The notes below the pieces were generated by a model, which saw nothing but the letters and a program-made list of their open reading frames with translations, ran no database searches and was not told the DNA's origin. From Chloroflexota bacterium (GTDB lineage Bacteria > Chloroflexota > Anaerolineae > Anaerolineales > Villigracilaceae), in assembly GCA_024434165.1 (NCBI GenBank), contig QMIW01000005.1:1-64000 (forward strand): a stretch of 64,000 bases of DNA, written 5' to 3'. Numbering within the stretch: position 1 is the first letter of the stretch; each line of letters opens with the position of its first letter. Positions 1 through 64,000 of this stretch are shown piece by piece. The position numbers and the translations under genes were made by a program.

Positions 1-2
1 TC

Positions 3-89
3 CATCTCCTGCCTGCTTTTCAGGCTGCTTTGTCTAATTTGCGTCTCAAGCCCGTTATCATTCTACAACCTTCAAACTCCAATGTGTAA
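3..89 (+). CDS. Possible C-terminal end of a plus-strand gene entering from the left edge
   Basis: An open frame runs from the window edge to a TAA at 87-89 and would encode about 28 residues, mixed hydrophobic and basic, ending in PSNSNV. It reads like an ordinary protein tail and would converge on the minus-strand gene ending at 108. There is no start or domain to judge, so this may be chance. The rest of 1-107 shows no clear terminator. Confidence 0.25.
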   Translation, partial: HLLPAFQAALSNLRLKPVIILQPSNSNV

Positions 90-107
90 GTCAATCAGAG
101 AAGGAAA

Positions 108-734
108 CTAAAAGTGAATCCAAATTGGCACTATGGACGCAATAAACCATCGCTCAACCTTTACCAATATTGCTTCTTGAAGCGCAGCGCCATCATCGTA
201 TCGGACAATTGCCCTGTTTTCATCTATAGTAATTGACTCAAAAACAAGTTTAGTTTTAGCATCTAAAGTAAAACTTGACGCCGGCATTTGTCCATGATTA
301 GCTCGTATTACTTCCCGAAACTCCTCTGCTGTCAAGTTCCGGTTTTCTGCTTTGGCGTTCTCAAGGGCAATTTTCAACAGTTCCAAGCCCTGTCCCATTG
401 AGATATACTGCATTTGCATGGCTGTTAAATAACCTGTGTCTTTCACATCTGTGAGATTTACGCCAAGAATATCTGCAATCGCGCTTTTTTGTTCGTCGGT
501 TAATTTGTAATCTTGAGTATCAATAAAGACCGATGGGAATTCTGATACATCAAAGGTCTGTGAGGCATATGCCATTAGCTGATATGCTTTTTCGATTACA
601 GCCATAATTTCCCTAGATTCAGGCGTATCAGGTATGGAATTTGCCTGTGCAGGTTTTGATTGAGACAACAAAAACATCAAGCCTATTAATGTTACAGCGG
701 CAGTCAACCAAGAGATTTTATTTGCTTTTATCAT
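108..734 (-). CDS. Secreted hypothetical protein, 208 aa
   Basis: I do not recognise the family. The protein begins with an N-terminal signal: basic residues MIKANK, a hydrophobic stretch to about residue 24, then a KPAQA-type signal peptidase site near residue 30. The mature part is mostly helical and polar, with a C-terminal segment (RAIVRYDD, then VERWFIASIVPIWIHF) that resembles a small beta-rich or NTF2-like fold; that comparison is only by eye. An upstream in-frame ATG would add 30 residues, but the start at 734 is preceded by AAGGAG at ideal spacing and begins the signal peptide. It lies 65 bases downstream of the secreted amidase gene on the same strand, so the two may be co-transcribed and act outside the cell. 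The region is visibly AT-richer than the polysaccharide cluster. Confidence 0.7.
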   Translation of the reverse strand: MIKANKISWLTAAVTLIGLMFLLSQSKPAQANSIPDTPESREIMAVIEKAYQLMAYASQTFDVSEFPSVFIDTQDYKLTDEQKSAIADILGVNLTDVKDTGYLTAMQMQYISMGQGLELLKIALENAKAENRNLTAEEFREVIRANHGQMPASSFTLDAKTKLVFESITIDENRAIVRYDDGAALQEAILVKVERWFIASIVPIWIHF

Positions 735-799
735 GTTACTCCTTACTAGCGAGATGCTACACAAATTCAGAACACGAAATTCACAAATTACAAAGTGTT

Positions 800-2860
800 T
801 TAGGGAATTACATGCCATGCCCACAACAAAACATTTTCAGGCAACTTATAATCCCATACTACTCTGTGCCTATCTATGCAGTGTTGGCTGGCTAATAACT
901 TCCATTCACCGATATAATCGCCCTCCAAAACCACTCCCACCCCCATTATTATACGAGCATGGTCTGGGGCCTCTAACGGATTAGTAGGCAAATCCATCAA
1001 AAAGAAATCACCCTCGCTCAAACTTGATGGCCCATCAGGATAATATTCATATCTGGTTGCTTGATATTGAGCAGCATGCCTGTTGAACCAATCAGTAGCC
1101 GCCCAAGACCTTGATCCAAGCCAAGTCCCCCAAATGTTCTGATATGTGAACCAGTGAAATGCATCATCATCTCCTGGTATTTGTGAGAGTCCGCCTGCTT
1201 CCAAGACCTGTGAAAGAAAATTAGTGCAATCATCACAATCATTTCCATCAGCGTCAACACCATAATTGGGATAATTAGGGTTTCTATCATGCGCCCATAA
1301 ATCAGCATAGGCAACAGCCGCCACGCGGTCATAGGTATAGCTGTTTGCTGACGTTGGTGTTACAGTCGGTGTACTTGTCGCAGTCACCGTCGGGGTGTAT
1401 GTAGCTGTGGGGGTGAAAGTGGGTGTAGCAGTACTGGTCACCGTAGGCGTAGGTGTTGCTGTGGGTGGGGTTGTGACCGCAATCGAAAGTTCTATCTCCG
1501 TAGAATCACAAGAGATGCTCCAGTTTGGATGGACGATCACGTAGAGCATATCATCAACATCCACTACGACCACATCCAAACCTGCGCCGCCTGTTCCACT
1601 CGAAAAAGATTGCGAACCGCCATTTGGGATGGAACCGCTTGCCAGGTTCACGTCATTCCTGTCCACAAACCATTGTATGCCGTCGCCGCATCCGGCATCG
1701 GTATCGGTTAAAACGCCGGTAATGGAAACATAACCATTTATGGGGCTTCTCCATCCAACAACTGGCATTTGGGACGGGGCAGGATGCAGGCGGATTGAAT
1801 TTGGAGGCCATGTTCCCTGCATTGCGCCAGTTGCATTGTATCCGATGAAAGGATAGATACCCCAAGGATCTGTATAGTTCCCCTGCCAATAATTCAATCC
1901 CAATATTGGTCCGCCATTTATCCCGCTATCGGTGAAATTCGGCAAAAGGGTATAACCTGCCGGGTCGTGCGTCAGGCTGGCGCTTTGCAGGAAATTCCAT
2001 ACATTCAAGTTGTTGCACGAATCCCGGTTCGGGTTTTCCTGATTGGGAGTTGTAAGGAAATCATCCGTAAGATTCCAATTGTTGCACGCAAATGGCGTAC
2101 TGGTCGGGGCGGGAGGGTTCGCTGTTGTGTTAATCTCGAATTCTATGTCGGTACTGTCACAGGAAATACTGCCTTTGGGATGAACAATGAAATAAATCGT
2201 ATCGCCAGCGTTCACGGTGACTGCGCTCAGATTTGTTCCGCCTGTACCGGCTGAAAAAGCCTGTGAGCCGCCATTTGGAATATCGCCATGAGCCAGATTA
2301 GCCGAATTTCGATCAATATACCACTGTACGCCGTCTCCACAATCGGAATGTCCATCAACTACGCCGCCTGTAACAGAAACGTAACCGCTAATGGGGCTTC
2401 TCCAGCCAATGATGGTCAATCCGCCAGGGGCAGGGTGCAATCGTATCGTATCCCGTGCCCATGTTCCCTGGGCGGAACCGGTTGCATTGTAGCCAATAAA
2501 GGGATAGACACCCCAGGGGTCTGTATAGGTTCCCTGCCAATAATTCAAACCTTGAACCGGACCACCCATATACCCACTATTGGTGAAATCTAGCAAAAGG
2601 GTATAGTCCGCTGGGTTGCGCGTCCCGTTTGCGCTCTGCATGAAACTCCAAACATCCACATTGCCGCACGAGTCGCGGTTTGGGTTTTCCTGATCTGGGT
2701 GTGTTTTAAAATCGTTGGTCACATTCCAACTGGAACAGCCTGTTTGTTGTTTCATCTCTGCATGAACAGGAACGGTATTTCTGCCCACAAAACTAACGAG
2801 CATTATTCCCATGATGATCAAACTCAATGCCTTTTGAAAAGTCTTTGCTTTATTTTTCAT
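800..2860 (-). CDS. Secreted two-repeat protein with C-terminal Amidase_6-type domain, 686 aa
   Basis: A signal peptide (residues 1 to about 34, ending VPVHA) precedes two homologous repeats of about 210 residues each (roughly 42-250 and 258-470). Each repeat starts with CxxWNxTxDF and DQENPNRDSC-like motifs, carries GLNYWQG and PFIGYNATG blocks, and ends with SISCDST; the paired cysteines suggest disulfides. A Thr/Pro linker (about 470-515) leads to a domain of about 170 residues with YDRVAAVAYAD and DCTNFLSQ. That matches the Amidase_6 family, whose DCTNF cysteine is the expected nucleophile. The family is thought to cleave amide bonds in peptides or cell walls; the substrate here is unknown. 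The repeats look like glycan- or surface-binding beta-sandwiches, but I cannot name them. A GAGGGA ribosome site and a good promoter precede the start. Confidence 0.8.
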   Translation of the reverse strand: MKNKAKTFQKALSLIIMGIMLVSFVGRNTVPVHAEMKQQTGCSSWNVTNDFKTHPDQENPNRDSCGNVDVWSFMQSANGTRNPADYTLLLDFTNSGYMGGPVQGLNYWQGTYTDPWGVYPFIGYNATGSAQGTWARDTIRLHPAPGGLTIIGWRSPISGYVSVTGGVVDGHSDCGDGVQWYIDRNSANLAHGDIPNGGSQAFSAGTGGTNLSAVTVNAGDTIYFIVHPKGSISCDSTDIEFEINTTANPPAPTSTPFACNNWNLTDDFLTTPNQENPNRDSCNNLNVWNFLQSASLTHDPAGYTLLPNFTDSGINGGPILGLNYWQGNYTDPWGIYPFIGYNATGAMQGTWPPNSIRLHPAPSQMPVVGWRSPINGYVSITGVLTDTDAGCGDGIQWFVDRNDVNLASGSIPNGGSQSFSSGTGGAGLDVVVVDVDDMLYVIVHPNWSISCDSTEIELSIAVTTPPTATPTPTVTSTATPTFTPTATYTPTVTATSTPTVTPTSANSYTYDRVAAVAYADLWAHDRNPNYPNYGVDADGNDCDDCTNFLSQVLEAGGLSQIPGDDDAFHWFTYQNIWGTWLGSRSWAATDWFNRHAAQYQATRYEYYPDGPSSLSEGDFFLMDLPTNPLEAPDHARIIMGVGVVLEGDYIGEWKLLASQHCIDRHRVVWDYKLPENVLLWAWHVIP

Positions 2861-2908
2861 CAGTGTCCCTCTTATCTTTGAGGCTGTGAAGTGTTTTAGG
2901 TTTCAAAG

Positions 2909-2937
2909 ATGTTACTTCCCCTGTTTGATCACGTCAA
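2909..2937 (-). promoter_or_regulatory. Sigma-70-like promoter of the secreted amidase gene
   Basis: Reading the minus strand, TTGACG (2932-2937) and TAACAT (2909-2914) are separated by exactly 17 bases, leaving a leader of about 45 bases before the ATG at 2860. It points away from the plus-strand gene starting at 2991, so 2861-2990 is a divergent intergenic region. The plus-strand promoter is weaker, with only TAAAAT at 2976-2981. Confidence 0.55.
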
Positions 2938-2990
2938 GTTGATTCGTAAGATTCTCACCTTACAAAATATTCAGGTAAAATCACCCCGCC

Positions 2991-4424
2991 ATGAACATGA
3001 CCCCATCCTTCGACGAGGCAGGCAAACTCTACCAGCAAACCCGCATCGCCCACTGGGACCGCGTTGCCCAAAAACGCGATTCATGGAGCGGCATGGGGCG
3101 CTGGTATCACAAACGCCTGAACGAAATTTACAGGTTCCTGGTCAGCCCCAACCAGCGCATCCTCGAAATCGGATGCGGCACAGGTGACCTGCTCGCCAGC
3201 CTGCAGCCTTCGCACGGCGTGGGCATTGATTTCTCCTCCGAAATGATCGCGCGCGCAAAACAGTGCCATCCCAACCTCGAATTCCACCTGCTCGACGCGC
3301 ACGACCTTTCTGCGCTCGCGGGCGAATTCGACATCATCATCCTTTCGGATACCATCAACGACCTGTGGGACGTCCAGCGCGCGCTCGAACAAACCAGAAA
3401 ATTCTGCGCGCCGCACACGCGCATCATCCTCAACTTTTACAGCCATCTCTGGCAGCTGCCGCTTACCATCGCGCAGAGCCTTAACCTCGCCGCCCCGCTC
3501 CTGAATCAAAACTGGCTTACCCCCGAAGATGTGAACAACCTCCTGCGCCTTGCGGGGTTCGAGTCCATCCGCGCCGCCAACGAGATTCTCTGGCCCCTGC
3601 CGCTCGGCGGGTTTGCCAACCGCTGCCTCGTCCGCCTGTGGCCCTTCCGCGACCTGGCGCTTTCCAATTTCATCATCGCGCGCCCCGCCCCGCAGCCTGT
3701 GGAAAACCCCAGCGTTTCCGTGGTCGTCGCCGCCCGCAACGAGGAAGGCAACATCAAGAGCATCTTCGACCGCCTCCCGCAAATGGGATCGAAGACCGAA
3801 CTGATCTTCGTGGAAGGACACTCGCGCGACAAGACCTACGAAACCATCGAGAAGGAAATCGCGCTTCACCCCCGGACCTCGAGCCTGCTCTTCCGCCAGC
3901 CGGGCATTGGCAAAGCCGACGCGATTCGACTCGGCTTCGAGAAAGCCTCCGGCGACATCCTGATGATCCTCGACGCCGACCTGACCGTCCCGCCAGAAGA
4001 CCTGCCGCGTTTCTACGAAGCCATCGCCTCCGGCAAGGGAGAATTCATCAACGGCGTGCGGCTCGTCTACCCGATGGAAAAGGAAGCCATGCGCACGCTG
4101 AACTTCATCGGCAACAAATTCTTCAGCATGGCGTTCTCATGGCTCCTCGGACAGCCCATCAAAGACACGCTCTGCGGCACGAAGGTCCTCTGGCGAAAAG
4201 ACTACGAAGAGATCGCCGCCAACCGCTCCTACTTCGGCGACTTCGACCCCTTCGGCGATTTCGACCTCATCTTCGGCGCAGCCAAACTCAATCTCAAGAT
4301 CGTGGATCTGCCCATTCGCTACCGCGAGCGCACCTACGGCACCACCAACATCTCGCGCTGGAAACACGGAATGCTGTTGTTCCGCATGGTCGCCTTTGCG
4401 GCGCGGAGAATCAAATTCGTCTAG
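2991..4424 (+). CDS. Methyltransferase-glycosyltransferase 2 fusion protein, 477 aa
   Basis: Two catalytic domains sit in one chain. Residues about 1-220 are a class I SAM-dependent methyltransferase: ILEIGCGTGDLL at 57-68 is the SAM-binding glycine loop, and VGIDFSSEM follows. Residues about 240-477 are a GT-A family 2 glycosyltransferase of the dolichol-phosphate-mannose-synthase type, with VSVVVAARNEEGNI and the metal-binding ILMILDADL. There are no membrane segments at the C-terminus. The fusion suggests that sugar transfer and methylation, possibly chain capping, are coupled; that is inference. A second ATG two codons in (2997) is an alternative start. The stop at 4422-4424 lies 7 bases before the next methyltransferase, so the two are probably co-transcribed. 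Confidence 0.8.
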   Translation: MNMTPSFDEAGKLYQQTRIAHWDRVAQKRDSWSGMGRWYHKRLNEIYRFLVSPNQRILEIGCGTGDLLASLQPSHGVGIDFSSEMIARAKQCHPNLEFHLLDAHDLSALAGEFDIIILSDTINDLWDVQRALEQTRKFCAPHTRIILNFYSHLWQLPLTIAQSLNLAAPLLNQNWLTPEDVNNLLRLAGFESIRAANEILWPLPLGGFANRCLVRLWPFRDLALSNFIIARPAPQPVENPSVSVVVAARNEEGNIKSIFDRLPQMGSKTELIFVEGHSRDKTYETIEKEIALHPRTSSLLFRQPGIGKADAIRLGFEKASGDILMILDADLTVPPEDLPRFYEAIASGKGEFINGVRLVYPMEKEAMRTLNFIGNKFFSMAFSWLLGQPIKDTLCGTKVLWRKDYEEIAANRSYFGDFDPFGDFDLIFGAAKLNLKIVDLPIRYRERTYGTTNISRWKHGMLLFRMVAFAARRIKFV

Positions 4425-4431
4425 GAACTTC

Positions 4432-5076
4432 ATGACACCCAGGCTTAAATTACTCCCCATCCATCAATACAAAGGCGTCAACGACCTCGACCCGATCAAA
4501 TATTATTACTGGCCCATCTTCGGGCGGATGTACCGTCAGCGTGTGGAACTGGCGCTGGGCGAATGTACCGGCGGCGGGCGCGTGCTGGAGGTCGGGTTTG
4601 GGACCGGTCTCGCCTTCCCCAACCTGCACGAAATGTACAGGGAAATCCACGGCATTGACCTGACCGCCGACATCGAAGCGGTCAAATCCGTGTTCGAGCC
4701 GATGGGCATTCCGCTCTTCCTGCAAAAGGGCGACGTGCTGCACATGCCGCATTACGAGGATGATTTCTTCGATACGGTGCTGTTGGTCAGCATTTTGGAA
4801 CACCTCAAACCCGCCGAGTTGGAACGCGCCTTTGCAGAGGTGAAGCGCGTGCTCAAACCCGGCGGGCAAATGGTATATGGAACCCCCGTCGAGAAGCCGT
4901 TCATGGTCTTCATGTTCCGCCTGCTGGGACACGACATCCGCGGCGAGCATTTTTCCACTGAGAAGGAGATCGCCGCCGCCGCGTACAAAGTATTCTCCAG
5001 CGGAAAGGTCATCGAAATGAAAAGCACACCGCCCATCGCCGGGACGGTGTACACGGTGGGGAATTTTGTGAAATAA
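4432..5076 (+). CDS. Class I SAM-dependent methyltransferase, 214 aa
   Basis: The Methyltransf_11-type core is clear: VLEVGFGTGLAF near residue 47 binds SAM, FDTVLLVSILEHL is motif IV, and VLKPGGQMVYGTP is the post-motif. An open frame extends upstream to 4396 but would overlap the fusion gene; the ATG at 4432 fits the gene junction better. The substrate is not evident. Its place behind a methyltransferase-glycosyltransferase fusion and opposite a polysaccharide cluster suggests a sugar or lipid-linked glycan. It ends 5 bases before a strong palindrome that separates it from the convergent cluster. Confidence 0.8.
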   Translation: MTPRLKLLPIHQYKGVNDLDPIKYYYWPIFGRMYRQRVELALGECTGGGRVLEVGFGTGLAFPNLHEMYREIHGIDLTADIEAVKSVFEPMGIPLFLQKGDVLHMPHYEDDFFDTVLLVSILEHLKPAELERAFAEVKRVLKPGGQMVYGTPVEKPFMVFMFRLLGHDIRGEHFSTEKEIAAAAYKVFSSGKVIEMKSTPPIAGTVYTVGNFVK

Positions 5077-5081
5077 AAATT

Positions 5082-5108
5082 GCAGCGCGGGATAATATCC
5101 CGCGCTGC
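5082..5108. terminator. Perfect 27-base palindrome, likely terminator between convergent transcripts
   Basis: Two 13-base arms (5082-5094 and 5096-5108) match perfectly around one central base. On the minus strand the hairpin is followed by AATTTTTATTT, a usable U-tract, so it can end the 56-kb minus-strand run. On the plus strand the following sequence is less U-rich. The GATA-A-TATC core resembles the intergenic hairpin at 7676-7702. Confidence 0.7.
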
Positions 5109-5111
5109 TCT

Positions 5112-6755
5112 TCACCTCACCCGTTCAAAAATCAGCACATCCGGGTTCACCGCCGAGATGGAGACCTGCGGCAGCCAGGGCGGCAGCCGGTATCGGAATT
5201 CCTTCAAGAGGCGGTATGTCTTTACCTCGCCCGCCAGCAGACGTTTGAAGAAATCGCACTCCACCGGGTTGGTCTCACAGACCGACTCGGTGTAGAAGCG
5301 GTCGTAGGTGTAACTGTCAATGACGAAGTAATCGGTGTCGCGCTCCAGCAAGCCCTGCTCGCCCTGGTTGTATTCAAACCGCCCGCCGGTGGGAACGACA
5401 TCGTTGGGATATTTCACAAAATAGATGGGATAGTTGTGCGCCCGTTCAAAGCGCCGCTTTTCGATGAGCGGCGGGTACAACGTGTACTCGATGCTTTTCC
5501 GGTATCCGCGGATTTCCGCGATGTATTCGCTGGCGGGGATGCGGGCATCGTTCATGAACAGCAACGCCGTGCTGACCAGCCTCAAAAGCGAGTAGGCAAT
5601 GCCAATCGCCAACAGCGTGGCAGCCGCCGGCTGGACAAGGACCAGCCTCCGTTCCGAGGCGAGGCGGAGAATTTCATCCACGAACAGCGCCGCCAAAATT
5701 GCAAGGAACGGCACGAACGGAATGAAATAACGTTCGATGTAATTGATCGAGATCATGAACGGCAGGTCGAAGATCAGCACGGCAGCAAGGAGAATCGTCA
5801 CGCCCTGCGCCTGCCTGTTGTCGAACGAAGTGCGCCCCAGTCTCCACAACAGCAGGCGCGCTGCGAACCAAACGAAGGCGGCAATAAATAGGTAATATGC
5901 GAACGTCCCCACCGCACGTTCGAACACCGCCCATTGACCAAACAAGCCAATTGGCGAACCGGAGTTGAATCCATATTGCGGGTAGTTCCGCAGGGCGGGA
6001 ATCACTTTTGAAAAATAATCGAAGGGGGAAATCAGGGCTTTGGGAGTCCCCAAGCCGTAGCCCAGGAAGGAAACCGCCCCACCGAGGATCAAACTGCCCA
6101 GCAGAGACAGCCAGCCCGTGCGAAGATGCGCCCGGTTCACGATCAAATAAACCGCCGCAGGCAGGAGGATCAAACTCCCGCCAGTGTATTTGCTCGAAGC
6201 CGCCAACCCCACCGCAAAGAAGGACAAGTACAGCCAGGTTTTTGAATTGGTGTATTGATATTTGATGGTGAAATAAACCGTCAAAATGGAGAACAATTGC
6301 AGATACAGGTCGTTGTGGGCGAAACGCCCATTCGCCGCCGCAACGCCGCTGGCAATGTACAGCAAGCCTGCGAGAAGCGAAGTCTTTTTATTCGCGCCGA
6401 TCATGCGCGCGAGATAATAAATCAGCACGCCGCCCAGCGCGCCCAAAACTGCCGAGAACGTTCGCGCCGCCACAATGAACGCATAACTCGATCTCCCCAT
6501 GCCGTACGTCACCGCGCCGATGGCATACATCACATACTTCGGCAGGGAGGGATAATTGAAATCGGGCTCGGTCACATCGAACTGCATGTAACCGCCCAAT
6601 GCCATATCCACACGCCAGATCAATTCGTCGGGGTTCCACAAGGCAGGCGCGCCCCAATTGTTGCCCGGCAGGGAGACCGCCAGGAAAAGCGCAAAGACGA
6701 ACAGCGGCAGCAAAAATTCGTAACGCGAAAAAAACGAGTTCAACCTGCTTTGCAT
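5112..6755 (-). CDS. GT39/ArnT-type membrane glycosyltransferase, 547 aa
   Basis: A polytopic membrane protein with about 11 hydrophobic segments. After the first segment (about residues 14-31) an outside loop carries NPDELIWRVD; an acidic pair in this position is the catalytic signature of GT-C family 39 enzymes (PMT/ArnT). These take a polyprenyl-phosphate-linked sugar and transfer it on the outer face of the membrane. The last 120 or so residues form a soluble domain rich in Tyr and Arg. It is the last gene of the minus-strand run. The start has GAGGA seven bases ahead. The acceptor cannot be read from the sequence. Confidence 0.75.
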   Translation of the reverse strand: MQSRLNSFFSRYEFLLPLFVFALFLAVSLPGNNWGAPALWNPDELIWRVDMALGGYMQFDVTEPDFNYPSLPKYVMYAIGAVTYGMGRSSYAFIVAARTFSAVLGALGGVLIYYLARMIGANKKTSLLAGLLYIASGVAAANGRFAHNDLYLQLFSILTVYFTIKYQYTNSKTWLYLSFFAVGLAASSKYTGGSLILLPAAVYLIVNRAHLRTGWLSLLGSLILGGAVSFLGYGLGTPKALISPFDYFSKVIPALRNYPQYGFNSGSPIGLFGQWAVFERAVGTFAYYLFIAAFVWFAARLLLWRLGRTSFDNRQAQGVTILLAAVLIFDLPFMISINYIERYFIPFVPFLAILAALFVDEILRLASERRLVLVQPAAATLLAIGIAYSLLRLVSTALLFMNDARIPASEYIAEIRGYRKSIEYTLYPPLIEKRRFERAHNYPIYFVKYPNDVVPTGGRFEYNQGEQGLLERDTDYFVIDSYTYDRFYTESVCETNPVECDFFKRLLAGEVKTYRLLKEFRYRLPPWLPQVSISAVNPDVLIFERVR

Positions 6756-6773
6756 TTGAAAATCCTCATGCTG

Positions 6774-6836
6774 CGGAGTCGAAAGTCTCCAGACTTTCGC
6801 GGCAGCTGCCGCAACATCTAGAGATGTCGCACTCCG
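6774..6836 (-). repeat. 63-base four-way-junction (cloverleaf) palindromic element
   Basis: An outer 6-bp stem (CGGAGT 6774-6779 with ACTCCG 6831-6836) encloses three perfect hairpins: 9-bp arms at 6780-6799, the palindrome GCGGCAGCTGCCGC at 6799-6812, and ACATCT/AGATGT at 6814-6827. It lies between the stop of the methyltransferase (6841) and the ribosome site of the GT39 gene, so it would be in the minus-strand mRNA. It has no anticodon arm or T-loop and is not a tRNA. Confidence 0.65.
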
Positions 6837-6840
6837 GCGG

Positions 6841-7662
6841 CTACCTCGGCTGGCGAACGAAAACGGAAATCAACGTCACCGCATCCAAGTTTTCATCGCC
6901 GGTCTTGAACTCCGCGCGGATCTGACTTTGCGCCTTGCGGAATTCATCCACCAGCCGCTCCAGCACCGTAAACTCCACCCGCTCAAAATTCGCTTCGAAA
7001 ATACGCCGATAATCGTTCAGACGCAGGCGGTTCAGATGACTGGTGGGGTTCAGGAAATTTTTCCAAACACCTTCGGGGTATTTCAACATCTCGAACGGGT
7101 ATTTGAAATAATGATCGCGCAAATCCACAAAATGCAAATGGGCGCCGCCCGGCGCGGTCAACTTCGCCAGCGCGCGTGTGATTCCTGGGACGTCATCCAA
7201 ATGCTCGAAGACCGACGTACTCAGCACGACATCCACCTGCGCGATCTGCTTTTGGATGGACTCCTCGCGGATGTCGCCGTGCAGCAGGGTGATGAATTCG
7301 CTTCGCGGCTGGACGCGCTCCTGCTCCACTTTCAGATAGCGGTCATACGCCGGGAGCAGTTCGCGGTTGCGTTCGTCGTCCAGCAGAACGAAATGGTCGC
7401 ACAAGATCACGTGCGCCGCGCCGCGCTTGAGCAAATCCACGCCGACGGCAAAGCGCCCGCCATAACCGAAGACCAGGATGCGCTTCCCTTCGATGGACAC
7501 ACCCCGCGCGGACAACGTCCCGACGTAGCGTTCCGCCGCCGCGAACGGGTCGGTGGATTCCAGCCCGGGCTTGATGATCCAGCGCCGCTTGAGCAGGAAG
7601 CGCGCCAAACCTTCGGGCATGAAGTGGCGGATGAGGCGAAGGGAGAGGTAGCGGAGGTTCAC
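6841..7662 (-). CDS. SAM-dependent methyltransferase, 273 aa (GTG start)
   Basis: A methyltransferase-like fold: RILVFGYGGRFAVG near residues 62-75 is a variant SAM-binding loop, VILCDHF the following acidic strand, VDVVLSTSVFEHLDD motif IV, and LTAPGGAHLHFVDL the later strand. The C-terminus (about 215-273) is helical. The likely start is GTG at 7662 with AGGA upstream; the first internal ATG (7620) would remove 14 residues. The TAG stop abuts the cloverleaf element. The target is probably a glycan or lipid intermediate, by context only. Confidence 0.7.
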   Translation of the reverse strand: MNLRYLSLRLIRHFMPEGLARFLLKRRWIIKPGLESTDPFAAAERYVGTLSARGVSIEGKRILVFGYGGRFAVGVDLLKRGAAHVILCDHFVLLDDERNRELLPAYDRYLKVEQERVQPRSEFITLLHGDIREESIQKQIAQVDVVLSTSVFEHLDDVPGITRALAKLTAPGGAHLHFVDLRDHYFKYPFEMLKYPEGVWKNFLNPTSHLNRLRLNDYRRIFEANFERVEFTVLERLVDEFRKAQSQIRAEFKTGDENLDAVTLISVFVRQPR

Positions 7663-7675
7663 AGGGGTCCTGTTC

Positions 7676-7702
7676 GTAACGCGAGATACTATCTCACGCT
7701 AC
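7676..7702 (-). repeat. 27-base intergenic hairpin, single-hairpin relative of the stop-codon elements
   Basis: Thirteen-base arms around one base. The plus strand has two mismatches in the stem; in the minus-strand transcript both become G-U pairs, so the RNA pairs throughout. It lies between the stop of the 699-aa protein (7706) and the start of the methyltransferase (7662). Confidence 0.6.
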
Positions 7703-7705
7703 CGA

Positions 7706-9805
7706 TTACGGCAAATATTCAGAGCAATCGTCCGGCACGGTTTTCGGCACGAGCAGCTGCACATTGACTTCCTTGAAGGTCTGCACTTCCTGGTAATAGC
7801 AAAGCACGGGGATGGAAACCCACTTGACCCAGGCATTGTTCTCCTCGCCGAATTCGTAGGTGGCGTCCTTGACCGGCGTGCGGAGCGGCTCGGTGACGAT
7901 GAGCGAGAAACGCTGGGCGGCGATGTCGCGGTAGAACGCCTGGTAATAGTCGTAATTCGCGCTGAGCGCCTCGTTCATCAAAATCTTTTTCTCATATTCC
8001 CCAACAAAAGAGTCAACGGTGATGTAACCGAAGGTCAACAGTTGGCGCTGGTCCATGAACAGCACGCCGCCGCGGGGCTGCGCTTCATCCACAAACGCCT
8101 GAATTTCCTGCAACGCGCTTTCCACCGTGACGGTATCGGGGAGCATGTCGAAGGCTTTTTTATCGGTGGTATCCGTCAGCACCATGAGGGTGTTGAGTTC
8201 GTCACCGTAATCAAAGGAGCGCAGCTGCCGCAAGGGAGTGACTGCGGGAACGATGAGCGAAGCGGCGAGCGCCACGCGCACCCATGAAGGCATCTCGTTC
8301 TTCAAGACAACGTCCTTCCCGCCGTTGACCCAGGCGATGAAGGCGGTGAACGCCGTGCCGATCAGGAACATATCCATGTTGTGCAGGTCGCCGCCGCCGC
8401 CGATCTTGGTGCTGGCGATCAAGCCCACGACCAAAAACGCCAGCAGGGGTCCCGCGATGGCGAGTTTTTGCCAGATGTTCACATTCCATTTTTTCGCGGC
8501 GGCAAGCCAGAGGAGAAAAATTGCAAGAGGCAGAACGGCAATCAACAAACCGAGCAAAATGCCCGTTCCGTATGTCGGGTTGGGGAGCAGGCGGTACCAC
8601 AGCAGCGGCTGGTCTGTCACGGCGTTGGCGATGAATTCCGAGTTGACGCCGGTGGAGGCAATCTGTTCGGTGACGTCGGTCACACCTGCAGGGGCGGAGG
8701 GGCGGTTGAGGAGCGGAATCAGTTTCGGGAGCAGGTAGCCTCCAAAGGCGCCGGACAAACCCAAAGCGATTGCCCGAACCCAATGGGCTCGATCCAGTCT
8801 CCCGTCCCGCAGTGAAGCGCCCGCCAACTCCAGCATCCCAATCCATAAACCGGGGGCAAACAACCAGGTGAAACGGCTCGACTGGGCGAAATATCCCGCA
8901 TAGACGATCAACGGAACCGCCAGCCATAACGGTTTGCGCCAGAGGAAGACCGTGAGCGCGGCAGCCAGGACGAGCGGCGCGTGAATGGGACCCTGCCTCA
9001 AGAACAGGAAGACCCACAACGTCATCAACAGCCAGATGCGCGCGTTTTTATCGGCAACGATGAACGCCGCCAGCCCCACCAGGAAATAGGGAAGGATCAA
9101 CGTGAGACCGATCCACAGCCTTACGGTTTCGATGCTTACGCCGGGAATCAAAAACGGCAGACCGCCCACCAGCATGCGCCCCGGGTCGAGCAGGACGTAA
9201 ACATCCTGATCGTCGGCAAGCCCGTAACGGTCGCGCCCGAAGCGCATCGAATAATCCCAGATGCGGTTGCCCTCCGACCATGCCTGCGAAAACGGATAAT
9301 CGGTGACGCCCTGCAAGGACACCGCAATCGTGAACATGCTCGAAGTCAGAATCAACGCAGCGAGGAACGGTTTCCATTCGATCAGCGGCTCGCCGCGCGT
9401 AAGGAAAAAGGAAAGAAGAAAGACGGTCAACGCCCATAAGAGCGCGCGGAAATAAACGCCGTCGAAGACAATGCCCCACATGGTGCGCTGCAAAAACCAT
9501 ACCGGCACGACCAGCACAAGAAAAGCCAGCGCCAGGCGCACAGCCGTAAACTTGTTCCGAACTGTTACGAATTTTTGGGAAGCGGAGAGAAATTCCTTGC
9601 GGCGAAAAACAGCAAAACCGACGCCCGCCAGCACGGCCGCGCAGGTCAAAACAAATGCAATGAAAAGGACGAACCAGCGCGGCGAGAACTGCCCCACCGC
9701 TTCGCCCGTCCCCCAGGCGACGTGATAAAACTCGACACTCGCGCCAATCAAAATGACGGCGGATACCAGGATCGAGAAAATTTGCGGAACGAAAAAACGC
9801 CTCAT
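7706..9805 (-). CDS. Large polytopic membrane protein, paralogue of the 40.6-kb gene, 699 aa
   Basis: About a dozen hydrophobic segments span residues 10-530, followed by a soluble C-terminal domain of about 160 residues. It shares blocks with the gene at 40643-42643: a TKIGGGGDLHNMD motif in a loop near residue 465, and a QRQLLTFGY block in the tail that corresponds to ERQLITFDD there. I do not recognise a named family. The layout is like GT-C glycosyltransferases or polymerases, so a lipid-linked sugar transferase or Wzy-like role is plausible. Its ATG overlaps the stop of the next gene by 4 bases (ATGA), so the two are translationally coupled. RHWFVG-type O-antigen ligase motifs were not seen. 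Confidence 0.6.
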   Translation of the reverse strand: MRRFFVPQIFSILVSAVILIGASVEFYHVAWGTGEAVGQFSPRWFVLFIAFVLTCAAVLAGVGFAVFRRKEFLSASQKFVTVRNKFTAVRLALAFLVLVVPVWFLQRTMWGIVFDGVYFRALLWALTVFLLSFFLTRGEPLIEWKPFLAALILTSSMFTIAVSLQGVTDYPFSQAWSEGNRIWDYSMRFGRDRYGLADDQDVYVLLDPGRMLVGGLPFLIPGVSIETVRLWIGLTLILPYFLVGLAAFIVADKNARIWLLMTLWVFLFLRQGPIHAPLVLAAALTVFLWRKPLWLAVPLIVYAGYFAQSSRFTWLFAPGLWIGMLELAGASLRDGRLDRAHWVRAIALGLSGAFGGYLLPKLIPLLNRPSAPAGVTDVTEQIASTGVNSEFIANAVTDQPLLWYRLLPNPTYGTGILLGLLIAVLPLAIFLLWLAAAKKWNVNIWQKLAIAGPLLAFLVVGLIASTKIGGGGDLHNMDMFLIGTAFTAFIAWVNGGKDVVLKNEMPSWVRVALAASLIVPAVTPLRQLRSFDYGDELNTLMVLTDTTDKKAFDMLPDTVTVESALQEIQAFVDEAQPRGGVLFMDQRQLLTFGYITVDSFVGEYEKKILMNEALSANYDYYQAFYRDIAAQRFSLIVTEPLRTPVKDATYEFGEENNAWVKWVSIPVLCYYQEVQTFKEVNVQLLVPKTVPDDCSEYLP

Positions 9806-10986
9806 GCCTCACCCGTGCCTGACTCTGCTGCGGAGGCTTTCCCTTCGCCCAAGCCTTGTTCGATCACCTGCAAATACTGTCCACACATTCGGTTGGTCGT
9901 ATAGGATTCAAGGATTCGCGCCCTGCCCCTGCCGCCCATTTCACGGCGTTGGGCTTCGGGCGCGGAGCATAATTGTAATACAGCATCTGCCAGCGCCCCC
10001 GGAGACTCCAGCGGAACTAAGAAACCATGCGCGCCGTGTTCCACCACGTCCTCCACGCCTTCCACCCGCGCAGCAACGACCGGTAATCCCGCCATCATCG
10101 CTTCCAGCAAAGCCATCGGCAGCCCTTCCCAGCGCGAAGGCAGGACGAAAACATCCGCCGCGGCGAGCAATTCGGGGATGTCGTTCCACAGTCCGAGCAG
10201 TTTCACTTTTTCCTGCAAGCCCAGCGCTTCGATCTGACGGGATAGCTGCTCGCGCAATGGTCCCTCGCCGCAGATGCCTGCCACCGCGCGGTCATTGACC
10301 TGCGCCACCTTCGACATGGCTTCGACGAGAAATTCATGCCCCTTTTCATAGACCAGCCTGCCAACCGCCAGCAGGAAAATTTCATCGGCGCGCAAACCGA
10401 TTTTTCGGCGCACGGCGTTTCGATCCACTCCGCTGACATCGAAAGGCATGATGGCGTTGTGGATGACTTTGATTCGGTTCGGGTCCACGCCCGCTTGCAC
10501 GGCGTTGCGCTTTGTGCGGGAGGACGAGGCGACCAGCGTCTGAATCACGCTGCGATTGACAAGGAAGGTGTGCAGCCGTTCGCGCCAGGCAGACATGCCG
10601 CGAATCTCGCCTAGGTGTGTGCCCACACGGGCGCGAATCCCCGCCAGTTTGGCGAGCGGCAGACCCAGCATGTTGCTGTCGTGCGTGAAGGTGATGATCG
10701 CATCGAACTTCCCCTGTTTGAGAATCCTCCACAAGCGCCACAAGCCGGCGATCAACTTCGGCAGGCTGAGCAATCCGCCCGCTTGTTTGTCGAAGGCTTG
10801 CAGGTTGTGGATTGGGAATGAATAACTCTTCTTCCATTTTTCATGCAAGCCGTCGCGGTCGTAAAAAAATGCAACCGTGACTTGATGACCATGCGCCTGG
10901 AACCATCCTGCCTGTTCCAAAAGCAGTTTTTGCGCGCCGCCCACCGCCATCTGCGTGCCGAGGAGGAGGAGGGAATATGGTCTCAT
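9802..10986 (-). CDS. Glycosyltransferase family 4, 394 aa
   Basis: A GT-B fold retaining glycosyltransferase. The N-terminal domain opens with LLLLGTQMAVGGAQKLLLEQA, the usual nucleotide-sugar glycine region. The C-terminal domain begins at VDRNAVRRKIGL and has FLLAVGRLVYEKGHEF. The signature EGLPMALLEAMMAGLPVVA carries the EX7E pair. It is cytoplasmic and adds one sugar to a lipid-linked intermediate; donor and linkage are not readable. It overlaps its neighbours by 4 bases on both sides. Confidence 0.85.
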   Translation of the reverse strand: MRPYSLLLLGTQMAVGGAQKLLLEQAGWFQAHGHQVTVAFFYDRDGLHEKWKKSYSFPIHNLQAFDKQAGGLLSLPKLIAGLWRLWRILKQGKFDAIITFTHDSNMLGLPLAKLAGIRARVGTHLGEIRGMSAWRERLHTFLVNRSVIQTLVASSSRTKRNAVQAGVDPNRIKVIHNAIMPFDVSGVDRNAVRRKIGLRADEIFLLAVGRLVYEKGHEFLVEAMSKVAQVNDRAVAGICGEGPLREQLSRQIEALGLQEKVKLLGLWNDIPELLAAADVFVLPSRWEGLPMALLEAMMAGLPVVAARVEGVEDVVEHGAHGFLVPLESPGALADAVLQLCSAPEAQRREMGGRGRARILESYTTNRMCGQYLQVIEQGLGEGKASAAESGTGEA

Positions 10987-12071
10987 CGCCTCTCCGCCAG
11001 CACTTGCTCGAAGAACGCCAGCCGCGCTTCTTCCTTTTTGCGCTGGTCGAGATACGGTGCAACGGCGTTCAAGTCCACCCGTTTGCCCATCATTGCGCGC
11101 GCAAACCGGCGAATCGGTTCGGCATGGGTATCAAGATTGTCTTCGGTGTTGGGAATCTGGAGAATGGTCGGCAGGTTGACCCCGCTCAAATCCGTGTCGT
11201 GATAAGCGAGCAAAAGAGGCAGTCCATATAAAACCGCCTCGCGGACCTTGAGGGGGCAGGCTTCCTGCATGTTCTTTCGGTGTAAAGCCAGTGTGCCGCA
11301 AGCCACATCCGTTTTCAAAAAGACCTCGCGGATCTGCGCATACGAAAGGAATCCGTGCATGGTCACATTGGGCGGAATGGGCATATCCACATCGCCTGTC
11401 GAATAGCCGACGATATTGACGTCCACATCCGGGCTTGCCTGCGCAAAGCGGAGCAGTTTGTCTACGCCGTGCCAGTTCATGCCGGGCGTACCGACCAGGG
11501 TCAGCGCAGGTTTATCGTTTTGGGGCGGCGGCAAAACCTCCACCGTTTTCATATCCACGCCGTTGGAGATAACCACACTGCGCTGATTCGCCTTCAGCGG
11601 GAAGATGCCGGTCAGCTCGCGGGTGGGGGCAACGATCCCCGCCGCAGGAGCAAACGTCAGTCCGCGCGTGAGGCGATTCAACCAGTAAAAGAATTTGCCG
11701 CGCGTGCCGTACTCCACCCGGTCATCCGAGTTGATCTCCAAAACGACGGGCGCGATTCCAAAGAGACGATGAAGGGGATACGAATACAGCCCGAAACGCA
11801 GATAGATGACATCAGGCTGGTATTCCCGAATGGCACCAAGCATTCGCTTCAATGCAGACGCGCGGTTTATCTCGCGTTTCAGGAGGTTGGTCTGCGCCTC
11901 GAAGATGAACTGCCGTTCTTCGGGAAAGGGAATCTCCGCCGGGGTCAGGCTGAAGAGCGCGACCTCATGCCCCCATTCGCGCCAGATTCCCATCTGGGTT
12001 TGAATCTTCTTCCCCACGCCGCCCCGCATGATCTCCGGCGCGATGTGGACGGTGATGTAGGCAATGCGCAT
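10983..12071 (-). CDS. GT-B (family 4-like) glycosyltransferase, 362 aa
   Basis: N-terminal MRIAYITVHIAPEIMRGGVG is the typical GT4 glycine-rich start, and a central PTRELTGIF / VVISNGVDM region links the two Rossmann domains. The C-terminal motif is divergent (MQEACPLKVREAVLYGLPLL); the expected first glutamate and the catalytic spacing are less clear than in its neighbours, so it may be a distant GT4. Three bases separate it from the asparagine-synthetase-like gene. Confidence 0.75.
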   Translation of the reverse strand: MRIAYITVHIAPEIMRGGVGKKIQTQMGIWREWGHEVALFSLTPAEIPFPEERQFIFEAQTNLLKREINRASALKRMLGAIREYQPDVIYLRFGLYSYPLHRLFGIAPVVLEINSDDRVEYGTRGKFFYWLNRLTRGLTFAPAAGIVAPTRELTGIFPLKANQRSVVISNGVDMKTVEVLPPPQNDKPALTLVGTPGMNWHGVDKLLRFAQASPDVDVNIVGYSTGDVDMPIPPNVTMHGFLSYAQIREVFLKTDVACGTLALHRKNMQEACPLKVREAVLYGLPLLLAYHDTDLSGVNLPTILQIPNTEDNLDTHAEPIRRFARAMMGKRVDLNAVAPYLDQRKKEEARLAFFEQVLAERR

Positions 12072-12074
12072 GAG

Positions 12075-14057
12075 TTACCCGGCTTCCAGGATTTGCTGCT
12101 TCCGCCACTGCTCAAGGTTGATCCAGCGCCAAAGCGTGGAACCGAGGTCGCGCCGCCCGGCGCGATGCTCCGCGAGCAGGGTCTTCGTTTTCGAAGAATC
12201 CAAATACGGATTTTCAGCGAAGGATTTGGAATTAAAAATGTCATCCACCCAGTCCTTCAAATCGCCGGATATCCAGACCCGTTCCGGTGTGACAAACCCC
12301 ATCTTATCCATGCGGGCGCGGATCGGTTCGGGCAGGACGTCCTTCATGGAGTTTCTCAGAACAAACTTGGTCCGGGCGTTCCTGATCTTTTGTTCCTCCG
12401 GCAAAGAGAACACAAATTCCACCAGGCGATAATCCAGGAATGGGACACGGGCCTCAATGGAATATGCCATCGAGTTCCTGTCTTCGTAGCGCAACAGCGC
12501 AGGCAGGCTGGAACGTACCAATGCCTGATACAGCCGTTTCGATAGCGGCGTTCCGCGGTATTCGATATTTTCATCCGGGTAGCGGGTTTGGAATTTCGAG
12601 GAGAAATCCGGGCGCAGTCCGAGCGCGCCGCGATTCGCGCGCACCCGTCTTTGAAACGCCTGTGGAGCAATCGAGAACAAGGTGTGCTGAATCAAGTGCC
12701 ACCAGGATACACGGTATTGATTGCGATAGGCGGACCACTCCCTCCAAAGGGCAGAGAGCGATCCCTGCGTCAGGAGCGTTCCCCAATACGAGTCGAAGTA
12801 GGGATGGTAGCCAGCCAGCATTTCGTCGCTGCCTTGTCCATCCAACAGGACGCGCACGCCGCGCCGGGCGGCAATTCGCATAACGCACCATTGCGCGTAA
12901 ATGCTTGTCGAACCGAAGGGTTCATCCTGATGCCAGAGCAGGCGCTGCAGGTCTTCCAGCAGGTTCTGCGGGGAGGGAAATGTGAAATTGCGCTCGGCAG
13001 ACGTGACAGCCAGTACGCTCTCGATATATTTGCGTTCGTCGAAGCGTTCGTCTTCAAAGCAGGAGGAGAACGTCTTTTGTTTCTCGCCGATCAACTCCGA
13101 CGGGACAACGCGATCGGAGAACAGGAGTTTATTCGCCACGCACACAATGGCGGATGAGTCCAACCCGCCGCTCAGGCAGCTGCCAACGGCAACGTCGCTG
13201 CGCAGGTGGAGGCGCACTGCGTCTTCAAAGAGCTCGTGGAAACGCCCTGCATAATCAGAATCCGTTGGAAGGGTAAGCCTGTTATCCGGGTTCAGGTCCC
13301 AGTACCGCTGAACGCGGACGGCAGCGTCCTCCAACACCAGGAAATGAGCGGGGAGCAGCTGATGCACCCCCTCGAAAAACGTTTCATGGCTGTGATCCAT
13401 CAGAGCGTAATTGAGGTAATCATGGACGATTGCATCGTTGGGTCTGCGTTCGATGCCGGTATATCGAAGAACCGCCTTGATCTCGGAGGCAAAGACAAAT
13501 CTTTTGCCGTCGAAGTGATAATAAAAAGGTTTGATTCCAAACCGGTCGCGGGCGCAAAACAGACGGTTCTTCCGCTTGTCATAGAGGGCAAATCCCCACA
13601 TGCCATTGAAGCGGTCTAGGCATTCCACGCCCCAGGCATCGTAGGCGTTGAGAATCACCTCGGTATCGGATTGAGTATGAAACGAATATCCAAGCGCTTG
13701 CAGTTCACGGCGCAGTTCGATGTAATTGTAGATTTCGCCATTGAAGACGATCCAAAGCGAGCCGTCGGCATTGCCCATTGGTTGGTGACCGGTGGGAGAG
13801 AGGTCCAAAATAGAGAGGCGGCGGAAGCCAAAGGCTGCATCAAAGCGCGGCTCGAAGACCTGCTCGATATGCGGAAGGTCCACCTGCGCTGCGCCGTCGT
13901 TTCCTTTACAGGAAACGGTTTTCATGCCGGAAGAGTTGACCAGTAAATAGCCTTCATCGTCCGGTCCGCGGTGACGAATCGTTCCAAGAGAGGCAAGCAA
14001 AGCCTGCAGGTCAATGGGTTGTTTGTTCGTATTCCAAACGCCGAAAATTCCGCACAT
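12075..14057 (-). CDS. asnB: AsnB-type glutamine-dependent amidotransferase, 660 aa
   Basis: A class II glutaminase domain starts with Cys2 (MCGIFGVW) and includes RHRGPDDEG and FNGEIYNY, and a synthetase domain has the PP-loop SGGLDSSAI near residue 293. In primary metabolism this enzyme makes asparagine from aspartate, ATP and glutamine. In surface-polysaccharide clusters, AsnB-like proteins of the WbpS kind are linked to converting uronic acids to uronamides. Here it sits among glycosyltransferases in a genome segment that also encodes a diacetamido-uronate pathway, so the second role is plausible. The sequence does not decide between them. Confidence 0.85.
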   Translation of the reverse strand: MCGIFGVWNTNKQPIDLQALLASLGTIRHRGPDDEGYLLVNSSGMKTVSCKGNDGAAQVDLPHIEQVFEPRFDAAFGFRRLSILDLSPTGHQPMGNADGSLWIVFNGEIYNYIELRRELQALGYSFHTQSDTEVILNAYDAWGVECLDRFNGMWGFALYDKRKNRLFCARDRFGIKPFYYHFDGKRFVFASEIKAVLRYTGIERRPNDAIVHDYLNYALMDHSHETFFEGVHQLLPAHFLVLEDAAVRVQRYWDLNPDNRLTLPTDSDYAGRFHELFEDAVRLHLRSDVAVGSCLSGGLDSSAIVCVANKLLFSDRVVPSELIGEKQKTFSSCFEDERFDERKYIESVLAVTSAERNFTFPSPQNLLEDLQRLLWHQDEPFGSTSIYAQWCVMRIAARRGVRVLLDGQGSDEMLAGYHPYFDSYWGTLLTQGSLSALWREWSAYRNQYRVSWWHLIQHTLFSIAPQAFQRRVRANRGALGLRPDFSSKFQTRYPDENIEYRGTPLSKRLYQALVRSSLPALLRYEDRNSMAYSIEARVPFLDYRLVEFVFSLPEEQKIRNARTKFVLRNSMKDVLPEPIRARMDKMGFVTPERVWISGDLKDWVDDIFNSKSFAENPYLDSSKTKTLLAEHRAGRRDLGSTLWRWINLEQWRKQQILEAG

Positions 14058-14076
14058 GTTTCCATTACTCCAAAAA

Positions 14077-15330
14077 TCAATCGTTCAACCGTATCTGTTT
14101 CAATGTTTGCGAAAATTTGGAAAAATTCAGGCGGGCGTTGTATTGCGCCTCCCATACCTGACGGCTTCCAAGTCGTTTGTTCATCATTTCGTCCGGGTTA
14201 TCAATCAAATGGAAGATGGCGGAGGATATTTCATCCAGAGCAGGGTTTTTACCGACCAGAAGCCCATTCCGTTCGGAGACGATCTCCTTGTTCCCCCCCA
14301 CCGCCGTGGCAAGAACCGGAATGCCGCAACTAATTGCTTCCATGATGGATACAGGCGTTCCCTCGGTCTCGCTCAAATTCATGAACAGGTCGAACGGCTG
14401 TTCCCGGTACATGCGCATCAGAGCGGCGTGATCCGAATATCCAGGAAAATGGGCGCTGGCATTGGATGGATATTCCTGAGCCGCGCGTTTTTGGAACTCG
14501 TCGCGCAAGCCGCCGCTGCCAATATGCGTCCATTCGAAGCGCTGAGACGGCCGCCGCTCCGCGGCATATTTGACCGCCTCAAAAATCAGCCCAATGCGTT
14601 TTTCGGGGCGTATCATGGAACACGAGACGATGCGGAAGACGCCGTCCGAAGACGCCCGGGTTTGAAATCCCGGATCAACAACGCCCAGCAGGGATATTTC
14701 CATGCGGGGAGAAAACTCAGGGTGGCGTTTTTTCAAATGGGCAGCGCCCGCTTGCGAGTCCGGAAAGATGCGGTCAATCCAGGGCAGCGTCGTCTGGCGG
14801 CAGGGGAAGAAGGGCGGATCGTAATATTCCTCTTCGTATATATCATATCCGTGCGCGCGGGTGACAAGGCGCAGGTCGGGGTGTTGCTCGCGGGCAGAGG
14901 CGATTCCGGTGGTTGCATGGTCGAACCAGTAGGTGTAAAACAGGCAGTCACGAGAATTCAGATTTTGTTTACGAAGGAAGTCATGCACCCATCGGCGCGT
15001 CAATTCGGCTTTGCCGGAAAACGCGATCAGGCGGCGCCAGGCGGAAAATGAAAACCGGGGAAAGCCTGATTCGCGAAACCCACGATGAAAAATTCGGGAA
15101 GAAACAGCAAGCCGGAACAGATCCATCATGCCGGTGGAGGCAAGCGCATGCGCGTAATCGGTATCCACCATCAAGCCCGTATGGTCCACAGGGTTGGAGT
15201 CCTTGATGGTTTCAGGAACGACAAAAACGCGGTCAAAAACCCCGGACAGGTGTTGCGTCTCAACCGACAAAAAATTCGACTCGCCTCCCTGCACGTATGG
15301 AAAGGAGGCAGTAAACAGAATCAAATTCAC
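14077..15330 (-). CDS. Glycosyltransferase family 4, 417 aa (GTG start)
   Basis: The N-terminus LILFTASFPYVQGGESNFL is a standard GT4 opening. The C-terminal domain has FRIVSCSMIRPEKRIGLI, a binding loop, and SETEGTPVSIMEAISCGIPVLA with the EX7E pair. The chosen GTG at 15330 has only a weak purine-rich stretch upstream, but no better start is near. It lies 19 bases after asnB and 3 bases before the nucleotidyltransferase. Confidence 0.8.
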   Translation of the reverse strand: MNLILFTASFPYVQGGESNFLSVETQHLSGVFDRVFVVPETIKDSNPVDHTGLMVDTDYAHALASTGMMDLFRLAVSSRIFHRGFRESGFPRFSFSAWRRLIAFSGKAELTRRWVHDFLRKQNLNSRDCLFYTYWFDHATTGIASAREQHPDLRLVTRAHGYDIYEEEYYDPPFFPCRQTTLPWIDRIFPDSQAGAAHLKKRHPEFSPRMEISLLGVVDPGFQTRASSDGVFRIVSCSMIRPEKRIGLIFEAVKYAAERRPSQRFEWTHIGSGGLRDEFQKRAAQEYPSNASAHFPGYSDHAALMRMYREQPFDLFMNLSETEGTPVSIMEAISCGIPVLATAVGGNKEIVSERNGLLVGKNPALDEISSAIFHLIDNPDEMMNKRLGSRQVWEAQYNARLNFSKFSQTLKQIRLND

Positions 15331-15333
15331 TTT

Positions 15334-16044
15334 TCATTCTTCCTTCAAAAACGCTTCTCGATTTTTCGCAAATTCTTCGATGGCGCGCTCGTAATCGTCG
15401 TGCCTGCCGATATCGAGCCAGTAGCCGTCGAAATTGAAGACATTGACCTTCTTCCCGTCGCGCATCAGTTTGATGACCAGTTCGGGCAGGTCGAGGCGCT
15501 GACCGTTCGGGATGTAAGTCAGGATTTCAGGCTCGAACAGGTAAATGCCCATGCTCACGGAATAGTGATAGGTGGGCTTTTCGATGTAATTGGAAACCCA
15601 ATTGTCCGCATCCACTTCGATCACGCCGAGGTCAATCTTCACATCGCGTTGATAGCAGGCGACGGTCGCCAGTGCGCCGCGTTCGCGGTGATAGTTGAGC
15701 ATGGCGCTGTAATCAATGGTCGTGAGCAGGTCGCCGTTCATCACCAGGAAAGTATCGTTCAAGTTCGGCACAAGCGCAATCGGTCCCGCCGTGCCGAGCG
15801 GCTGGTCTTCGTGGGAATACGAGATTTTCGTATTGAACTTGCTCCCATCGCCGCAGTACGCCATCAGCAGTTCGGCAAGGTAGCCTGTCGCCAGCGTGAT
15901 GTCGTCGAAGCCTTTCTTCTGCAACTGGCGGATGACGATCTCCAGAATCGGCATGTCGCCGATGGGCATGAGCGGTTTGGGAAGGATGGTCGTGTATGGG
16001 GCAAGGCGCGTGCCTTTGCCGCCAGCGAGAATCACTGCGCGCAT
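15334..16044 (-). CDS. Sugar-1-phosphate nucleotidyltransferase, 236 aa
   Basis: MRAVILAGGKGTRLAPYT is the NTP-transferase signature (GGxGTRL, then LPKPLMPIGD). DTFLVMNGDLLTT supplies the metal-binding Asp, and the C-terminal part has YWLDIGRHDDYERA. An open frame extends 22 codons upstream but would overlap the LegB-type gene; ATG at 16044 leaves a 1-base gap. Short proteins of this type make NDP-sugars from sugar-1-phosphates. Beside a LegB-type dehydratase it may be PtmE-like (GDP-glucosamine synthesis in the Campylobacter legionaminate route). That is inference; a mannose-1-phosphate or glucose-1-phosphate enzyme is the alternative. Confidence 0.8.
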   Translation of the reverse strand: MRAVILAGGKGTRLAPYTTILPKPLMPIGDMPILEIVIRQLQKKGFDDITLATGYLAELLMAYCGDGSKFNTKISYSHEDQPLGTAGPIALVPNLNDTFLVMNGDLLTTIDYSAMLNYHRERGALATVACYQRDVKIDLGVIEVDADNWVSNYIEKPTYHYSVSMGIYLFEPEILTYIPNGQRLDLPELVIKLMRDGKKVNVFNFDGYWLDIGRHDDYERAIEEFAKNREAFLKEE

Positions 16045-16045
16045 G

Positions 16046-17035
16046 TCACACCGTGTATTGGTCGGGGCGATACAGGTCAATGTGGGCGGAGATCCACTCG
16101 ATGGTGGCACGCAAGCCTTCGTCGAGGGAGATGCGGGGTTCCCATCCGATCATGCGCTTCGCCTTTTCGTTCGATGCCCATAACTTCATTACTTCGCTTT
16201 TATCGGGTCGAACCCGCTGCGGGTCGGTGACAATCTTCGGGGTCTTGCCGATGATTCCAAAAATCTTGTTCGCCAGATCGCCGATGCGGATGGTGTTGTC
16301 GTTGCCGAGGTTGACTTCCTCGCCAAGCACGCCTTCGGCTTCGGCGACTTTCAAAAAGCCGTCGGCGGTGTCATGCACGAACGTGAAATCGCGCGAAGGT
16401 TCGAGACTGCCGAGTTTGACTTCATCGCGCGTGAGCGACTGCACGATAATCGTTGGAATCACCGCGCGCATGGATTGGCGCGGTCCGTATGTATTGAACG
16501 GGCGCAGCGTAACGACAGGCACTTCAAACGAACGATAAAAACTTTCCGCAATGCGGTCCGCGCCGATCTTGCTGGCGGAATACGGCGACTGTCCCTGCAA
16601 GGGATGCTTCTCGTCAATCGGCACATATTGCGCCGTGCCGTACACTTCGCTGGTCGAAGTATGCACCACGCGCCGCGTTCCAAAATCGCGCGCCGCCATC
16701 AACACGTTGAGCGTGCCCATGATGTTCACGTCAATCACTTCGCGCGGGTTGACATACGAATACGGAATCGCGATCAACGCGCCGAGATGAAACACGGTAT
16801 CCACGCCGCGCACCGCATTGCGAACCGCTTCGTTATCGCGCAGGTCGCCCTGCATCACTTCCACCTGTGCGAACGCATCGGGCGCGATCCATTTCAACAT
16901 GCCAGGGTCGTTGCGCGAGTTGTAGCGCACGAACGCCCGCACCTGCGCGCCTTCGCGGATAAGCCGCTCCACCAAATGGCTGGCGATGAATCCGCCCGCG
17001 CCTGTGACCAAAACTTTTTTACCGTTCCAATTCAT
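16046..17035 (-). CDS. legB: LegB-type NAD-dependent 4,6-dehydratase, 329 aa
   Basis: An extended short-chain dehydrogenase: VLVTGAGGFIASHLVERL binds NAD, TSTSEVYGTA supplies the Thr/Ser, and YSASKIGAD gives the YxxxK. The blocks GALIAIPYSYVNP, YVPIDEKHPLQGQSPYSA and RPFNTYGPRQS match the LegB subgroup, which dehydrates NDP-GlcNAc to a 4-keto-6-deoxy sugar at the start of legionaminic-acid synthesis. The partner nucleotidyltransferase is 1 base away. LegC aminotransferase, LegH acetyltransferase and LegG hydrolase are not recognisable beside it. Confidence 0.8.
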   Translation of the reverse strand: MNWNGKKVLVTGAGGFIASHLVERLIREGAQVRAFVRYNSRNDPGMLKWIAPDAFAQVEVMQGDLRDNEAVRNAVRGVDTVFHLGALIAIPYSYVNPREVIDVNIMGTLNVLMAARDFGTRRVVHTSTSEVYGTAQYVPIDEKHPLQGQSPYSASKIGADRIAESFYRSFEVPVVTLRPFNTYGPRQSMRAVIPTIIVQSLTRDEVKLGSLEPSRDFTFVHDTADGFLKVAEAEGVLGEEVNLGNDNTIRIGDLANKIFGIIGKTPKIVTDPQRVRPDKSEVMKLWASNEKAKRMIGWEPRISLDEGLRATIEWISAHIDLYRPDQYTV

Positions 17036-17053
17036 ACTGTCTCCATTTTTGCG

Positions 17054-17120
17054 CGTACTCTGCGCTCTCTAGCGCAGGACGACATTACGCCCAGCCCCAG
17101 CGTTAGAGAACGCTGGCTAC
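17054..17120 (-). repeat. Two-hairpin stop-codon element (67 bases)
   Basis: GTAC at 17054-17057, a hairpin CTGCGCT/AGCGCAG (17060-17077), a spacer, an 8-bp hairpin CCAGCGTT/AACGCTGG with AGAG loop (17097-17116), then CTAC. The CTA at 17117-17119 is the stop codon (TAG) of the minus-strand gene above. The arrangement is the same as at 37968 and 42678, with longer stems. Confidence 0.6.
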
Positions 17121-18034
17121 GCATCCGTTTTGACCCGCTCGCGCCAATCATCGAGCAGGTCGGATAAGGATTGTTTTAACGAAATGCGCGGATTCCAACC
17201 CGTGACCTTGTGCAGTTTCTGGAAACTTCCCACCTGCACAGGGACATCGTTCTTCTGGACCCGCGCCGCCTCGATCCTAGCCGACAGTTGTTTCCGCGAC
17301 TGGGACATCATCTCCCTTAGACATTTTTGAATCGCCACTGCGCGCCCCGAGCAGATGTTGTAAATCTGCCCCGCGCCGCCTTTTTCCGCCAGCAACGCAA
17401 ACGCGCGGACGGCATCGCGCACGTCCACAAAATCGCGTTTGGCATCGAGGTTTCCAGTGACGATCTCGGTCTCACCGCTCAACTCTGCCAGCGCAATCTG
17501 ACGCGCAAACGCCGAGCAAGCCAAATCGGGCGATTGACCTGGACCCAACAGGTTGAACATCCGCACGATGACGACGGGCAGCCCAAAGGCGTAATGATAC
17601 CGCAGAGCCGCCGTCTCCTGCGCCGCCTTGCTCACGGCATACTCTGTCACCGGGCGCAGCGGCGAGCGCTCCGTGATGGGGCGCGCGCTTTTCGTCAACC
17701 CATAAACCGCGCTGGAACTGGCAACGAGCAGATTCGGGCGCAATTCCGATTGCATTATTGCCTCCAGCAGGTTCAATGTTCCGAACAGGTTGGATTTGTA
17801 ATACTCCTCGCTGTCATTGGATTTGATGATGCCCGCAAGGTGGAATATGGCATCAGGCTGGCAATCAAACATCACCTGAGAGAGAAGCGCACGGTCAGAT
17901 AAATCACCGACGAAGACGTTCTCACCTGCCGCGCGCATGTCGAATCCATACACCTGCCAGCCTGCGCGGAAGAGTTCCTCCCGCAAATGCCTGCCGACAA
18001 AACCAGAGATGCCAGTGATGAGTGCGTGTTTCAT
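17117..18034 (-). CDS. rmd: GDP-6-deoxy-D-mannose reductase-like SDR, 305 aa
   Basis: An extended short-chain dehydrogenase: HALITGISGFVGRHL binds NAD(P), ASSSAVYG and YAVSKAAQE give the catalytic Ser/Tyr/Lys. The block GNLDAKRDFVDVRDAVRAFA is typical of GDP-4-keto-6-deoxymannose reductases (Rmd). Together with gmd at 46.5 kb this would yield GDP-D-rhamnose. A related 4-reductase specificity cannot be excluded. Its stop codon lies in a palindromic element. Confidence 0.75.
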   Translation of the reverse strand: MKHALITGISGFVGRHLREELFRAGWQVYGFDMRAAGENVFVGDLSDRALLSQVMFDCQPDAIFHLAGIIKSNDSEEYYKSNLFGTLNLLEAIMQSELRPNLLVASSSAVYGLTKSARPITERSPLRPVTEYAVSKAAQETAALRYHYAFGLPVVIVRMFNLLGPGQSPDLACSAFARQIALAELSGETEIVTGNLDAKRDFVDVRDAVRAFALLAEKGGAGQIYNICSGRAVAIQKCLREMMSQSRKQLSARIEAARVQKNDVPVQVGSFQKLHKVTGWNPRISLKQSLSDLLDDWRERVKTDA

Positions 18035-18046
18035 TTTTTATTTTCA

Positions 18047-18110
18047 ACCACGAAGGATCATAAAGGCACACAAGGGTTTATCCTTTGTGACCCTTTGTCT
18101 CCTTTGTGGT
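18047..18110. repeat. Inverted ACCACGAAGG / CCTTTGTGGT repeat region
   Basis: ACCACGAAGGA (18047-18057) pairs with TCCTTTGTGGT (18100-18110) with one mismatch, and related AAAGG and CCTTTGTG words fill the interior. This is the widely scattered repeat that encodes TTK(D/E)TK-type peptides when read through. Here the 3' end of the glycosyltransferase at 18078 runs into it. Confidence 0.65.
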
Positions 18111-18992
18111 AAAGATTTTTTTTACTCCATGAAATGTACCTTTTAAACCTTTGAGACTATGAAAGTTCACCGCGAACAATCCGAGCAATGTCCAATAATA
18201 AAACAGCCAGCGCCATTTGTCCCTGCTCCAACTCTTGCGGAAGAGATAATCATAATTGACCACGCTCATTTCCGCCCACTGCTGGACGTTGAGGCGGTTC
18301 ATCGGGCTTTCGTTGTGAACCAGGGCTGCAGGGGTTTGATAATAAATCTTATAGCCTGCATCCAGCGTTTGTTTGGAAATATCGGCATCTTCCATCAAGC
18401 CGTAACGGGCAAGGTTCTCGTCGAATGTGGCTTTCTCGAGCACTTCGCGCCGAAACGCCATGCAGCAGCCAGAGAGACATTCGATGAATCCGCTCGGTTG
18501 GTTTGCGCGCGGATGCGAAGGCATTCCAGAGGGATAAAATTTTCCGTTGAAGGTTCCCACGACGCCAAACGCAAAACGCAGCACGCCAAACGCAAAGCGC
18601 TCGATTTTGAGGCGCGCGGAGGGAGTCGTTAACTCCACGATCTTCCCGCCAACCGCGCCGATTTTTTTCGTCGTGTCGTCCGCAAATACCTTTTCCACTT
18701 CGGCAAGATAGTTCGTATTCAAATCCACGTCGTCATCGAAGAAAAAAATCAGATCGCTCACGCATTCGCGGATGCCGTGATTGCGCTGCAAGGTCAAACC
18801 AGGCTGGGTGTGAAAGTAACGGACAGAGAACGGCAGTTTGACCGAACCGAGATATGCTTCGAGCCTTTTCTCATCGGACGAATCAACGACGATCAACTCA
18901 TCGGGCAGGCGGGTTTGCGCCGCGATGGATGGCAAAGTCTTCGTGAAATCGTCGAAGCGGTTGCGGGTGCAGATGATGACGGAGATTTTCAT
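18078..18992 (-). CDS. Glycosyltransferase family 2, 304 aa, with repeat-encoded C-terminus
   Basis: A GT-A inverting glycosyltransferase: MKISVIICTRNRFDDF, a DELIVVDSS strand, and the metal-binding FFFDDDVDL. Later blocks CLSGCCMAFRREV and YGLMEDADISKQ are usual for family 2. A hydrophobic segment near residues 265-285 may anchor it to the membrane. The last residues, TTKETKGHKG, come from the dispersed repeat at 18047-18110, so the natural C-terminus has probably been altered by the repeat. Confidence 0.8.
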   Translation of the reverse strand: MKISVIICTRNRFDDFTKTLPSIAAQTRLPDELIVVDSSDEKRLEAYLGSVKLPFSVRYFHTQPGLTLQRNHGIRECVSDLIFFFDDDVDLNTNYLAEVEKVFADDTTKKIGAVGGKIVELTTPSARLKIERFAFGVLRFAFGVVGTFNGKFYPSGMPSHPRANQPSGFIECLSGCCMAFRREVLEKATFDENLARYGLMEDADISKQTLDAGYKIYYQTPAALVHNESPMNRLNVQQWAEMSVVNYDYLFRKSWSRDKWRWLFYYWTLLGLFAVNFHSLKGLKGTFHGVKKIFTTKETKGHKG

Positions 18993-18999
18993 TTGATAT

Positions 19000-19053
19000 G
19001 TACGGCGACATTCATGCCGCCATTTGCCAGGCGCGAGATGAATCTCGCGGGAC
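19000..19053 (-). repeat. Two-hairpin stop-codon element (54 bases)
   Basis: GTAC (19000-19003), a first 8-bp hairpin with a 2-base TC loop (19004-19021; its one mismatch is G-U in the minus-strand RNA), spacer, a perfect 8-bp hairpin CGCGAGAT/ATCTCGCG (19032-19049) and GGAC. The stop codon of the next gene (CTA, 19053-19055) begins at the last base. Confidence 0.65.
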
Positions 19054-20198
19054 TATAAAACCTTTTCAAAAATTTCCTTATGTTTTGCAATGAACTTTTC
19101 CAACGAGAAAAGTTCCACCGCCCGCTGGCGCGCCTTTTGCGAATACTCTTCGCGGCGGGAATAGGCTTGCATCGCCGCTTCCGCCACCGCCTGCGGACTG
19201 GGCAGGTTGATTTGATTCCAGTCATGCTCGACATGGACGCCGATGCCCGCGTCGCCAACCAATTCCGGCACGCCGCCGTTATTCAAGTGGACAACTGGCA
19301 TTCCCAGCGCCATCGCCTCCAAAACCAGACCCGGGGATGGGTCGGCGTATTTGGTGTGCAGCAAAAGATGAGCCTGTGAATACAACGCGGGCGCTTCTGC
19401 CTGCGTGTAGGTCCCTGTGAAAGTTACGAAGTCAGTCAGGTTCATCTCGCGCAGGGCTTGCCTGGTCCATGCTTCGGCTTCGTCGCGCGGGAGCCAGAGG
19501 GTGCCAGTGACGATCAATTTTGCATCGGGAACCTTTTGATGCAGGGCTTTGAGCGTTTGCAATGCCAATTCAAGGCGATACTTTTCGTATTGGTTGCCGC
19601 CTAAAAGCAAGGTCAACGTCTCAGGTTTTACTGGGCAGGCGTCGGGTGAGAAGAGGCGGGTATCCACAGGATTGTAGATGATTTCGTTCGGTACATTCGG
19701 CGGGGAGATGTAATGTTCCGCGCTCTCTTTGCAAAATTGACTCTGATAAATGATGAAATCCGCAAAACTAATCAGCGTTTTCAAAGAACGATTCGAGGCT
19801 TCGTAGTTCGCGCCATCCCAGGCGGGGAACGCCACACCGTTTTGATTGACAACGATCTTCAATCCCTTGCGCTTTGCCTGCGTGAGAATTTCCATTTGCA
19901 GGGGATGACCGACACTGCTGACAGCGTACAACAAGCTCGCCGATGGAAAATGATGCGGAAACGCCTCGGCAAGATAGGTCAACTTGACTCCGCCGCCGTG
20001 CGCGAATTCATTTCGCTGTGCAGGCGGCTTTGGGAAATTCGCGCTGAGATAGGAAACCGCAAGACCCGTTTCCTTTTTCGCAAGACGGGAAAGCCGCATC
20101 CGCGCGGGGATGTTGTGCAGGGAATCGCGGAAATGAAATGCCTGCCGAAACAAGTCGGGGAAACGATTTTTCAAAGAATCAAACTGTTTCCGAAGCAT
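19053..20198 (-). CDS. Glycosyltransferase family 4, 381 aa
   Basis: A GT-B protein whose C-terminal domain carries LTLLLGGNQYEKYRLEL and DPSPGLVLEAMALGMPVVHL, the donor-binding EX7E region. The upstream in-frame start at 20228 would overlap the previous gene; ATG at 20198 leaves a 2-base gap. The N-terminal 60 residues are basic and may contact membrane. Donor and acceptor are unknown. Confidence 0.8.
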   Translation of the reverse strand: MLRKQFDSLKNRFPDLFRQAFHFRDSLHNIPARMRLSRLAKKETGLAVSYLSANFPKPPAQRNEFAHGGGVKLTYLAEAFPHHFPSASLLYAVSSVGHPLQMEILTQAKRKGLKIVVNQNGVAFPAWDGANYEASNRSLKTLISFADFIIYQSQFCKESAEHYISPPNVPNEIIYNPVDTRLFSPDACPVKPETLTLLLGGNQYEKYRLELALQTLKALHQKVPDAKLIVTGTLWLPRDEAEAWTRQALREMNLTDFVTFTGTYTQAEAPALYSQAHLLLHTKYADPSPGLVLEAMALGMPVVHLNNGGVPELVGDAGIGVHVEHDWNQINLPSPQAVAEAAMQAYSRREEYSQKARQRAVELFSLEKFIAKHKEIFEKVL

Positions 20199-20200
20199 AT

Positions 20201-20941
20201 TTATTTTGCAGGGACGCACTCCGCCCAAATATCCGACCAGCGAATTTCGAAGTGCTTCACGGTCAGCCCGGCTTGCGCCATCTCATCGTAAAAGACTTTC
20301 GGGGAATATTCGAGTTCATGCGTCTCGTCGGTATAGGGAAACAAGCCCAATTTCCTTTTTAGCGCGGCGGCAAGGTTGCGTTCGAACGTGGGCACGCGGA
20401 TGAGGAATTTTTTCGGCTTGAAGCGCGCGGTTAAATCCTTTAGAAATTCGGGGCGGTTTTTCAGGTGTTCCAGCACGCTGGACAACACGATCACATCGAA
20501 GAAACCGCTTTGGGGAATATCCTTGAAGACATCCCCTACCACGAATTGGATATTCGGATGGTTGAATCGTCTCTTTCCAAACTCGATTTGTTCAGAGTCG
20601 AAATCAATCGCCAGCACCTGCGCATCCGAGTGAACTGCGATGGCATGAGCCAGCGCGCCGTAGCCGCAGCCGAGATCGAGCACCCTGGCATTTTTCTCGA
20701 TGCGTTCGTAAAAGAACGAGTGAATGCCATCCATCACTTCATGTTTGATATGCACACCGTCGCCCCAGCGTTTGCACTGCGCGTCAATCTCATAGTTGAC
20801 GAAATCGTACACGCCCAGCAGCCAGCGCACCGCCTCGCGCGGGTCGGCGGAATCCTCCGCGCCGATCATCACTTTGATGATGAACTTCCGCAAGGCGCGC
20901 GGCAAAAGATAATAGGCTGTCTTTCGCAACATCGAACTCAT
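20201..20941 (-). CDS. SAM-dependent methyltransferase, 246 aa
   Basis: ARVLDLGCGYGALAHAIA near residue 84 is the SAM loop, QVLAIDFDSEQI the acidic strand, FDVIVLSSVLEHL motif IV. ATG at 20941 overlaps the stop of the preceding gene by 4 bases; a longer in-frame start at 20971 is less likely. The N-terminal basic-hydrophobic stretch (LRKTAYYLLPRALRKFIIKV) may bind membrane. Probably methylates a sugar of the growing glycan. Confidence 0.8.
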   Translation of the reverse strand: MSSMLRKTAYYLLPRALRKFIIKVMIGAEDSADPREAVRWLLGVYDFVNYEIDAQCKRWGDGVHIKHEVMDGIHSFFYERIEKNARVLDLGCGYGALAHAIAVHSDAQVLAIDFDSEQIEFGKRRFNHPNIQFVVGDVFKDIPQSGFFDVIVLSSVLEHLKNRPEFLKDLTARFKPKKFLIRVPTFERNLAAALKRKLGLFPYTDETHELEYSPKVFYDEMAQAGLTVKHFEIRWSDIWAECVPAK

Positions 20942-22026
20942 TCCACAAATCCTTTCATGAATTCCGCCCAAAGCGGAACCTGGCTCTCGTAACTGTTGGC
21001 TTCGGCGGTCCTGCGCCCGTCATCCAGCATCGGCTGAAGGTCGGCTGGGGTCGAACGATACACGCGAAGGGCGGATGAGGCGAGCGCGTCCACATCCTCC
21101 ACATCGGTCATGAAGGCGTTTTCGCCGTGCTTCACCAAATCCATTGCCTGACCCACGCGGGTGGTCACCAGCGGGACGCCGCTTGCCATGCTTTCCAAAA
21201 CCGCTTTTGGTCCGCCCTCCTGACGCGAAGCCACGACGTAAAGATCCAATGCCTGAAACAATTTTGCAATTTCTGGATAGGATCGCAAATAAACATGCTG
21301 ACAGGGAATCTGCGCTTCTTCCAATCCTTTTATTACAAATCCGCGCGCCGGACCGGAAAGCAAAACAAATAATTCGGGAATATTCTTCTTCAGCCGTTTC
21401 ATGGTCTCCACGAAAACGTCGGGACCTTTGATCAATTTCGGTTCCAGCCCATCCCCCCACCCCACGCCATCTTTTTGAAACGAACCAATTACAAAAGCCG
21501 TTTTCGGAATCCCAAGTTCGACGCGCGCTTTTGTTTTCATATCCGGGGTACGGAACGGGAAGAAATCCAAATTGATTCCGATGGGAATGAGAAACACCTT
21601 CGAAGGGTCAATGCCCGATTCCAAAACCGCGTCCCGCATCTCCGTATGCGAGACCTGAATGCGCGCAAGTTTTTGGTGGTGCTTTTTCAACGCCCGGTAC
21701 ACGCTGTCGAACCCATCATCTCCCGTGTTCGGCAAGCCGTGAAAATATGCCAGCCCAATGCGATGCGGAAGCAATTTCATCCAATCGTCATTCTGAAGAA
21801 AAAACTGGTTTGAGAAAAAAATGGACTGCGGATGACGGGCATGTTTCCAGATCGGCTTCGCCAGCCGCACACCGAGCCGTCCGCAAATGCGTTTGAGTTC
21901 GCGCATCTCCCAATCCAGCACCCAGCCCGCGCTGTCGCCGTACAGGATCAATCGCGAGTAGGGCTTCCAATTCCACGAAGCCGCTTTGAGGATGTTTTTG
22001 GCAGCGTTTTGCAGCAACGATTTCAT
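20938..22026 (-). CDS. Glycosyltransferase family 4, 362 aa
   Basis: GT-B fold with FVIGSFQKDGVGWGDG at the start of the donor domain and SRQEGGPKAVLESMASGVPLV as the EX7E signature; the following VGQAMDLVKHGENAFM is the usual loop. Overlaps both neighbours by 4 bases, so it belongs to a tightly coupled set. The specificity cannot be inferred. Confidence 0.8.
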   Translation of the reverse strand: MKSLLQNAAKNILKAASWNWKPYSRLILYGDSAGWVLDWEMRELKRICGRLGVRLAKPIWKHARHPQSIFFSNQFFLQNDDWMKLLPHRIGLAYFHGLPNTGDDGFDSVYRALKKHHQKLARIQVSHTEMRDAVLESGIDPSKVFLIPIGINLDFFPFRTPDMKTKARVELGIPKTAFVIGSFQKDGVGWGDGLEPKLIKGPDVFVETMKRLKKNIPELFVLLSGPARGFVIKGLEEAQIPCQHVYLRSYPEIAKLFQALDLYVVASRQEGGPKAVLESMASGVPLVTTRVGQAMDLVKHGENAFMTDVEDVDALASSALRVYRSTPADLQPMLDDGRRTAEANSYESQVPLWAEFMKGFVE

Positions 22027-22994
22027 GAAATCAATTCCAATACCTTCAAATATTCTTCGCTGATCTCCTGAATGGATGGAATGGAAATCCGCGATTGAAA
22101 CGCCTCATACTGACCTGTGACCTGGTCCAGCAAATTGGGGATTTGCTCCGCCGCCTCGAACCCCGCCCCAGCCTGTTTCACAATCTCGGGGTGACCGCCA
22201 CTCTTGAGGTGGATCGCAGGGAGACCGCAAGTCAGCGCCTCGATAAGTGAATTGGAGCACGGGTCGTTGCGGCTGGCAGTGATGTAAATGTCGTGTGCGC
22301 GGAACAATTCCGCCATGCGGAAGGAATCAACGGGCGGAATCATGCGGATATTTTTAAACATCACGGAACTGCGCCCGACAAAGGTCATCTCGAAACGCTC
22401 CCATTCCAAATGTTCATCCAGCCATTGATAGACCACCGCGCCTTTGTTGACGTTATCCGACCAGCTGGAAGCGATGAGGCGGGTCTTTCGATCCCGTGAG
22501 AACTCGATCCGTCCGCGCGGGTGGAAGATATCGGGGTCTGCCGCGTTCATGATCACGACGGGATTCCGAAACTCCATGCCAAGTTCGAGATGTTTTTCAA
22601 GGCTGTAACGCGACTGAAAAATTGTTTTGTCGGCAATCATCTGGTTGACGGCGAAGATACCCTTATCCACGCCGTCCTCCCGCCCGCGATAGACGTCAAT
22701 CGGACCATCCACACGGTGGACGTACAACACCGAATCCCGTTTCATTCGCAGCAGACGGCTTTCATTGAAATTGAACGAGTTGAACAGACAGGCGCGCGTC
22801 GTACGGGAGATGATGTTGTTCTCGACCTTCAACCCGCGCGCCTCCGCCTGCTTCCAAAACGCACGCAGGAATTGATGCCCCCCGCCCGTTGGCGGCGGCT
22901 CGAATTCATGGAAGATGGACAGGTCGGCGGAGGTGAACCAGCCCATCGCCATTGCAACAATATTCGAAACCATGCGGCGCAGCCCGATTTTCAT
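22023..22994 (-). CDS. Glycosyltransferase family 4-like, 323 aa
   Basis: A shorter GT-B protein. DNVNKGAVVYQWLDEHL, then IYITASRNDPCSNSLIEALT and CGLPAIHLKSGGHPEIV mark the C-terminal donor domain. The N-terminal domain lacks a clear glycine-rich opening, so this could be a divergent family 4 member. It is followed 7 bases later, in transcription order upstream, by a methyltransferase gene. Confidence 0.75.
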   Translation of the reverse strand: MKIGLRRMVSNIVAMAMGWFTSADLSIFHEFEPPPTGGGHQFLRAFWKQAEARGLKVENNIISRTTRACLFNSFNFNESRLLRMKRDSVLYVHRVDGPIDVYRGREDGVDKGIFAVNQMIADKTIFQSRYSLEKHLELGMEFRNPVVIMNAADPDIFHPRGRIEFSRDRKTRLIASSWSDNVNKGAVVYQWLDEHLEWERFEMTFVGRSSVMFKNIRMIPPVDSFRMAELFRAHDIYITASRNDPCSNSLIEALTCGLPAIHLKSGGHPEIVKQAGAGFEAAEQIPNLLDQVTGQYEAFQSRISIPSIQEISEEYLKVLELIS

Positions 22995-23000
22995 CGCCGT

Positions 23001-23804
23001 TCAACCAGCCTTTTTTCGCGCCACCGCCATCAACATGTGTCCGATCTCCGAATTCACATATGGCACATATTTGCTAATTCGCAGAACAAGTCGCTGCAAA
23101 AACGGCGGAATCCTTTTCAGCCAGAGCAATTCCTGGTTGAGGGTGTTTTGGTGCGCATAAGAATGGGTCGCTTCGATTTCAAAGTCCGCTTCTTCAAGGA
23201 TGCGGCAAAACTCTTCGCGCGTGAACGCATATTGATAAAAATTTAACCCGCTTACATCGTCCTGATAAGCGCCGCGTTTCGCGCGCCAGCGCCGCAGGGG
23301 ATTAAAGTACGGCACGGAGATCAACATCGTACCGCCGGGTTTCAAAATACGCCGCATTTCCACGAGAAAAGGCTCAGGACCTTCGCGCCGATGTTCCACC
23401 ACGCCAATCGAAATGACCGCATCAAAGACGCCGTCCGCCAGTCCCAGGGCAGTTACATCACCGCACACCAGGCGCAACGGACCCGCAATCTGATTGGCTC
23501 TTTGCATGGCATGGAACGCATAATCCAAGCCAAAGCAGTTGTACCCGTTGGCATTCAGGGCAACGACCTGTTGAGCGGTTCCACAACCTGCTTCAAGGAT
23601 CCTGCCTTGACGCGGTAAATGGAGTTTGAACATTTTTTCGAAGAGATACAATTTACCGGCAAGGAAGGGGGCATAATACTGGGCGGTCAGTTCATTCAGC
23701 CAGACTCCCTCCCAAAAATCCTGATCCGCCGTCCTGTTATAGTAGACCAGACGGCCATTTTCGACACGCCGATTGCCGTCACGATTCATCGCATGGTCAG
23801 CCAT
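23001..23804 (-). CDS. SAM-dependent methyltransferase, 267 aa
   Basis: GRILEAGCGTAQQVVAL near residue 67 binds SAM, FDAVISIGVVEHR is motif IV and ILKPGGTMLISVPYF follows. The start at 23804 is chosen because GGGAGG lies six bases upstream; a longer frame to 23837 lacks this. It overlaps the glycosyltransferase gene before it by 8 bases. The N-terminal 45 residues with FWEGVWL are typical of sugar-modifying family members, but the substrate is unknown. Confidence 0.8.
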   Translation of the reverse strand: MADHAMNRDGNRRVENGRLVYYNRTADQDFWEGVWLNELTAQYYAPFLAGKLYLFEKMFKLHLPRQGRILEAGCGTAQQVVALNANGYNCFGLDYAFHAMQRANQIAGPLRLVCGDVTALGLADGVFDAVISIGVVEHRREGPEPFLVEMRRILKPGGTMLISVPYFNPLRRWRAKRGAYQDDVSGLNFYQYAFTREEFCRILEEADFEIEATHSYAHQNTLNQELLWLKRIPPFLQRLVLRISKYVPYVNSEIGHMLMAVARKKAG

Positions 23805-24627
23805 GTTGTTCCTCCCATCCGAAAAACCCGGATACATCCTTTACGACGAGAGGACCGCGCTTATACTTCAGGTTTTTCCAATCGCGCCCAAGCGCCTGGG
23901 TTAATCGGATTTGCAGGGTGATCCACATCCTTTTCAACCAATTGGGTGTGTTTTCAATCTTCAGCAGTTCGTCGGGATTCAAACGGGTTTTCACTCTGCT
24001 TTTCGCATCCAATGAGCTCCGCTGCAAAAACGATGCATGGACATATCGAAAATAGGAATGCTCCCAATCCATTTCCTGATGCAGGTAACGCCGCAAACCG
24101 GCGTGATATCCGTTCTTAAAAACGATTCCCTCTCCATGCAGGCGTTCCCCTGTCGCGCCCGGCCAGTCCTCGATAATGGAAAAGTTGAACAACCTTGCCC
24201 CCGCCCGGGAAGGAGGCGCAAGGTATCCCCACGCCTTTTTCACCTGCAAATCCAGCCGGATGCAATTCAGAGTATTCGCAAAAATATTCCAATCCTGCGA
24301 AAATCCGCCGCTCAAAAGGCGGGCGCGCATCTCTCGCAAACCAATTGGGTCAAATATCTCGTCGCCGTCCACGGCAAAAATCCAGGTGTTCGTTCCATAA
24401 TACGGCGCGATCGCCTGGGACGATTCCGCCAGATGTTGAATCCGCCGAAGATCAATCTTTGGAAATTCATCCGCCAGGCGTTTGCAGATCTCAAACGTCC
24501 GATCCGCGGATTGATGGTCGGTGATGATGATTCTGTCGCAAAATTCCAGCACGTTACGGATGGCGCGTTCGATGAACACGTCCTCATTCCGCACCAGCAT
24601 GATTCCGACAATCTGATAATCGCTCAC
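23797..24627 (-). CDS. Glycosyltransferase family 2, 276 aa (GTG start)
   Basis: A GT-A protein with IVGIMLVRNEDVFIERAI, a RIIITDHQSADRT strand and the metal site WIFAVDGDEIFD, typical of the WaaE/beta-1,4-glucosyltransferase branch. Two GTG codons are possible: 24636 sits on top of the ribosome site, whereas 24627 has AAGGAG eight bases upstream, so 24627 is preferred. The C-terminal 80 residues are basic. No membrane segments. Confidence 0.75.
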   Translation of the reverse strand: MSDYQIVGIMLVRNEDVFIERAIRNVLEFCDRIIITDHQSADRTFEICKRLADEFPKIDLRRIQHLAESSQAIAPYYGTNTWIFAVDGDEIFDPIGLREMRARLLSGGFSQDWNIFANTLNCIRLDLQVKKAWGYLAPPSRAGARLFNFSIIEDWPGATGERLHGEGIVFKNGYHAGLRRYLHQEMDWEHSYFRYVHASFLQRSSLDAKSRVKTRLNPDELLKIENTPNWLKRMWITLQIRLTQALGRDWKNLKYKRGPLVVKDVSGFFGWEEQHG

Positions 24628-24639
24628 GTCAAACACTCC

Positions 24640-25332
24640 TTAGCGAACCGCGCGGACAAAATAACCAGTGGTGAATTTCGCCCAGGCGCCGCTTTCCTTT
24701 CCAAATCTGGAAAGGTCATAGCGGCACAGCCAGCGGGAAATCCACTTCATCGCCCAGCGCGCAAATTTTTGGGGAAGCGAGGTCCCCTCCACACCCGATA
24801 TGCCGAGTTCGAGCATCAACCCCAACACACCTGCGTAGCCTCCCATGCGATGCACTTCCACAGACTGGAAATCTCTGAAGAGGTTCCGCAAGCCGTCTTC
24901 GGTGAAGCGCTGAAAGTCGTAAGGATCCGCATGCACGGGATAGAAAAAAGGCACGGAAGCGAGGACCAGCCCTCCGTCACGCAAGAGGCGGTGAATTTCC
25001 TCCACGCATCGTTCGGGACGGGGAAGATGTTCCAGCACTTCGGTGCAGATCACACAATCCACGCTTTGTCCCCTTAATGGGACTCGCGCAACATCGGCAT
25101 ACACATTCGGTCTCGTGTCCAGGTCGAGGTTGACGTACCACCATGCTTGCGCCTGATGTTCGGGAGGCTGGAAGGAACCGCGCTTGTTTTCGCGTTTGCC
25201 GCCGATGTCCACCACCACGCCGCGCATGTCAGCGGAAAACGCGGAGAGCGCAGAATCCAGCCACAATCGTCGGTAGGTGACGTAACCTTCCGTTTTCCAA
25301 TAATCGAGGCGGCGCGGAACGGGCAGCGGCAT
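24640..25332 (-). CDS. SAM-dependent methyltransferase, 230 aa
   Basis: The SAM loop is unusual: VVVDIGGKRENKRG replaces the common DxGxGxG, but VDCVICTEVLEHLPRPE and LLRDGGLVLASVPFF are clear methyltransferase motifs. The family looks like the Methyltransf_11 set found in O-antigen clusters. ATG at 25332 leaves a 1-base gap to the upstream gene; ATG at 25347 would overlap it by 14 bases. Neither has a good ribosome site. Confidence 0.7.
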   Translation of the reverse strand: MPLPVPRRLDYWKTEGYVTYRRLWLDSALSAFSADMRGVVVDIGGKRENKRGSFQPPEHQAQAWWYVNLDLDTRPNVYADVARVPLRGQSVDCVICTEVLEHLPRPERCVEEIHRLLRDGGLVLASVPFFYPVHADPYDFQRFTEDGLRNLFRDFQSVEVHRMGGYAGVLGLMLELGISGVEGTSLPQKFARWAMKWISRWLCRYDLSRFGKESGAWAKFTTGYFVRAVR

Positions 25333-25333
25333 G

Positions 25334-26131
25334 TTATTTGAGCGCATGAACGACAAAATGAGGGTTTGCAACGCGATGCGTGCGGTTTTCCATATCGAAG
25401 CGGTTGACCACGCGCGCGTCCCTGAAACCCGCCGCTTTACACATGGCGATCACAGCGGCTTCGGACAGGCTGTAGAACGAACCGCCTGAAATGTGGCCTT
25501 GATACGTCAGCAGCGGTTTGTTCCTGTTGAACCAATTTGTTTTCATCGCGGACGAAACAGTGATGACGCATTTTTCCCTTGTGGCAAAGTACAGTTGTTC
25601 GATGGCGGTGATCGGGTCGCGGAGGTGTTCCAGCAGGTCGTTGCACATCACCAGGTCGAATTCACCGAAGGGTTTGAGGTCATACACCGTTCCGTTTTGA
25701 AATTCAACTTCAAGGGATTTCAACTTCGCCATCAGGAGCAATTTATTCGAATTACCCAAACCCAATCTTTCGTATACGGAACGGAACCTGACGTAATCGT
25801 CAACGTATTGCGCGTATTTTTGCTCATAATTTTTCAGGTTGAAGTTGGAGGCTTCGATGGCAAGCGAGCCGTCGTATTTATTCGAATCAACGGCGCAGAC
25901 GCGGCTCGCGCCGTGCTCCTTCATCCAGATCGAAAAATATCCGTCCGAACTGCCGACATCCAAGACGGTTTTTCCCGCATAATCGTTCTCGAAGCCGTAA
26001 TGGGGAATGTGCGTTTCGATATCGTAGGCGCCATTGGACAGCAGACCCTCGTAACGAAAGCAGTGATACCATTTTCCCTGTTCAAACAATTCCTTTAATT
26101 CATCCATTCGTTTCTCCATCTCATAAGACAT
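25334..26131 (-). CDS. CmoB/DUF1698-like methyltransferase, 265 aa
   Basis: KTVLDVGSSDGYFSIWM near residue 54 binds SAM, VCAVDSN follows, and FDLVMCNDLLEHLRDP is motif IV. The pattern DVGSSDGYFS with an N-terminal WYHCFRYEG segment resembles the CmoB-like group used in sugar and tRNA modification. Within this operon a sugar substrate is likely, by context. One base separates it from the following gene. Confidence 0.75.
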   Translation of the reverse strand: MSYEMEKRMDELKELFEQGKWYHCFRYEGLLSNGAYDIETHIPHYGFENDYAGKTVLDVGSSDGYFSIWMKEHGASRVCAVDSNKYDGSLAIEASNFNLKNYEQKYAQYVDDYVRFRSVYERLGLGNSNKLLLMAKLKSLEVEFQNGTVYDLKPFGEFDLVMCNDLLEHLRDPITAIEQLYFATREKCVITVSSAMKTNWFNRNKPLLTYQGHISGGSFYSLSEAAVIAMCKAAGFRDARVVNRFDMENRTHRVANPHFVVHALK

Positions 26132-26132
26132 C

Positions 26133-27548
26133 TCATTTCGATAAGCGCGATTTGATCATGTGAAGCAGGCGCGAGGCTGCCCGTCCATCCAATTCGCCGC
26201 ATTCGGAGACGGCGTATTCGCGGCGCGCCTCACGGTCGAGGCTGCGATCGTTCAGGTATCGTTCGATATATGCCAGCAGTTCCTTTTCGCTCTTCGCCAC
26301 CTTCGAGGCTGCCAGCCGCAGCGGTCGGCGGTTGTGGGTCATGCGCTGCTGAAACGCCGTAGTGACCCCGAACCGCACTCCGAAGGTGTAGGCATCGTAG
26401 CCGATGTGAATGGTGGGCAGGTCGCAGATCGCCGCCTCCAAGCCCATGGTGGAAAAGTTATTCACCAGCACGTCGCTGTAACGGAGCAGATAATTCAACT
26501 CGTCGGGACCATCGTCCAATCCCAGATCGAGGCGGAGTTCCTGCGTGCGGTCGCCGCTGGCATCCACCGATCCAGGATTCGACACGTACACACCCGCATC
26601 GGTAAACATCTTTTCCAGTATCCGCCAGCCAGGGGAATCGAGTAATTTTGCGTGGGGCTGGGGGCGGACGACAAAATTGAAACCGTCCTTCCAAATACGT
26701 TCCTTTTGTTCCACGAACAGACGATAGATCTCGAAATAGTGATTGATGTTGACGCCGCCCGCGAAAAAGATCGTCTTTTTATCGGGGTCGAGATGGATGG
26801 ATTTTAGAAACTCTTCGCGGCTCATTGCCAGGGGCTGCATGAAGCGGTCGTATTGCACCGCGCCGACAATCTCCAGTTTTTTGGCGGGATACCCGTGCAA
26901 TTTCATTACTTCGTCCGCCATTTGTTTGCTCCACACGCCGAGGCAGGTTGGGTTGAAGCCGCGGTAACCCATGTTGACGATGTTGTCGTAGTTGGTGATG
27001 GCGGCAAAAGCAGGGATGCCCATGCGCTGCGCCTCGAGCGCAAAACTGCCTTCGTTCCAGAAGTTGTAGTTACCCATGCCAGGCGTCAACACACAATCAA
27101 CGTTCTGATCCTTGAAGTGTTTGTCGTGAGCGTGGGTGACGTAAAATTTCTTCTCCAGCCACGCCAGCAATCTGCCCATGCCAGGGATGCGGCGCAGGGC
27201 GGTGACATAGGCCATTTGCGCCGCCATTCCAAGCAGGGTGGCGTCGAACAGTTTGGCTTCGATCATCTCGCGGAAGCGCAGGTCGGTGGTATCGGTCACC
27301 ACCACAAAGCGGCGAAGCATTCGCAGCTGTTGAAGCAGAAAATGTCTGGCGTAATACTCATCATAAACTTCGGTCTGCAATTCGAAATACTGGTCGGGGT
27401 CAAAGTCAAACGAGCGATAATAAACAGGGCTGAGAAAATACAACGGCTTGAAGCCGCCTTCCGCCAGCCGCTGGCGAAAGAAGGGCTGATGGAAGGCGCG
27501 CGCCGCCATCTTGCCGTGCAGAGGGATTGCAATTTTGATTTCCGTCAT
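26133..27548 (-). CDS. GT-B-fold transferase of the CDP-glycerol/capsule type, 471 aa
   Basis: No glycosyltransferase 4 signature, but the C-terminal half has KTIFFAGGVNINHYF, FNFVVRPQPHAKLL and YSDVLVNNFSTMGLEAAI. The last block resembles CDP-glycerol glycerophosphotransferases and related capsule GT-B enzymes. The N-terminal half is poorly conserved. It lies 3 bases from the transketolase gene, so it belongs to the nonulosonate-transketolase segment and may transfer that product. This is inference; a glycerol- or ribitol-phosphate transferase is possible too. Confidence 0.55.
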   Translation of the reverse strand: MTEIKIAIPLHGKMAARAFHQPFFRQRLAEGGFKPLYFLSPVYYRSFDFDPDQYFELQTEVYDEYYARHFLLQQLRMLRRFVVVTDTTDLRFREMIEAKLFDATLLGMAAQMAYVTALRRIPGMGRLLAWLEKKFYVTHAHDKHFKDQNVDCVLTPGMGNYNFWNEGSFALEAQRMGIPAFAAITNYDNIVNMGYRGFNPTCLGVWSKQMADEVMKLHGYPAKKLEIVGAVQYDRFMQPLAMSREEFLKSIHLDPDKKTIFFAGGVNINHYFEIYRLFVEQKERIWKDGFNFVVRPQPHAKLLDSPGWRILEKMFTDAGVYVSNPGSVDASGDRTQELRLDLGLDDGPDELNYLLRYSDVLVNNFSTMGLEAAICDLPTIHIGYDAYTFGVRFGVTTAFQQRMTHNRRPLRLAASKVAKSEKELLAYIERYLNDRSLDREARREYAVSECGELDGRAASRLLHMIKSRLSK

Positions 27549-27551
27549 CTA

Positions 27552-29528
27552 TCATCCGCAATATTTCATCACACGCTTCGACAGCGACAAGCCGTCCAAT
27601 TCGTGATACGCCAGCGCCTGCTGGGGCGTGCCGCAGGCGGGGTAGCCTTCCACGGCGAACTTGATCATCTGTTTGCCGTTCAACAATCCATGTTCGGCGC
27701 AGACCGACAGCAGGTTATCCATCAAGCCGCCAGCGGGGTGATGATCTTCGAGGATGAAGATATTCGAATATGGTTTGAGGATTTCGGTGAGCCACTTCAC
27801 ATCCACGCGGTTGAGCCAGGGCATATTGACAACGCTCAACCCGAATCCGCGCTCGGCGAGGAGTTCGCTGGCGAGGAGCGCTTCGTGGAGCATGACAGGT
27901 CCGTATGCGAACATGACCGCATCTTTCCCCGCTGTGAGCTGGCAGCCCTGCCCAAGCCGAATCTCATACCCAGCAGGGAGCGTGATGCGGCGCGGGCTGG
28001 GACCGATGATGAGTCGCAGGGCGGAGTTTTCATCCGGTTGGTTGACGCAGAAATCCAGCGCCATGCGTGTTTCTTCGGCGTTGCAGGGCTGGATGATGAC
28101 GCAGTTTGGCAGGGCGGAGAGAAGCGAAATATCGCGCAGGGATTGGTGAGACTTGCCAGGTCCCGCAGGAATCAAGCCCGCGTAATGCAAGGCGTAAATG
28201 ATTTTGGACTTTTCACTTGCGGCGTTGTAGATTTGCTCGTTGGCGCGTGAGGCGAGGAAACTCGCAAACGAATTGACGACGGGCAGAAGTCCCTGCCGCG
28301 CAAGTCCCGCCGCCATCGAGACCATATCCTGCTCGGCGATGCCGTTCTCGATGAAGCGGTCGGGATAGGTATTCTCGAAATCGCGGACTTTGCAATCCGA
28401 AGCGAGGTCGGCATCCAGCACGACGATGTCCTTGCGTTTGGCGGCGAGTTCAACCAGCGCCTGACCATAAGCACGCGAGACGTATTCATCCGTTGGCTTG
28501 ACCGAGAGGCGTTCCAGCGCGGCTTGACTCAACGGTTCGCCTTCGAGCATGGAAGGCGCCGCGGCTTTTGGCTCAGGCTCGACGGGAGTCAAATGCAGCG
28601 GGTCCAGCGACACAGCCCCGAGGTCCGCATTGATGCGCTGAATCAGTTCCTTGAATCCCTCTTCAAAAGCGGCGTCATCGGGCGCGCCCGAATGCCAGGG
28701 GTAGAGTCCTTTTCCAATTTCCAGCGCGGCGGGATGTTCCATGAACGAAATGCCGCGTCCTTTGATGGTGTCGGCGATGATGATCTGCGGCTTGCTTTTG
28801 ATTTGTTTGGCTTCGGCAAGCGCCTTTTCGATTTGCTGAAAATCGTGACCGTCAATGCGGATGACATGCCAGCCGAACGCCTTGAATTTTTCTTCGAGGT
28901 TTCCGAGTCCAATGATTTCGGCGACGGGTTTATCGGATTGCACTTTGTTGTTGTCAACGATGACGGTGAGGTTGTCAACCTTGTGATGCGCGGTGACTTG
29001 CAGGGCTTCGTAGTTCTGACCCTCCTGCAATTCGCCGTCGCCCGTCATCACATACACGCGGCCGCCGCGCCCGAAATGTTTCTTCGCCCACGCCATGCCG
29101 CGCCCCTTCGAGATGCCCATGCCGAGTGAACCCGAGTTGGCTTCGATGCCGCGATTGCCGATGTCGGGATGACCGTTCAAGCCGTTGAGCCTGCGAAGCG
29201 CAAGCAGTTTTTCATCGGGAATTTCACCGAGCGAATGCAGCGCGGCGTACAAGCCTGGCACATCGTGCCCTTTGGATGAAAAGTAGATGTCGCGGTCGGG
29301 GCTGTCGAAACCGACCTTGAGCGTGTTCATCTCTTCGTAGTACATCCAGACCACGATGTCCATCGCACTGAAACTGGAGCCGAGATGCCCCGAGCCCGCG
29401 CGCTTCACTTCGGTGAGCGTATTGGCGCGGCACATATCTGCGATGAGTTGGAGTTTTTTGTATTTGTCGGCGGAAGAATTGCGCACGCGCTTGAATTCTT
29501 CCACGGGGATTAATTTCAGTTCAGCCAT
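27552..29528 (-). CDS. Transketolase, full-length single chain, 658 aa
   Basis: The N-terminal thiamine-diphosphate domain (about 1-290) has SGHLGSSFSAMDIV, SKGHDVPGLYAAL and the GDGELQEGQ...N cofactor motif. The C-terminal pyrimidine and transferase domains (about 345-655) include FIENGIAEQDMVSMAAGLA with the conserved Glu. A linker rich in Pro and Ala joins them. The enzyme moves a two-carbon ketol unit between sugars. A pentose-phosphate role is possible, but the gene sits between a CMP-sugar cytidylyltransferase and a GT-B transferase, so it may prepare an unusual keto- or higher-carbon sugar. Order and coupling support this; chemistry is unknown. Confidence 0.85.
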   Translation of the reverse strand: MAELKLIPVEEFKRVRNSSADKYKKLQLIADMCRANTLTEVKRAGSGHLGSSFSAMDIVVWMYYEEMNTLKVGFDSPDRDIYFSSKGHDVPGLYAALHSLGEIPDEKLLALRRLNGLNGHPDIGNRGIEANSGSLGMGISKGRGMAWAKKHFGRGGRVYVMTGDGELQEGQNYEALQVTAHHKVDNLTVIVDNNKVQSDKPVAEIIGLGNLEEKFKAFGWHVIRIDGHDFQQIEKALAEAKQIKSKPQIIIADTIKGRGISFMEHPAALEIGKGLYPWHSGAPDDAAFEEGFKELIQRINADLGAVSLDPLHLTPVEPEPKAAAPSMLEGEPLSQAALERLSVKPTDEYVSRAYGQALVELAAKRKDIVVLDADLASDCKVRDFENTYPDRFIENGIAEQDMVSMAAGLARQGLLPVVNSFASFLASRANEQIYNAASEKSKIIYALHYAGLIPAGPGKSHQSLRDISLLSALPNCVIIQPCNAEETRMALDFCVNQPDENSALRLIIGPSPRRITLPAGYEIRLGQGCQLTAGKDAVMFAYGPVMLHEALLASELLAERGFGLSVVNMPWLNRVDVKWLTEILKPYSNIFILEDHHPAGGLMDNLLSVCAEHGLLNGKQMIKFAVEGYPACGTPQQALAYHELDGLSLSKRVMKYCG

Positions 29529-29541
29529 GTTTTCCTTTTTA

Positions 29542-29614
29542 CCCTCACCCTAGCCCTCTCCCAAAGGGAGAGGGAACTCCCTTCCCCTTTCGGGGGAAGG
29601 GTTAGGGATGAGGG
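29542..29614. repeat. CCCTCACCC / GGGAGAGGG palindromic repeat with two inner hairpins
   Basis: CCCTCACCCTAG (29542-29553) pairs roughly with TTAGGGATGAGGG (29602-29614). Inside are two hairpins: CCCTCTCCC-AAA-GGGAGAGGG (29554-29574) and CCCTTCCCC/GGGGAAGGG (29579-29601 region). It fills the gap between the cytidylyltransferase and transketolase genes. Relatives occur in coding DNA at 41350 and 62603. Confidence 0.7.
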
Positions 29615-29617
29615 AAA

Positions 29618-30364
29618 TTATATTTTCTCTACCTTCGGCAGTTGCGCCTCTCCGCTTGCGGCGAGACGTTCCGCCAGTTCCCAATCGTAGGGACGGTTCA
29701 CATCGAAGCCTTCGTAGCCTTCCGTAAAGAACGGCATGACCACTTCGCCTGCAATCGTCCGTCCGTTGAACACCACGCGCGACCAGGCGATTTCCAGACT
29801 GGCATTCTGCGAATAGACTTCGGGCAATGCCTGATACGGCGTGCTGTGCCAGGGTTGTTCTTTTGGACCCAACGGCAGCAACGGCATCATGCGCCTGCCG
29901 CGCACAACCCACATCTTGCCAGGGTGTTCCCTGCACTTCTCGACAGCGCGCAGCGAATCCACGCCTTCTTCGGTTAAGAATTCCTTCCATGCACGCTGGA
30001 TCGTCGTCGGCAGGCGGAAGGGACTGGTCGGGCGCAGGATGCTGAAGCAGTCATACGCGCGTCCCATTTCCTTGAGTTTGTGAAGCGTGAAGTCAACCCA
30101 CTCGATGTCCAGTGAAAGGTCGCCTGAAATTTCCGCGGGGCGGAGGAAGGGCACCTCTGCGCCATATTGACGGGAAATCTCGGCGTATTCCTCCGAATCC
30201 GTCGAGACAAAAACGGAGGAGAAGATTCCGCTCTGCCGCGCCGCGCAGATGGTGTACGCGATGAGCGGATGTCCTGCCAGCGGGTGGATGTTCTTGCCTG
30301 GCACGCGCTTCGAACCTGAACGCGCAGGAATCAAGGCGATGATCGAAGGGTTGGATTTGCTCAT
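29618..30364 (-). CDS. CMP-sugar cytidylyltransferase (NeuA/LegF family), 248 aa
   Basis: IIALIPARSGSKRVPGKNI near the N-terminus is the CTP-binding signature of CMP-NeuNAc and CMP-Kdo synthetases. FSILRPTSPFRLPTTI and NRPYDWELAERL are usual in the NeuA branch. It activates an acidic alpha-keto sugar with CTP for transfer. It overlaps the aldehyde dehydrogenase gene by 4 bases, and the NeuB-type synthase lies one gene further up, so synthase and activating enzyme are in one transcript. The sugar may be legionaminate-like or something new. Confidence 0.85.
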   Translation of the reverse strand: MSKSNPSIIALIPARSGSKRVPGKNIHPLAGHPLIAYTICAARQSGIFSSVFVSTDSEEYAEISRQYGAEVPFLRPAEISGDLSLDIEWVDFTLHKLKEMGRAYDCFSILRPTSPFRLPTTIQRAWKEFLTEEGVDSLRAVEKCREHPGKMWVVRGRRMMPLLPLGPKEQPWHSTPYQALPEVYSQNASLEIAWSRVVFNGRTIAGEVVMPFFTEGYEGFDVNRPYDWELAERLAASGEAQLPKVEKI

Positions 30365-31821
30365 ACCTGCGTCGGGTCTATGTTGATATAGACGTCCTTC
30401 AACTCGGAATAAATGTTGAGCGCTTCGGTGCCAGGCTCGCGCGAGCCGTTGCCCGAAAGTTTGCGCCCGCCGAACGGCATGTGCGGTTCGGAACCGTACG
30501 TCCCTGCATTGACCACCGCCACGCCCGTCTGTACTTTGTCGTAAAAGCGCGTCGCGCGGTGGATGCTTCTGGTATGGATGCTGGCGGTCAATCCGTACGG
30601 CGTATCGTTTGCCATCGCCAGAGCGTGTTCAAAATCCCTTGCGCGGAACAGGATGGCAATGGGACCGAACAACTCGCACTCCGAAATCTCGTCATGCGGG
30701 TCAACGTTTTCGATCAAGGTCGGCGCCATGTAATAGCCGCCGCGGTGTTCGTCATCGGTCAGGCGGTGTCCGCCGCACAAAATCGTCGCGCCGTTCTTTT
30801 TCGCCTTTTCCACGGCGTTGAGCATGTTGACCAACTGTCCTTCGTTGATGACGGGACCGAAATCGCAGTCGTCCGCAGTGCCAACCTTCAATTTCTTTGT
30901 GCGTTCCACCAGCATATCGCGGAACTTCTCATACACCGATTCAAAAATGATCACGCGGCTAGTCGAAGCGCAGCGCTGACCTGCATTGCTAAAGGCGGAG
31001 AGCAGCACCCATTTGGCGGCGTTCTCCAAGTCGGCATCGTCGCACACCACGAGCGGATTCTTCCCGCCCAGTTCCAGCGAGATGCGCGCGAAGCGCTCCC
31101 CCGCCGCACGCTGGATGATGCGCCCCACTTCCGTCGAACCCGTGAAACTGATCACGCCCACATCGGGGTGTTCCACCAGCGGCGCGCCCGCCTCCTCGCC
31201 ATACCCTTGAAGGATGCTCAACACGCCGTCGGGCAGTCCCGCTTCTTTTGCGATCTGCCCGAAAATCCATGCCGTGGCGGGCGTATCTTCAGCGGCTTTC
31301 AAAATCGCGGCATTGCCGCACACGAGCGCAGGGAACACCTTCCACGCCACGTTCGCAATCGGCGTGTTCGCAGCGATGATGAGTCCCGCCACGCCGATGG
31401 GTTGGCGGATGGTCATCGCATACTTGTTTGCCGCGCCGCTCGTCGTGGTGCGACCATATAGACGTTGACCTTCGCTGGCATAGAACAACCCGCATTGGAT
31501 CGCTCCGCCCGTTTCGCCCAACGCCTCTTTTCTGGACTTTCCAGTTTCGGCGGCGACAATTTCAGCGATCTCACCCTGACGGTTTTGCATCCCCACCACA
31601 ATCTTGTGCAGGATCAATCCACGCTGTACGGCGGGCGTATCCGCCCAGGCAGGCTGGGCGCGTTTGGCGGCTTCCACCGCCTGCTGAATATCCTCACGGC
31701 GTGAGCGCGCGGCGCGGGTGAGCAATTGTCCGTTCGCGGGGTTGAGTTTGTCGAACCACTCATTGGATTGAGCGGGCTGTTCCTGGGTTCCGATCCAGTT
31801 GGGGATTTGGTTGGGGAGCAT
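30361..31821 (-). CDS. NAD(P)-dependent aldehyde dehydrogenase, 486 aa
   Basis: A full ALDH: PIGVAGLIIAANTPIAN near residue 145 supports the cofactor site, FTGSTEVGRII the Rossmann motif, LELGGKNPLVV carries the general-base Glu and NAGQRCASTSRVI the nucleophilic Cys. A longer frame to 31857 exists, but ATG at 31821 has AAAAGG at good spacing and gives the usual family length. It resembles semialdehyde dehydrogenases such as the alpha-ketoglutaric semialdehyde group. Its place between a NeuB-type synthase and a CMP-transferase is unusual and suggests it oxidises an aldehyde in that sugar pathway. Confidence 0.85.
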   Translation of the reverse strand: MLPNQIPNWIGTQEQPAQSNEWFDKLNPANGQLLTRAARSRREDIQQAVEAAKRAQPAWADTPAVQRGLILHKIVVGMQNRQGEIAEIVAAETGKSRKEALGETGGAIQCGLFYASEGQRLYGRTTTSGAANKYAMTIRQPIGVAGLIIAANTPIANVAWKVFPALVCGNAAILKAAEDTPATAWIFGQIAKEAGLPDGVLSILQGYGEEAGAPLVEHPDVGVISFTGSTEVGRIIQRAAGERFARISLELGGKNPLVVCDDADLENAAKWVLLSAFSNAGQRCASTSRVIIFESVYEKFRDMLVERTKKLKVGTADDCDFGPVINEGQLVNMLNAVEKAKKNGATILCGGHRLTDDEHRGGYYMAPTLIENVDPHDEISECELFGPIAILFRARDFEHALAMANDTPYGLTASIHTRSIHRATRFYDKVQTGVAVVNAGTYGSEPHMPFGGRKLSGNGSREPGTEALNIYSELKDVYINIDPTQV

Positions 31822-31863
31822 GGTGTACCTTTTCAATTCCAGTACTGCAACATTCATGTTGCC

Positions 31864-31909
31864 GTATTTCGAGGCGAAGCCATCACCTGCAAGATAAATC
31901 TTGCGGTAC
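31864..31909 (-). repeat. Two-hairpin element, degenerate left half
   Basis: A weak hairpin (TTCG/CGAA near 31867-31878) is followed by a perfect one, GCAAGAT-AA-ATCTTGC (31889-31904), and GGTAC. It sits between the NeuB-type gene's stop (31913) and the aldehyde dehydrogenase start (31821). Confidence 0.6.
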
Positions 31910-31912
31910 GTT

Positions 31913-32959
31913 TTACTTCAAAACCTCAAACGACAAATTCTCATCTTCGAGCAAGTCTTTGGCAAGGACTTTCCCGATCACATTCTCCAACTCATACGGC
32001 GGCAAGCCGTCGCCGGGGGATTTCAGGGCGATGTCCGACTCCGTTAAACGATGACCAGCCTTGAGGTCGCGTGAGGCGACGAGTTTCTTCCCCATCTTGG
32101 AGATGGGATTCAACTCGCTTGGGTAAATCTTCTTTTCGCCGTCGCCGAGGGCAAGGCGCACGCGGCGCAGGTCGCGGACCAGTTTCCGCATCCCGATCGG
32201 TTCGAGCGAGAAGGCATGGTCGGTGCCTTTCCAGGTGTGGTTGAGCGTGAAATGCTGTTCGACGACGCGCGAGCCGAGCACGTACGCCGCCACTGCCATT
32301 GCAATTCCGTTTTCGTGGTCGGAGAGTCCCACCACAATATCGGGGAAACGCTCGCGGTAGGTGGTGATGACGCGCAGATTCAAATCCTGCGGCTCGGCGG
32401 GATAGGACGCCGTGCATTGCAAAAGGCACAACTGCGGGTTGATGGGCATGATGGCATCGTACGCGCGCTGGACATCCTCCATCGTGCCGCCGCCCGTGCT
32501 GACGATCATCGGCTTGCCGAATTTGGCAATATGTTTCAAGAGCGGGGTGTTTTTCAAATCACCGGAAGCGACCTTGTAGACAGGCATGTCGAGCTCGGCG
32601 AGGAAATCCGCGCTGTTGAAATCGAAGGCGGTGGCGAACATGATCAAGCCGAGTTCCTGCGCGTATTTCTTCAACTCGACGTATTCCTCACGCCCGAATT
32701 CCAACGCTTCGCGGTGTTCGCCGTAGGTGGCGCCGAAACTGTTTTCGTTGTCGTACGGTTTGTTGTACGCGGCGCGTGTGAACAGGGATTTGTTATCGCG
32801 CTTTTGCAGTTTGACCGCGTCCACGCCGCATTCCTTCGCAGCTTTGAAGAGTTCCTTCGCCTTTTGCAATTCGCCCTGGTGGTTGTTGCCGATCTCGGCG
32901 ATGACGAAGCAGTCGCTGTCGTCGGAGATGGTGAAACCGTCAATGGTCAGTTTTCGCAT
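31913..32959 (-). CDS. neuB: NeuB-family nonulosonic acid synthase with SAF domain, 348 aa
   Basis: FVIAEIGNNHQGELQKAKEL opens the TIM-barrel; DAVKLQKR, YKVASGDLKN, STGGGTMEDV and GLSDHENG are the NeuB hallmarks, and a C-terminal SAF (antifreeze-like) domain spans about residues 285-348. The enzyme condenses phosphoenolpyruvate with an N-acyl hexose-type aldehyde to give sialic, legionaminic or pseudaminic acid. Which one cannot be told here. It is the first of a set with aldehyde dehydrogenase, cytidylyltransferase and transketolase. AAGGA precedes the ATG. Confidence 0.9.
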   Translation of the reverse strand: MRKLTIDGFTISDDSDCFVIAEIGNNHQGELQKAKELFKAAKECGVDAVKLQKRDNKSLFTRAAYNKPYDNENSFGATYGEHREALEFGREEYVELKKYAQELGLIMFATAFDFNSADFLAELDMPVYKVASGDLKNTPLLKHIAKFGKPMIVSTGGGTMEDVQRAYDAIMPINPQLCLLQCTASYPAEPQDLNLRVITTYRERFPDIVVGLSDHENGIAMAVAAYVLGSRVVEQHFTLNHTWKGTDHAFSLEPIGMRKLVRDLRRVRLALGDGEKKIYPSELNPISKMGKKLVASRDLKAGHRLTESDIALKSPGDGLPPYELENVIGKVLAKDLLEDENLSFEVLK

Positions 32960-32980
32960 GTTGATTCCTTTTCATATTGA

Positions 32981-33002
32981 GGCGCTGGAGAGCGCCAGTT
33001 AC
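32981..33002 (-). repeat. Hairpin with GTTAC tail carrying a stop codon
   Basis: GGCGCT-GGAG-AGCGCC (32981-32996) followed by AGTTAC. TTA at 32999-33001 is the stop codon (TAA) of the minus-strand glycosyltransferase above. It matches the right half of the two-hairpin elements. Confidence 0.6.
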
Positions 33003-34051
33003 GCGCCAATCACAACCTGCCTTCCAGCCAGTTGAAACAAAATATCCCGAAGTTTTTCGTACCCAACATCCTCGAACTTCCGCGTGCCGCCTTTGAGGTG
33101 CATGGCAAACGGTTCGTCCTTCCAGAAGAATTCCTCCCAGCCAAACTCGCCGCGCACATCGAACAACCCGAAATCCTGAAAACGGGCGGAGGCGGTGTAA
33201 TCGCGCCGCTTCGGGTAGATGGAAAGATTCTCCGGCACGAGCAGGCGATACATCCGCGCAAACAAATTCATGAAAAAAGAGTCCTTTTTCGTAAACAGGT
33301 CATTCACAAAAGAAGGCTTGAGCATTTCGACCCTGTGCCTGCGGTCTTTGCCGAACGAGTTCTGGATTTTGAAACCCGTATCGCGGGAAATATTTGTATT
33401 GGGGTAAATCCGCTTTGGAAATAATTTCGAGAGCGGCGCGGCAATCCAGCGATTTCGCAAAATCACGATGGCAATATCCACAAGAACAGATCGCCTCACT
33501 TCTTTAACTGGCGGCGGGATTCTGCCCATCAACATTCCCAGCAGCGTGAGGGTGGAGTATTCAAACAACGTATGGTATTCATCCAGTTCGGGGGTGAAAT
33601 CCAGTTCTGCTCTGGCGACTTTTTCCAGGTCAATCAACATGCACGAGACGGTGGGGAAATAGCGCCGCTTCCAGGTCAAATCGGGATAGTAAGGCGCGCC
33701 CCAAAAACTCAGGTTACGGCTTTCCATGTGCGCCAACACGTCTGCAATCCAGTTTTCCCGAAAGATGAAAAAGTCGGGGTCGAGCGCCAGCAAATAACGG
33801 GTGGACACGTACTGCAAGGCTTTATTCAACGCCTGCGCGTGGTGATAACTGCCCTTCAACCTGCCCTGATTGATGCACGGATCGCCTTCGATGACCTCAA
33901 AATCCCTCGCTTCATGTTTCGGAAAATCGTGGTTGTTGTCCACGACCAGCCAGCGAAAACTCGAAGCGGGGTTCAACTCTCTGGTCAGAGTCAGGTTCAA
34001 GTCCAGAAGCGAGGCGCTGTTGAAGGAGACGGTGCAGATGGTCAAATCCAT
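32999..34051 (-). CDS. Glycosyltransferase family 2, 350 aa
   Basis: MDLTICTVSFNSASLLDLNL is a GT-A opening; FRWLVVDNN, the ALNKALQYVST segment and YLLALDPDFFIF with an acidic metal site follow. The long C-terminal part (about 200-350) is not typical and contains many basic and aromatic residues. A longer frame to 34408 overlaps the ABC ATPase and is not used; ATG at 34051 has AAGGA within the preceding stop context. It follows wzt by 8 bases, which suggests it acts on the ABC-exported polymer. Confidence 0.75.
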   Translation of the reverse strand: MDLTICTVSFNSASLLDLNLTLTRELNPASSFRWLVVDNNHDFPKHEARDFEVIEGDPCINQGRLKGSYHHAQALNKALQYVSTRYLLALDPDFFIFRENWIADVLAHMESRNLSFWGAPYYPDLTWKRRYFPTVSCMLIDLEKVARAELDFTPELDEYHTLFEYSTLTLLGMLMGRIPPPVKEVRRSVLVDIAIVILRNRWIAAPLSKLFPKRIYPNTNISRDTGFKIQNSFGKDRRHRVEMLKPSFVNDLFTKKDSFFMNLFARMYRLLVPENLSIYPKRRDYTASARFQDFGLFDVRGEFGWEEFFWKDEPFAMHLKGGTRKFEDVGYEKLRDILFQLAGRQVVIGA

Positions 34052-34059
34052 TTGAATCC

Positions 34060-35361
34060 TTATGCAGGCTTGACCAGTTCCGAGGTCCAATCCAGTTTGG
34101 GACGGACGACGCCGGAGAAAGTACCTGTGATTTTTCCACGCACTGAATCGCCCTCCAGCGAGTCGAACACGTTGAGCGAGATGGCGTCGTCCATGGCGAT
34201 GCCTTTTTGCGAGAGGCGCGAGAAGCCCCAAAACACCACACGGATGGAGTATGTGCCTTCGACCAGCAGGTTGCCCGGAATCCAGCATGTGCTGCGATAC
34301 ACGCCGCGCGCGATCTTCGCGTTCTCCCAATTCGGGTGCGCGTCGGCGGGCGAGTTGAAGATGACCACGTTGTTCATGTCCTTGAGGATGACCGAAGGCG
34401 TGAACCAAACATCGGGTTGCAGGACTTCGTATTCCAACTCGATGCCGATGGGATGGCGAATGTCGAATGCCGATTTCGTTTCGTTTTGCGAGTCGTGCGC
34501 GCGGATTCCGAGAAAACGCACAATGCCATTGGTCGGCGCCTGGTTTTCGTTCCAGCGCATTTGCGGTTCGATCTGCAATGCCATCTGAAAATACGTGGCA
34601 AGGATGGATTCCACTTCGCCCTGCGCCACTGCCTGACCCCGATCCAAAAGCAGCGCGCGGTCACACAACGCGGAAACGGCGGTCATGTTGTGGCTGACGA
34701 ATAAGACCGTCCGCCCGCCGCTTGCCACTTCGCTCATTTTGCCGAGACATTTCTTTTGAAACTCTGCGTCGCCCACCGCCAGCACTTCATCCACCACCAG
34801 AATTTCAGGTTCGAGGTGCGCGGCGACGGCAAACGCGAGGCGCACGTACATGCCGCTGGAATATCGTTTGACGGGCGTGTCAATGTAGCGGTCTACGCCG
34901 GAGAACGCTACGATCTCATCGAGCTTGCGGCGGACTTCCGCGCGGCTCATGCCCATGATCGCGCCGTTGAGGAAGATGTTCTCCCGTCCGGTCAATTCGG
35001 AGTGAAACCCGGTTCCGACTTCGAGGAGGCTTGCGATGCGCCCCCTGGCTTTTACCACGCCTGAGGTGGGCGCCGTGACCCGCGAGAGAATCTTGAGCAG
35101 TGTGCTTTTGCCTGCGCCGTTGCGCCCAATGATGCCAATCGCTTCGCCGCGCTGGACAGCAAAGTTGATATCGCGCAGCGCCCAGACGGTTTCACCGTTG
35201 CGGTTCCCGTGATCCTTTTCGCCGATCTTCTGGTAGGGATCGGGCTTGCCGCGCAGTTTTGCCCACCAGCGTTTGACATCGCCGTAAAACGTGCCAGTGC
35301 CGATGGCGCCCAGTTGATAAGACTTCGAGAGATTCTCGATGGAAATGACCGTGTCGCTCAT
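34060..35361 (-). CDS. wzt: Polysaccharide ABC exporter ATPase with carbohydrate-binding C-domain, 433 aa
   Basis: The ATPase domain (about 1-255) has Walker A GRNGAGKS, signature YSSGMYVRLAFAVA and Walker B ILVVDEVLAVGD. Residues about 270-433 form a beta-rich Wzt_C-type domain that in known systems recognises the polymer's non-reducing-end cap. Many methyltransferases in the cluster could make that cap. A long open frame upstream to 36270 is a shadow through the permease; the ATG at 35361 overlaps the permease stop by one base. Acts in the inner membrane with Wzm. Confidence 0.9.
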   Translation of the reverse strand: MSDTVISIENLSKSYQLGAIGTGTFYGDVKRWWAKLRGKPDPYQKIGEKDHGNRNGETVWALRDINFAVQRGEAIGIIGRNGAGKSTLLKILSRVTAPTSGVVKARGRIASLLEVGTGFHSELTGRENIFLNGAIMGMSRAEVRRKLDEIVAFSGVDRYIDTPVKRYSSGMYVRLAFAVAAHLEPEILVVDEVLAVGDAEFQKKCLGKMSEVASGGRTVLFVSHNMTAVSALCDRALLLDRGQAVAQGEVESILATYFQMALQIEPQMRWNENQAPTNGIVRFLGIRAHDSQNETKSAFDIRHPIGIELEYEVLQPDVWFTPSVILKDMNNVVIFNSPADAHPNWENAKIARGVYRSTCWIPGNLLVEGTYSIRVVFWGFSRLSQKGIAMDDAISLNVFDSLEGDSVRGKITGTFSGVVRPKLDWTSELVKPA

Positions 35362-36221
35362 CACACCGTATCCATGAACGTGGCTTCGACGCGGTTGAAG
35401 ATCAACACGCCGATCAGCAGGATGATTGCCATAAAGCCCAGGCTGTAGAAAAGGTACAGGGGGCTGAGTCCGCTCACCCCGAGGAAAGCGAGGCGAAAGA
35501 CTTCCACAACGGCGGTCATCGGGTTGGCGATCACCAGCCATTGCCAGTTCCCCTGCAAACTGGAAATCGGGTAAATGACCGGCGTGGCGTACATCAGCAA
35601 TTGCACGCCGAAGCCGATGAGCTGTTGAAGGTCGCGGTATTTGGTCGTCAACGAAGAGACGATGATGCCCGTGCCAAGTCCCAATCCCGCCATGATGAGC
35701 AGTAACAGCGGCAGGGAGGCAATCCACCAATTTGGGCGGATGTCCGCGCCGATGACGATGAAGTAAACCAGGAAACCCAAAAACACGCCGAGGCGGATGC
35801 CGAATGAAATGATGTTGGAAAGCACAATCGAGACTGGGATGGTCAGGCGCGGGAAATACACCTTGCCCAAAATGGCGGCGTTCGAGGTGAAGGTGGTGGA
35901 GGTGCTTGTGAGGCACGCGGCAAAATAACTCCACACCGTGTTGCCCGCCAGATAAAAGAGAAACGGCGGCAAGCCGTCGGTGGAGAGCTGCGCGATGTTG
36001 CCAAAGATGACGGTGAAGACCACCGTCGTCAGAATCGGCTGGATCAAATACCACAACGGACCCAAAATGGTCTGTTTGTAATAGGCGACAAAATCGCGCC
36101 ACACAAAAAGCATGACCAGGTCGCGGTATTGCCACAACTCGCCCAGCCGCAAATCCCACCACGCTCGCTGCGGGCGGATGATCATTGTCCAGTTTTCCTG
36201 TTCGGAGGTTTGTAATTCCAT
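35361..36221 (-). CDS. wzm: ABC-2 type polysaccharide export permease, 286 aa
   Basis: An ABC-2 permease with about six membrane segments. LFVWRDFVAYYKQTILGPLW and IQPILTTVVFTVIFG are the conserved N-terminal blocks of the Wzm/TagG/KpsM group. It pairs with the downstream ATPase. It exports a polymer fully assembled in the cytoplasm, in contrast to the Wzx route at 54 kb. ATG at 36221; an internal ATG 12 codons in is an alternative. Confidence 0.9.
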   Translation of the reverse strand: MELQTSEQENWTMIIRPQRAWWDLRLGELWQYRDLVMLFVWRDFVAYYKQTILGPLWYLIQPILTTVVFTVIFGNIAQLSTDGLPPFLFYLAGNTVWSYFAACLTSTSTTFTSNAAILGKVYFPRLTIPVSIVLSNIISFGIRLGVFLGFLVYFIVIGADIRPNWWIASLPLLLLIMAGLGLGTGIIVSSLTTKYRDLQQLIGFGVQLLMYATPVIYPISSLQGNWQWLVIANPMTAVVEVFRLAFLGVSGLSPLYLFYSLGFMAIILLIGVLIFNRVEATFMDTV

Positions 36222-36242
36222 ATCTTATGCTCAAGCCGCCAT

Positions 36243-36265
36243 CTCGACGGCGAGACGCCGCCGAG
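36243..36265 (-). repeat. Intergenic hairpin, 10-bp arms with AGA loop
   Basis: CTCGACGGCG (36243-36252) and CGCCGCCGAG (36256-36265). The single mismatch becomes G-U in the minus-strand RNA. It occupies the gap between the wbpE stop (36280) and the wzm start (36221). Confidence 0.5.
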
Positions 36266-36279
36266 AGCAAACGTTCAAA

Positions 36280-37377
36280 TCAACCAACAAATTCCTTCAC
36301 CGCCGCGATGACCTCATCCTGCTGTTCCAGCGTCAATTCGGGATACAGCGGCAGCGCCAGCGTTTCGCGCGCGGCTTGCTCCGCGTGCGGGAAGTCGCCT
36401 TCCTTGTAACCAAACTTGCGGCACGGTTCGGCAAGATGCGGCGGGATCGGGTAATACACTTCCGAGGCAATCCCTTTTTGTTTCAAAAATGCCTGCAACT
36501 CATCACGCTTCTTTGAGCGGACGATATACAGGTGATACACATGTTTCGCCCATTCGCATTCCATCGGAGTCGCAACGCCAAGCGGCGCGAGATGCTCGGT
36601 GTATCGTCGAGCCAGTTGGCGGCGTTTTTCGTTCCACGCATCCACATGCGGGAACTTCGCCTGCAAAATCGCGGCTTGCAGCGCATCGAGTCGGCTGTTG
36701 TAACCGACCTCTTCCGAATAATATTTTTTCTTCCAGCCGTGCGTCCGCAGCATCCGCATCCGTTCGGCAAGCGCGGGGTCGTTCGTCAACACCATGCCGC
36801 CGTCGCCGTACGCGCCGAGGTTCTTGGTCGGGAAAAAACTCAAACAGCCGATGTCGCCGAGCGCGCCAGTTTTCCTCCCAAGATATTCCGCGCCGTAGCC
36901 CTGCGCGTTGTCCTCGATCACTTTCAAGCCGTGCTCGCGCGCAATCTCCAAAATCGGATTCATCTCCGACGGATGCCCGTACAAATGCACGGGGATGATC
37001 GCTTTCGTGCGCGGCGTGATTGCAGGCTTGATTTTGCTCACGTCAATTTGATACGTCTGCGGGTCCACATCCACAAACACGGGCTTCGCGCCCACCGACA
37101 TCACCGTGCCAGCCGTCGCAAAGAACGTGTACGCGGGAATGATCACTTCATCGCCCGCGCCGATGTTCAATGCGCGCAGCGCGATCACCAGCGCATCCGT
37201 GCCCGAAGCCAGCCCAATTGCATGTTTGACTCCGAGATGCGCCGCGACGCTTTCCTCGAACTTCGTCACCTGCGGACCCAAAATGAAATGACCCGACTCC
37301 AGCGTGGATGAGACCGCCGCGTCAATTTCGTTTTTGATGGCATGATATTGCGCCGTCAAATCAACCAATGAAATCAT
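36280..37377 (-). CDS. wbpE: PLP-dependent sugar aminotransferase, WbpE type, 365 aa
   Basis: A DegT/DnrJ/EryC1 family aminotransferase: [31 protein letters not shown] and the PLP-lysine block [29 protein letters not shown] near the start is typical. With the wbpB and wbpD genes directly upstream it should convert UDP-3-keto-GlcNAcA to the 3-amino sugar. ATG at 37377 overlaps wbpD's stop by 4 bases; an upstream frame to 37434 is not used. A LegC-like role is less likely given these neighbours. Confidence 0.85.
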
Positions 37378-37955
37378 TCTTCGCCTCTCTCTGGACGGAC
37401 GACCTGGTCCTGTTTCCTGTAAGCGTCTCCACACCTGGAGCAGACCGCGCGCCCGCCCTCAAAGGTCAACTGCTCGCCGCACTGGCACATCCAGCCGTGC
37501 AGCCGTGCAGGCGTCCCATACACCAGTGCGTAATCGGGGACATCCTTCGTCACCACCGCGCCCGCGCCGACAAAGCAATACCTGCCCAGCGTCACGCCGC
37601 AGACGATGGTGGCATTCGCGCCGATGGTCGCGCCCTTGCGGACAAGCGTGGTCCTGTACTCGTCCTTGCGGCTGATGTGACTGCGCGGGTTGACGACGTT
37701 GGTAAAAACCATCGAAGGACCGAGAAAAACATCGTCTTCCACGATCACGCCCGTATAGAGCGAGACGTTGTTCTGGATTTTGACATTATTCCCAATCGTC
37801 ACATCCGAGGCGACCAGCACGTTTTGACCGATGTTGCAGCGCTCGCCGATTTTTGCATTCGGCATGACGTGACAGAAATGCCAGATCTTTGTCCCCGCGC
37901 CGATCTGCGCGCCTTCGTCTATGTAACTGGATTCGTGAACAAAATAATCAGGCAT
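37374..37955 (-). CDS. wbpD: WbpD-type N-acetyltransferase, 193 aa
   Basis: A left-handed beta-helix protein built of hexapeptide repeats ([19 protein letters not shown], then [26 protein letters not shown]). [18 protein letters not shown] is the WbpD loop. It acetylates the 3-amino group made by WbpE, using acetyl-CoA. The C-terminal tail (about 155-193) has CQCGEQL and CSRCGD, four cysteines that look like a zinc ribbon and are not needed in the core family. Confidence 0.85.
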
Positions 37956-37967
37956 GATTGCTTTCTC

Positions 37968-38016
37968 GTACCGCGAAATTCATTTTGCGTGCGGCGCAAG
38001 ATAAATCTTGCGTTAC
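37968..38016 (-). repeat. Two-hairpin stop-codon element, 49 bases
   Basis: GTAC, then hairpin CGCGAAAT-TC-ATTTTGCG (37972-37989, one wobble on the plus strand), spacer, perfect hairpin CGCAAGAT-AA-ATCTTGCG (37995-38012), TTAC. TTA at 38013-38015 is the stop codon of the wbpB gene. Same length and internal spacing as the element at 42678. Confidence 0.75.
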
Positions 38017-38954
38017 GGTCTCAACAACGGATGCGACAACTCATCCTTCGGCGAAATCTGCGCCGCGCGGATTTTGTAGGTCAACTCAATCGAAGGGCGC
38101 GCGTCGCGGATGCCAAAGCCGCGCCCGGCAAGGGTTTCTTCATAGACCTTTGTATGCAGGTCGGTAAAACCTTCCGAGAACTCGATCTCTTTGCCATCCA
38201 CCGTGATGGAACGGTAGGTGGTCTTGTTCGCGGACTTCGCCTGCTGCGGCAGGTCATTTTTGTCCACGGAAAGGAACCAGCGTACACGCGCGCGTTCCAA
38301 TTCGATGAAGCCCGACATGCGCTCATCGTCCGCGTGATAGACCTTGATGCCGTTCACCGAACCAAACAGCCACATCAGCAGGTCGAAAAAGTGGATGCCG
38401 ATGTTCGTCGCCACGCCGCCCGATTTTTCGGCTTGTCCCTTCCACGAGACCTGGTACCACGGTCCGCGGCTGGTGATGTAGGTCAGTTCCACGTCATGGA
38501 CAGCGGCGTCGCCTTGCAGCGACTCGCGGAGTTGAATCAGGCTGGGGTGGACACGCAGCTGCAAGATGGTGTTGATGCGGCGTCCGGTCTCGGCTTCCAG
38601 CTCGGCGAGGGCATCCAAATTCCAGGGGTTGATCACCAGCGGTTTTTCGCAGATCACATCCGCGCCAACGCGCAGGGCAAGGCGGCAGTGGGCATCGTGT
38701 AAATAGTTCGGCGAACAAATCGAAACGTAATGGACGCGGTCCGCTTCGGGTCCGCGGCGCAGTTTTTCGAGGTGGCGGTCGAAGCGTTCGATCTCGGTAA
38801 AGAATTTCACGTCGAACGAATATTGGTCGAGGATGCCGACCGAGTCTTTTGGGTCCACGGCGGCGAGCAGGCGGTTGCCCGTGTCGCGGATGGCGCGCAG
38901 GTGACGCGGCGCGATGTACCCGCCCACGCCGATCACGGCAAAGTTCTTCGTCAT
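38013..38954 (-). CDS. wbpB: UDP-N-acetyl-2-amino-2-deoxyglucuronate dehydrogenase, WbpB type, 313 aa
   Basis: A Gfo/Idh/MocA oxidoreductase: FAVIGVGGYIAPRHLRAI binds NAD, CEKPLVINPWNLDAL carries the catalytic Lys, and QLRVHPSLIQL with GGVATNIGIHFFDLL matches the WbpB/WlbA group, which oxidises the 3-OH of UDP-GlcNAcA. ATG at 38954 overlaps the regulator's stop by 4 bases and has AGGA upstream. Its own stop codon lies inside a palindromic element. Confidence 0.9.
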   Translation of the reverse strand: MTKNFAVIGVGGYIAPRHLRAIRDTGNRLLAAVDPKDSVGILDQYSFDVKFFTEIERFDRHLEKLRRGPEADRVHYVSICSPNYLHDAHCRLALRVGADVICEKPLVINPWNLDALAELEAETGRRINTILQLRVHPSLIQLRESLQGDAAVHDVELTYITSRGPWYQVSWKGQAEKSGGVATNIGIHFFDLLMWLFGSVNGIKVYHADDERMSGFIELERARVRWFLSVDKNDLPQQAKSANKTTYRSITVDGKEIEFSEGFTDLHTKVYEETLAGRGFGIRDARPSIELTYKIRAAQISPKDELSHPLLRP

Positions 38955-39424
38955 GATTTTCCTCGCAGCCGCCGCACTTGATAATCCTGCCCTTTGACCT
39001 CCAGCGCCACTTCTTCGGGAATGTTGCTGACTTGAATCCCCGCCTCGATGCAGGTCAAGCGGATGATGTCCATCATTTCATCGTCGCCGTTGAGGTAGAC
39101 CTTGTTGATGCCTTGTTTTTGCAGGTCGGCAACCACTGTTTTTGCCTTTTGGCGGAATTGCCCGTACACCTTGAGCGAATCGCGCGCGTAGGACATGGCG
39201 CGCTGGGTGAAGACCTTCATGCCTTCGGGGGTGAGATCGTATTTGAGGCGGGTGCGGTCGAGGTGCGAGACCTTGACCCAGCCGCGATGGATGAGGCGTT
39301 TGATGTACCAGTTGACGCTGCCGACAGCAATGCCCAGGCGGTTGGAGAGATTCGCCTGGGTCACCATCGAGTCTTGCGCAATTTCATTGAGAAGGGCGTA
39401 TTCGTGCTGTTTGACTTCGGACAT
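38951..39424 (-). CDS. MarR/EPS-type winged-helix regulator, 157 aa
   Basis: Residues about 5-75 are a winged helix-turn-helix (HEYALLNEIAQDSMVTQANL, then GIAVGSVNWYIKRLIHRGWV) of the type annotated as EPS-associated MarR regulators. Those are usually near 105 residues; here a C-terminal segment (about 100-157) adds a small alpha/beta domain with NKVYLNGDDEMMDIIRLTC, perhaps for ligand binding or dimerisation. It is the first gene before wbpB-wbpD-wbpE-wzm-wzt and overlaps wbpB by 4 bases. Its promoter lies in a perfect inverted repeat, so autoregulation is likely. No ribosome site is visible. Confidence 0.8.
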   Translation of the reverse strand: MSEVKQHEYALLNEIAQDSMVTQANLSNRLGIAVGSVNWYIKRLIHRGWVKVSHLDRTRLKYDLTPEGMKVFTQRAMSYARDSLKVYGQFRQKAKTVVADLQKQGINKVYLNGDDEMMDIIRLTCIEAGIQVSNIPEEVALEVKGQDYQVRRLRGKS

Positions 39425-39474
39425 GTGCGAGAATTCAGTTTTTGAATTCTCGCACAGAAATCCCCCACTGTCAA
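39424..39474 (-). promoter_or_regulatory. Promoter with overlapping 14-bp inverted-repeat operator of the EPS regulator
   Basis: On the minus strand TTGACA (39469-39474) and GAGAAT (39446-39451) are 17 bases apart. A perfect inverted repeat, TGTGCGAGAATTCA with a 5-base loop (39424-39456), covers the -10 and runs to the first base of the ATG. It can act as an operator on DNA and as a hairpin at the start codon in RNA. Confidence 0.65.
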
Positions 39475-39507
39475 GTTGGCGGGATGAGGGCGAATCCTGC
39501 GGTTCCC

Positions 39508-40641
39508 CTACGATTCGCCAATGGCTTCCCGCATCATGCTCTCGTACTGGTCCACGATCTTTTGAATGTCGAAATCCCGCGCCTTCTCCAAACTGGCGCG
39601 GCGGAAGCGGAGCAAATGTTCGCGGTTGGTGAGCAACTCGCGCAGGGCATTTGAAAACGCCGCCTGGTCTTTCACTTCGATCAGAAAGCCGTTCTTATCT
39701 TCTTCCACCAAATCCAAAAAGCCTCCGATCTTGCTGGCAACGATGGCAAGCCCCTTCACCAACGCCTGCACGCCAACAACAGGCAACCCTTCCGTATGCG
39801 AGGGCATGAAAAGAATGTCGCTTTTTGAAAATTCGTTCAGCACGTCATCAGGCGTGACCCAGCCGGGCAGGTGAAAGCGCCCGGTCATGCCGTGTTTTTC
39901 GATTTCCTGTTTCACTTCCTCGAACATCGGACCGTCGCCGAGCATCGAACACGTCCAATCCAAATCCTTGAGCACGGCAAGCACGCGGACAATTGCCAGC
40001 GGATTTTTCTGGTTCACAAAACGCCCCGCAAAGACGATGCGCGGCGGACGATTCAACTCGACGTGGTCGGGGACAAGGTGCATAAAATCCGCGCCGTTGG
40101 GAACGACGCGAATCTCCACAGGATAATGCTTCAACGCCAGCTGCCGCGTGAACTCGCTCACCGCGATCACACGCTTCGCCCGTTTCCAAATCGGCTTGGT
40201 GAACGGCTCGATCCAGCCGAACCAATAGGCGGTTTTTTCCGGCACGCCGCCCGGCACGTCGCCGAGATGTGCGGTCAAAATGTACGGCACGCCCGTCAGC
40301 ACGGACAAGGCAAACGCCAGCGCGCCCGAAGGCACGGCAAAGTGCGTGTGAATGATGTGCGGGCGAAAACGCCATATCAAGAGCAAACCCGGCACAAACC
40401 CCGCAAGCACATAGGAAAGCATCGTCTGAAAACTTGCCGAAAACGGTTCGGTGCGCCGCGAGCGAATCCGCACCAGGCGAATCCCATCGCGGATTTCCTC
40501 GCGCGGCAGGCTGTCCATGTGCGCGGTCAGCACAGTCACTTCATGCCCGCGCGCCACGAGTTCGCGGCAGATGTCATACGCGGCTCTGCCTCCGCCCCCG
40601 CCGATGGGTGGAAATTCATAGATGACAGTGAGGATGCGCAT
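39508..40641 (-). CDS. Glycosyltransferase family 4, 377 aa
   Basis: MRILTVIYEFPPIGGGGGRA is the glycine-rich GT4 start. PPRIVFAGRFVNQKNPLAI opens the donor domain and EGLPVVGVQALVKGLAIVA is the EX7E region, here with Gln in place of the second Glu (EGLPVVGVQ), which may matter for activity. Cytoplasmic; acts on a lipid-linked glycan. One base separates it from the 666-aa membrane protein upstream in transcription. Confidence 0.8.
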   Translation of the reverse strand: MRILTVIYEFPPIGGGGGRAAYDICRELVARGHEVTVLTAHMDSLPREEIRDGIRLVRIRSRRTEPFSASFQTMLSYVLAGFVPGLLLIWRFRPHIIHTHFAVPSGALAFALSVLTGVPYILTAHLGDVPGGVPEKTAYWFGWIEPFTKPIWKRAKRVIAVSEFTRQLALKHYPVEIRVVPNGADFMHLVPDHVELNRPPRIVFAGRFVNQKNPLAIVRVLAVLKDLDWTCSMLGDGPMFEEVKQEIEKHGMTGRFHLPGWVTPDDVLNEFSKSDILFMPSHTEGLPVVGVQALVKGLAIVASKIGGFLDLVEEDKNGFLIEVKDQAAFSNALRELLTNREHLLRFRRASLEKARDFDIQKIVDQYESMMREAIGES

Positions 40642-40642
40642 G

Positions 40643-42643
40643 TTATTCCGAAAACGGGTCCTTGCATTCCACCTGCCGGGACCGCGGCTCGAAAACCTGG
40701 ATGTTGTTCGATGTCAGCGTGACGACAGGTTTGTAATTGCATAACAGCGGCGCGCCCACAAAACGCACCCACGCTACGTTTTCCTCCACAAACGCACCTT
40801 CTTTTTGTTCCGTAAACTTCTGGTCTTCGGCAACGATCAAGTCGAAGCGGCGTGCGCGCAGGTCGGCGTAATAATTTTCAAGATAGACGCGGTTGCGCGA
40901 CATCGCCATCTCCATCAATTCCATTTGTTCGTATTCCGGCACGAGCCTCACGCCGTGCAAATCATCGAACGTGATCAACTGCCGCTCGGTGATGAACAAA
41001 ATCTCGCCGCCGTTTTGAATCGCCTCCTGCAATCTTTGAATGTCCTTCTCTGCAATGGTTTTGTCGTAGGATGGGAAAAAGCCGATGTGACGTATCGCAA
41101 ACCCAAGCGGAATCAGCAATGCAGCGAACGCCACGCCCCAGCCGATTCGTCCATCCATCGGCTGCGCATCTTTCTCCGGGGAAGCCTGCTTCGCCCAAAG
41201 GGACGTAGTCAACAGGGACAGCATGACCAAATACGCATCCATGTTGTGCAAGTCCCCGCCGCCGCCGATCTTCGTACTGACCACCACCCCGCCGGCGAAC
41301 AACAAAAAAAGCATGGCAAGCAAAGCCAGCCAGCGCAGCGGATGCAAAGCCCTCACCCCTATCCCCTCTCCCTTTGGGAGAGGGGGATTTCGCAGCATTT
41401 GATACAACGCAGCGAACAACGGCGCGGAAACCAGCAAAATCCCCGGCAGGATTCCCATCGGAAAGGTCTCATTCGGGAGCAGGCGGCTCCAAATCAAATC
41501 GGATGTGAAACTGGAGCCAAACGCGGAAAGGTCGGGGCTGCCCGAAATTCGGATGTAAACGAACTGCGAGATCAACGCCGCCGCGAGTCCGCTTGCGCCC
41601 CAAATGAAGGGAGTGACCCAATATTTCCAGCCTTTGTCATTGATTGGTGTTTCCAAAATGTAAATCGCAATCGCCAGCATCGCCGGGACCGGGAACCAGT
41701 TCACGCGGCTGATTCCCGCCCAGAGCGAGGCGAGGACGATGAAAATCAGCGAGCGCCATTGATGCTTCACCGACACGCCCGCCAGGATCAAAATCACCAT
41801 CACCTGCAAGTGATAGTACACCGCGCCCTGCAAAAAGAATAAAAACGCCCAGGCGGTGATGAGAACCGTCATACCACTTCGTGGCACGTTCCCATTGCTC
41901 AATTTCATTCTTCGGGCAAGGAGGAAGGATGCAGCGAGCGTCAGTCCGAACCAAAGGAATGCCTGCCAAAAACGATGGAACCATAGCGGCAAACCATCAA
42001 TCAAAAACGGAATGGACAAGAGCAAATACCGCGAGGGATGCAAAAACGGAAGCGGGAGTTCCATCCCATAAAGTTTTTCGGAGAAAAATAATGAAGCGTA
42101 ATAATGCCGCCCCGCTTCGGAGTAGCCCATCGAAAACGGATTGGCGGAGGTGATGGAAAAAATGCCGTAGGTCTGGTAGATCATCCCCTGCGCCAGCAGG
42201 ACAATTGCGAAGGCAGTGTGCCATTCCAATTTGCGAATCAATTTCAAGCCGATGGTTTGAATCAGGCTTGCCCACAGGAAGACCCACAAAATCGGCATGA
42301 CTTGCGGAAGGATGTTCCCGAATACCTGCAATCGAACGAACCAGACCGAGGTAAACCCGCCCAACACCAGCAAAACGCCTGCAAGGGAAAGCAAAGGCTT
42401 GGGGTGTGAACCAAGTTCACTGAAGTACGAGGCGAGGCGGTCCAAAAGCGGTGAACGAGCAAGCCACGCGGCGGCAAGTGCCGTCAACGCAAAGACGCCC
42501 ACCAAGCCGATCCACTTGGAGCGCAGAAGGGCAATTTCCAACTCGTTCGTGCGTTGAATCGTCTGGGGAATCGCCAGCAGGCTGACGACAACCAGAGACC
42601 ACAGCCATGTTTGCAGGAATTTTTTGGTGGAGACGGATTCCAT
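40643..42643 (-). CDS. Large polytopic membrane protein, paralogue of the 7.7-kb gene, 666 aa
   Basis: About twelve membrane segments followed by a soluble tail. It shares STKIGGGGDLHNMD and the ERQLITFDD tail block with the 699-aa protein. In the loop before the shared motif it carries NPPLPKGEGIGVRA, which is the in-frame translation of a palindromic repeat (41350-41385) and which the paralogue lacks. No named family recognised; GT-C transferase or polymerase-like by topology. Each of the two paralogues is preceded on the mRNA by another membrane or sugar gene and followed by a family 4 glycosyltransferase. Confidence 0.6.
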   Translation of the reverse strand: MESVSTKKFLQTWLWSLVVVSLLAIPQTIQRTNELEIALLRSKWIGLVGVFALTALAAAWLARSPLLDRLASYFSELGSHPKPLLSLAGVLLVLGGFTSVWFVRLQVFGNILPQVMPILWVFLWASLIQTIGLKLIRKLEWHTAFAIVLLAQGMIYQTYGIFSITSANPFSMGYSEAGRHYYASLFFSEKLYGMELPLPFLHPSRYLLLSIPFLIDGLPLWFHRFWQAFLWFGLTLAASFLLARRMKLSNGNVPRSGMTVLITAWAFLFFLQGAVYYHLQVMVILILAGVSVKHQWRSLIFIVLASLWAGISRVNWFPVPAMLAIAIYILETPINDKGWKYWVTPFIWGASGLAAALISQFVYIRISGSPDLSAFGSSFTSDLIWSRLLPNETFPMGILPGILLVSAPLFAALYQMLRNPPLPKGEGIGVRALHPLRWLALLAMLFLLFAGGVVVSTKIGGGGDLHNMDAYLVMLSLLTTSLWAKQASPEKDAQPMDGRIGWGVAFAALLIPLGFAIRHIGFFPSYDKTIAEKDIQRLQEAIQNGGEILFITERQLITFDDLHGVRLVPEYEQMELMEMAMSRNRVYLENYYADLRARRFDLIVAEDQKFTEQKEGAFVEENVAWVRFVGAPLLCNYKPVVTLTSNNIQVFEPRSRQVECKDPFSE
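41350..41385. repeat. In-frame palindromic repeat inside a coding region
   Basis: CCCTCACCCCTAT followed by a perfect hairpin CCCCTCTCCC-TTT-GGGAGAGGGG (41363-41385). Same family as 29542-29614. It is read as part of the 666-aa membrane protein. Confidence 0.7.
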
Positions 42644-42677
42644 AAGATTATGTATTGCGCGTGAAATGAGTTTCGCA

Positions 42678-42726
42678 GTACCGTGAGATTTCTCTCACAC
42701 AGGGTGCAAAATGAATTTTGCGTTAC
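42678..42726 (-). repeat. Two-hairpin stop-codon element, 49 bases
   Basis: GTACC, hairpin GTGAGA-TTTC-TCTCAC (42683-42698), spacer, hairpin GCAAAAT-GA-ATTTTGC (42706-42721), GTTAC. TTA at 42723-42725 is the stop codon of the flippase-like gene. Confidence 0.75.
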
Positions 42727-43619
42727 TCCTCCTTCATCGCCGCCAGAATGGACGGCAGGAAGAATGCCCCCGGCAGGCTGGCAGTCACGAACAGGACGCG
42801 CGTCAGCAGGGCGATGGTAGCGCTTTCGGAGGAGGTCAGCCCGCCGAGTTGAACGAGCAGGAAGGTCATGGAGAGTTCCTGCACGCCCAAGCCGTTGATG
42901 GAAATGGGAATGAGCGTGACGAAATACGTCAGCGTGTACATGCCCGCCACCAGCCAATAGGATAGACGATGGTCTATGCCGAGCAGGAGCAGGTAGATCA
43001 TCAGGTAAATGAACAATTGATTGCCGAGCGTGGCGAGCAGCGCGCCGCCCAGTCCCGCCGGCTTTTTCAGCCAGATGGAAAAGGCTTCCAGCGTCCGCCT
43101 GGCAAAACCCATGCCCTTTTGGAACAAGCCAGCCAGCGTGAACGATTGCGCCAGCGCGCCGTCCAAAGAAAACAGCGGAATCAAACCCAAAGGCAGGGCA
43201 ACCGTCATTCCCGCCATCCCAATCAGCCGGTCCGCGACCAGGGAGGCGAGGCAGATGGCGCGGTCATAGCCCATTTGCATCGCGCCGCCCAGCCGCACCA
43301 CGTCCCCGCCGATGGTTGTCGGTAAAAAATTGGAGGAAAAATTGCCGGTGAACATCAACATGACCGCCCGCAAAAACGGAATCTTCACCCCCGCGGATCG
43401 AAGCAAAACGTACCAGCGCGTCGCGGCGAAAATGCGCGAGACCAGCAGCGCGAGGAGCGCTGCCAATAAATACACAATGGAGACGCGGCGCAGCGCCGAA
43501 AACAGCTGCCCATCCCCCTCTTCCTGAATCAGAATCAACAACAATGCCAGCGCCAGCAGGCTGCCCAAGCCGCGCACGACGGTCTGGCGGTTTTCACGCA
43601 GCCATTTAATCATCGTCAT
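42723..43619 (-). CDS. Lysylphosphatidylglycerol synthase TM-like (UPF0104) membrane protein, 298 aa
   Basis: About seven to eight membrane segments. LAALLALLVSRIFAATRWYVLL, then FSSNFLPTTIGGDVVRLGG and VLVDRLIG-like AS-L-ADRLIG blocks are the hallmarks of the flippase-like UPF0104/LPG_synthase_TM family. Members move lipids or support lipid-linked sugar transfer. It overlaps the dolichol-phosphate-mannose-synthase-like gene by 14 bases, a common pairing, so it may flip or bind the polyprenyl-phosphate sugar made by that enzyme. ATG at 43613 is an alternative start. Confidence 0.8.
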   Translation of the reverse strand: MTMIKWLRENRQTVVRGLGSLLALALLLILIQEEGDGQLFSALRRVSIVYLLAALLALLVSRIFAATRWYVLLRSAGVKIPFLRAVMLMFTGNFSSNFLPTTIGGDVVRLGGAMQMGYDRAICLASLVADRLIGMAGMTVALPLGLIPLFSLDGALAQSFTLAGLFQKGMGFARRTLEAFSIWLKKPAGLGGALLATLGNQLFIYLMIYLLLLGIDHRLSYWLVAGMYTLTYFVTLIPISINGLGVQELSMTFLLVQLGGLTSSESATIALLTRVLFVTASLPGAFFLPSILAAMKEE

Positions 43620-44562
43620 CCAGGTTGATCTTGGTGCGGACGGTGTATGTGGGTTTTCGCTGCGATTCGTGATAGGTGCGCACCAGCAGTTCCGCGATCA
43701 AACCCATCAGCATGGATTGAAAGCCGAGGATGAAGAACATCACACTGGTCTGGAAGAGCGGCGAGCCGGTGACAGCCACCAGGAAGAAGATGCGCCGCAC
43801 AAACAAATACGCCATGATAAAGGCGCTGATGATCATCAACAACCCGCCCGTGCCGCCAAAAAGGTAGATCGGTTTGGAGGAATAACTGACGAGGAATTTG
43901 ACCGTGAACAGGTCGAGGACGACCTTTGCGGTTCGTTCCAGCCCGTACTTGGTCTTGCCAAACTTGCGCGGGTGGTGGTTGACGACGACCTCCGTAATGC
44001 GCGCGCCCACCGAATTGGCAAACACCGGAATGAAGCGGTGCATTTCACCGTACAGGCGAAAACCCTCCAGCACGTCGCGGCGGTAGGCTTTGAGCGTGCA
44101 GCCATAATCGTGCAGGTGAACGCCGGTGACGCGCGAAATGAGCCAGTTGGCGATCATGGAAGGGAAGTTGCGCGTGACGGCGTTATCCTTGCGGTTCTTG
44201 CGCCAGCCGCTGACGAGGTCGTAGCCTTCGTCGAGTTTGGTCAACAGCATGGGAATATCCGCCGGGTCGTTTTGCATGTCGGCGTCGAGCAGGATGATGA
44301 TCTCGCCTTTGGAATAGTCCAGCCCGGCGGCAATGGCGGCGGTCTGACCGAAGTTGCGGCGGAAGGAGATCACGCGCACGTGGTCGGGGTCTTTGGCGGC
44401 ATACTCCTGAAGGATGGACAGGCTGTTATCGCGGCTGCCGTCGTCCACGAGGATGACCTCCCAGATTTTGCCGAGGGAGTTCATGGTCTTGTAGATGGCT
44501 TCAAAGAGAAGCGTCAGGTTATCCTGTTCGTTATAGACGGGGATGACGAGGGAAAGATTCAT
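43606..44562 (-). CDS. Polyprenyl-phosphate sugar transferase (DPM1/ArnC-like GT2), 318 aa
   Basis: MNLSLVIPVYNEQDNLTLLF, VILVDDGSRDNSL and EIIILLDADMQNDPADIP mark a GT2 of the DPM1/ArnC type. Two C-terminal membrane segments (about 230-290) anchor it. It should attach a sugar from an NDP-donor to polyprenyl phosphate, giving the donor for GT-C enzymes such as the neighbour at 44559, with which it overlaps by 4 bases. Confidence 0.85.
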   Translation of the reverse strand: MNLSLVIPVYNEQDNLTLLFEAIYKTMNSLGKIWEVILVDDGSRDNSLSILQEYAAKDPDHVRVISFRRNFGQTAAIAAGLDYSKGEIIILLDADMQNDPADIPMLLTKLDEGYDLVSGWRKNRKDNAVTRNFPSMIANWLISRVTGVHLHDYGCTLKAYRRDVLEGFRLYGEMHRFIPVFANSVGARITEVVVNHHPRKFGKTKYGLERTAKVVLDLFTVKFLVSYSSKPIYLFGGTGGLLMIISAFIMAYLFVRRIFFLVAVTGSPLFQTSVMFFILGFQSMLMGLIAELLVRTYHESQRKPTYTVRTKINLDDDD

Positions 44563-46424
44563 GGCAAACGTTGAAATATCCTTAGTTCGGCGCCTTCCAC
44601 ACAGGAGGGCGAATCGGCGGGTCTGGGAAATTCCTGGAATTCCTGCGGGGTGAGGAAGTCTGCCCAGCTGGCGTAACGCTTGGCTTCGATGATGAACACG
44701 TCCGCCTCGCTTCGCCAGCGCAGATCCAGTTCGCCGTTCCAGTGGCTGAAGTAGTAAAGGACATCCGGGTCGCCGCCGATATGGAAAGTATATCCATCAT
44801 TGATCTGCGGCGGGAAGATGCGCGCCTGCGGCACGTAGATCATGGGCGTAAAGGCGTTGCCGCCGTCCCAATATACCAGACTATCGGGCGGGATGATCGA
44901 AGCGAGATACGCGCCGAGGTTTTCATGGTCGCGGATGATGTCGGTCTGGCAGTCCAGTTTGCTCCCGCCGAGGTGGAGCAGCGGCGAGAGGATGAACCCG
45001 GCAATGAGGTAGGCATGGACGAGGACAAGCGCAAAGCGGGATGTCTTGCCGCGCCTCCAAAGCAGGAACGCGGCAAGCAGAACGCCAAGCCCAAGCAAAA
45101 GCCCCAGCGTGGAACTGATGGCGCGTTTGGTCTGGACGGTTTCAAAGCCCAAGCCGTATTTCAGCGCATCTGCAATCCCAGCCCAGTCCGGCAGGAACTG
45201 CCCGGAACGGAAGCGCGGCACGATGGGCAGGTTGAGCAATCCATTGCCGACCTGCTCGAAGAGGGAGAAGCCCATCCCGGCGGAAGCTGCGATTACGAGA
45301 AAAACCGTCAATACCTGCACGGCGCGATGCGGGTTTTTGTTCCAGGCGTGCGAAAATGCGACGATGAAGAAGAGAATCCCCAGCGGGTCGAAGAAACCGA
45401 GGTAGTTGGAAAAACAGAAGACGCAGCTGTAACTCTCGTACTGGCTCGCCAGCGATGCCCAGCCGTGCATGAATACGAGCACGAAATAACTCACAGCGAG
45501 GAAAAAAGCCGTCCGCATGGCAGGAGCAGATTTCCAGTCCGCGCGAGGCGGGAGGAGAATCAAGCCGAAGAGGCTGCCCAACATCGGAAGGAAGTGATAA
45601 CGCATCCCCTGAAAGAACGAGTTCAGGCGGTTCCAAAAATCAATGCTGGGATCCCAAACCGGCACAGAGTCGGTGGGAATGCGGAAGGGGTCGAGGAAGG
45701 GTGTCAGGCTTTCGGGAAGCCAGGGCGCCCAGATCGTCATGACGCGGGGCCAGTACCAGGCATGGAAGACGAGGAGCGCCAGCGAGCCCGCCGCCAACGC
45801 CCAAATCCCTTTTTGTTTGCCGTGCTGCCAATAAACATACAGGACAAGCAAAAGCAGAATGGGCGCCATGTTCTGACGGGTAAACACCGCCACCGCCGCC
45901 AGCGCCGCTGCAAGGATAATCTGCCAAAGCGGGCGGCGCTCGTCCAGGATGAGGACGCTGATCCAGGCAAGCATACAGGCGATGAGGACCTCGGAGACCG
46001 CCTGCACGTACAATTTGATGATCATCGGGCTGAGCGCAAAGAACCAGACCGTCCCGGCGGCAAGCCAGTTCCCCGCCCAGCGGCGGGCGGTGATCCATAC
46101 GCCCAGTATGGTGAGCAAGCCCAGAAAAATCGAGAAGTATCTTCCCGTGCGCAGCCCCGCGCCGAAGATGTATTCCGCCAGTCCATAGATCAAAAACGAA
46201 AAGGGCGCCTTGTTGGTCAGCGGACCGTACGGCTCGAACGGTTGATACACCCCGGTCAGGTAATACATGCCCTTGATGAGATACGAGCCTTCATCGAGAC
46301 TGCTGACGGTGGTATGAGCATAGATGAACGCCTGAATTAAATAGAGCGCCGCCCCCACGCCCGCCAACGCAAACGGCAACCAGGCAGGCAATTCCCTATT
46401 CTTCGGCAACCTGAACATCGTCAT
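44559..46424 (-). CDS. GT39-type membrane glycosyltransferase, 621 aa
   Basis: About 12 membrane segments. The first outside loop has VSSLDEGSYLIKGM, and GPLTNKAPFSFLIYGLAEY follows; this is the GT-C family 39 arrangement, with Asp-Glu in the loop. The C-terminal 130 residues are soluble. The translation could begin at TTG 46430, but ATG 46424 or 46418 is more usual. A terminator-like hairpin ends right before it. It likely uses the polyprenyl-phosphate sugar of the gene it overlaps. Confidence 0.75.
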   Translation of the reverse strand: MTMFRLPKNRELPAWLPFALAGVGAALYLIQAFIYAHTTVSSLDEGSYLIKGMYYLTGVYQPFEPYGPLTNKAPFSFLIYGLAEYIFGAGLRTGRYFSIFLGLLTILGVWITARRWAGNWLAAGTVWFFALSPMIIKLYVQAVSEVLIACMLAWISVLILDERRPLWQIILAAALAAVAVFTRQNMAPILLLLVLYVYWQHGKQKGIWALAAGSLALLVFHAWYWPRVMTIWAPWLPESLTPFLDPFRIPTDSVPVWDPSIDFWNRLNSFFQGMRYHFLPMLGSLFGLILLPPRADWKSAPAMRTAFFLAVSYFVLVFMHGWASLASQYESYSCVFCFSNYLGFFDPLGILFFIVAFSHAWNKNPHRAVQVLTVFLVIAASAGMGFSLFEQVGNGLLNLPIVPRFRSGQFLPDWAGIADALKYGLGFETVQTKRAISSTLGLLLGLGVLLAAFLLWRRGKTSRFALVLVHAYLIAGFILSPLLHLGGSKLDCQTDIIRDHENLGAYLASIIPPDSLVYWDGGNAFTPMIYVPQARIFPPQINDGYTFHIGGDPDVLYYFSHWNGELDLRWRSEADVFIIEAKRYASWADFLTPQEFQEFPRPADSPSCVEGAELRIFQRLP

Positions 46425-46433
46425 AAACAAAAG

Positions 46434-46464
46434 AAGTGACAGTCACCCGCGATGACCGTCACTT
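46434..46464 (-). terminator. Intrinsic terminator-like hairpin after gmd
   Basis: AAGTGACAGTCA (46434-46445) and TGACCGTCACTT (46453-46464) pair over 12 bases; the one mismatch is G-U in the minus-strand RNA. CTTTTGTTT follows on that strand, overlapping the next gene's start. It would end or attenuate transcription between gmd and the GT39 gene. Confidence 0.6.
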
Positions 46465-46468
46465 TGCA

Positions 46469-49059
<2,591 letters not shown>

Positions 49060-49080
49060 ATCCCACTTTTTACCATGAAA

Positions 49081-50847
49081 TCACCCGCATCCAGCCACCC
49101 GATAGACTTTCGCCGCCGGCAGGGAAAAAACAGCCTGATACCAATCCGGCAAGTCGTCGAGCAAATCTGCGGCAAAGCTTTGGGGCATCCCGCCGACGTA
49201 AATGTAGCCCAGGTTCTTCCTGCACAACAGGGCGTGACCCTCCGGCTGGTCGAGGCGCAGACCATTTGGGGCGAGCGCGGCGCTGCGGGAAATGAGCGGC
49301 GCGATCCAAATTCCGCCGTCCACGCCGGTGCGTGTGCCGGGCGACTCGAGCGCGGTCACATACAAACCGGCGGAGGCGATGAGGATATTCGCATCGGGCG
49401 GGAGGGTTTTATCCATCCACGCGATGGCAGCCAGGTCGTCGTAGGTAACCAGTTGACAACAATCGGACGGGTAAAACTCATGCCGAAGGCTTGCGTTCCA
49501 CAGAACCAGCCCAAAGAGAAGAAAAGCCGTCAGGCGGGCTGGCGGCTGCCAGTCCGGTTTGAGGCGGGCGAGCGATTGCGTCAACCCTGAGAGTCCCAAT
49601 CCTCCCAAAATGGAGAGTGGAAGATACATCATCATCTGCACGTAGGGACGGTCGAGCAGGGTTTGGACGCCATAACCGGGGATGTGGATGGGAATGAACA
49701 AGCCGGAGAAGAGCAAGGCAGGCAAGAGGAGGAGGAGAAAGGTCAGGTCGTTATGGAAGCGGGCGGCGAAAAGGGAAAGGAAGAGGATCAGGGCGAGCAT
49801 CCAAACATCGGAATTTCGATAGCCGTTCACGAGAGGCTGGAGGACGGGGCTTTGCCAGACACAGCCAATCTCCACCGTCAGAATTGCGAGGAGGCAGGCG
49901 AATGTCAGGCGCTGGAATTTCAGAGGCAGCCGTTTTCGCCGCTCGACGGCAAACAGCGCAGCCGCCAGCATGACGAAGAAAACCAGGGAACGTGTGTGTA
50001 TCAAAACGGATGTGAAAACGCCCGCGCCCAGCATGAAATAAAGCGATAGCCGTCTGAATTCGAAGCGGTCGTTTCGATATGCCGCGTAACCGAGACCCAA
50101 TACGAAATGAACGCAGACCAGACCCAGGAGCGCGGGATATTTCCCCCAATCCAGAAGATGCGCGGGCATGTGCCAGCCGAACCCGGCGAGCAGAACGGTG
50201 AAGAGCGCGGCCGCGTCCGAACCGGTTTCGCGCCGGGCGATAAAAAACAGGGAAACGGGAAGGATGGCGAGAATCACCTGCCCAAACACCAGCATGACCT
50301 CGATGATGTTCGATTGGAAGAAACGAACGAACGCCAAGATCAGAACGTGATAGCCGATGTGATAATACGCTCCCTGCCCATTGGCGGGAACTTCCTTTGC
50401 CTCCAAAAGTATTTTGATGAGACGGTAATGCTCCGCCGAGTCGAAATAGGATGGCAGGACCGCCTTCTGCAAAAATGCGGAACGCAAAACGAGGGAAACG
50501 GCAAGGAAGAAAATCAGCGCCGCAAAAGGCGGGGATATAGATATACGCTCCATCCTTTTTACGACCATGAACAGGGAAAGGAGAAGAAGCACGGCGGCGA
50601 TGAGCCTTCCAACCGCCGCTCCAAAAAGCGCTGAAACGGAAAACAGCAGAACAGCCCAGAGTCCAACAGGAAGAAGCCACCCTGAAATGGAAAGGGAGAA
50701 GTATTCGGCGGAAGCCGGATTTTTACCGAAAATCTTCGAGAGCGCGCGATGGATGACGAACTGCCCCCACGCGAGAATGAGCAAAACCGATGCAAGCGTC
50801 CCGGCGTGACTGCCCAGCGCGCGAAAACCGTCCAGCCAGATATTCAT
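49081..50847 (-). CDS. Polytopic GT-C-like membrane protein, 588 aa
   Basis: About 12 membrane segments to residue 440 and a soluble C-terminal part to 588. The loop with SAEHYRLIKILLEAKEVP and then QGAYYHIGYHVLILAF resembles the acidic loop of GT-C proteins. A frame to 51138 overlaps the neighbouring small gene and has no coding sense; ATG at 50847 sits 5 bases after that gene. The tail is similar in plan to those at 7706 and 40643 (a nucleotide-free extracellular domain) but not in sequence. No family name assigned. Confidence 0.6.
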   Translation of the reverse strand: MNIWLDGFRALGSHAGTLASVLLILAWGQFVIHRALSKIFGKNPASAEYFSLSISGWLLPVGLWAVLLFSVSALFGAAVGRLIAAVLLLLSLFMVVKRMERISISPPFAALIFFLAVSLVLRSAFLQKAVLPSYFDSAEHYRLIKILLEAKEVPANGQGAYYHIGYHVLILAFVRFFQSNIIEVMLVFGQVILAILPVSLFFIARRETGSDAAALFTVLLAGFGWHMPAHLLDWGKYPALLGLVCVHFVLGLGYAAYRNDRFEFRRLSLYFMLGAGVFTSVLIHTRSLVFFVMLAAALFAVERRKRLPLKFQRLTFACLLAILTVEIGCVWQSPVLQPLVNGYRNSDVWMLALILFLSLFAARFHNDLTFLLLLLPALLFSGLFIPIHIPGYGVQTLLDRPYVQMMMYLPLSILGGLGLSGLTQSLARLKPDWQPPARLTAFLLFGLVLWNASLRHEFYPSDCCQLVTYDDLAAIAWMDKTLPPDANILIASAGLYVTALESPGTRTGVDGGIWIAPLISRSAALAPNGLRLDQPEGHALLCRKNLGYIYVGGMPQSFAADLLDDLPDWYQAVFSLPAAKVYRVAGCG

Positions 50848-50852
50848 GGAAT

Positions 50853-51476
50853 TTATGGATAATTGGGATAACCTGGCGTCGCAGCGGTCGAGGTGGGGGC
50901 TGGCGTTCCGCCGGGCGGGGGGGTCTCTCCGGGGGCAAGCGTCCTGGTTGGGACCTGGGTGTTGTTCCCTGCCCGCGGCGTGGATGCGCCGAGTTCCGAC
51001 GACCCTTCGGCAGTGGGCGCGGAAGCGATCAGAACCGCCGTCACGGTAAACCTGCCCTTTGCCAGCAGGCGGTCGTCCTTTTTCGAAAGGATGCGAATCT
51101 CGATGCGTTCGTCCAGGTTGATTGAAGCCCCGATACACCAGACAATGGTCGGAACGTCGTCGTTTTTATCGCATTCGTAGCGGCTCTCACCCGTCACCCT
51201 TTCCACCAGCAGGTAAAACGCGGGGAATTTCTTCTCCGGCACGAACAGGTTGACGATGGTGTTCCCATCCCCGTCCCGCCCAAAGGACAACACGCACAGG
51301 TCTTCGAGGTCTGCGCCGCAATATGCGAAGAAGACCGGCTCCGCTGTGGATTTCGCGATTTGCCCCAAACGATATGCCTTCCAGCCGAACCATGCAAGCA
51401 GGGTAAAGACCGCCGCTCCGCCGAAAAGGAGGAGCAAAATCCCTGGCTTGGAAAACCTCTTGAACATTACAGCCAT
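50853..51476 (-). CDS. Membrane-anchored hypothetical protein with Pro/Thr tail, 207 aa
   Basis: I do not recognise it. One N-terminal membrane segment (about residues 12-30) follows basic residues, then a domain of about 110 residues with four cysteines (YCGADLEDLC, YECDKND, WCIGASI) that may form disulfides. The last 45 residues are rich in Pro, Thr and Ala and end NYP. It is probably exported and anchored, like other TPT-tailed proteins here. ATG at 51476; the internal ATG at 51467 is possible. Confidence 0.65.
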   Translation of the reverse strand: MAVMFKRFSKPGILLLLFGGAAVFTLLAWFGWKAYRLGQIAKSTAEPVFFAYCGADLEDLCVLSFGRDGDGNTIVNLFVPEKKFPAFYLLVERVTGESRYECDKNDDVPTIVWCIGASINLDERIEIRILSKKDDRLLAKGRFTVTAVLIASAPTAEGSSELGASTPRAGNNTQVPTRTLAPGETPPPGGTPAPTSTAATPGYPNYP

Positions 51477-51586
51477 TCTACCACCGCAGGTTCACCGCCC
51501 CGCGCGGACGGTCAGCGGCGTGAATGAACTTCTCAAACCTGGCGTACTGCTTACAGCGAATCTGACGGCGGTGAGAAAGGAAAAAT

Positions 51587-52504
51587 TTATTTATTTGCAG
51601 GTGTGATCTCTTTTGTGGTGGCATCAAGCCACCATTTTTTATTTTCGCTATCTTCCAAAAGAATTTGCCTTTCAACATTCCATTCAATAGGTCTGAAGCT
51701 TTCCTCACTGTTATCAACCAAGATTGTTTGCTGACCCGTTTCCGGAAAGAGTTGAAAAATATAGCTGAATGGGAAGATCAACTCACATGCTCCTATATAG
51801 TGAGCATAAATAAGCGATTTTCCATCAGGCGACCAATATATATCACTTGTATCTGTTACAAAATTCTGAGGATTTTCAACTTTAGGCAATTGGAAAGTCG
51901 TAGTAGTTTTTTCTTCAAAATCAAGAATGGATACATTTCCACCAAAAGTACCGATATACGCTAGTTTTTCCTCATCTGGGGATAAAGCCATCCAAGTTGC
52001 TTTATCGTCTCGCAATGTGACTTCTTCACCATTCGATAAATCGAACTTGATTAGGTCAAGCCCACCGGGTTGGAAATACCCAAAGCAACCGTCATTAAAT
52101 GTTGGTAAATGGGAATAATATAAATACTTACCATCCTGCGACCATTTGAAAATATATGGATATGTAAATCCCGGAAGCGGGTTGTCGTCTTTATTAACAT
52201 CCTTCTGCTCAATAATCCAGCTATGATTATTATGATTACGAGAGACCTTGAAGAGCAAGTCTTTAGAAGTTTCACTTGATGTGAGTATAACTGTTCCTGT
52301 CCACTCCCCATTTGGAGATGCATTTTCTTGAAAGACAACCGTTTCGGCAATTGGTGTACTTGTCATAGTAGGAGTTACGGTTGGCAAAGAAGTAGGAGTA
52401 CTAATCTCTGTAAACTCAGGCTGAACTGGTATCTCTGGGGTTGGTTGACAACTTACCAAGGCAAAAAGAATGATCAGTGATAAGAGCTTTACTTTTAGCT
52501 GCAT
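51587..52504 (-). CDS. Secreted lipoprotein with TolB-like propeller, 305 aa
   Basis: A lipoprotein signal (IILFALVSCQ, Cys at about residue 19), then a Thr/Pro linker (about 33-55). The rest repeats SPDGKSL- and SQDGKYLYY-type strands (about 120-300) that look like a TolB/PD40 beta-propeller with four or five blades. It would be tethered outside the membrane; its partner is unknown. It is clearly AT-richer than its neighbours and has no sugar-gene relatives beside it, so it may be an inserted gene. GGGAG lies upstream of the ATG. Confidence 0.7.
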   Translation of the reverse strand: MQLKVKLLSLIILFALVSCQPTPEIPVQPEFTEISTPTSLPTVTPTMTSTPIAETVVFQENASPNGEWTGTVILTSSETSKDLLFKVSRNHNNHSWIIEQKDVNKDDNPLPGFTYPYIFKWSQDGKYLYYSHLPTFNDGCFGYFQPGGLDLIKFDLSNGEEVTLRDDKATWMALSPDEEKLAYIGTFGGNVSILDFEEKTTTTFQLPKVENPQNFVTDTSDIYWSPDGKSLIYAHYIGACELIFPFSYIFQLFPETGQQTILVDNSEESFRPIEWNVERQILLEDSENKKWWLDATTKEITPANK

Positions 52505-52530
52505 ATTTATTCACTCCCATTCTAAAAAGC

Positions 52531-53694
52531 TTAAAATTTACATACCTTTTGTATTGTTGTCATCACCCGCTCTTCGCGTTTGACCCACGTCAACTGCTCC
52601 ACATCCACCCGCGCTTGCGCACCCAACGCCAACCGGCGCGGCTCATCGGCAAGCAACGACTCAATCGCCGCTCTCCAATTTCCTATTCCCCATTCCCTAT
52701 TCCTTTCCTCCACCGGCTCCACCAACACCGCATTCCCCTCATTCAACACCTCGCGTATCGAAGGCAAATCCGCCGAAACGATTCCCCGTCCCGCCGCCAT
52801 GTACTCGAACATCTTCATCGGGTTGATGACCTCGGCAATATCCTGTCCGCTCGAAGCCTCGATGGAACGCGAGTATGGCATCAGCAGCACATCCGCTGCC
52901 GCCTGATACAACGGAATCGACTCATGCTTCACAAAGCCGGTCATCGTCACGTTGGTCATTTTGGATTCATTCAATTTTCCGCGCCAAAAATCCACCAACT
53001 CGGGCGTGCCGCCCACCCAGAGGAAATTCACGTTCGGCATTTGCTTTGCCAACTCAAAGAGCAAATCCGCGCCGCGCCCGGGGTAAATGTGACCTGTGAA
53101 TCCAACGGTCAACCCCTCTTTCAAATTCAATTGACGACGCGCTTCGATGGGACTGGGCAAACCCGCATACTTCTCCAACTCGACGCCGTTCGGCGCGAGC
53201 AATACCGCTTCATTCGGGAACTGGTAGTTGGTCGAGCGCTCCAAAGCCTTTCTCAACGCTGACGTGGTGACCGTCATTACTTTGGGAGTCTTCTGCTTCC
53301 AAAACTGTCTCATCCACCACACGCCGAGTTTGCCGGAATTGTCCGCGTGCATTTCGAGCACCACGGGGTAGCCCATCCACGCGCCCAACGCCGCGGACTG
53401 GGGCAGCCAGGTGTAGATCAACTCCGCGCCAAATTTCTTCGCAGCCCGCTGGGCATGGACGATAAAGTCGAGGCGTTTGAGTCCGCTGATGGACGGGAGC
53501 AATTCAAGGTCGGGTGTGAGGCGTAATCCGTAATGCGTGAGGAGCGTCTCTTTAGATACAGGTTTCGCCTCAGCAGGCGCGAACATCTTGAGATCATGTC
53601 CCAATTGAAGCAATGCCTGAGCAACCTTCATCGCCTGAATCGAATTGGCGGTGAGAGATGGAATCCTTGAATTTGTGATGAGCGCGATTTTCAT
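52531..53694 (-). CDS. Glycosyltransferase family 4, 387 aa, with repeat insertion
   Basis: KIALITNSRIPSLTANSIQ is the N-terminal strand and the donor domain has LTVGFTGHIYPGRGADLL. The C-terminal motif is altered: NPMKMFEYMAAGRGIVSAD replaces the classic EX7E. Residues near 330 (NREWGIGN) are the translation of a GGGAATA-type repeat (52681-52706) inserted in frame. The start codon follows a GGGAATAGG repeat that doubles as its ribosome site. Confidence 0.75.
   Translation of the reverse strand: MKIALITNSRIPSLTANSIQAMKVAQALLQLGHDLKMFAPAEAKPVSKETLLTHYGLRLTPDLELLPSISGLKRLDFIVHAQRAAKKFGAELIYTWLPQSAALGAWMGYPVVLEMHADNSGKLGVWWMRQFWKQKTPKVMTVTTSALRKALERSTNYQFPNEAVLLAPNGVELEKYAGLPSPIEARRQLNLKEGLTVGFTGHIYPGRGADLLFELAKQMPNVNFLWVGGTPELVDFWRGKLNESKMTNVTMTGFVKHESIPLYQAAADVLLMPYSRSIEASSGQDIAEVINPMKMFEYMAAGRGIVSADLPSIREVLNEGNAVLVEPVEERNREWGIGNWRAAIESLLADEPRRLALGAQARVDVEQLTWVKREERVMTTIQKVCKF
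52677..52710. repeat. (ATTCCCT)n heptamer repeat inside a glycosyltransferase gene
   Basis: ATTTCCTATTCCCCATTCCC and CTATTCCTTTCC form imperfect seven-base units. The same unit occurs at 53694-53718 between this gene and the flippase. Confidence 0.6.
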
Positions 53695-53718
53695 CCTATT
53701 CCCTATTCCCTATTTCCT
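53694..53718. repeat. (ATTCCCT)n heptamer repeat at a gene junction
   Basis: Three units of CCTATTCCCTATTCC form. On the minus strand it encodes the last residues of the flippase (IGNRE, stop) and gives the purine-rich GGGAATAGG before the next ATG. Confidence 0.6.
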
Positions 53719-55012
53719 TCAACCCACGCAGCACCATCGTCCCCACTGAGGCAATGTAATAGAACGAGAGCAGACCGCCCGCCGCCGCGACCCCATAAAC
53801 CGGCACAAGCCAGAATGAAAGCGCGAGTTTGATGATGCCTGCCGCGAGTGTGACATAGACAGGGAACTCCGGCAAACCGAGCGCCAACAATAGCGGACGA
53901 TTCCAAAAGAGGATGTAATTGAAGACCAAGCCGATGGTCAGCGCAACGAGGGCGGGGTAGGCAGCGAGATATTCTTTACCCGAATAAATTTGAATGACCC
54001 AATGACCAAAGAGAATCAAGCCCGCGCCAATGGCAATGTTATAGGCAAATGAAAACGCGGTGATTTTTTTGAGAAAACTTTTGAGCCTGCCCCATGCTTT
54101 TTCAACTGCAAGTTTATTGATCTCCGGGAAGGTCGTGGCAATCAGCGGGTCGGCGGGGATGGCGAGGAAATGCGTGATGGTGTATGCCACGCGATAATAT
54201 CCAACCGCAGTGGTATTGAGAAAGAAGCCCACCCAGATCAACTCACTCTCGCGGAATAGTTTGATGATGGTCGCGCTGATGTTGGAACTGAACGCAAAGC
54301 GGAAAATTTCTCTGCGCGCCGTGAGTTTTGAGAAGGGCGTGCGCCACCATCCGCTGCCGAGTTTTTCTTTTAGTTGCTTTTGAGCGAGAGCGAAAAGTCC
54401 CAGTCCAAGAATGGATTTGCCAATGAGATAAGCAATCAAAACTATGGTGATACTGCCGCCGAAAAAGAACGCCCCCGTGATAATGAGTGTGGTAACGATG
54501 GCTTGAATTAAATTGACCGTCCCCTGTAAGTTGATCTTTTCAGTGATCTGCAAAACGCCTGTGGATGTTTCGGTATTAAAGTTCGCCAGCAGGTTGATGG
54601 CAAAGACCGTGAACATCCATGCAATGTCGGGGGTCTTGGCAAGGTATGTTTCAGCAAGCTGCGCAGTGAAAAGCACAACGAGAAATGCAACGAGCGAAAC
54701 TGCGGCTTCGGTCAGCCCGGCAGCTTTGAGCAAGGCAGAGGCTTTTTCTTTTTCCTGCTTGTTCAGGTATTCGCCGCCATAGCGCACCACCAACTCGCCC
54801 ATGCGAAACGAGAAGATGCTGTTCACCGTCGAAGCGAACGCCATCACCACGCCGATGAGACCGAACCCAGCCGGTCCGAGCAGGCGCGTCGCCATGATGC
54901 CCTGCACTACGCTGAGTCCCAGTGCGAGGGTGTTGTTGCTGAACAACGATCCGCTGGAGCGCAGCACTCTGGCAAACAGTGGGTCATTTTTGAATTTGGA
55001 GAGAAGGGACAT
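53696..55012 (-). CDS. wzx: Wzx-type polysaccharide flippase, 438 aa
   Basis: A MATE/MOP-superfamily membrane protein with about 12 to 14 segments. RSSGSLFSNNTLALGLSVVQ, then TRLLGPAGFGLIGVVMA is the Polysacc_synt opening. It moves undecaprenyl-linked oligosaccharide across the inner membrane. Its C-terminal IGNRE is encoded by the heptamer repeat at 53694. A recognisable Wzy polymerase is not next to it. Confidence 0.85.
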   Translation of the reverse strand: MSLLSKFKNDPLFARVLRSSGSLFSNNTLALGLSVVQGIMATRLLGPAGFGLIGVVMAFASTVNSIFSFRMGELVVRYGGEYLNKQEKEKASALLKAAGLTEAAVSLVAFLVVLFTAQLAETYLAKTPDIAWMFTVFAINLLANFNTETSTGVLQITEKINLQGTVNLIQAIVTTLIITGAFFFGGSITIVLIAYLIGKSILGLGLFALAQKQLKEKLGSGWWRTPFSKLTARREIFRFAFSSNISATIIKLFRESELIWVGFFLNTTAVGYYRVAYTITHFLAIPADPLIATTFPEINKLAVEKAWGRLKSFLKKITAFSFAYNIAIGAGLILFGHWVIQIYSGKEYLAAYPALVALTIGLVFNYILFWNRPLLLALGLPEFPVYVTLAAGIIKLALSFWLVPVYGVAAAGGLLSFYYIASVGTMVLRGLKEIGNRE

Positions 55013-55039
55013 TGAAAGAAATTATAAACGCTTACAAAA

Positions 55040-55072
55040 AGACCTCGGAAGTCTTGCAGACTTCCGAGGTCT
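55040..55072 (-). terminator. Hairpin of the GACC...GGTC family, 15-bp arms, acting as terminator
   Basis: AGACCTCGGAAGTCT-TGC-AGACTTCCGAGGTCT is a perfect inverted repeat. On the minus strand it is followed by TTTTTGTAAG, so it can end transcription after the epimerase at 55077. The architecture equals that at 61257. Confidence 0.7.
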
Positions 55073-55076
55073 GGTA

Positions 55077-56048
55077 TTAAGGCGTCAGGACTTCCTTCGC
55101 CCAATCGCGTTCCTTGTTATACCACTTAATGAGGTTGCTCAGCCCTTCGCGCAAGTCGACCTGCGGTTCCCAGCCCAGCAGTTGCCGCGCCTTGGTCACA
55201 TCGGCTTGATTGGTGAACATATCCGCCAAATTGGGCGGACCGTACTGCACATTGGCGGATTTACCTGTCAGCTCTTCGATCATCTCAACGAGTTGATTGA
55301 TGGTAACGACTTCGTGCCCGCCGAGGTTGATGATCTCGTAGCCGAGCGGTTTCAACGCTGCAATCGTGCCGCGCGCAATGTCGTCCACATAGGTGAAGCC
55401 GCGCGATTGTTTTCCGTCGCCATTGATGCGCACCGGCAGACCCTCGCTGATCCACTGCACAAAACGGAACATGGCAAGGTCGGGTCTCCCGGCGGGACCG
55501 TATACAGTGAAATAACGCACCACCGTCACGTCAATATCATAGAGGTGATGATACGAATGCGCGAGCGCCTCCGCCCCCTTTTTGCTGGCGGCGTAGGGCT
55601 GCATCGGTTCGCTGCTGGAGGCGGTCTCCGGCGTGGGATATGGCGGGTTCTCTCCATAGATGCTGGAGGTGGACGCAAGAATGAACTTTTTGCACCCGAA
55701 CTGGCGGCAGACCTCCAGCATGTTCAACGTGCCGATGACGTTCGACTCGAGGAATGCCCAGGGGTTTTCCACGCTGTACCGCACGCCCGCCCGCGCCGCA
55801 AGATGGATCACGCCGTCGAACCTTTCATCCTTGAACAATTGAATGACCGGCTTCTCGGAAATATCGCGCCGGTGGAATTTGAATCCCGGCAGCGCCTGCA
55901 ATTTCTTCAGGCGGTATTCCTTCATGCGCGGATCGTACGCATCGTTGACGTTGTCAATGCCAACGACGGTATGACCCTGTTCCAGAAGCATTTCCGAGGT
56001 CCGCGCGCCGATGAACCCCGCCGCGCCTGTCACCAAATAATGCGCCAT
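55077..56048 (-). CDS. UDP-glucuronate 4-epimerase-like SDR, 323 aa
   Basis: YLVTGAAGFIGARTSEMLL binds NAD, ASTSSIYGENP and YAASKKGAEAL give the catalytic residues, and the HLAARAGVRYSVENP block is typical of UDP-glucuronate/UDP-galacturonate 4-epimerases. A general UDP-sugar 4-epimerase is the alternative. GGAGA precedes the ATG. With the UDP-sugar 6-dehydrogenase next to it, uronic-acid supply is the likely role. Confidence 0.8.
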   Translation of the reverse strand: MAHYLVTGAAGFIGARTSEMLLEQGHTVVGIDNVNDAYDPRMKEYRLKKLQALPGFKFHRRDISEKPVIQLFKDERFDGVIHLAARAGVRYSVENPWAFLESNVIGTLNMLEVCRQFGCKKFILASTSSIYGENPPYPTPETASSSEPMQPYAASKKGAEALAHSYHHLYDIDVTVVRYFTVYGPAGRPDLAMFRFVQWISEGLPVRINGDGKQSRGFTYVDDIARGTIAALKPLGYEIINLGGHEVVTINQLVEMIEELTGKSANVQYGPPNLADMFTNQADVTKARQLLGWEPQVDLREGLSNLIKWYNKERDWAKEVLTP

Positions 56049-56065
56049 TCAATCTCCAAGAGCTG

Positions 56066-56111
56066 CAATTCCCCAATTACAGAATTACAAAATTACGTAA
56101 TTGGGGAATTG
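56066..56111. repeat. AT-rich inverted repeat, 15-bp arms
   Basis: CAATTCCCCAATTAC (56066-56080) pairs perfectly with GTAATTGGGGAATTG (56097-56111); the 16-base loop contains AATTAC words. It lies between the wbpA stop and the epimerase start. It may be a terminator without a U-tract or a repeat remnant. Confidence 0.55.
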
Positions 56112-56116
56112 AGTAA

Positions 56117-57439
56117 TTAAAGCCGCTCCACCTTCTCGTTATTCCTGCCCAATTTACCGGTGGCATTGCGCGAATCGAATACGAACTTTGCCGCATTGAC
56201 TATCGCCTCGTAATCGTACACCCTGTGGTTGGTGACGATCACCACCACATCCGCCTCCCTCACGGATTTCATCAGGTCCTTCACGCTGTCCATGTGCCAG
56301 CCGTCGTATTCGTGATGAATGTGCGGGATGTACGGGTCGTGATATTCGACCGCCGCACCCTTCTTCTGCAGCAGACCGATCACGTCCAGCGCCGGAGATT
56401 CGCGCACATCGTCAATATCCGGCTTGTACGCCGCGCCCAAAACCAGCGCTTTGGAGCCTTTCAACGTCTTCCCGCGGTCGTTCATCGCCTCCAGCACGCG
56501 GTTGACCACATAGCGCGGCATGTTCGTATTGATCTCGGAAGCCAGCTCGATGAAGCGGGCGTTGTAGTTGAACGACTTCATCTTCCACGAGAGATACAGC
56601 GGGTCAATCGGAATGCAGTGCCCGCCCAAGCCGGGACCGGGCGTAAACTTCATGAAGCCAAAGGGTTTGGTCGCGGCGGCGTCAATCACCTCCCACACAT
56701 CCACGCCGAGGTATTCGCACATGATCGCCAGTTCATTGACCAGACCGATATTGATCATGCGGAACGTGTTCTCCAGCAGTTTCGACATCTCCGCCGCCTC
56801 CGCCGAGGAGACGCGGTGCACGGTTTGGATGGCGCCCTCGTACCAGGCGGCTGCCACCTCGCCGCACGCTTCGGTGATGCCGCCCATCACCTTGGGCGTG
56901 TTGATCGTGGTCCAATCCTCGCGTCCCGGGTCCACGCGCTCCGGCGAGAAGGCAAGGAACCAATCCTCGCCCACCTTCAGGCTGTACTCTGTTCCCAGTT
57001 TCGGCAGGAGCAGTTCGCGCGTCGTGCCGGGATACGTGGTGGATTCCAGCACCACCACCATGCCCTTGTGCATGTACCTGCTCAACTCCTCCATCGCAGA
57101 GATGATGAACGACATATCCGGGTCGCCGGTTTGACGAAGGGGCGTCGGCACACAAATGCTGACCGCATCCATGTCTTTCAACACGGAAAAATCCGTGGTG
57201 GCGGTGAGCAATCCATCCTTGACCAGACCGGCAACATCGTCGGTTTTGACATCCGGGATGTACGACTCGCCCTTGTTCAGCGAATCCACCTTGCGCTTGT
57301 CCGGGTCCACGCCGGTGACGTGAAAACCCGCCTGACCGAACACAACCGCCAGCGGCAAGCCGACGTATCCCAACCCCAAAATGGCGACTTTGGCATTCTT
57401 TTCCTTCAGTTTTTTGATGAGGGTATCTTTGGTTGACAT
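56117..57439 (-). CDS. wbpA: UDP-GlcNAc/ManNAc 6-dehydrogenase, WbpA type, 440 aa
   Basis: VAILGLGYVGLPLAVVFGQ binds NAD; the substrate domain has FSPERVDPG, ELAIMCEYLGVDVWEV and the catalytic-cysteine block GPGLGGHCIPIDP. The sequence groups with the WbpA/WecC branch rather than UDP-glucose dehydrogenase. It oxidises C6 of UDP-GlcNAc and is the first step of the pathway whose later enzymes (wbpB, wbpD, wbpE) lie about 17 kb away. AAAGGA precedes the start. Confidence 0.9.
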   Translation of the reverse strand: MSTKDTLIKKLKEKNAKVAILGLGYVGLPLAVVFGQAGFHVTGVDPDKRKVDSLNKGESYIPDVKTDDVAGLVKDGLLTATTDFSVLKDMDAVSICVPTPLRQTGDPDMSFIISAMEELSRYMHKGMVVVLESTTYPGTTRELLLPKLGTEYSLKVGEDWFLAFSPERVDPGREDWTTINTPKVMGGITEACGEVAAAWYEGAIQTVHRVSSAEAAEMSKLLENTFRMINIGLVNELAIMCEYLGVDVWEVIDAAATKPFGFMKFTPGPGLGGHCIPIDPLYLSWKMKSFNYNARFIELASEINTNMPRYVVNRVLEAMNDRGKTLKGSKALVLGAAYKPDIDDVRESPALDVIGLLQKKGAAVEYHDPYIPHIHHEYDGWHMDSVKDLMKSVREADVVVIVTNHRVYDYEAIVNAAKFVFDSRNATGKLGRNNEKVERL

Positions 57440-57454
57440 TTTTCCTTTGATCCT

Positions 57455-57514
57455 GTACGGCAGCCCTTTGTTTTCGCGGCGCAGCCGGCGTTCGCAAGAT
57501 AAATCCTGCGGTAC
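57455..57514 (-). repeat. Two-hairpin element, 60 bases
   Basis: GTAC at 57455-57458, a degenerate left part, then CGCAAGAT-AA-ATCCTGCG (57493-57510; its mismatch is G-U on the minus strand) and GTAC. It ends one base before the stop codon of the uracil-DNA glycosylase gene (57515). Confidence 0.6.
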
Positions 57515-58153
57515 TTAAAACAAACTCAATTGCTTCGGCTTCTCAGGTTTTGGAGAAGCCCTCTTTTTCTCGACCGTTTTTCTGCCCAGCGACTTGCGCG
57601 CCTCGTCCAGCTGTTCAGGCAGCCGCGCGAAATCTGCCAGGATGGACGGCTTCAACGCCGCCTGATGCAGCGCCGCCGCCGGGTGGAACATGGGAATCAC
57701 AAACCGCTCGCCGACCTTGTGCATTTGCCCGTGCACGGCGGTGATTTTCGCCCCGGGAATGAACCTGCCCATCGAAAAGCGTCCCAGAGTCACAATGATA
57801 CTCGGATTGACGGCTTGTATCTGCGCTTCGAGGTACTCGCCGCACGCCGCCAGTTCATCCGCCTGCGGGTCGCGGTTGCCCGGCGGGCGGCATTTGACCA
57901 CATTGGCGATAAAAACATCCGAACGGTTCAACTCCGCCTGCGCCAGCAGCTGGTCCAGAAATTTTCCAGAAGCGCCCACGAACGGACGCCCCTGCTCATC
58001 TTCGTGAAAACCGGGTCCCTCGCCAATGAACATAATCTCCGCATCCGCCGGACCTTCGCCCGCCACCGCCCGCTTCCGCGACTCGTGCAGGGCACACTTC
58101 GTACAGACGGCAACTTCCTTTGCAATGCGGGCGAGGGTCGGTTCGGCGCTCAT
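57515..58153 (-). CDS. Uracil-DNA glycosylase, family 4/5 type, 212 aa
   Basis: GEGPGFHEDEQGRPFVGASG is the uracil-binding motif and FHPAAAL the second catalytic motif. Cysteines at 17 and 20 and a second pair near 87 and 103 fit the [4Fe-4S] cluster of these enzymes. It removes uracil from DNA in base-excision repair. The basic C-terminal tail is an addition. It is not part of the glycan pathways; it begins a housekeeping block. Confidence 0.9.
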   Translation of the reverse strand: MSAEPTLARIAKEVAVCTKCALHESRKRAVAGEGPADAEIMFIGEGPGFHEDEQGRPFVGASGKFLDQLLAQAELNRSDVFIANVVKCRPPGNRDPQADELAACGEYLEAQIQAVNPSIIVTLGRFSMGRFIPGAKITAVHGQMHKVGERFVIPMFHPAAALHQAALKPSILADFARLPEQLDEARKSLGRKTVEKKRASPKPEKPKQLSLF

Positions 58154-58654
58154 TCAGGCTCCTTGCAGATGCCCCAGATCGTTCAACGTCATCAGGATGG
58201 CATCCTCGTTATTGTCCTTGTAATATTCCTTGCGGCGTCCGTCTTCCACAAAGCCGAAATCGCGGTACATCTTCCGCGCGATGATGTTGCTCTCGCGCAC
58301 CTCCAAAAACGACTTTACCGCGCCCTCCCTCCGTGCGGCGAGCAGGGCGTGCAAGAGCAGGCGTTTTCCAATTCCGCGCCGGCGATGCTCCGGGTGCGTG
58401 GCAATCGTGGCAATGTGCAGTTCGTCCACGATCAACCAGCCGACGATCAACGCAACTACGCGCCCGCCGCTCTCCGCCACCCAGCAGCGGGAAGCCGCAT
58501 TATCCGTCAACTCGAATTGGAAGGAACGCGGGGGCCACGGCAGTGAAAACGAAACCTGGTCAATTGCAACCACCTGGTCGAGATCGTTCAACGTCATTTT
58601 ACGAATAAAAAGACCCGGCGGGTCTTCGCGATATCTTTGCTCATCCGGATTCAT
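58154..58654 (-). CDS. rimI: Ribosomal-protein-alanine N-acetyltransferase, 166 aa
   Basis: A GNAT-fold protein: THPEHRRRGIGKRLLLHAL is the acetyl-CoA pyrophosphate loop, FLEVRESNIIARKMYRDFGF is the RimI C-terminal block. It acetylates the N-terminus of ribosomal protein S18. It abuts the glycosylase gene directly and is followed by tsaB, a common bacterial order (tsaE-tsaB-rimI). Confidence 0.9.
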   Translation of the reverse strand: MNPDEQRYREDPPGLFIRKMTLNDLDQVVAIDQVSFSLPWPPRSFQFELTDNAASRCWVAESGGRVVALIVGWLIVDELHIATIATHPEHRRRGIGKRLLLHALLAARREGAVKSFLEVRESNIIARKMYRDFGFVEDGRRKEYYKDNNEDAILMTLNDLGHLQGA

Positions 58655-58703
58655 ATCTACAAAATCGTTGCGGTCGGTTCACGCATCCAGGGTCTGTCGG
58701 CGC

Positions 58704-59369
58704 TCATTGAATCGGCGTCCCCGCCACATGCAAATAGATCGGCGCAAGCGTTGCCGCGTCGTCCGTCTGGTTTTTCTGCCAGCGGCTCCATGCCAGTTCC
58801 GCCAGAACCGACGGGCGCTTCACGCAATACGCAGGCGATGCCAACTGAACCTTTTTCTTTTTGGAAATTTTTTTTCTTTCTTCGGATGTCAACTCGCCCG
58901 CGATCAAGGCAGGACCCTCGATCTCGTGCAGGAACTCATCCAACGTCCCGCTTCGCACCGGACCTTCAGCCTGCCAGCCCGACTTGTGACTTTTATATAC
59001 CCCGAAAGCGATTCGCGTCCGCCCGGCTTGCAGCACGGCGAACAGCGGATGCCTTGAAGGCGGCTGAGCCGCCGCAATGACATCCAGCGTGGGGATGCCC
59101 ATCACCGGCAGACCGCGCGCCAGCGCAATGCCCTTCACCAGCGAAAGCCCCACCCGCAAACTGGTGAACGACCCCGGACCGACCGCCACGCCCAAAGCGT
59201 TGACCTGACTCATGGTCACACCGCAGCGTTTCAAAAGTCCGGAAAGAGCCGGGGAAAGTTCGGTGGTGTGGTGCTGGCGTGTCGTCCAGGTCATTTCGCC
59301 CAGCACCTGTTCCCCATCGTACAAAGCCAGTCCAACCTGCGCGGTGGAGGTATCAACAGCCAGCAGCAT
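58704..59369 (-). CDS. tsaB: tRNA t6A biosynthesis protein TsaB, 221 aa
   Basis: MLLAVDTSTAQVGLALYD and GVAVGPGSFTSLRVGLSLVKG are the TsaB signatures of the ASKHA fold. TsaB partners TsaD and TsaE to make threonylcarbamoyladenosine in tRNA. TsaD is not in this window. It overlaps tsaE by one base. Confidence 0.95.
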   Translation of the reverse strand: MLLAVDTSTAQVGLALYDGEQVLGEMTWTTRQHHTTELSPALSGLLKRCGVTMSQVNALGVAVGPGSFTSLRVGLSLVKGIALARGLPVMGIPTLDVIAAAQPPSRHPLFAVLQAGRTRIAFGVYKSHKSGWQAEGPVRSGTLDEFLHEIEGPALIAGELTSEERKKISKKKKVQLASPAYCVKRPSVLAELAWSRWQKNQTDDAATLAPIYLHVAGTPIQ

Positions 59370-59866
59370 TACGCGCCTCCAAACATGGAGTGGCGGATGC
59401 CGTCCAGCAGTTGATCGTAGCGTTTGCCGTGCGCGTGAAAGTTCATCCTACGATGTTCCTCCGCCATGTGTTCGAGCTGAATCCACAAATGTTCTTTGGG
59501 GATCAGGTTTCCAAGCCGTTCGGGCCATTCGATGATGAGCGCGCCGTCAGCGAGCATCGAATCGAGGTCGAGTTGTTCCGCTTCCGGCACGGAATCGAGG
59601 CGGTAGGCATCCAAATGATAGAGATGTCCGCTGTCGGCGCGGCGATACATGTTGACGAGGATGAATGTGGGACTCGAGACCGCATCGAGCGAACCCCACC
59701 CCTGCGCCAAGCCCTGCGTGATGGTGGTTTTGCCCGCCCCCAGGTTTCCTTCCAAACAAATGACATCGCCAGCCTTGAGCAAACCGCCGAGCCGTACACC
59801 AATGCGGCGAGTCTGCTCCGGGCTTCGGCTGAAAAATTCCAGCATGTGAGCATCCAGGATGGGCAT
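59369..59866 (-). CDS. tsaE: tRNA t6A biosynthesis ATPase TsaE, 165 aa
   Basis: ICLEGNLGAGKTTITQGLA is the Walker A motif, VSSPTFILVNMY and LYHLDAYRL are TsaE blocks. It supplies ATP hydrolysis to the TsaBD complex. A TATAAT box lies 9 bases before the ATG on the same strand, so the mRNA would be almost leaderless and the housekeeping block has its own promoter. Confidence 0.95.
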   Translation of the reverse strand: MPILDAHMLEFFSRSPEQTRRIGVRLGGLLKAGDVICLEGNLGAGKTTITQGLAQGWGSLDAVSSPTFILVNMYRRADSGHLYHLDAYRLDSVPEAEQLDLDSMLADGALIIEWPERLGNLIPKEHLWIQLEHMAEEHRRMNFHAHGKRYDQLLDGIRHSMFGGA

Positions 59867-59875
59867 AGCGGTTGA

Positions 59876-59881
59876 ATTATA
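59876..59881 (-). promoter_or_regulatory. TATAAT box just upstream of tsaE
   Basis: On the minus strand TATAAT ends 9 bases before the tsaE ATG (59864-59866), which would put the transcription start within 2 or 3 bases of the ATG. No clear -35 is visible. Confidence 0.5.
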
Positions 59882-59941
59882 CCCCCTGGAAAAAACCCTG
59901 CCCGTCTGCGAAGCGATTCAAACCTGTCAGGTCTGCGTGTA

Positions 59942-61243
59942 TTACTTCTCCCGAGACCGCCTGGGGAGGATTCGGTTGATTTCGCTGGTAATCCTCTGCG
60001 GAATCTCTTTGATGTCCTTCGGGATGATGCGCTCGATGAGTCGTCCGCGCCAGTTTTGGAGGATGGCTTCCATGTACAATTTTTCCAGCGATTTGACCTG
60101 CCCTTCGATGGAGTATTTCTCGCTCAACGCGGCGGAATGCCTGCCGAAGCGTTCGAGTTTTTCGCGGTCGCCCAGCAAGGCAGAGACCGTATCGGCATAC
60201 TTCTCCAAACTCAGCGGGACCATGTAACCGTTTTTGTCGTTCTCGATCATGCCTTCAAAGGCTTCGTCCTGCACAGCCACCAGCGGCAAACCCGCCGCGA
60301 TCGCCTCGATGACGGAGATGGGATGCACCTCGGTTGTCGAAGCGGAGAGGAAGACCGTCGCATCGTGCAGGACATCCGGCAGATCGGCGCGCGCGACCAT
60401 GCCCAAAAAGTGGATGCGGTCTTTGACGTTCGTGGTCAACGCCCGCGCTTCGATGTTCTTACGCGCGCTGCCGTCCCCGGCAAAAACGAGATGCGCCTCC
60501 GGGAATCGTTCGGCAACGCGGACGAACGCATCCACGATAAAGTCGAGACGTTTCTCCGGGTCCATGCGTCCCACCGCAAGCAGGATCGGCGCATCGGGCT
60601 TGACCCCAAGCCTGTTCCGCAGGCTGCCGGGGTTTTTCGCCGCCTTGAAGCTGCTCAGGTCTATACCGTTGGGGATGATATGAATCGGCTTGCGGACTTT
60701 CTGCTCCATCAAAAGGCGGTGGAACTTGGGCGAGGGCACGATGATCTGGTCGCCCAGGTTGGTGGAGGCGGCGCTGAACCAGCCAGCCGTCCGCCTCATC
60801 AGGTTGGTCCCGCCGATGAATTTGACATAGTGGGTGTAATCGGTAATGGAGGTGTGATAGGTGTAGATGAGCGGCAGGCGTTTGGTGGAGGCGGTGAGAT
60901 ACGCCAGCAGACCCACGCTCAGCGGGCTGTGCGCATGAAGCACGTCGAAATGTTTGCGCGTCAGCGACCAGGTGGAGCGCGGCGTGCCCAGCACTGCCAC
61001 GTAAATGGGCGGATTGTTGAGATACTTCAACGAAGGCAGGCGCATCACATTCGTTTCGTTATCCTTGTAGCCGGGGAAGCGCGGCGCGAAGATCGTAACC
61101 TGATGCCCGCGCTTTTTCAGTCCCTCCGAGATCAATTGCAGGGAAATCGAAACGCCGTTCACCTGCGGCGCATATGTGTCTGTGAAAAGTCCGATACGCA
61201 GCGAGCCGGCGGGTATATCCTGTTCTGTCGGGTGTGTTTCCAT
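59942..61243 (-). CDS. Glycosyltransferase family 4, glycolipid-type, 433 aa
   Basis: RIGLFTDTYAPQVNGVSISL is the opening shared with bacterial diacylglycerol glucosyltransferases. LAVGRMDPEKRLDFIVDAF and TEVHPISVIEAIAAGLPLVA (EX7E) follow. Such enzymes make mono- or diglucosyl-diacylglycerol at the membrane. The C-terminal basic helix (about 395-433) may anchor it. GGAGA with good spacing precedes the ATG. Its function may be membrane glycolipid rather than the exopolysaccharide. Confidence 0.85.
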   Translation of the reverse strand: METHPTEQDIPAGSLRIGLFTDTYAPQVNGVSISLQLISEGLKKRGHQVTIFAPRFPGYKDNETNVMRLPSLKYLNNPPIYVAVLGTPRSTWSLTRKHFDVLHAHSPLSVGLLAYLTASTKRLPLIYTYHTSITDYTHYVKFIGGTNLMRRTAGWFSAASTNLGDQIIVPSPKFHRLLMEQKVRKPIHIIPNGIDLSSFKAAKNPGSLRNRLGVKPDAPILLAVGRMDPEKRLDFIVDAFVRVAERFPEAHLVFAGDGSARKNIEARALTTNVKDRIHFLGMVARADLPDVLHDATVFLSASTTEVHPISVIEAIAAGLPLVAVQDEAFEGMIENDKNGYMVPLSLEKYADTVSALLGDREKLERFGRHSAALSEKYSIEGQVKSLEKLYMEAILQNWRGRLIERIIPKDIKEIPQRITSEINRILPRRSREK

Positions 61244-61256
61244 GAAATCTCCTGAA

Positions 61257-61289
61257 AGACCCTAAAGGTCTTGAAGACCTTCAGGGTCT
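61257..61289 (-). repeat. Hairpin of the GACC...GGTC family overlapping a stop codon
   Basis: AGACCCTAAAGGTCT-TGA-AGACCTTCAGGGTCT, 15-base arms with one mismatch that is G-U in the minus-strand RNA. The same layout as 55040. It encodes the last residues and the stop (61262-61264) of the DUF951 gene and sits just before the ribosome site of the next gene. Confidence 0.7.
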
Positions 61290-61492
61290 GTGGCGGTATT
61301 TCGTTCCTGTTGGGTTAAATTCACTTTCATCCGTTTCGCCAGTTCGCGGCGCGTCAGCATCACGCGATGACCGCAGCCCTTGCATTCCAAACCGATGTCC
61401 GCGCCGAGGCGCACCACCGTCCATTCGTACGAACCGCAGGGATGCGGTTTTCGCAAACGCACATGATCGTTCATTTGCAGGTCGGGAAGCAT
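61262..61492 (-). CDS. DUF951-family small protein, 76 aa
   Basis: RLRKPHPCGSYEWTVVRLGA, then LECKGCGHRVMLTRRELAKR match the DUF951 family; cysteines in KPHPCG and CKGCGH suggest metal binding. The family's function is not established. ATG at 61492 follows TATAAT by 6 bases (leaderless); a start at 61474 is possible, and the open frame to 61564 is not. The C-terminal DPEGLQDL is encoded by the repeat at 61257. Confidence 0.8.
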   Translation of the reverse strand: MLPDLQMNDHVRLRKPHPCGSYEWTVVRLGADIGLECKGCGHRVMLTRRELAKRMKVNLTQQERNTATDPEGLQDL

Positions 61493-61498
61493 GGGAAG

Positions 61499-61522
61499 AT
61501 TATACCGCCGCGCTTCGCGCGG
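61499..61522 (-). promoter_or_regulatory. Leaderless-type TATAAT box of the DUF951 gene with adjacent hairpin
   Basis: TATAAT on the minus strand at 61499-61504, six bases from the ATG, the right distance for transcription to begin at the A of ATG. A perfect hairpin CCGCGC-TTC-GCGCGG (61508-61522) occupies the spacer. No -35 consensus. Confidence 0.5.
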
Positions 61523-61592
61523 ACGACAGGCCATGGATGATAGACGATGAGAAAACATGGTCAATGGTCAATCGTCCATGGTCACGAAGTAT

Positions 61593-61656
61593 GGGAAATA
61601 TTTCCCACCTGTCGTGCGAAAACTTTCCTTGAAGGAAAGTCCGTTCCGAACATAAT
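61593..61656 (+). promoter_or_regulatory. Promoter and palindromes upstream of the metallo-hydrolase gene
   Basis: A perfect 14-base palindrome GGGAAATATTTCCC (61593-61606) and an inverted repeat ACTTTCC/GGAAAGT (61622-61640) precede TTGAAG (61629-61634) and CATAAT (61651-61656), 16 bases apart. The second repeat overlaps the -35, as expected for an operator. Confidence 0.45.
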
Positions 61657-61711
61657 GGGAGGTGGAAGGCACGGCATATCGTGCCCCAACGAGATGAAAA
61701 CGGAGGCAGGC

Positions 61712-62668
61712 ATGAACAAGGATTTCACGGTCAAATTCTGGGGCGTACGCGGAAGTTACCCCACACCCGGCGCGAGCACCGTCAAGTATGGCGGCAACAC
61801 GGCTTGTGTGGAAGTCAACGCGGGCGGGCGCATCATCATCCTCGACGCGGGCACGGGCATCATTCCGCTTGGGCGTGAGTTGGCAAAACGCCAGGACCTT
61901 GAACTGCTGATCCTGCTCAGTCATTTGCATCACGACCACACGCAGGGATTCCCGTTCTTCGTCCCGGCATACATACCCAGGGCTCGGCTGCACATCTACG
62001 GTCCCGGCGGCACGGCAGAGACGGTGGAGCATGTGCTGGAGCATAATCAGTCTTCCGACACGTTCCCAATCTCATTGCGCGACATGGCGTCGAACAAGGA
62101 TATTCAATCCCTGCGCGAGACGCAGGTCATCCTTTGGGACGAGGATGGGGTTCGGGTCCACGAATCAAGCCCAAGTCCGAGTCCTGAGGCGGTGGTCATC
62201 CGCATTCACAAATCGTATGCGCATCCCGGCGGCGTCTATCACTATCGCATCGAATATCAGGGCAAGTCCGTTGTGTATGCCACCGATACCGAAGGCTACG
62301 CAGGTACAGACCGCAAGTTGGTGAATTTTTCGCGCAATGCCGATGTGCTCATCCACGACGCGCAATATTCAGACGATCATTATTATGGATGTCTCGCTGG
62401 ATTCTCTTCGACGCAGGGATACGGTCACTCGACGGCGGCGATGGCGGGTCAGGTCGCCGCTTCGGCTGAGACGGGTGAACTGATTCTGTTTCACCATGAC
62501 CCATCCTACGCGGACGATTGGGTCGCGGCGCAGGAGCGTGCTGCCAAAAACATTTTCCCTGATTCGCGTGCGGCGTTCGAAGGGATGGAGGTTTCCTTGA
62601 ATCCCTCTCCCGTTCTTGGGAGAGGGGCAGAGGTGAGGGAAGGATTACAATATGCTGCGTATGGCTGA
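61712..62668 (+). CDS. MBL-fold metallo-hydrolase, 318 aa
   Basis: FTVKFWGVRGSYPTPGAST opens this PhnP/RNase Z-like group. LLSHLHHDHTQGFPF supplies HxHxDH metal ligands, ATDTEGYAG a further Asp and LILFHHDPSY a C-terminal His. Members are phosphodiesterases, some for cyclic nucleotides. The ATG at 61712 is preceded by GGAGG; longer frames are not used. The C-terminal 25 residues include the translated repeat at 62603. It overlaps a Crp/Fnr gene by 17 bases, so a link to cyclic-nucleotide signalling is possible. Confidence 0.8.
   Translation: MNKDFTVKFWGVRGSYPTPGASTVKYGGNTACVEVNAGGRIIILDAGTGIIPLGRELAKRQDLELLILLSHLHHDHTQGFPFFVPAYIPRARLHIYGPGGTAETVEHVLEHNQSSDTFPISLRDMASNKDIQSLRETQVILWDEDGVRVHESSPSPSPEAVVIRIHKSYAHPGGVYHYRIEYQGKSVVYATDTEGYAGTDRKLVNFSRNADVLIHDAQYSDDHYYGCLAGFSSTQGYGHSTAAMAGQVAASAETGELILFHHDPSYADDWVAAQERAAKNIFPDSRAAFEGMEVSLNPSPVLGRGAEVREGLQYAAYG
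62603..62639. repeat. In-frame CCCTCTCCC / GGGAGAGGG repeat inside a gene
   Basis: CCCTCTCCC (62603-62611), loop, GGGAGAGGGG (62618-62627), then GAGGTGAGGG. Read as NPSPVLGRGAEVREG at the end of the metallo-hydrolase. Same family as 29542 and 41350. Confidence 0.65.
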
Positions 62669-63359
62669 ACTAAAGAAAGACGACACCCGCAACCTGCTTT
62701 CAGACATTCGATTGTTTGAAGGACTCACCCCCGCGCAGTTGGATTGGGTGGCGCAGCGCGCACATCGGCGGGTGTTTCCGTCGGGGAAGAACGTGATGCT
62801 GATCGAACAGCCCGGCGAGGCGGTGTATGTCATCCTGCATGGGACGGTGAAGGTTTACACCGAGCAGGGCGGGCGCGACGCGATCCTTTCGATATTGGGA
62901 AGCGGCGACATCATCGGCGAAATGAGTTTGATAGACAGCGTCGGTCGCTCCGCCAGCGTGGTGACGCTGGAAGACTCGCTCATGCTGTGGATGGACAAGA
63001 CCACGTTCTACTATATGCTCGACAACTTCCCGCCCATCGCGCGCAACCTGGTGAAGATTCTTTCGGCGCGCGTGCGGCTTTCGGATCAGATGATTCAATC
63101 GCTCGCCACGCTCGACGTGAACGGACGGGTGGCGCGTCAACTGCTGGCGTTTGCCGAGCGCTACGGACAGGAAGTGGACGGCGGCTGGAAGATTCGCATC
63201 GCGCTCACCCAGAGCGATATCGCAGACCTCGTCGGCGCCTCGCGCAAGCGCGTGAATCAAGCGATGGTGCTGTTCAAGGAGCAGGGTCTTGTCCTGACCG
63301 ACGCCGATGGACGTATCGTCATTCAAGACAAGGCGGGGTTAGCGAGGTTTTGTGATTAG
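62652..63359 (+). CDS. Crp/Fnr-family transcription regulator, 235 aa
   Basis: A cyclic-nucleotide-binding beta-roll (about 18-130) with FEGLTPAQLDWVAQRAHRR, GSGDIIGEMSLIDSVGRSAS and LWMDKTTFYYML; the phosphate-binding GEMSLIDxxxRSA is close to that of cAMP-type members. Residues about 150-225 are a winged HTH with LTQSDIADLVGASRKRVNQA. No Fnr-type cysteine cluster is visible. It overlaps the metallo-hydrolase by 17 bases. Its TAG stop is the first unit of an 8-base repeat array. Confidence 0.85.
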   Translation: MLRMAELKKDDTRNLLSDIRLFEGLTPAQLDWVAQRAHRRVFPSGKNVMLIEQPGEAVYVILHGTVKVYTEQGGRDAILSILGSGDIIGEMSLIDSVGRSASVVTLEDSLMLWMDKTTFYYMLDNFPPIARNLVKILSARVRLSDQMIQSLATLDVNGRVARQLLAFAERYGQEVDGGWKIRIALTQSDIADLVGASRKRVNQAMVLFKEQGLVLTDADGRIVIQDKAGLARFCD

Positions 63360-63424
63360 TCGAGTAGTCTGGCAGTCGAATAGTCTGATAGTCTGGTAGT
63401 CTGGTAGTCGAATAGTCGAGTTGT
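63357..63424 (+). repeat. Degenerate 8-base tandem array, left arm
   Basis: Units such as CGAGTAGT, CTGGCAGT, CGAATAGT, CTGATAGT and CTGGTAGT follow one another from the stop codon of the Crp/Fnr gene. The consensus is C-K-R-R-T-A-G-T. It is the inverse of the array at 63460. Confidence 0.7.
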
Positions 63425-63428
63425 CAAT

Positions 63429-63460
63429 AGCCGTGGAGTCGCAAGCTCTGCGGCTGTTTT
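63429..63460 (+). terminator. Intrinsic terminator after the Crp/Fnr gene
   Basis: AGCCG (63429-63433) and CGGCT (63451-63455) with inner GAG/CTC pairs form a hairpin followed by GTTTT. It lies between the two inverted 8-base arrays. Confidence 0.55.
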
Positions 63461-63586
63461 GACCATCCATCACCTGACGATCTGACCATTTGACAACCTG
63501 ACCATTCGACCACCCGACCACCCGACCACTCGACCACCCGACCACCCGACCACCCGACCACTCGACCACCTGACTACTCGACTATA
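63460..63586 (+). repeat. Degenerate 8-base tandem array, right arm
   Basis: About 15 units of TGACCATT, CGACCACC, CGACCACT and TGACTACT. In reverse complement the consensus is C-R-R-G-T-G-G-T, close to the left array. The two arrays can pair as one long imperfect hairpin. The period of 8 is not a multiple of 3, so this is not coding. Confidence 0.7.
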
Positions 63587-63588
63587 AT
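63583..63588 (+). promoter_or_regulatory. Leaderless-type TATAAT box of the thioesterase gene
   Basis: TATAAT ends 6 bases before the ATG at 63595, the same distance as for the DUF951 gene. No -35 consensus; the region is the end of the 8-base array. Confidence 0.5.
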
Positions 63589-63594
63589 CGCCTC

Positions 63595-64000
63595 ATGACC
63601 AACTACAATTTCTTCCATCCCACCGAAATCCGCTACGGGGATTTGGACCCGCAGGGACATGTCAACAACGCAAAATACCTGACGTACTTCGAGCAGGCGC
63701 GCATCTACTACTTCATGCAACTGGGCTTGTTCAGCAAGGACCAGTCCTTTATGGAAATCGGCGTCATTATCGCCGACATCCACATCACCTATCACGCCAC
63801 CACGCATTACGGCGACCCGATCAAAGTCGGCGTGAAGACCACCAAGATCGGCAACAAGTCCCTGACGGTGGAGCAGTGTGTGATGCACGCCGAGACCGGC
63901 AAGGTGATGGCAAGCGGAACGGTGGTTCTGGTCACGTTCGATTATGAGGGGTTGAAGACCATCCCTGTGCCGGATGAATGGAAGAAGAAACTTAGTGAGT
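63595..64000 (+). CDS. Hotdog-fold acyl-CoA thioesterase, 5' part (cut by window edge)
   Basis: EIRYGDLDPQGHVNNAKYLT is the diagnostic block of the 4-hydroxybenzoyl-CoA thioesterase family, with the catalytic Asp in RYGDLD and HVNNAxY. The frame is open to the window end, 135 residues so far, close to the normal full length of about 140. It hydrolyses an acyl-CoA thioester; the acyl group is not readable. It is preceded by a TATAAT box and an 8-base array. Confidence 0.85.
   Translation, partial: MTNYNFFHPTEIRYGDLDPQGHVNNAKYLTYFEQARIYYFMQLGLFSKDQSFMEIGVIIADIHITYHATTHYGDPIKVGVKTTKIGNKSLTVEQCVMHAETGKVMASGTVVLVTFDYEGLKTIPVPDEWKKKLSE

Follow-up and report, generated by a model that had tools for sequence, protein, structure and literature searches.

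A REPIN family tagged mainly with GTAC in a Chloroflexota bacterium of the order Anaerolineales

Structure of the elements

The repeated 49-base two-hairpin elements in the 64,000-nucleotide stretch of Chloroflexota DNA analysed here (the window) are REPINs, composed of two inverted REP units that each comprise an 8-bp stem closed by a 2-base loop and preceded by a 4-base tag, and their family is a REP tag variant, mainly GTAC, and not a GTAG REP. REPINs are paired small hairpins copied around bacterial genomes with a RAYT transposase (TnpA-REP), an HUH tyrosine nuclease. We put the probability at about 0.86 that the elements are non-autonomous mobile DNA served by a RAYT, with a tag that is mainly GTAC instead of GTAG.

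The two elements of exactly 49 bases, 37968..38016 and 42678..42726, are as the initial annotation described them. The former consists of a plus-strand unit at 37968-37989 (tag GTAC), a spacer and a minus-strand unit at 37995-38016 (tag GTAA), and the latter of units 42678-42699 (plus, GTAC) and 42705-42726 (minus, GTAA), likewise around a spacer. An additional minus-strand REP unit lies at 42660..42681, and the GTAC at 42678-42681 is common to it and the 42678 REPIN. Such units are far above chance: at 17 or more of 22 positions, a 22-base REP consensus built partly from these copies found 12 matches in the window (both strands, one hairpin possibly counting twice), against a mean of 0.05 and a maximum of 1 in 20 dinucleotide shuffles. 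Rfam covariance models at their gathering score gave no match in the window.

Among the related copies proposed initially, the one at 19000 is a REPIN of this family (19000..19053, GTAC left, GTCC right), while position 31864 turned out to be no separate copy but the base at which the 24-base spacer (31864-31887) of a REPIN at 31842..31909 begins, and position 57455 lies near the degenerate left partner of a lone intact minus-strand unit at 57493..57514. The copies at 17054 and 32981 share this layout, yet their stems differ and their loops are of 4 bases; they were set apart by eye and are taken as a second REP family, with a REPIN-like pair at 17054..17120 (loops CTCT and AGAG; GTAC left, CTAC right) and a single minus-strand unit at 32981..33002 (loop CTCC).

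Copy number, covariation and orthologous sites

The further copies whose existence had been predicted are abundant. A unit model trained on copies of the source genome itself gave 139 matches at E<=1 and 112 at E<0.01 there (150 candidates scored), corresponding to about 110 different hairpins, and a REPIN model search found matches in 15 of 24 same-genus relatives. In total, 75 interior pairs within 60 nt form inverted doublets, the spacer being 4-13 nt long in 69 of them (a few places possibly counted twice), and single units are also found alone. Stem covariation is strong: pairing holds in 93.2% of stem cells across 44 distinct units, against 85.7% in shuffles and 17-52% when the stems are slid, and five of the eight stem pairs carry changes on both sides, which bears out the compensatory change first noticed by eye.

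Orthologous places without an element were also found. At the 37968 junction, eight of 10 orthologues have none (G014, G010, G009, G013, G012, G029, G031 and G005), G001 has a REPIN and G006 a different hairpin; flanks in this comparison, and in that of the 42678 junction with five orthologues, are 62-85% identical. In the relative G017, with flanks 82-96% identical, an orthologous place exists for 12 elements and seven of these are common to both genomes; therefore, many copies are not recent. Together with the inverted pairs, the copy number and the RAYT association described below, these element-free sites uphold the initial view of a REP-like mobile family. The exact insertion boundary is fixed by no empty site among the 10 and five orthologues and the 12 G017 places, and a GTAC target is not demonstrable from them because the flanks, or other G017 hairpins at 19000 and L018, left it unfixed.

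RAYT genes and REPIN abundance

According to published REP work, a RAYT would recognise the tag and hairpin on single-stranded DNA, cut near them and then re-join the units elsewhere. RAYT genes are present at E<1e-50 in 15 of 57 genomes of the genus, and at least 40 REPIN matches occur in 13 of these 15 versus 3 of the 42 genomes without RAYT (Fisher 2e-8, kinship ignored); among genomes at least 90% complete, the figures are 8/9 versus 1/28. These matches to the R2 model, counted on both strands among the best 143 or best 103 candidates per genome, serve to rank genomes, not to give copy numbers. Many REPINs but no RAYT are found in G015 (95% complete, 102 matches among its best 103 candidates), G049 and G003, and a RAYT with few REPIN matches in G044 (2) and G045 (4).

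All six RAYT proteins compared match NF047646, three above its cut-off, and a related structure is PDB 4er8; the IS200 model matches only one of six scanned RAYTs, far below its cut-off. A GT-tagged hairpin stands near each gene end in all 17 RAYT loci, a count made without a shuffled control. The two RAYTs of the source genome (C101 and C110) both have GTAG-tagged flanks, and the C110 RAYT's own palindrome recurs at six further places, so that the search found no RAYT cognate to the window's family. Elsewhere, the flanking unit of the G022 RAYT matches the stems of both REPINs examined and has an equal tag. G050 also carries a GTAC-flanked RAYT, as do G005, G019 and G067, but in these last three the best REPIN matches mostly have other stems than the RAYT units; two further places in G005 are closer to the stems of its RAYT's unit.

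Other candidate enzymes were rejected. An IS200-type TnpA (L031) has no unit of the GTAC family in its 3.3-kb locus. A Y1_Tnp protein of about 536 aa (L032) is followed by one unit, but similar frames of 530-560 aa with a Y1_Tnp domain exist in genomes without a REPIN match, such as G004, G006, G021 and G023. Likewise, no such units accompany the Y1_Tnp genes L113, L159 and L164, which have a different C-terminal motif.

Gene context and stop codons

The REPINs are mostly intergenic, often near 3' ends, where a tag containing TAA or TAG can serve as the stop codon of the gene. In about 0.3 Mb of the source genome, the 41 elements comprise 29 in gaps between tandem genes, 2 in convergent and 3 in divergent gaps, 4 within predicted ORFs and 3 at contig or locus edges; these counts are approximate, as a home-made codon-usage caller supplied the genes and misses some (e.g. 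800-2860). The comparison with G017 used 40 elements, duplicates having been removed differently. The suspected closeness to gene ends is apparent: of 38 gene 3' ends facing the 41 elements, nine have stops overlapping an element, one of them (L007) probably a gene-call error, and eight lie within 10 nt.

In the window, the terminal stops seen initially are borne by minus-strand tags: the TAG of gene 17117-18034 by the GTAG of the 17054..17120 pair, the TAA of the gene ending at 32999 by the GTAA of unit 32981..33002, the TAA of gene 38013-38954 (minus strand; stop at 38013..38015) by the GTAA of unit 37995-38016, and the TAA of gene 42723-43619 by the GTAA of unit 42705-42726. The TAG of the minus-strand gene 19053-20228 overlaps the 19000..19053 REPIN by one base, as had been reported. 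For the stop at 38013, the element-free G005 orthologue has, by eye, TAA at the equal codon position, and therefore an old stop and an element-borne one cannot be told apart. Nearness to gene ends and stop supply are known REP traits, the latter published for the ends and tags of GTAG REPs (PMC3733652).

This context also bears on the second reading in the initial annotation, 3'-UTR RNA hairpins under selection that also end translation. Its fuller form, which we regard as unlikely, would have the elements maintained for gene expression, as terminators, mRNA stabilisers or stop-codon cassettes, and repeated by convergence or occasional copying. The predominance of tandem intergenic positions is in line with it, as is the commoner occurrence of stop-bearing tags where tag and gene adjoin (Fisher p 0.023, from hand counts); this test is partly circular because a tag with an in-frame stop ends the gene there by itself, and it gives modest and partly circular support for selection of such tags. 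Two fully compensated stem pairs differ in G017 at the 37968 site, where flanks are 93 and 92% identical, but the changed hairpin is identical to another common family copy, so that conversion between copies explains the change equally well. One window unit (31887-31906) fits a looser terminator-like pattern, but on nine of ten sides of five window elements TTTT is absent within 12 nt after the tag, and the GC-rich hairpin with following T-run of a Rho-independent terminator is thus lacking there; a terminator-like scan of 31000-43500 returned 19 hits versus 17.5 in shuffles. Moreover, occupied sites differ between species, the family's occurrence is patchy and follows RAYT, and tandem arrays reach five copies. 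A selected 3'-UTR function is not needed to account for the elements and would be at most a side effect of mobile REPINs.

The GTAC tag and a possible guide switch

Among 67 source-genome hairpins chosen without regard to tag, at loci originally fetched by likeness to GTAC copies, GTAC occurs in 31, GTAA in 8, GTGC in 6 and GTAG in 3; over all DNA examined, 88 of 178 hairpins have GTAC and 10 GTAG. Exactly one GTAC is common to both units in 14 of 17 different tag-to-tag junctions (18 listed, L305 and L356 being one place), where three of the 14 (window, G017 and G005) are one orthologous site and the unit score includes the tag and so leans towards GTAC. On another reading, the elements would be MITEs moved by a double-strand DDE transposase, GTAC being the target duplication. 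Their small size, their inverted build and the GTAC that many copies carry at either end would suit this reading, but it is highly improbable, given that GTAC goes with single hairpin units that can stand alone and is common to adjoining tandem copies, and that units of equal plan bracket the RAYT genes.

With a RAYT called GTAC if any flanking unit in the flank scans was GTAC, five of 28 RAYTs carry the label, and the five form one clade (support 100/99; 0/500 label shuffles). Flanks of RAYTs so labelled can be mixed, with GTAG, GTAA, GTGC or GTAT also at L301, L305 and L306, and GTAG also at L361 and L362; the other 23 of the 28 RAYTs have no reported GTAC flank unit, three of them (L331, L334 and L336) judged from one side only. 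In a second tree, in which L364 and L365 were unlabelled (the flanks of L365 being unscanned) and L366 was left out, at least three Poribacteria RAYTs with GTAC flanks, among the matches listed, form a separate grouping. Both trees are unrooted, and a GTAG to GTAC direction is an assumption.

On the REPIN reading itself, RAYTs with GTAC flanks would move the GTAC REPINs and cut at G|T. Beyond this, we tentatively consider a natural guide switch, in which RAYT lineages of Anaerolineales, and separately of Poribacteria, have GTAC as guide in place of the GTAG of their relatives, although the balance of probability leans against it. The switch would shift the cut from C|T to G|T. As GTAC would hold both guide and cut site (G|TAC) and reads alike on both strands, every element end would be a ready target, which would account for tandem copies with exactly one common GTAC. 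Such a switch may apply since, in vitro, a GTAC guide in the Marinomonas REPtron moved cutting from CT and CA (GTAG) to GT and GA; in the same report, guide mutants worked in that one enzyme and failed in two others, the E. coli enzyme being described as intolerant of any tag change and that of S. maltophilia as not cutting GTAC substrates (PMC8266576). A change at the position corresponding to E. coli 102, next to guide-contacting residues, may be part of the switch: the Anaerolineales GTAC clade has Y there, and 22 of the other 23 RAYTs have V, F or I. This column is one of six from an all-column scan for clade-specific letters and was picked after the fact. The reading is weakened by L364, which lies inside the GTAC clade yet has no GTAC unit, its reported unit being GTAG, and by the stem mismatches between RAYT units and REPINs.

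Relation to known systems and implications

The family resembles GTAG/GTGG REPINs and BIMEs with their RAYTs, as described in PMC3733652, PMC6006769 and PMC2817692, in the 4-base tag on the 5' side of each short hairpin, its inverted unit pairs and many copies, its mostly intergenic position near 3' ends, the bracketing of RAYT by hairpins and its stop-supplying tags, and differs in its tag, mainly GTAC. It has the guide of the engineered Marinomonas variant, in which cutting of a made substrate was seen (PMC8266576), whereas GTAC here is natural. IS200/IS605 elements share an HUH tyrosine enzyme, subterminal hairpins and guide tetranucleotides (PMC6006769); unlike these, the present element has no transposase inside. 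In PMC6006769, the automatic search started from GTAG and GTGG families and other structures were picked up manually; a GTAC family could therefore have escaped that survey. Stop supply by REPs being already known, what is unexpected is the tag, mostly GTAC, which stands naturally next to RAYT genes that cluster phylogenetically.

These results suggest that GTAG- or GTGG-based surveys miss REP families. If the guide switch is true, a natural lineage with another guide would bear on how RAYTs select their cut sites: set beside GTAG-tagged relatives from its own genus, it would supply ready enzyme/hairpin pairs for testing guide recognition.

Anatomy of the elements

The two elements at 37968-38016 and 42678-42726 belong to a REPIN family whose tag is mainly GTAC, and the 49-base length and common plan described in the initial annotation were borne out for both. 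Read from either end inward, a unit opens with its tag, in most cases GTAC, followed by the first arm of an 8-bp stem, a loop of two bases (TT or TC in most) and the opposite arm, and unit 2 is the reverse complement of unit 1, making an inverted pair. The family was aligned as 23 pairs and as 52 single units. The proposed compensatory change in the stems was confirmed, with 93.2% of stem cells paired across 44 distinct units, compared with 85.7% in shuffles and 17-52% in slid alignments, and both-sided changes in five of the eight stem pairs. A scan of the window for units matching at 17 or more of 22 positions gave 12 matches versus 0.05 in shuffles, and an extra unit at 42660 uses the 42678 element's own GTAC as its tag.

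The further copies that had been suggested fared unevenly. The one at 31864 is no separate copy: a REPIN spans 31842-31909, and its spacer, 24 bases long, begins there. That at 57455 has one intact unit. Those at 17054-17120 and 32981-33002 have the layout, but their stems differ and their loops are of four bases, so that, judged by eye, they are taken as a second REP family.

Other repeats are also present in the window. A stretch of about 76 nt at 29541-29621 carries CCCTCTCCC/GGGAGAGGG palindromes and has copies of 89-95% identity in six relatives (G001, G005, G009, G012, G018 and G020), far exceeding most other matches of the same query in those genomes, which points to a second interspersed repeat. 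At 63357-63585 lie two mutually inverted blocks of degenerate 8-base tandem repeats, with 69-nt arms that are complementary at 77%.

Copy number and orthologous sites

In the 4.4-Mb genome, the unit covariance model gave 139 matches at E<=1 among 150 candidates scored; 112 had E<0.01, corresponding to about 110 different hairpins. The pair model at E<=0.01 matched 15 of 24 relatives of the same genus and three of 16 genomes from other genera of the order, of which only G029 had more than one; in a larger set at E<=1e-4, 38 of 57 genus genomes, including this one, had matches. The per-genome match numbers take in both strands and are lower bounds.

At the 37968 junction, eight of ten orthologues have no element and an unaligned stretch of at most 25 bases, the exceptions being a REPIN in G001 and a different hairpin in G006. 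At 42678, the element is absent from three of five orthologues (G014, G001 and G010), while G005 has a REPIN with different stems and G003 a longer tract with a GTAC unit. Orthologous places for 12 elements were found in a closer relative, G017, whose flanks are 82-96% identical. Seven elements are common to both genomes, among them an array that has been rebuilt and a unit that is inverted at its site; different hairpins occupy two places (19000 and locus L018), two adjacent units are missing at locus L040, and the element at locus L025 is a look-alike in coding sequence. The single unit at L016:1498-1523 has opposite orientations in the two genomes between unchanged flanks (GTAG...TTAC versus GTAA...CTAC in G017), as if the hairpin had flipped. 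At 37968, G017 differs from the window in two stem pairs, both fully compensated; its version is identical to another common copy, so that conversion is as likely as selection.

Stop codons at gene ends

The reported nearness to gene ends held among 38 3' ends and 41 elements: nine stops overlap an element, one of them (L007) probably through a gene-call error, and eight lie within 10 nt. Five overlapping stops fall entirely within a GTAA or GTAG tag and three take the first G of the tag. By hand counts, in a partly circular test, stop-bearing tags account for 5/16 of the tags that abut a gene and 4/55 of the others (p 0.023). By eye, the gene at 37968 ends in TTG AGA CCG TAA in the window versus TTG AAG AAA TAA in G005, with unlike final codons and an identical stop position; the window TAA either arrived with the tag or pre-existed.

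Association with RAYT genes

PF01797 has three matches in this genome. A RAYT alignment search at E<1e-50 gave 27 matches in 15 of 57 genus genomes, including two RAYTs here (contigs C101 and C110). All six RAYTs tested matched NF047646 (REP-associated tyrosine transposase), three exceeding the cut-off, and PDB 4er8 is a related structure. GT-tagged hairpins lie near each gene end at 17 of 17 RAYT loci, and in a narrower scan of the flanks such units bracketed 19/28 RAYTs and were present in one or both flanks of 28/28; the figures of both scans are raw counts, not set against shuffles.

With both strands counted, the median number of REPIN matches per genome, among the matches listed, was 68 with a RAYT versus 2 without. 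At least 40 matches occurred in 13/15 genomes with a RAYT versus 3/42 without, and in 8/9 versus 1/28 of those at least 90% complete. The exceptions are G015, G049 and G003, REPIN-rich with no RAYT found at E<1e-50, and G044 and G045, which have a RAYT and few REPIN matches.

RAYT-unit stems match both REPINs examined in G022, while the best REPIN matches examined in G005, G019 and G067 mostly differ in stem, under a search model built from, and hence biased toward, this genome's stems. Closer stems in G005 occur in the REPIN at the 42678 junction and in an array, and the palindrome of the C110 RAYT was found at six other places in its own genome.

Separately, at four RAYT loci (L303, L357, L359 and L360) the gene's TAG stop, by eye, lies at the start of the adjacent downstream REP unit, within a GTAG tag or using the G of GTAC. 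Locus L032 (G000:C66:31048-31404, this genome) encodes a protein of about 536 aa with a Y1_Tnp domain close to its C-terminus. Many of the genus genomes searched have reading frames of similar length (about 530-560 aa) that contain the domain, a spread that suggests a domesticated HUH domain.

Tag and cutting site

Among 67 units picked by hairpin alone in DNA of this genome, part of it selected by similarity to GTAC copies, tags were GTAC in 31, GTAA in 8, GTGC in 6 and GTAG in 3. RAYTs with GTAC-tagged flanks (G005, G019, G022, G050 and G067) form one clade (support 100/99, n=28), and GTAC is absent from the reported flank units of the remaining 23. A search of named genomes added at least five Anaerolineales RAYTs, all within this clade, with GTAC units in four of five listed; the fifth, L364, has none and would add one tag change if scored as GTAG. 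At least three Poribacteria RAYTs with GTAC units sit on a separate branch, so that the tree of labelled rows requires two tag changes. Guide contacts of the E. coli enzyme according to PMC6006769 are W94, Q95, E100, H101 and R104; within this segment, the position aligned to residue 102 is Y in the nine labelled Anaerolineales GTAC rows, C in the Poribacteria rows and V, F or I in 22/23 others. A different GTAG-tagged repeat type (GTAGGGGCG...) lies downstream of Y1_Tnp genes at L113, L159 and L164, and in G017 at the site matching 19000.

PMC3733652 describes GTAG REPs whose ends provide stop codons, and it also reports GTAG repeats from Chloroflexi. Among the papers listed in a literature search that took in few subscription papers, the one REP work with GTAC was PMC8266576, on engineered tags. 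In that study the Marinomonas enzyme cuts CT and CA, and GA and GT with GTAC substrates, cutting by the S. maltophilia enzyme is abolished by GTAC, and the E. coli enzyme tolerates no tag change. Where two units meet tag to tag, they share exactly one GTAC at 14 of the 17 distinct junctions. These include junctions in a three-copy array in G017, a five-copy array in G005 and an array of three or more copies in G067. The pattern is compatible with insertion at G|TAC, short of proof. If the Marinomonas pairing rule holds for the GTAC clade, the cut site would lie inside GTAC itself, and cutting at G|T is predicted for this family.
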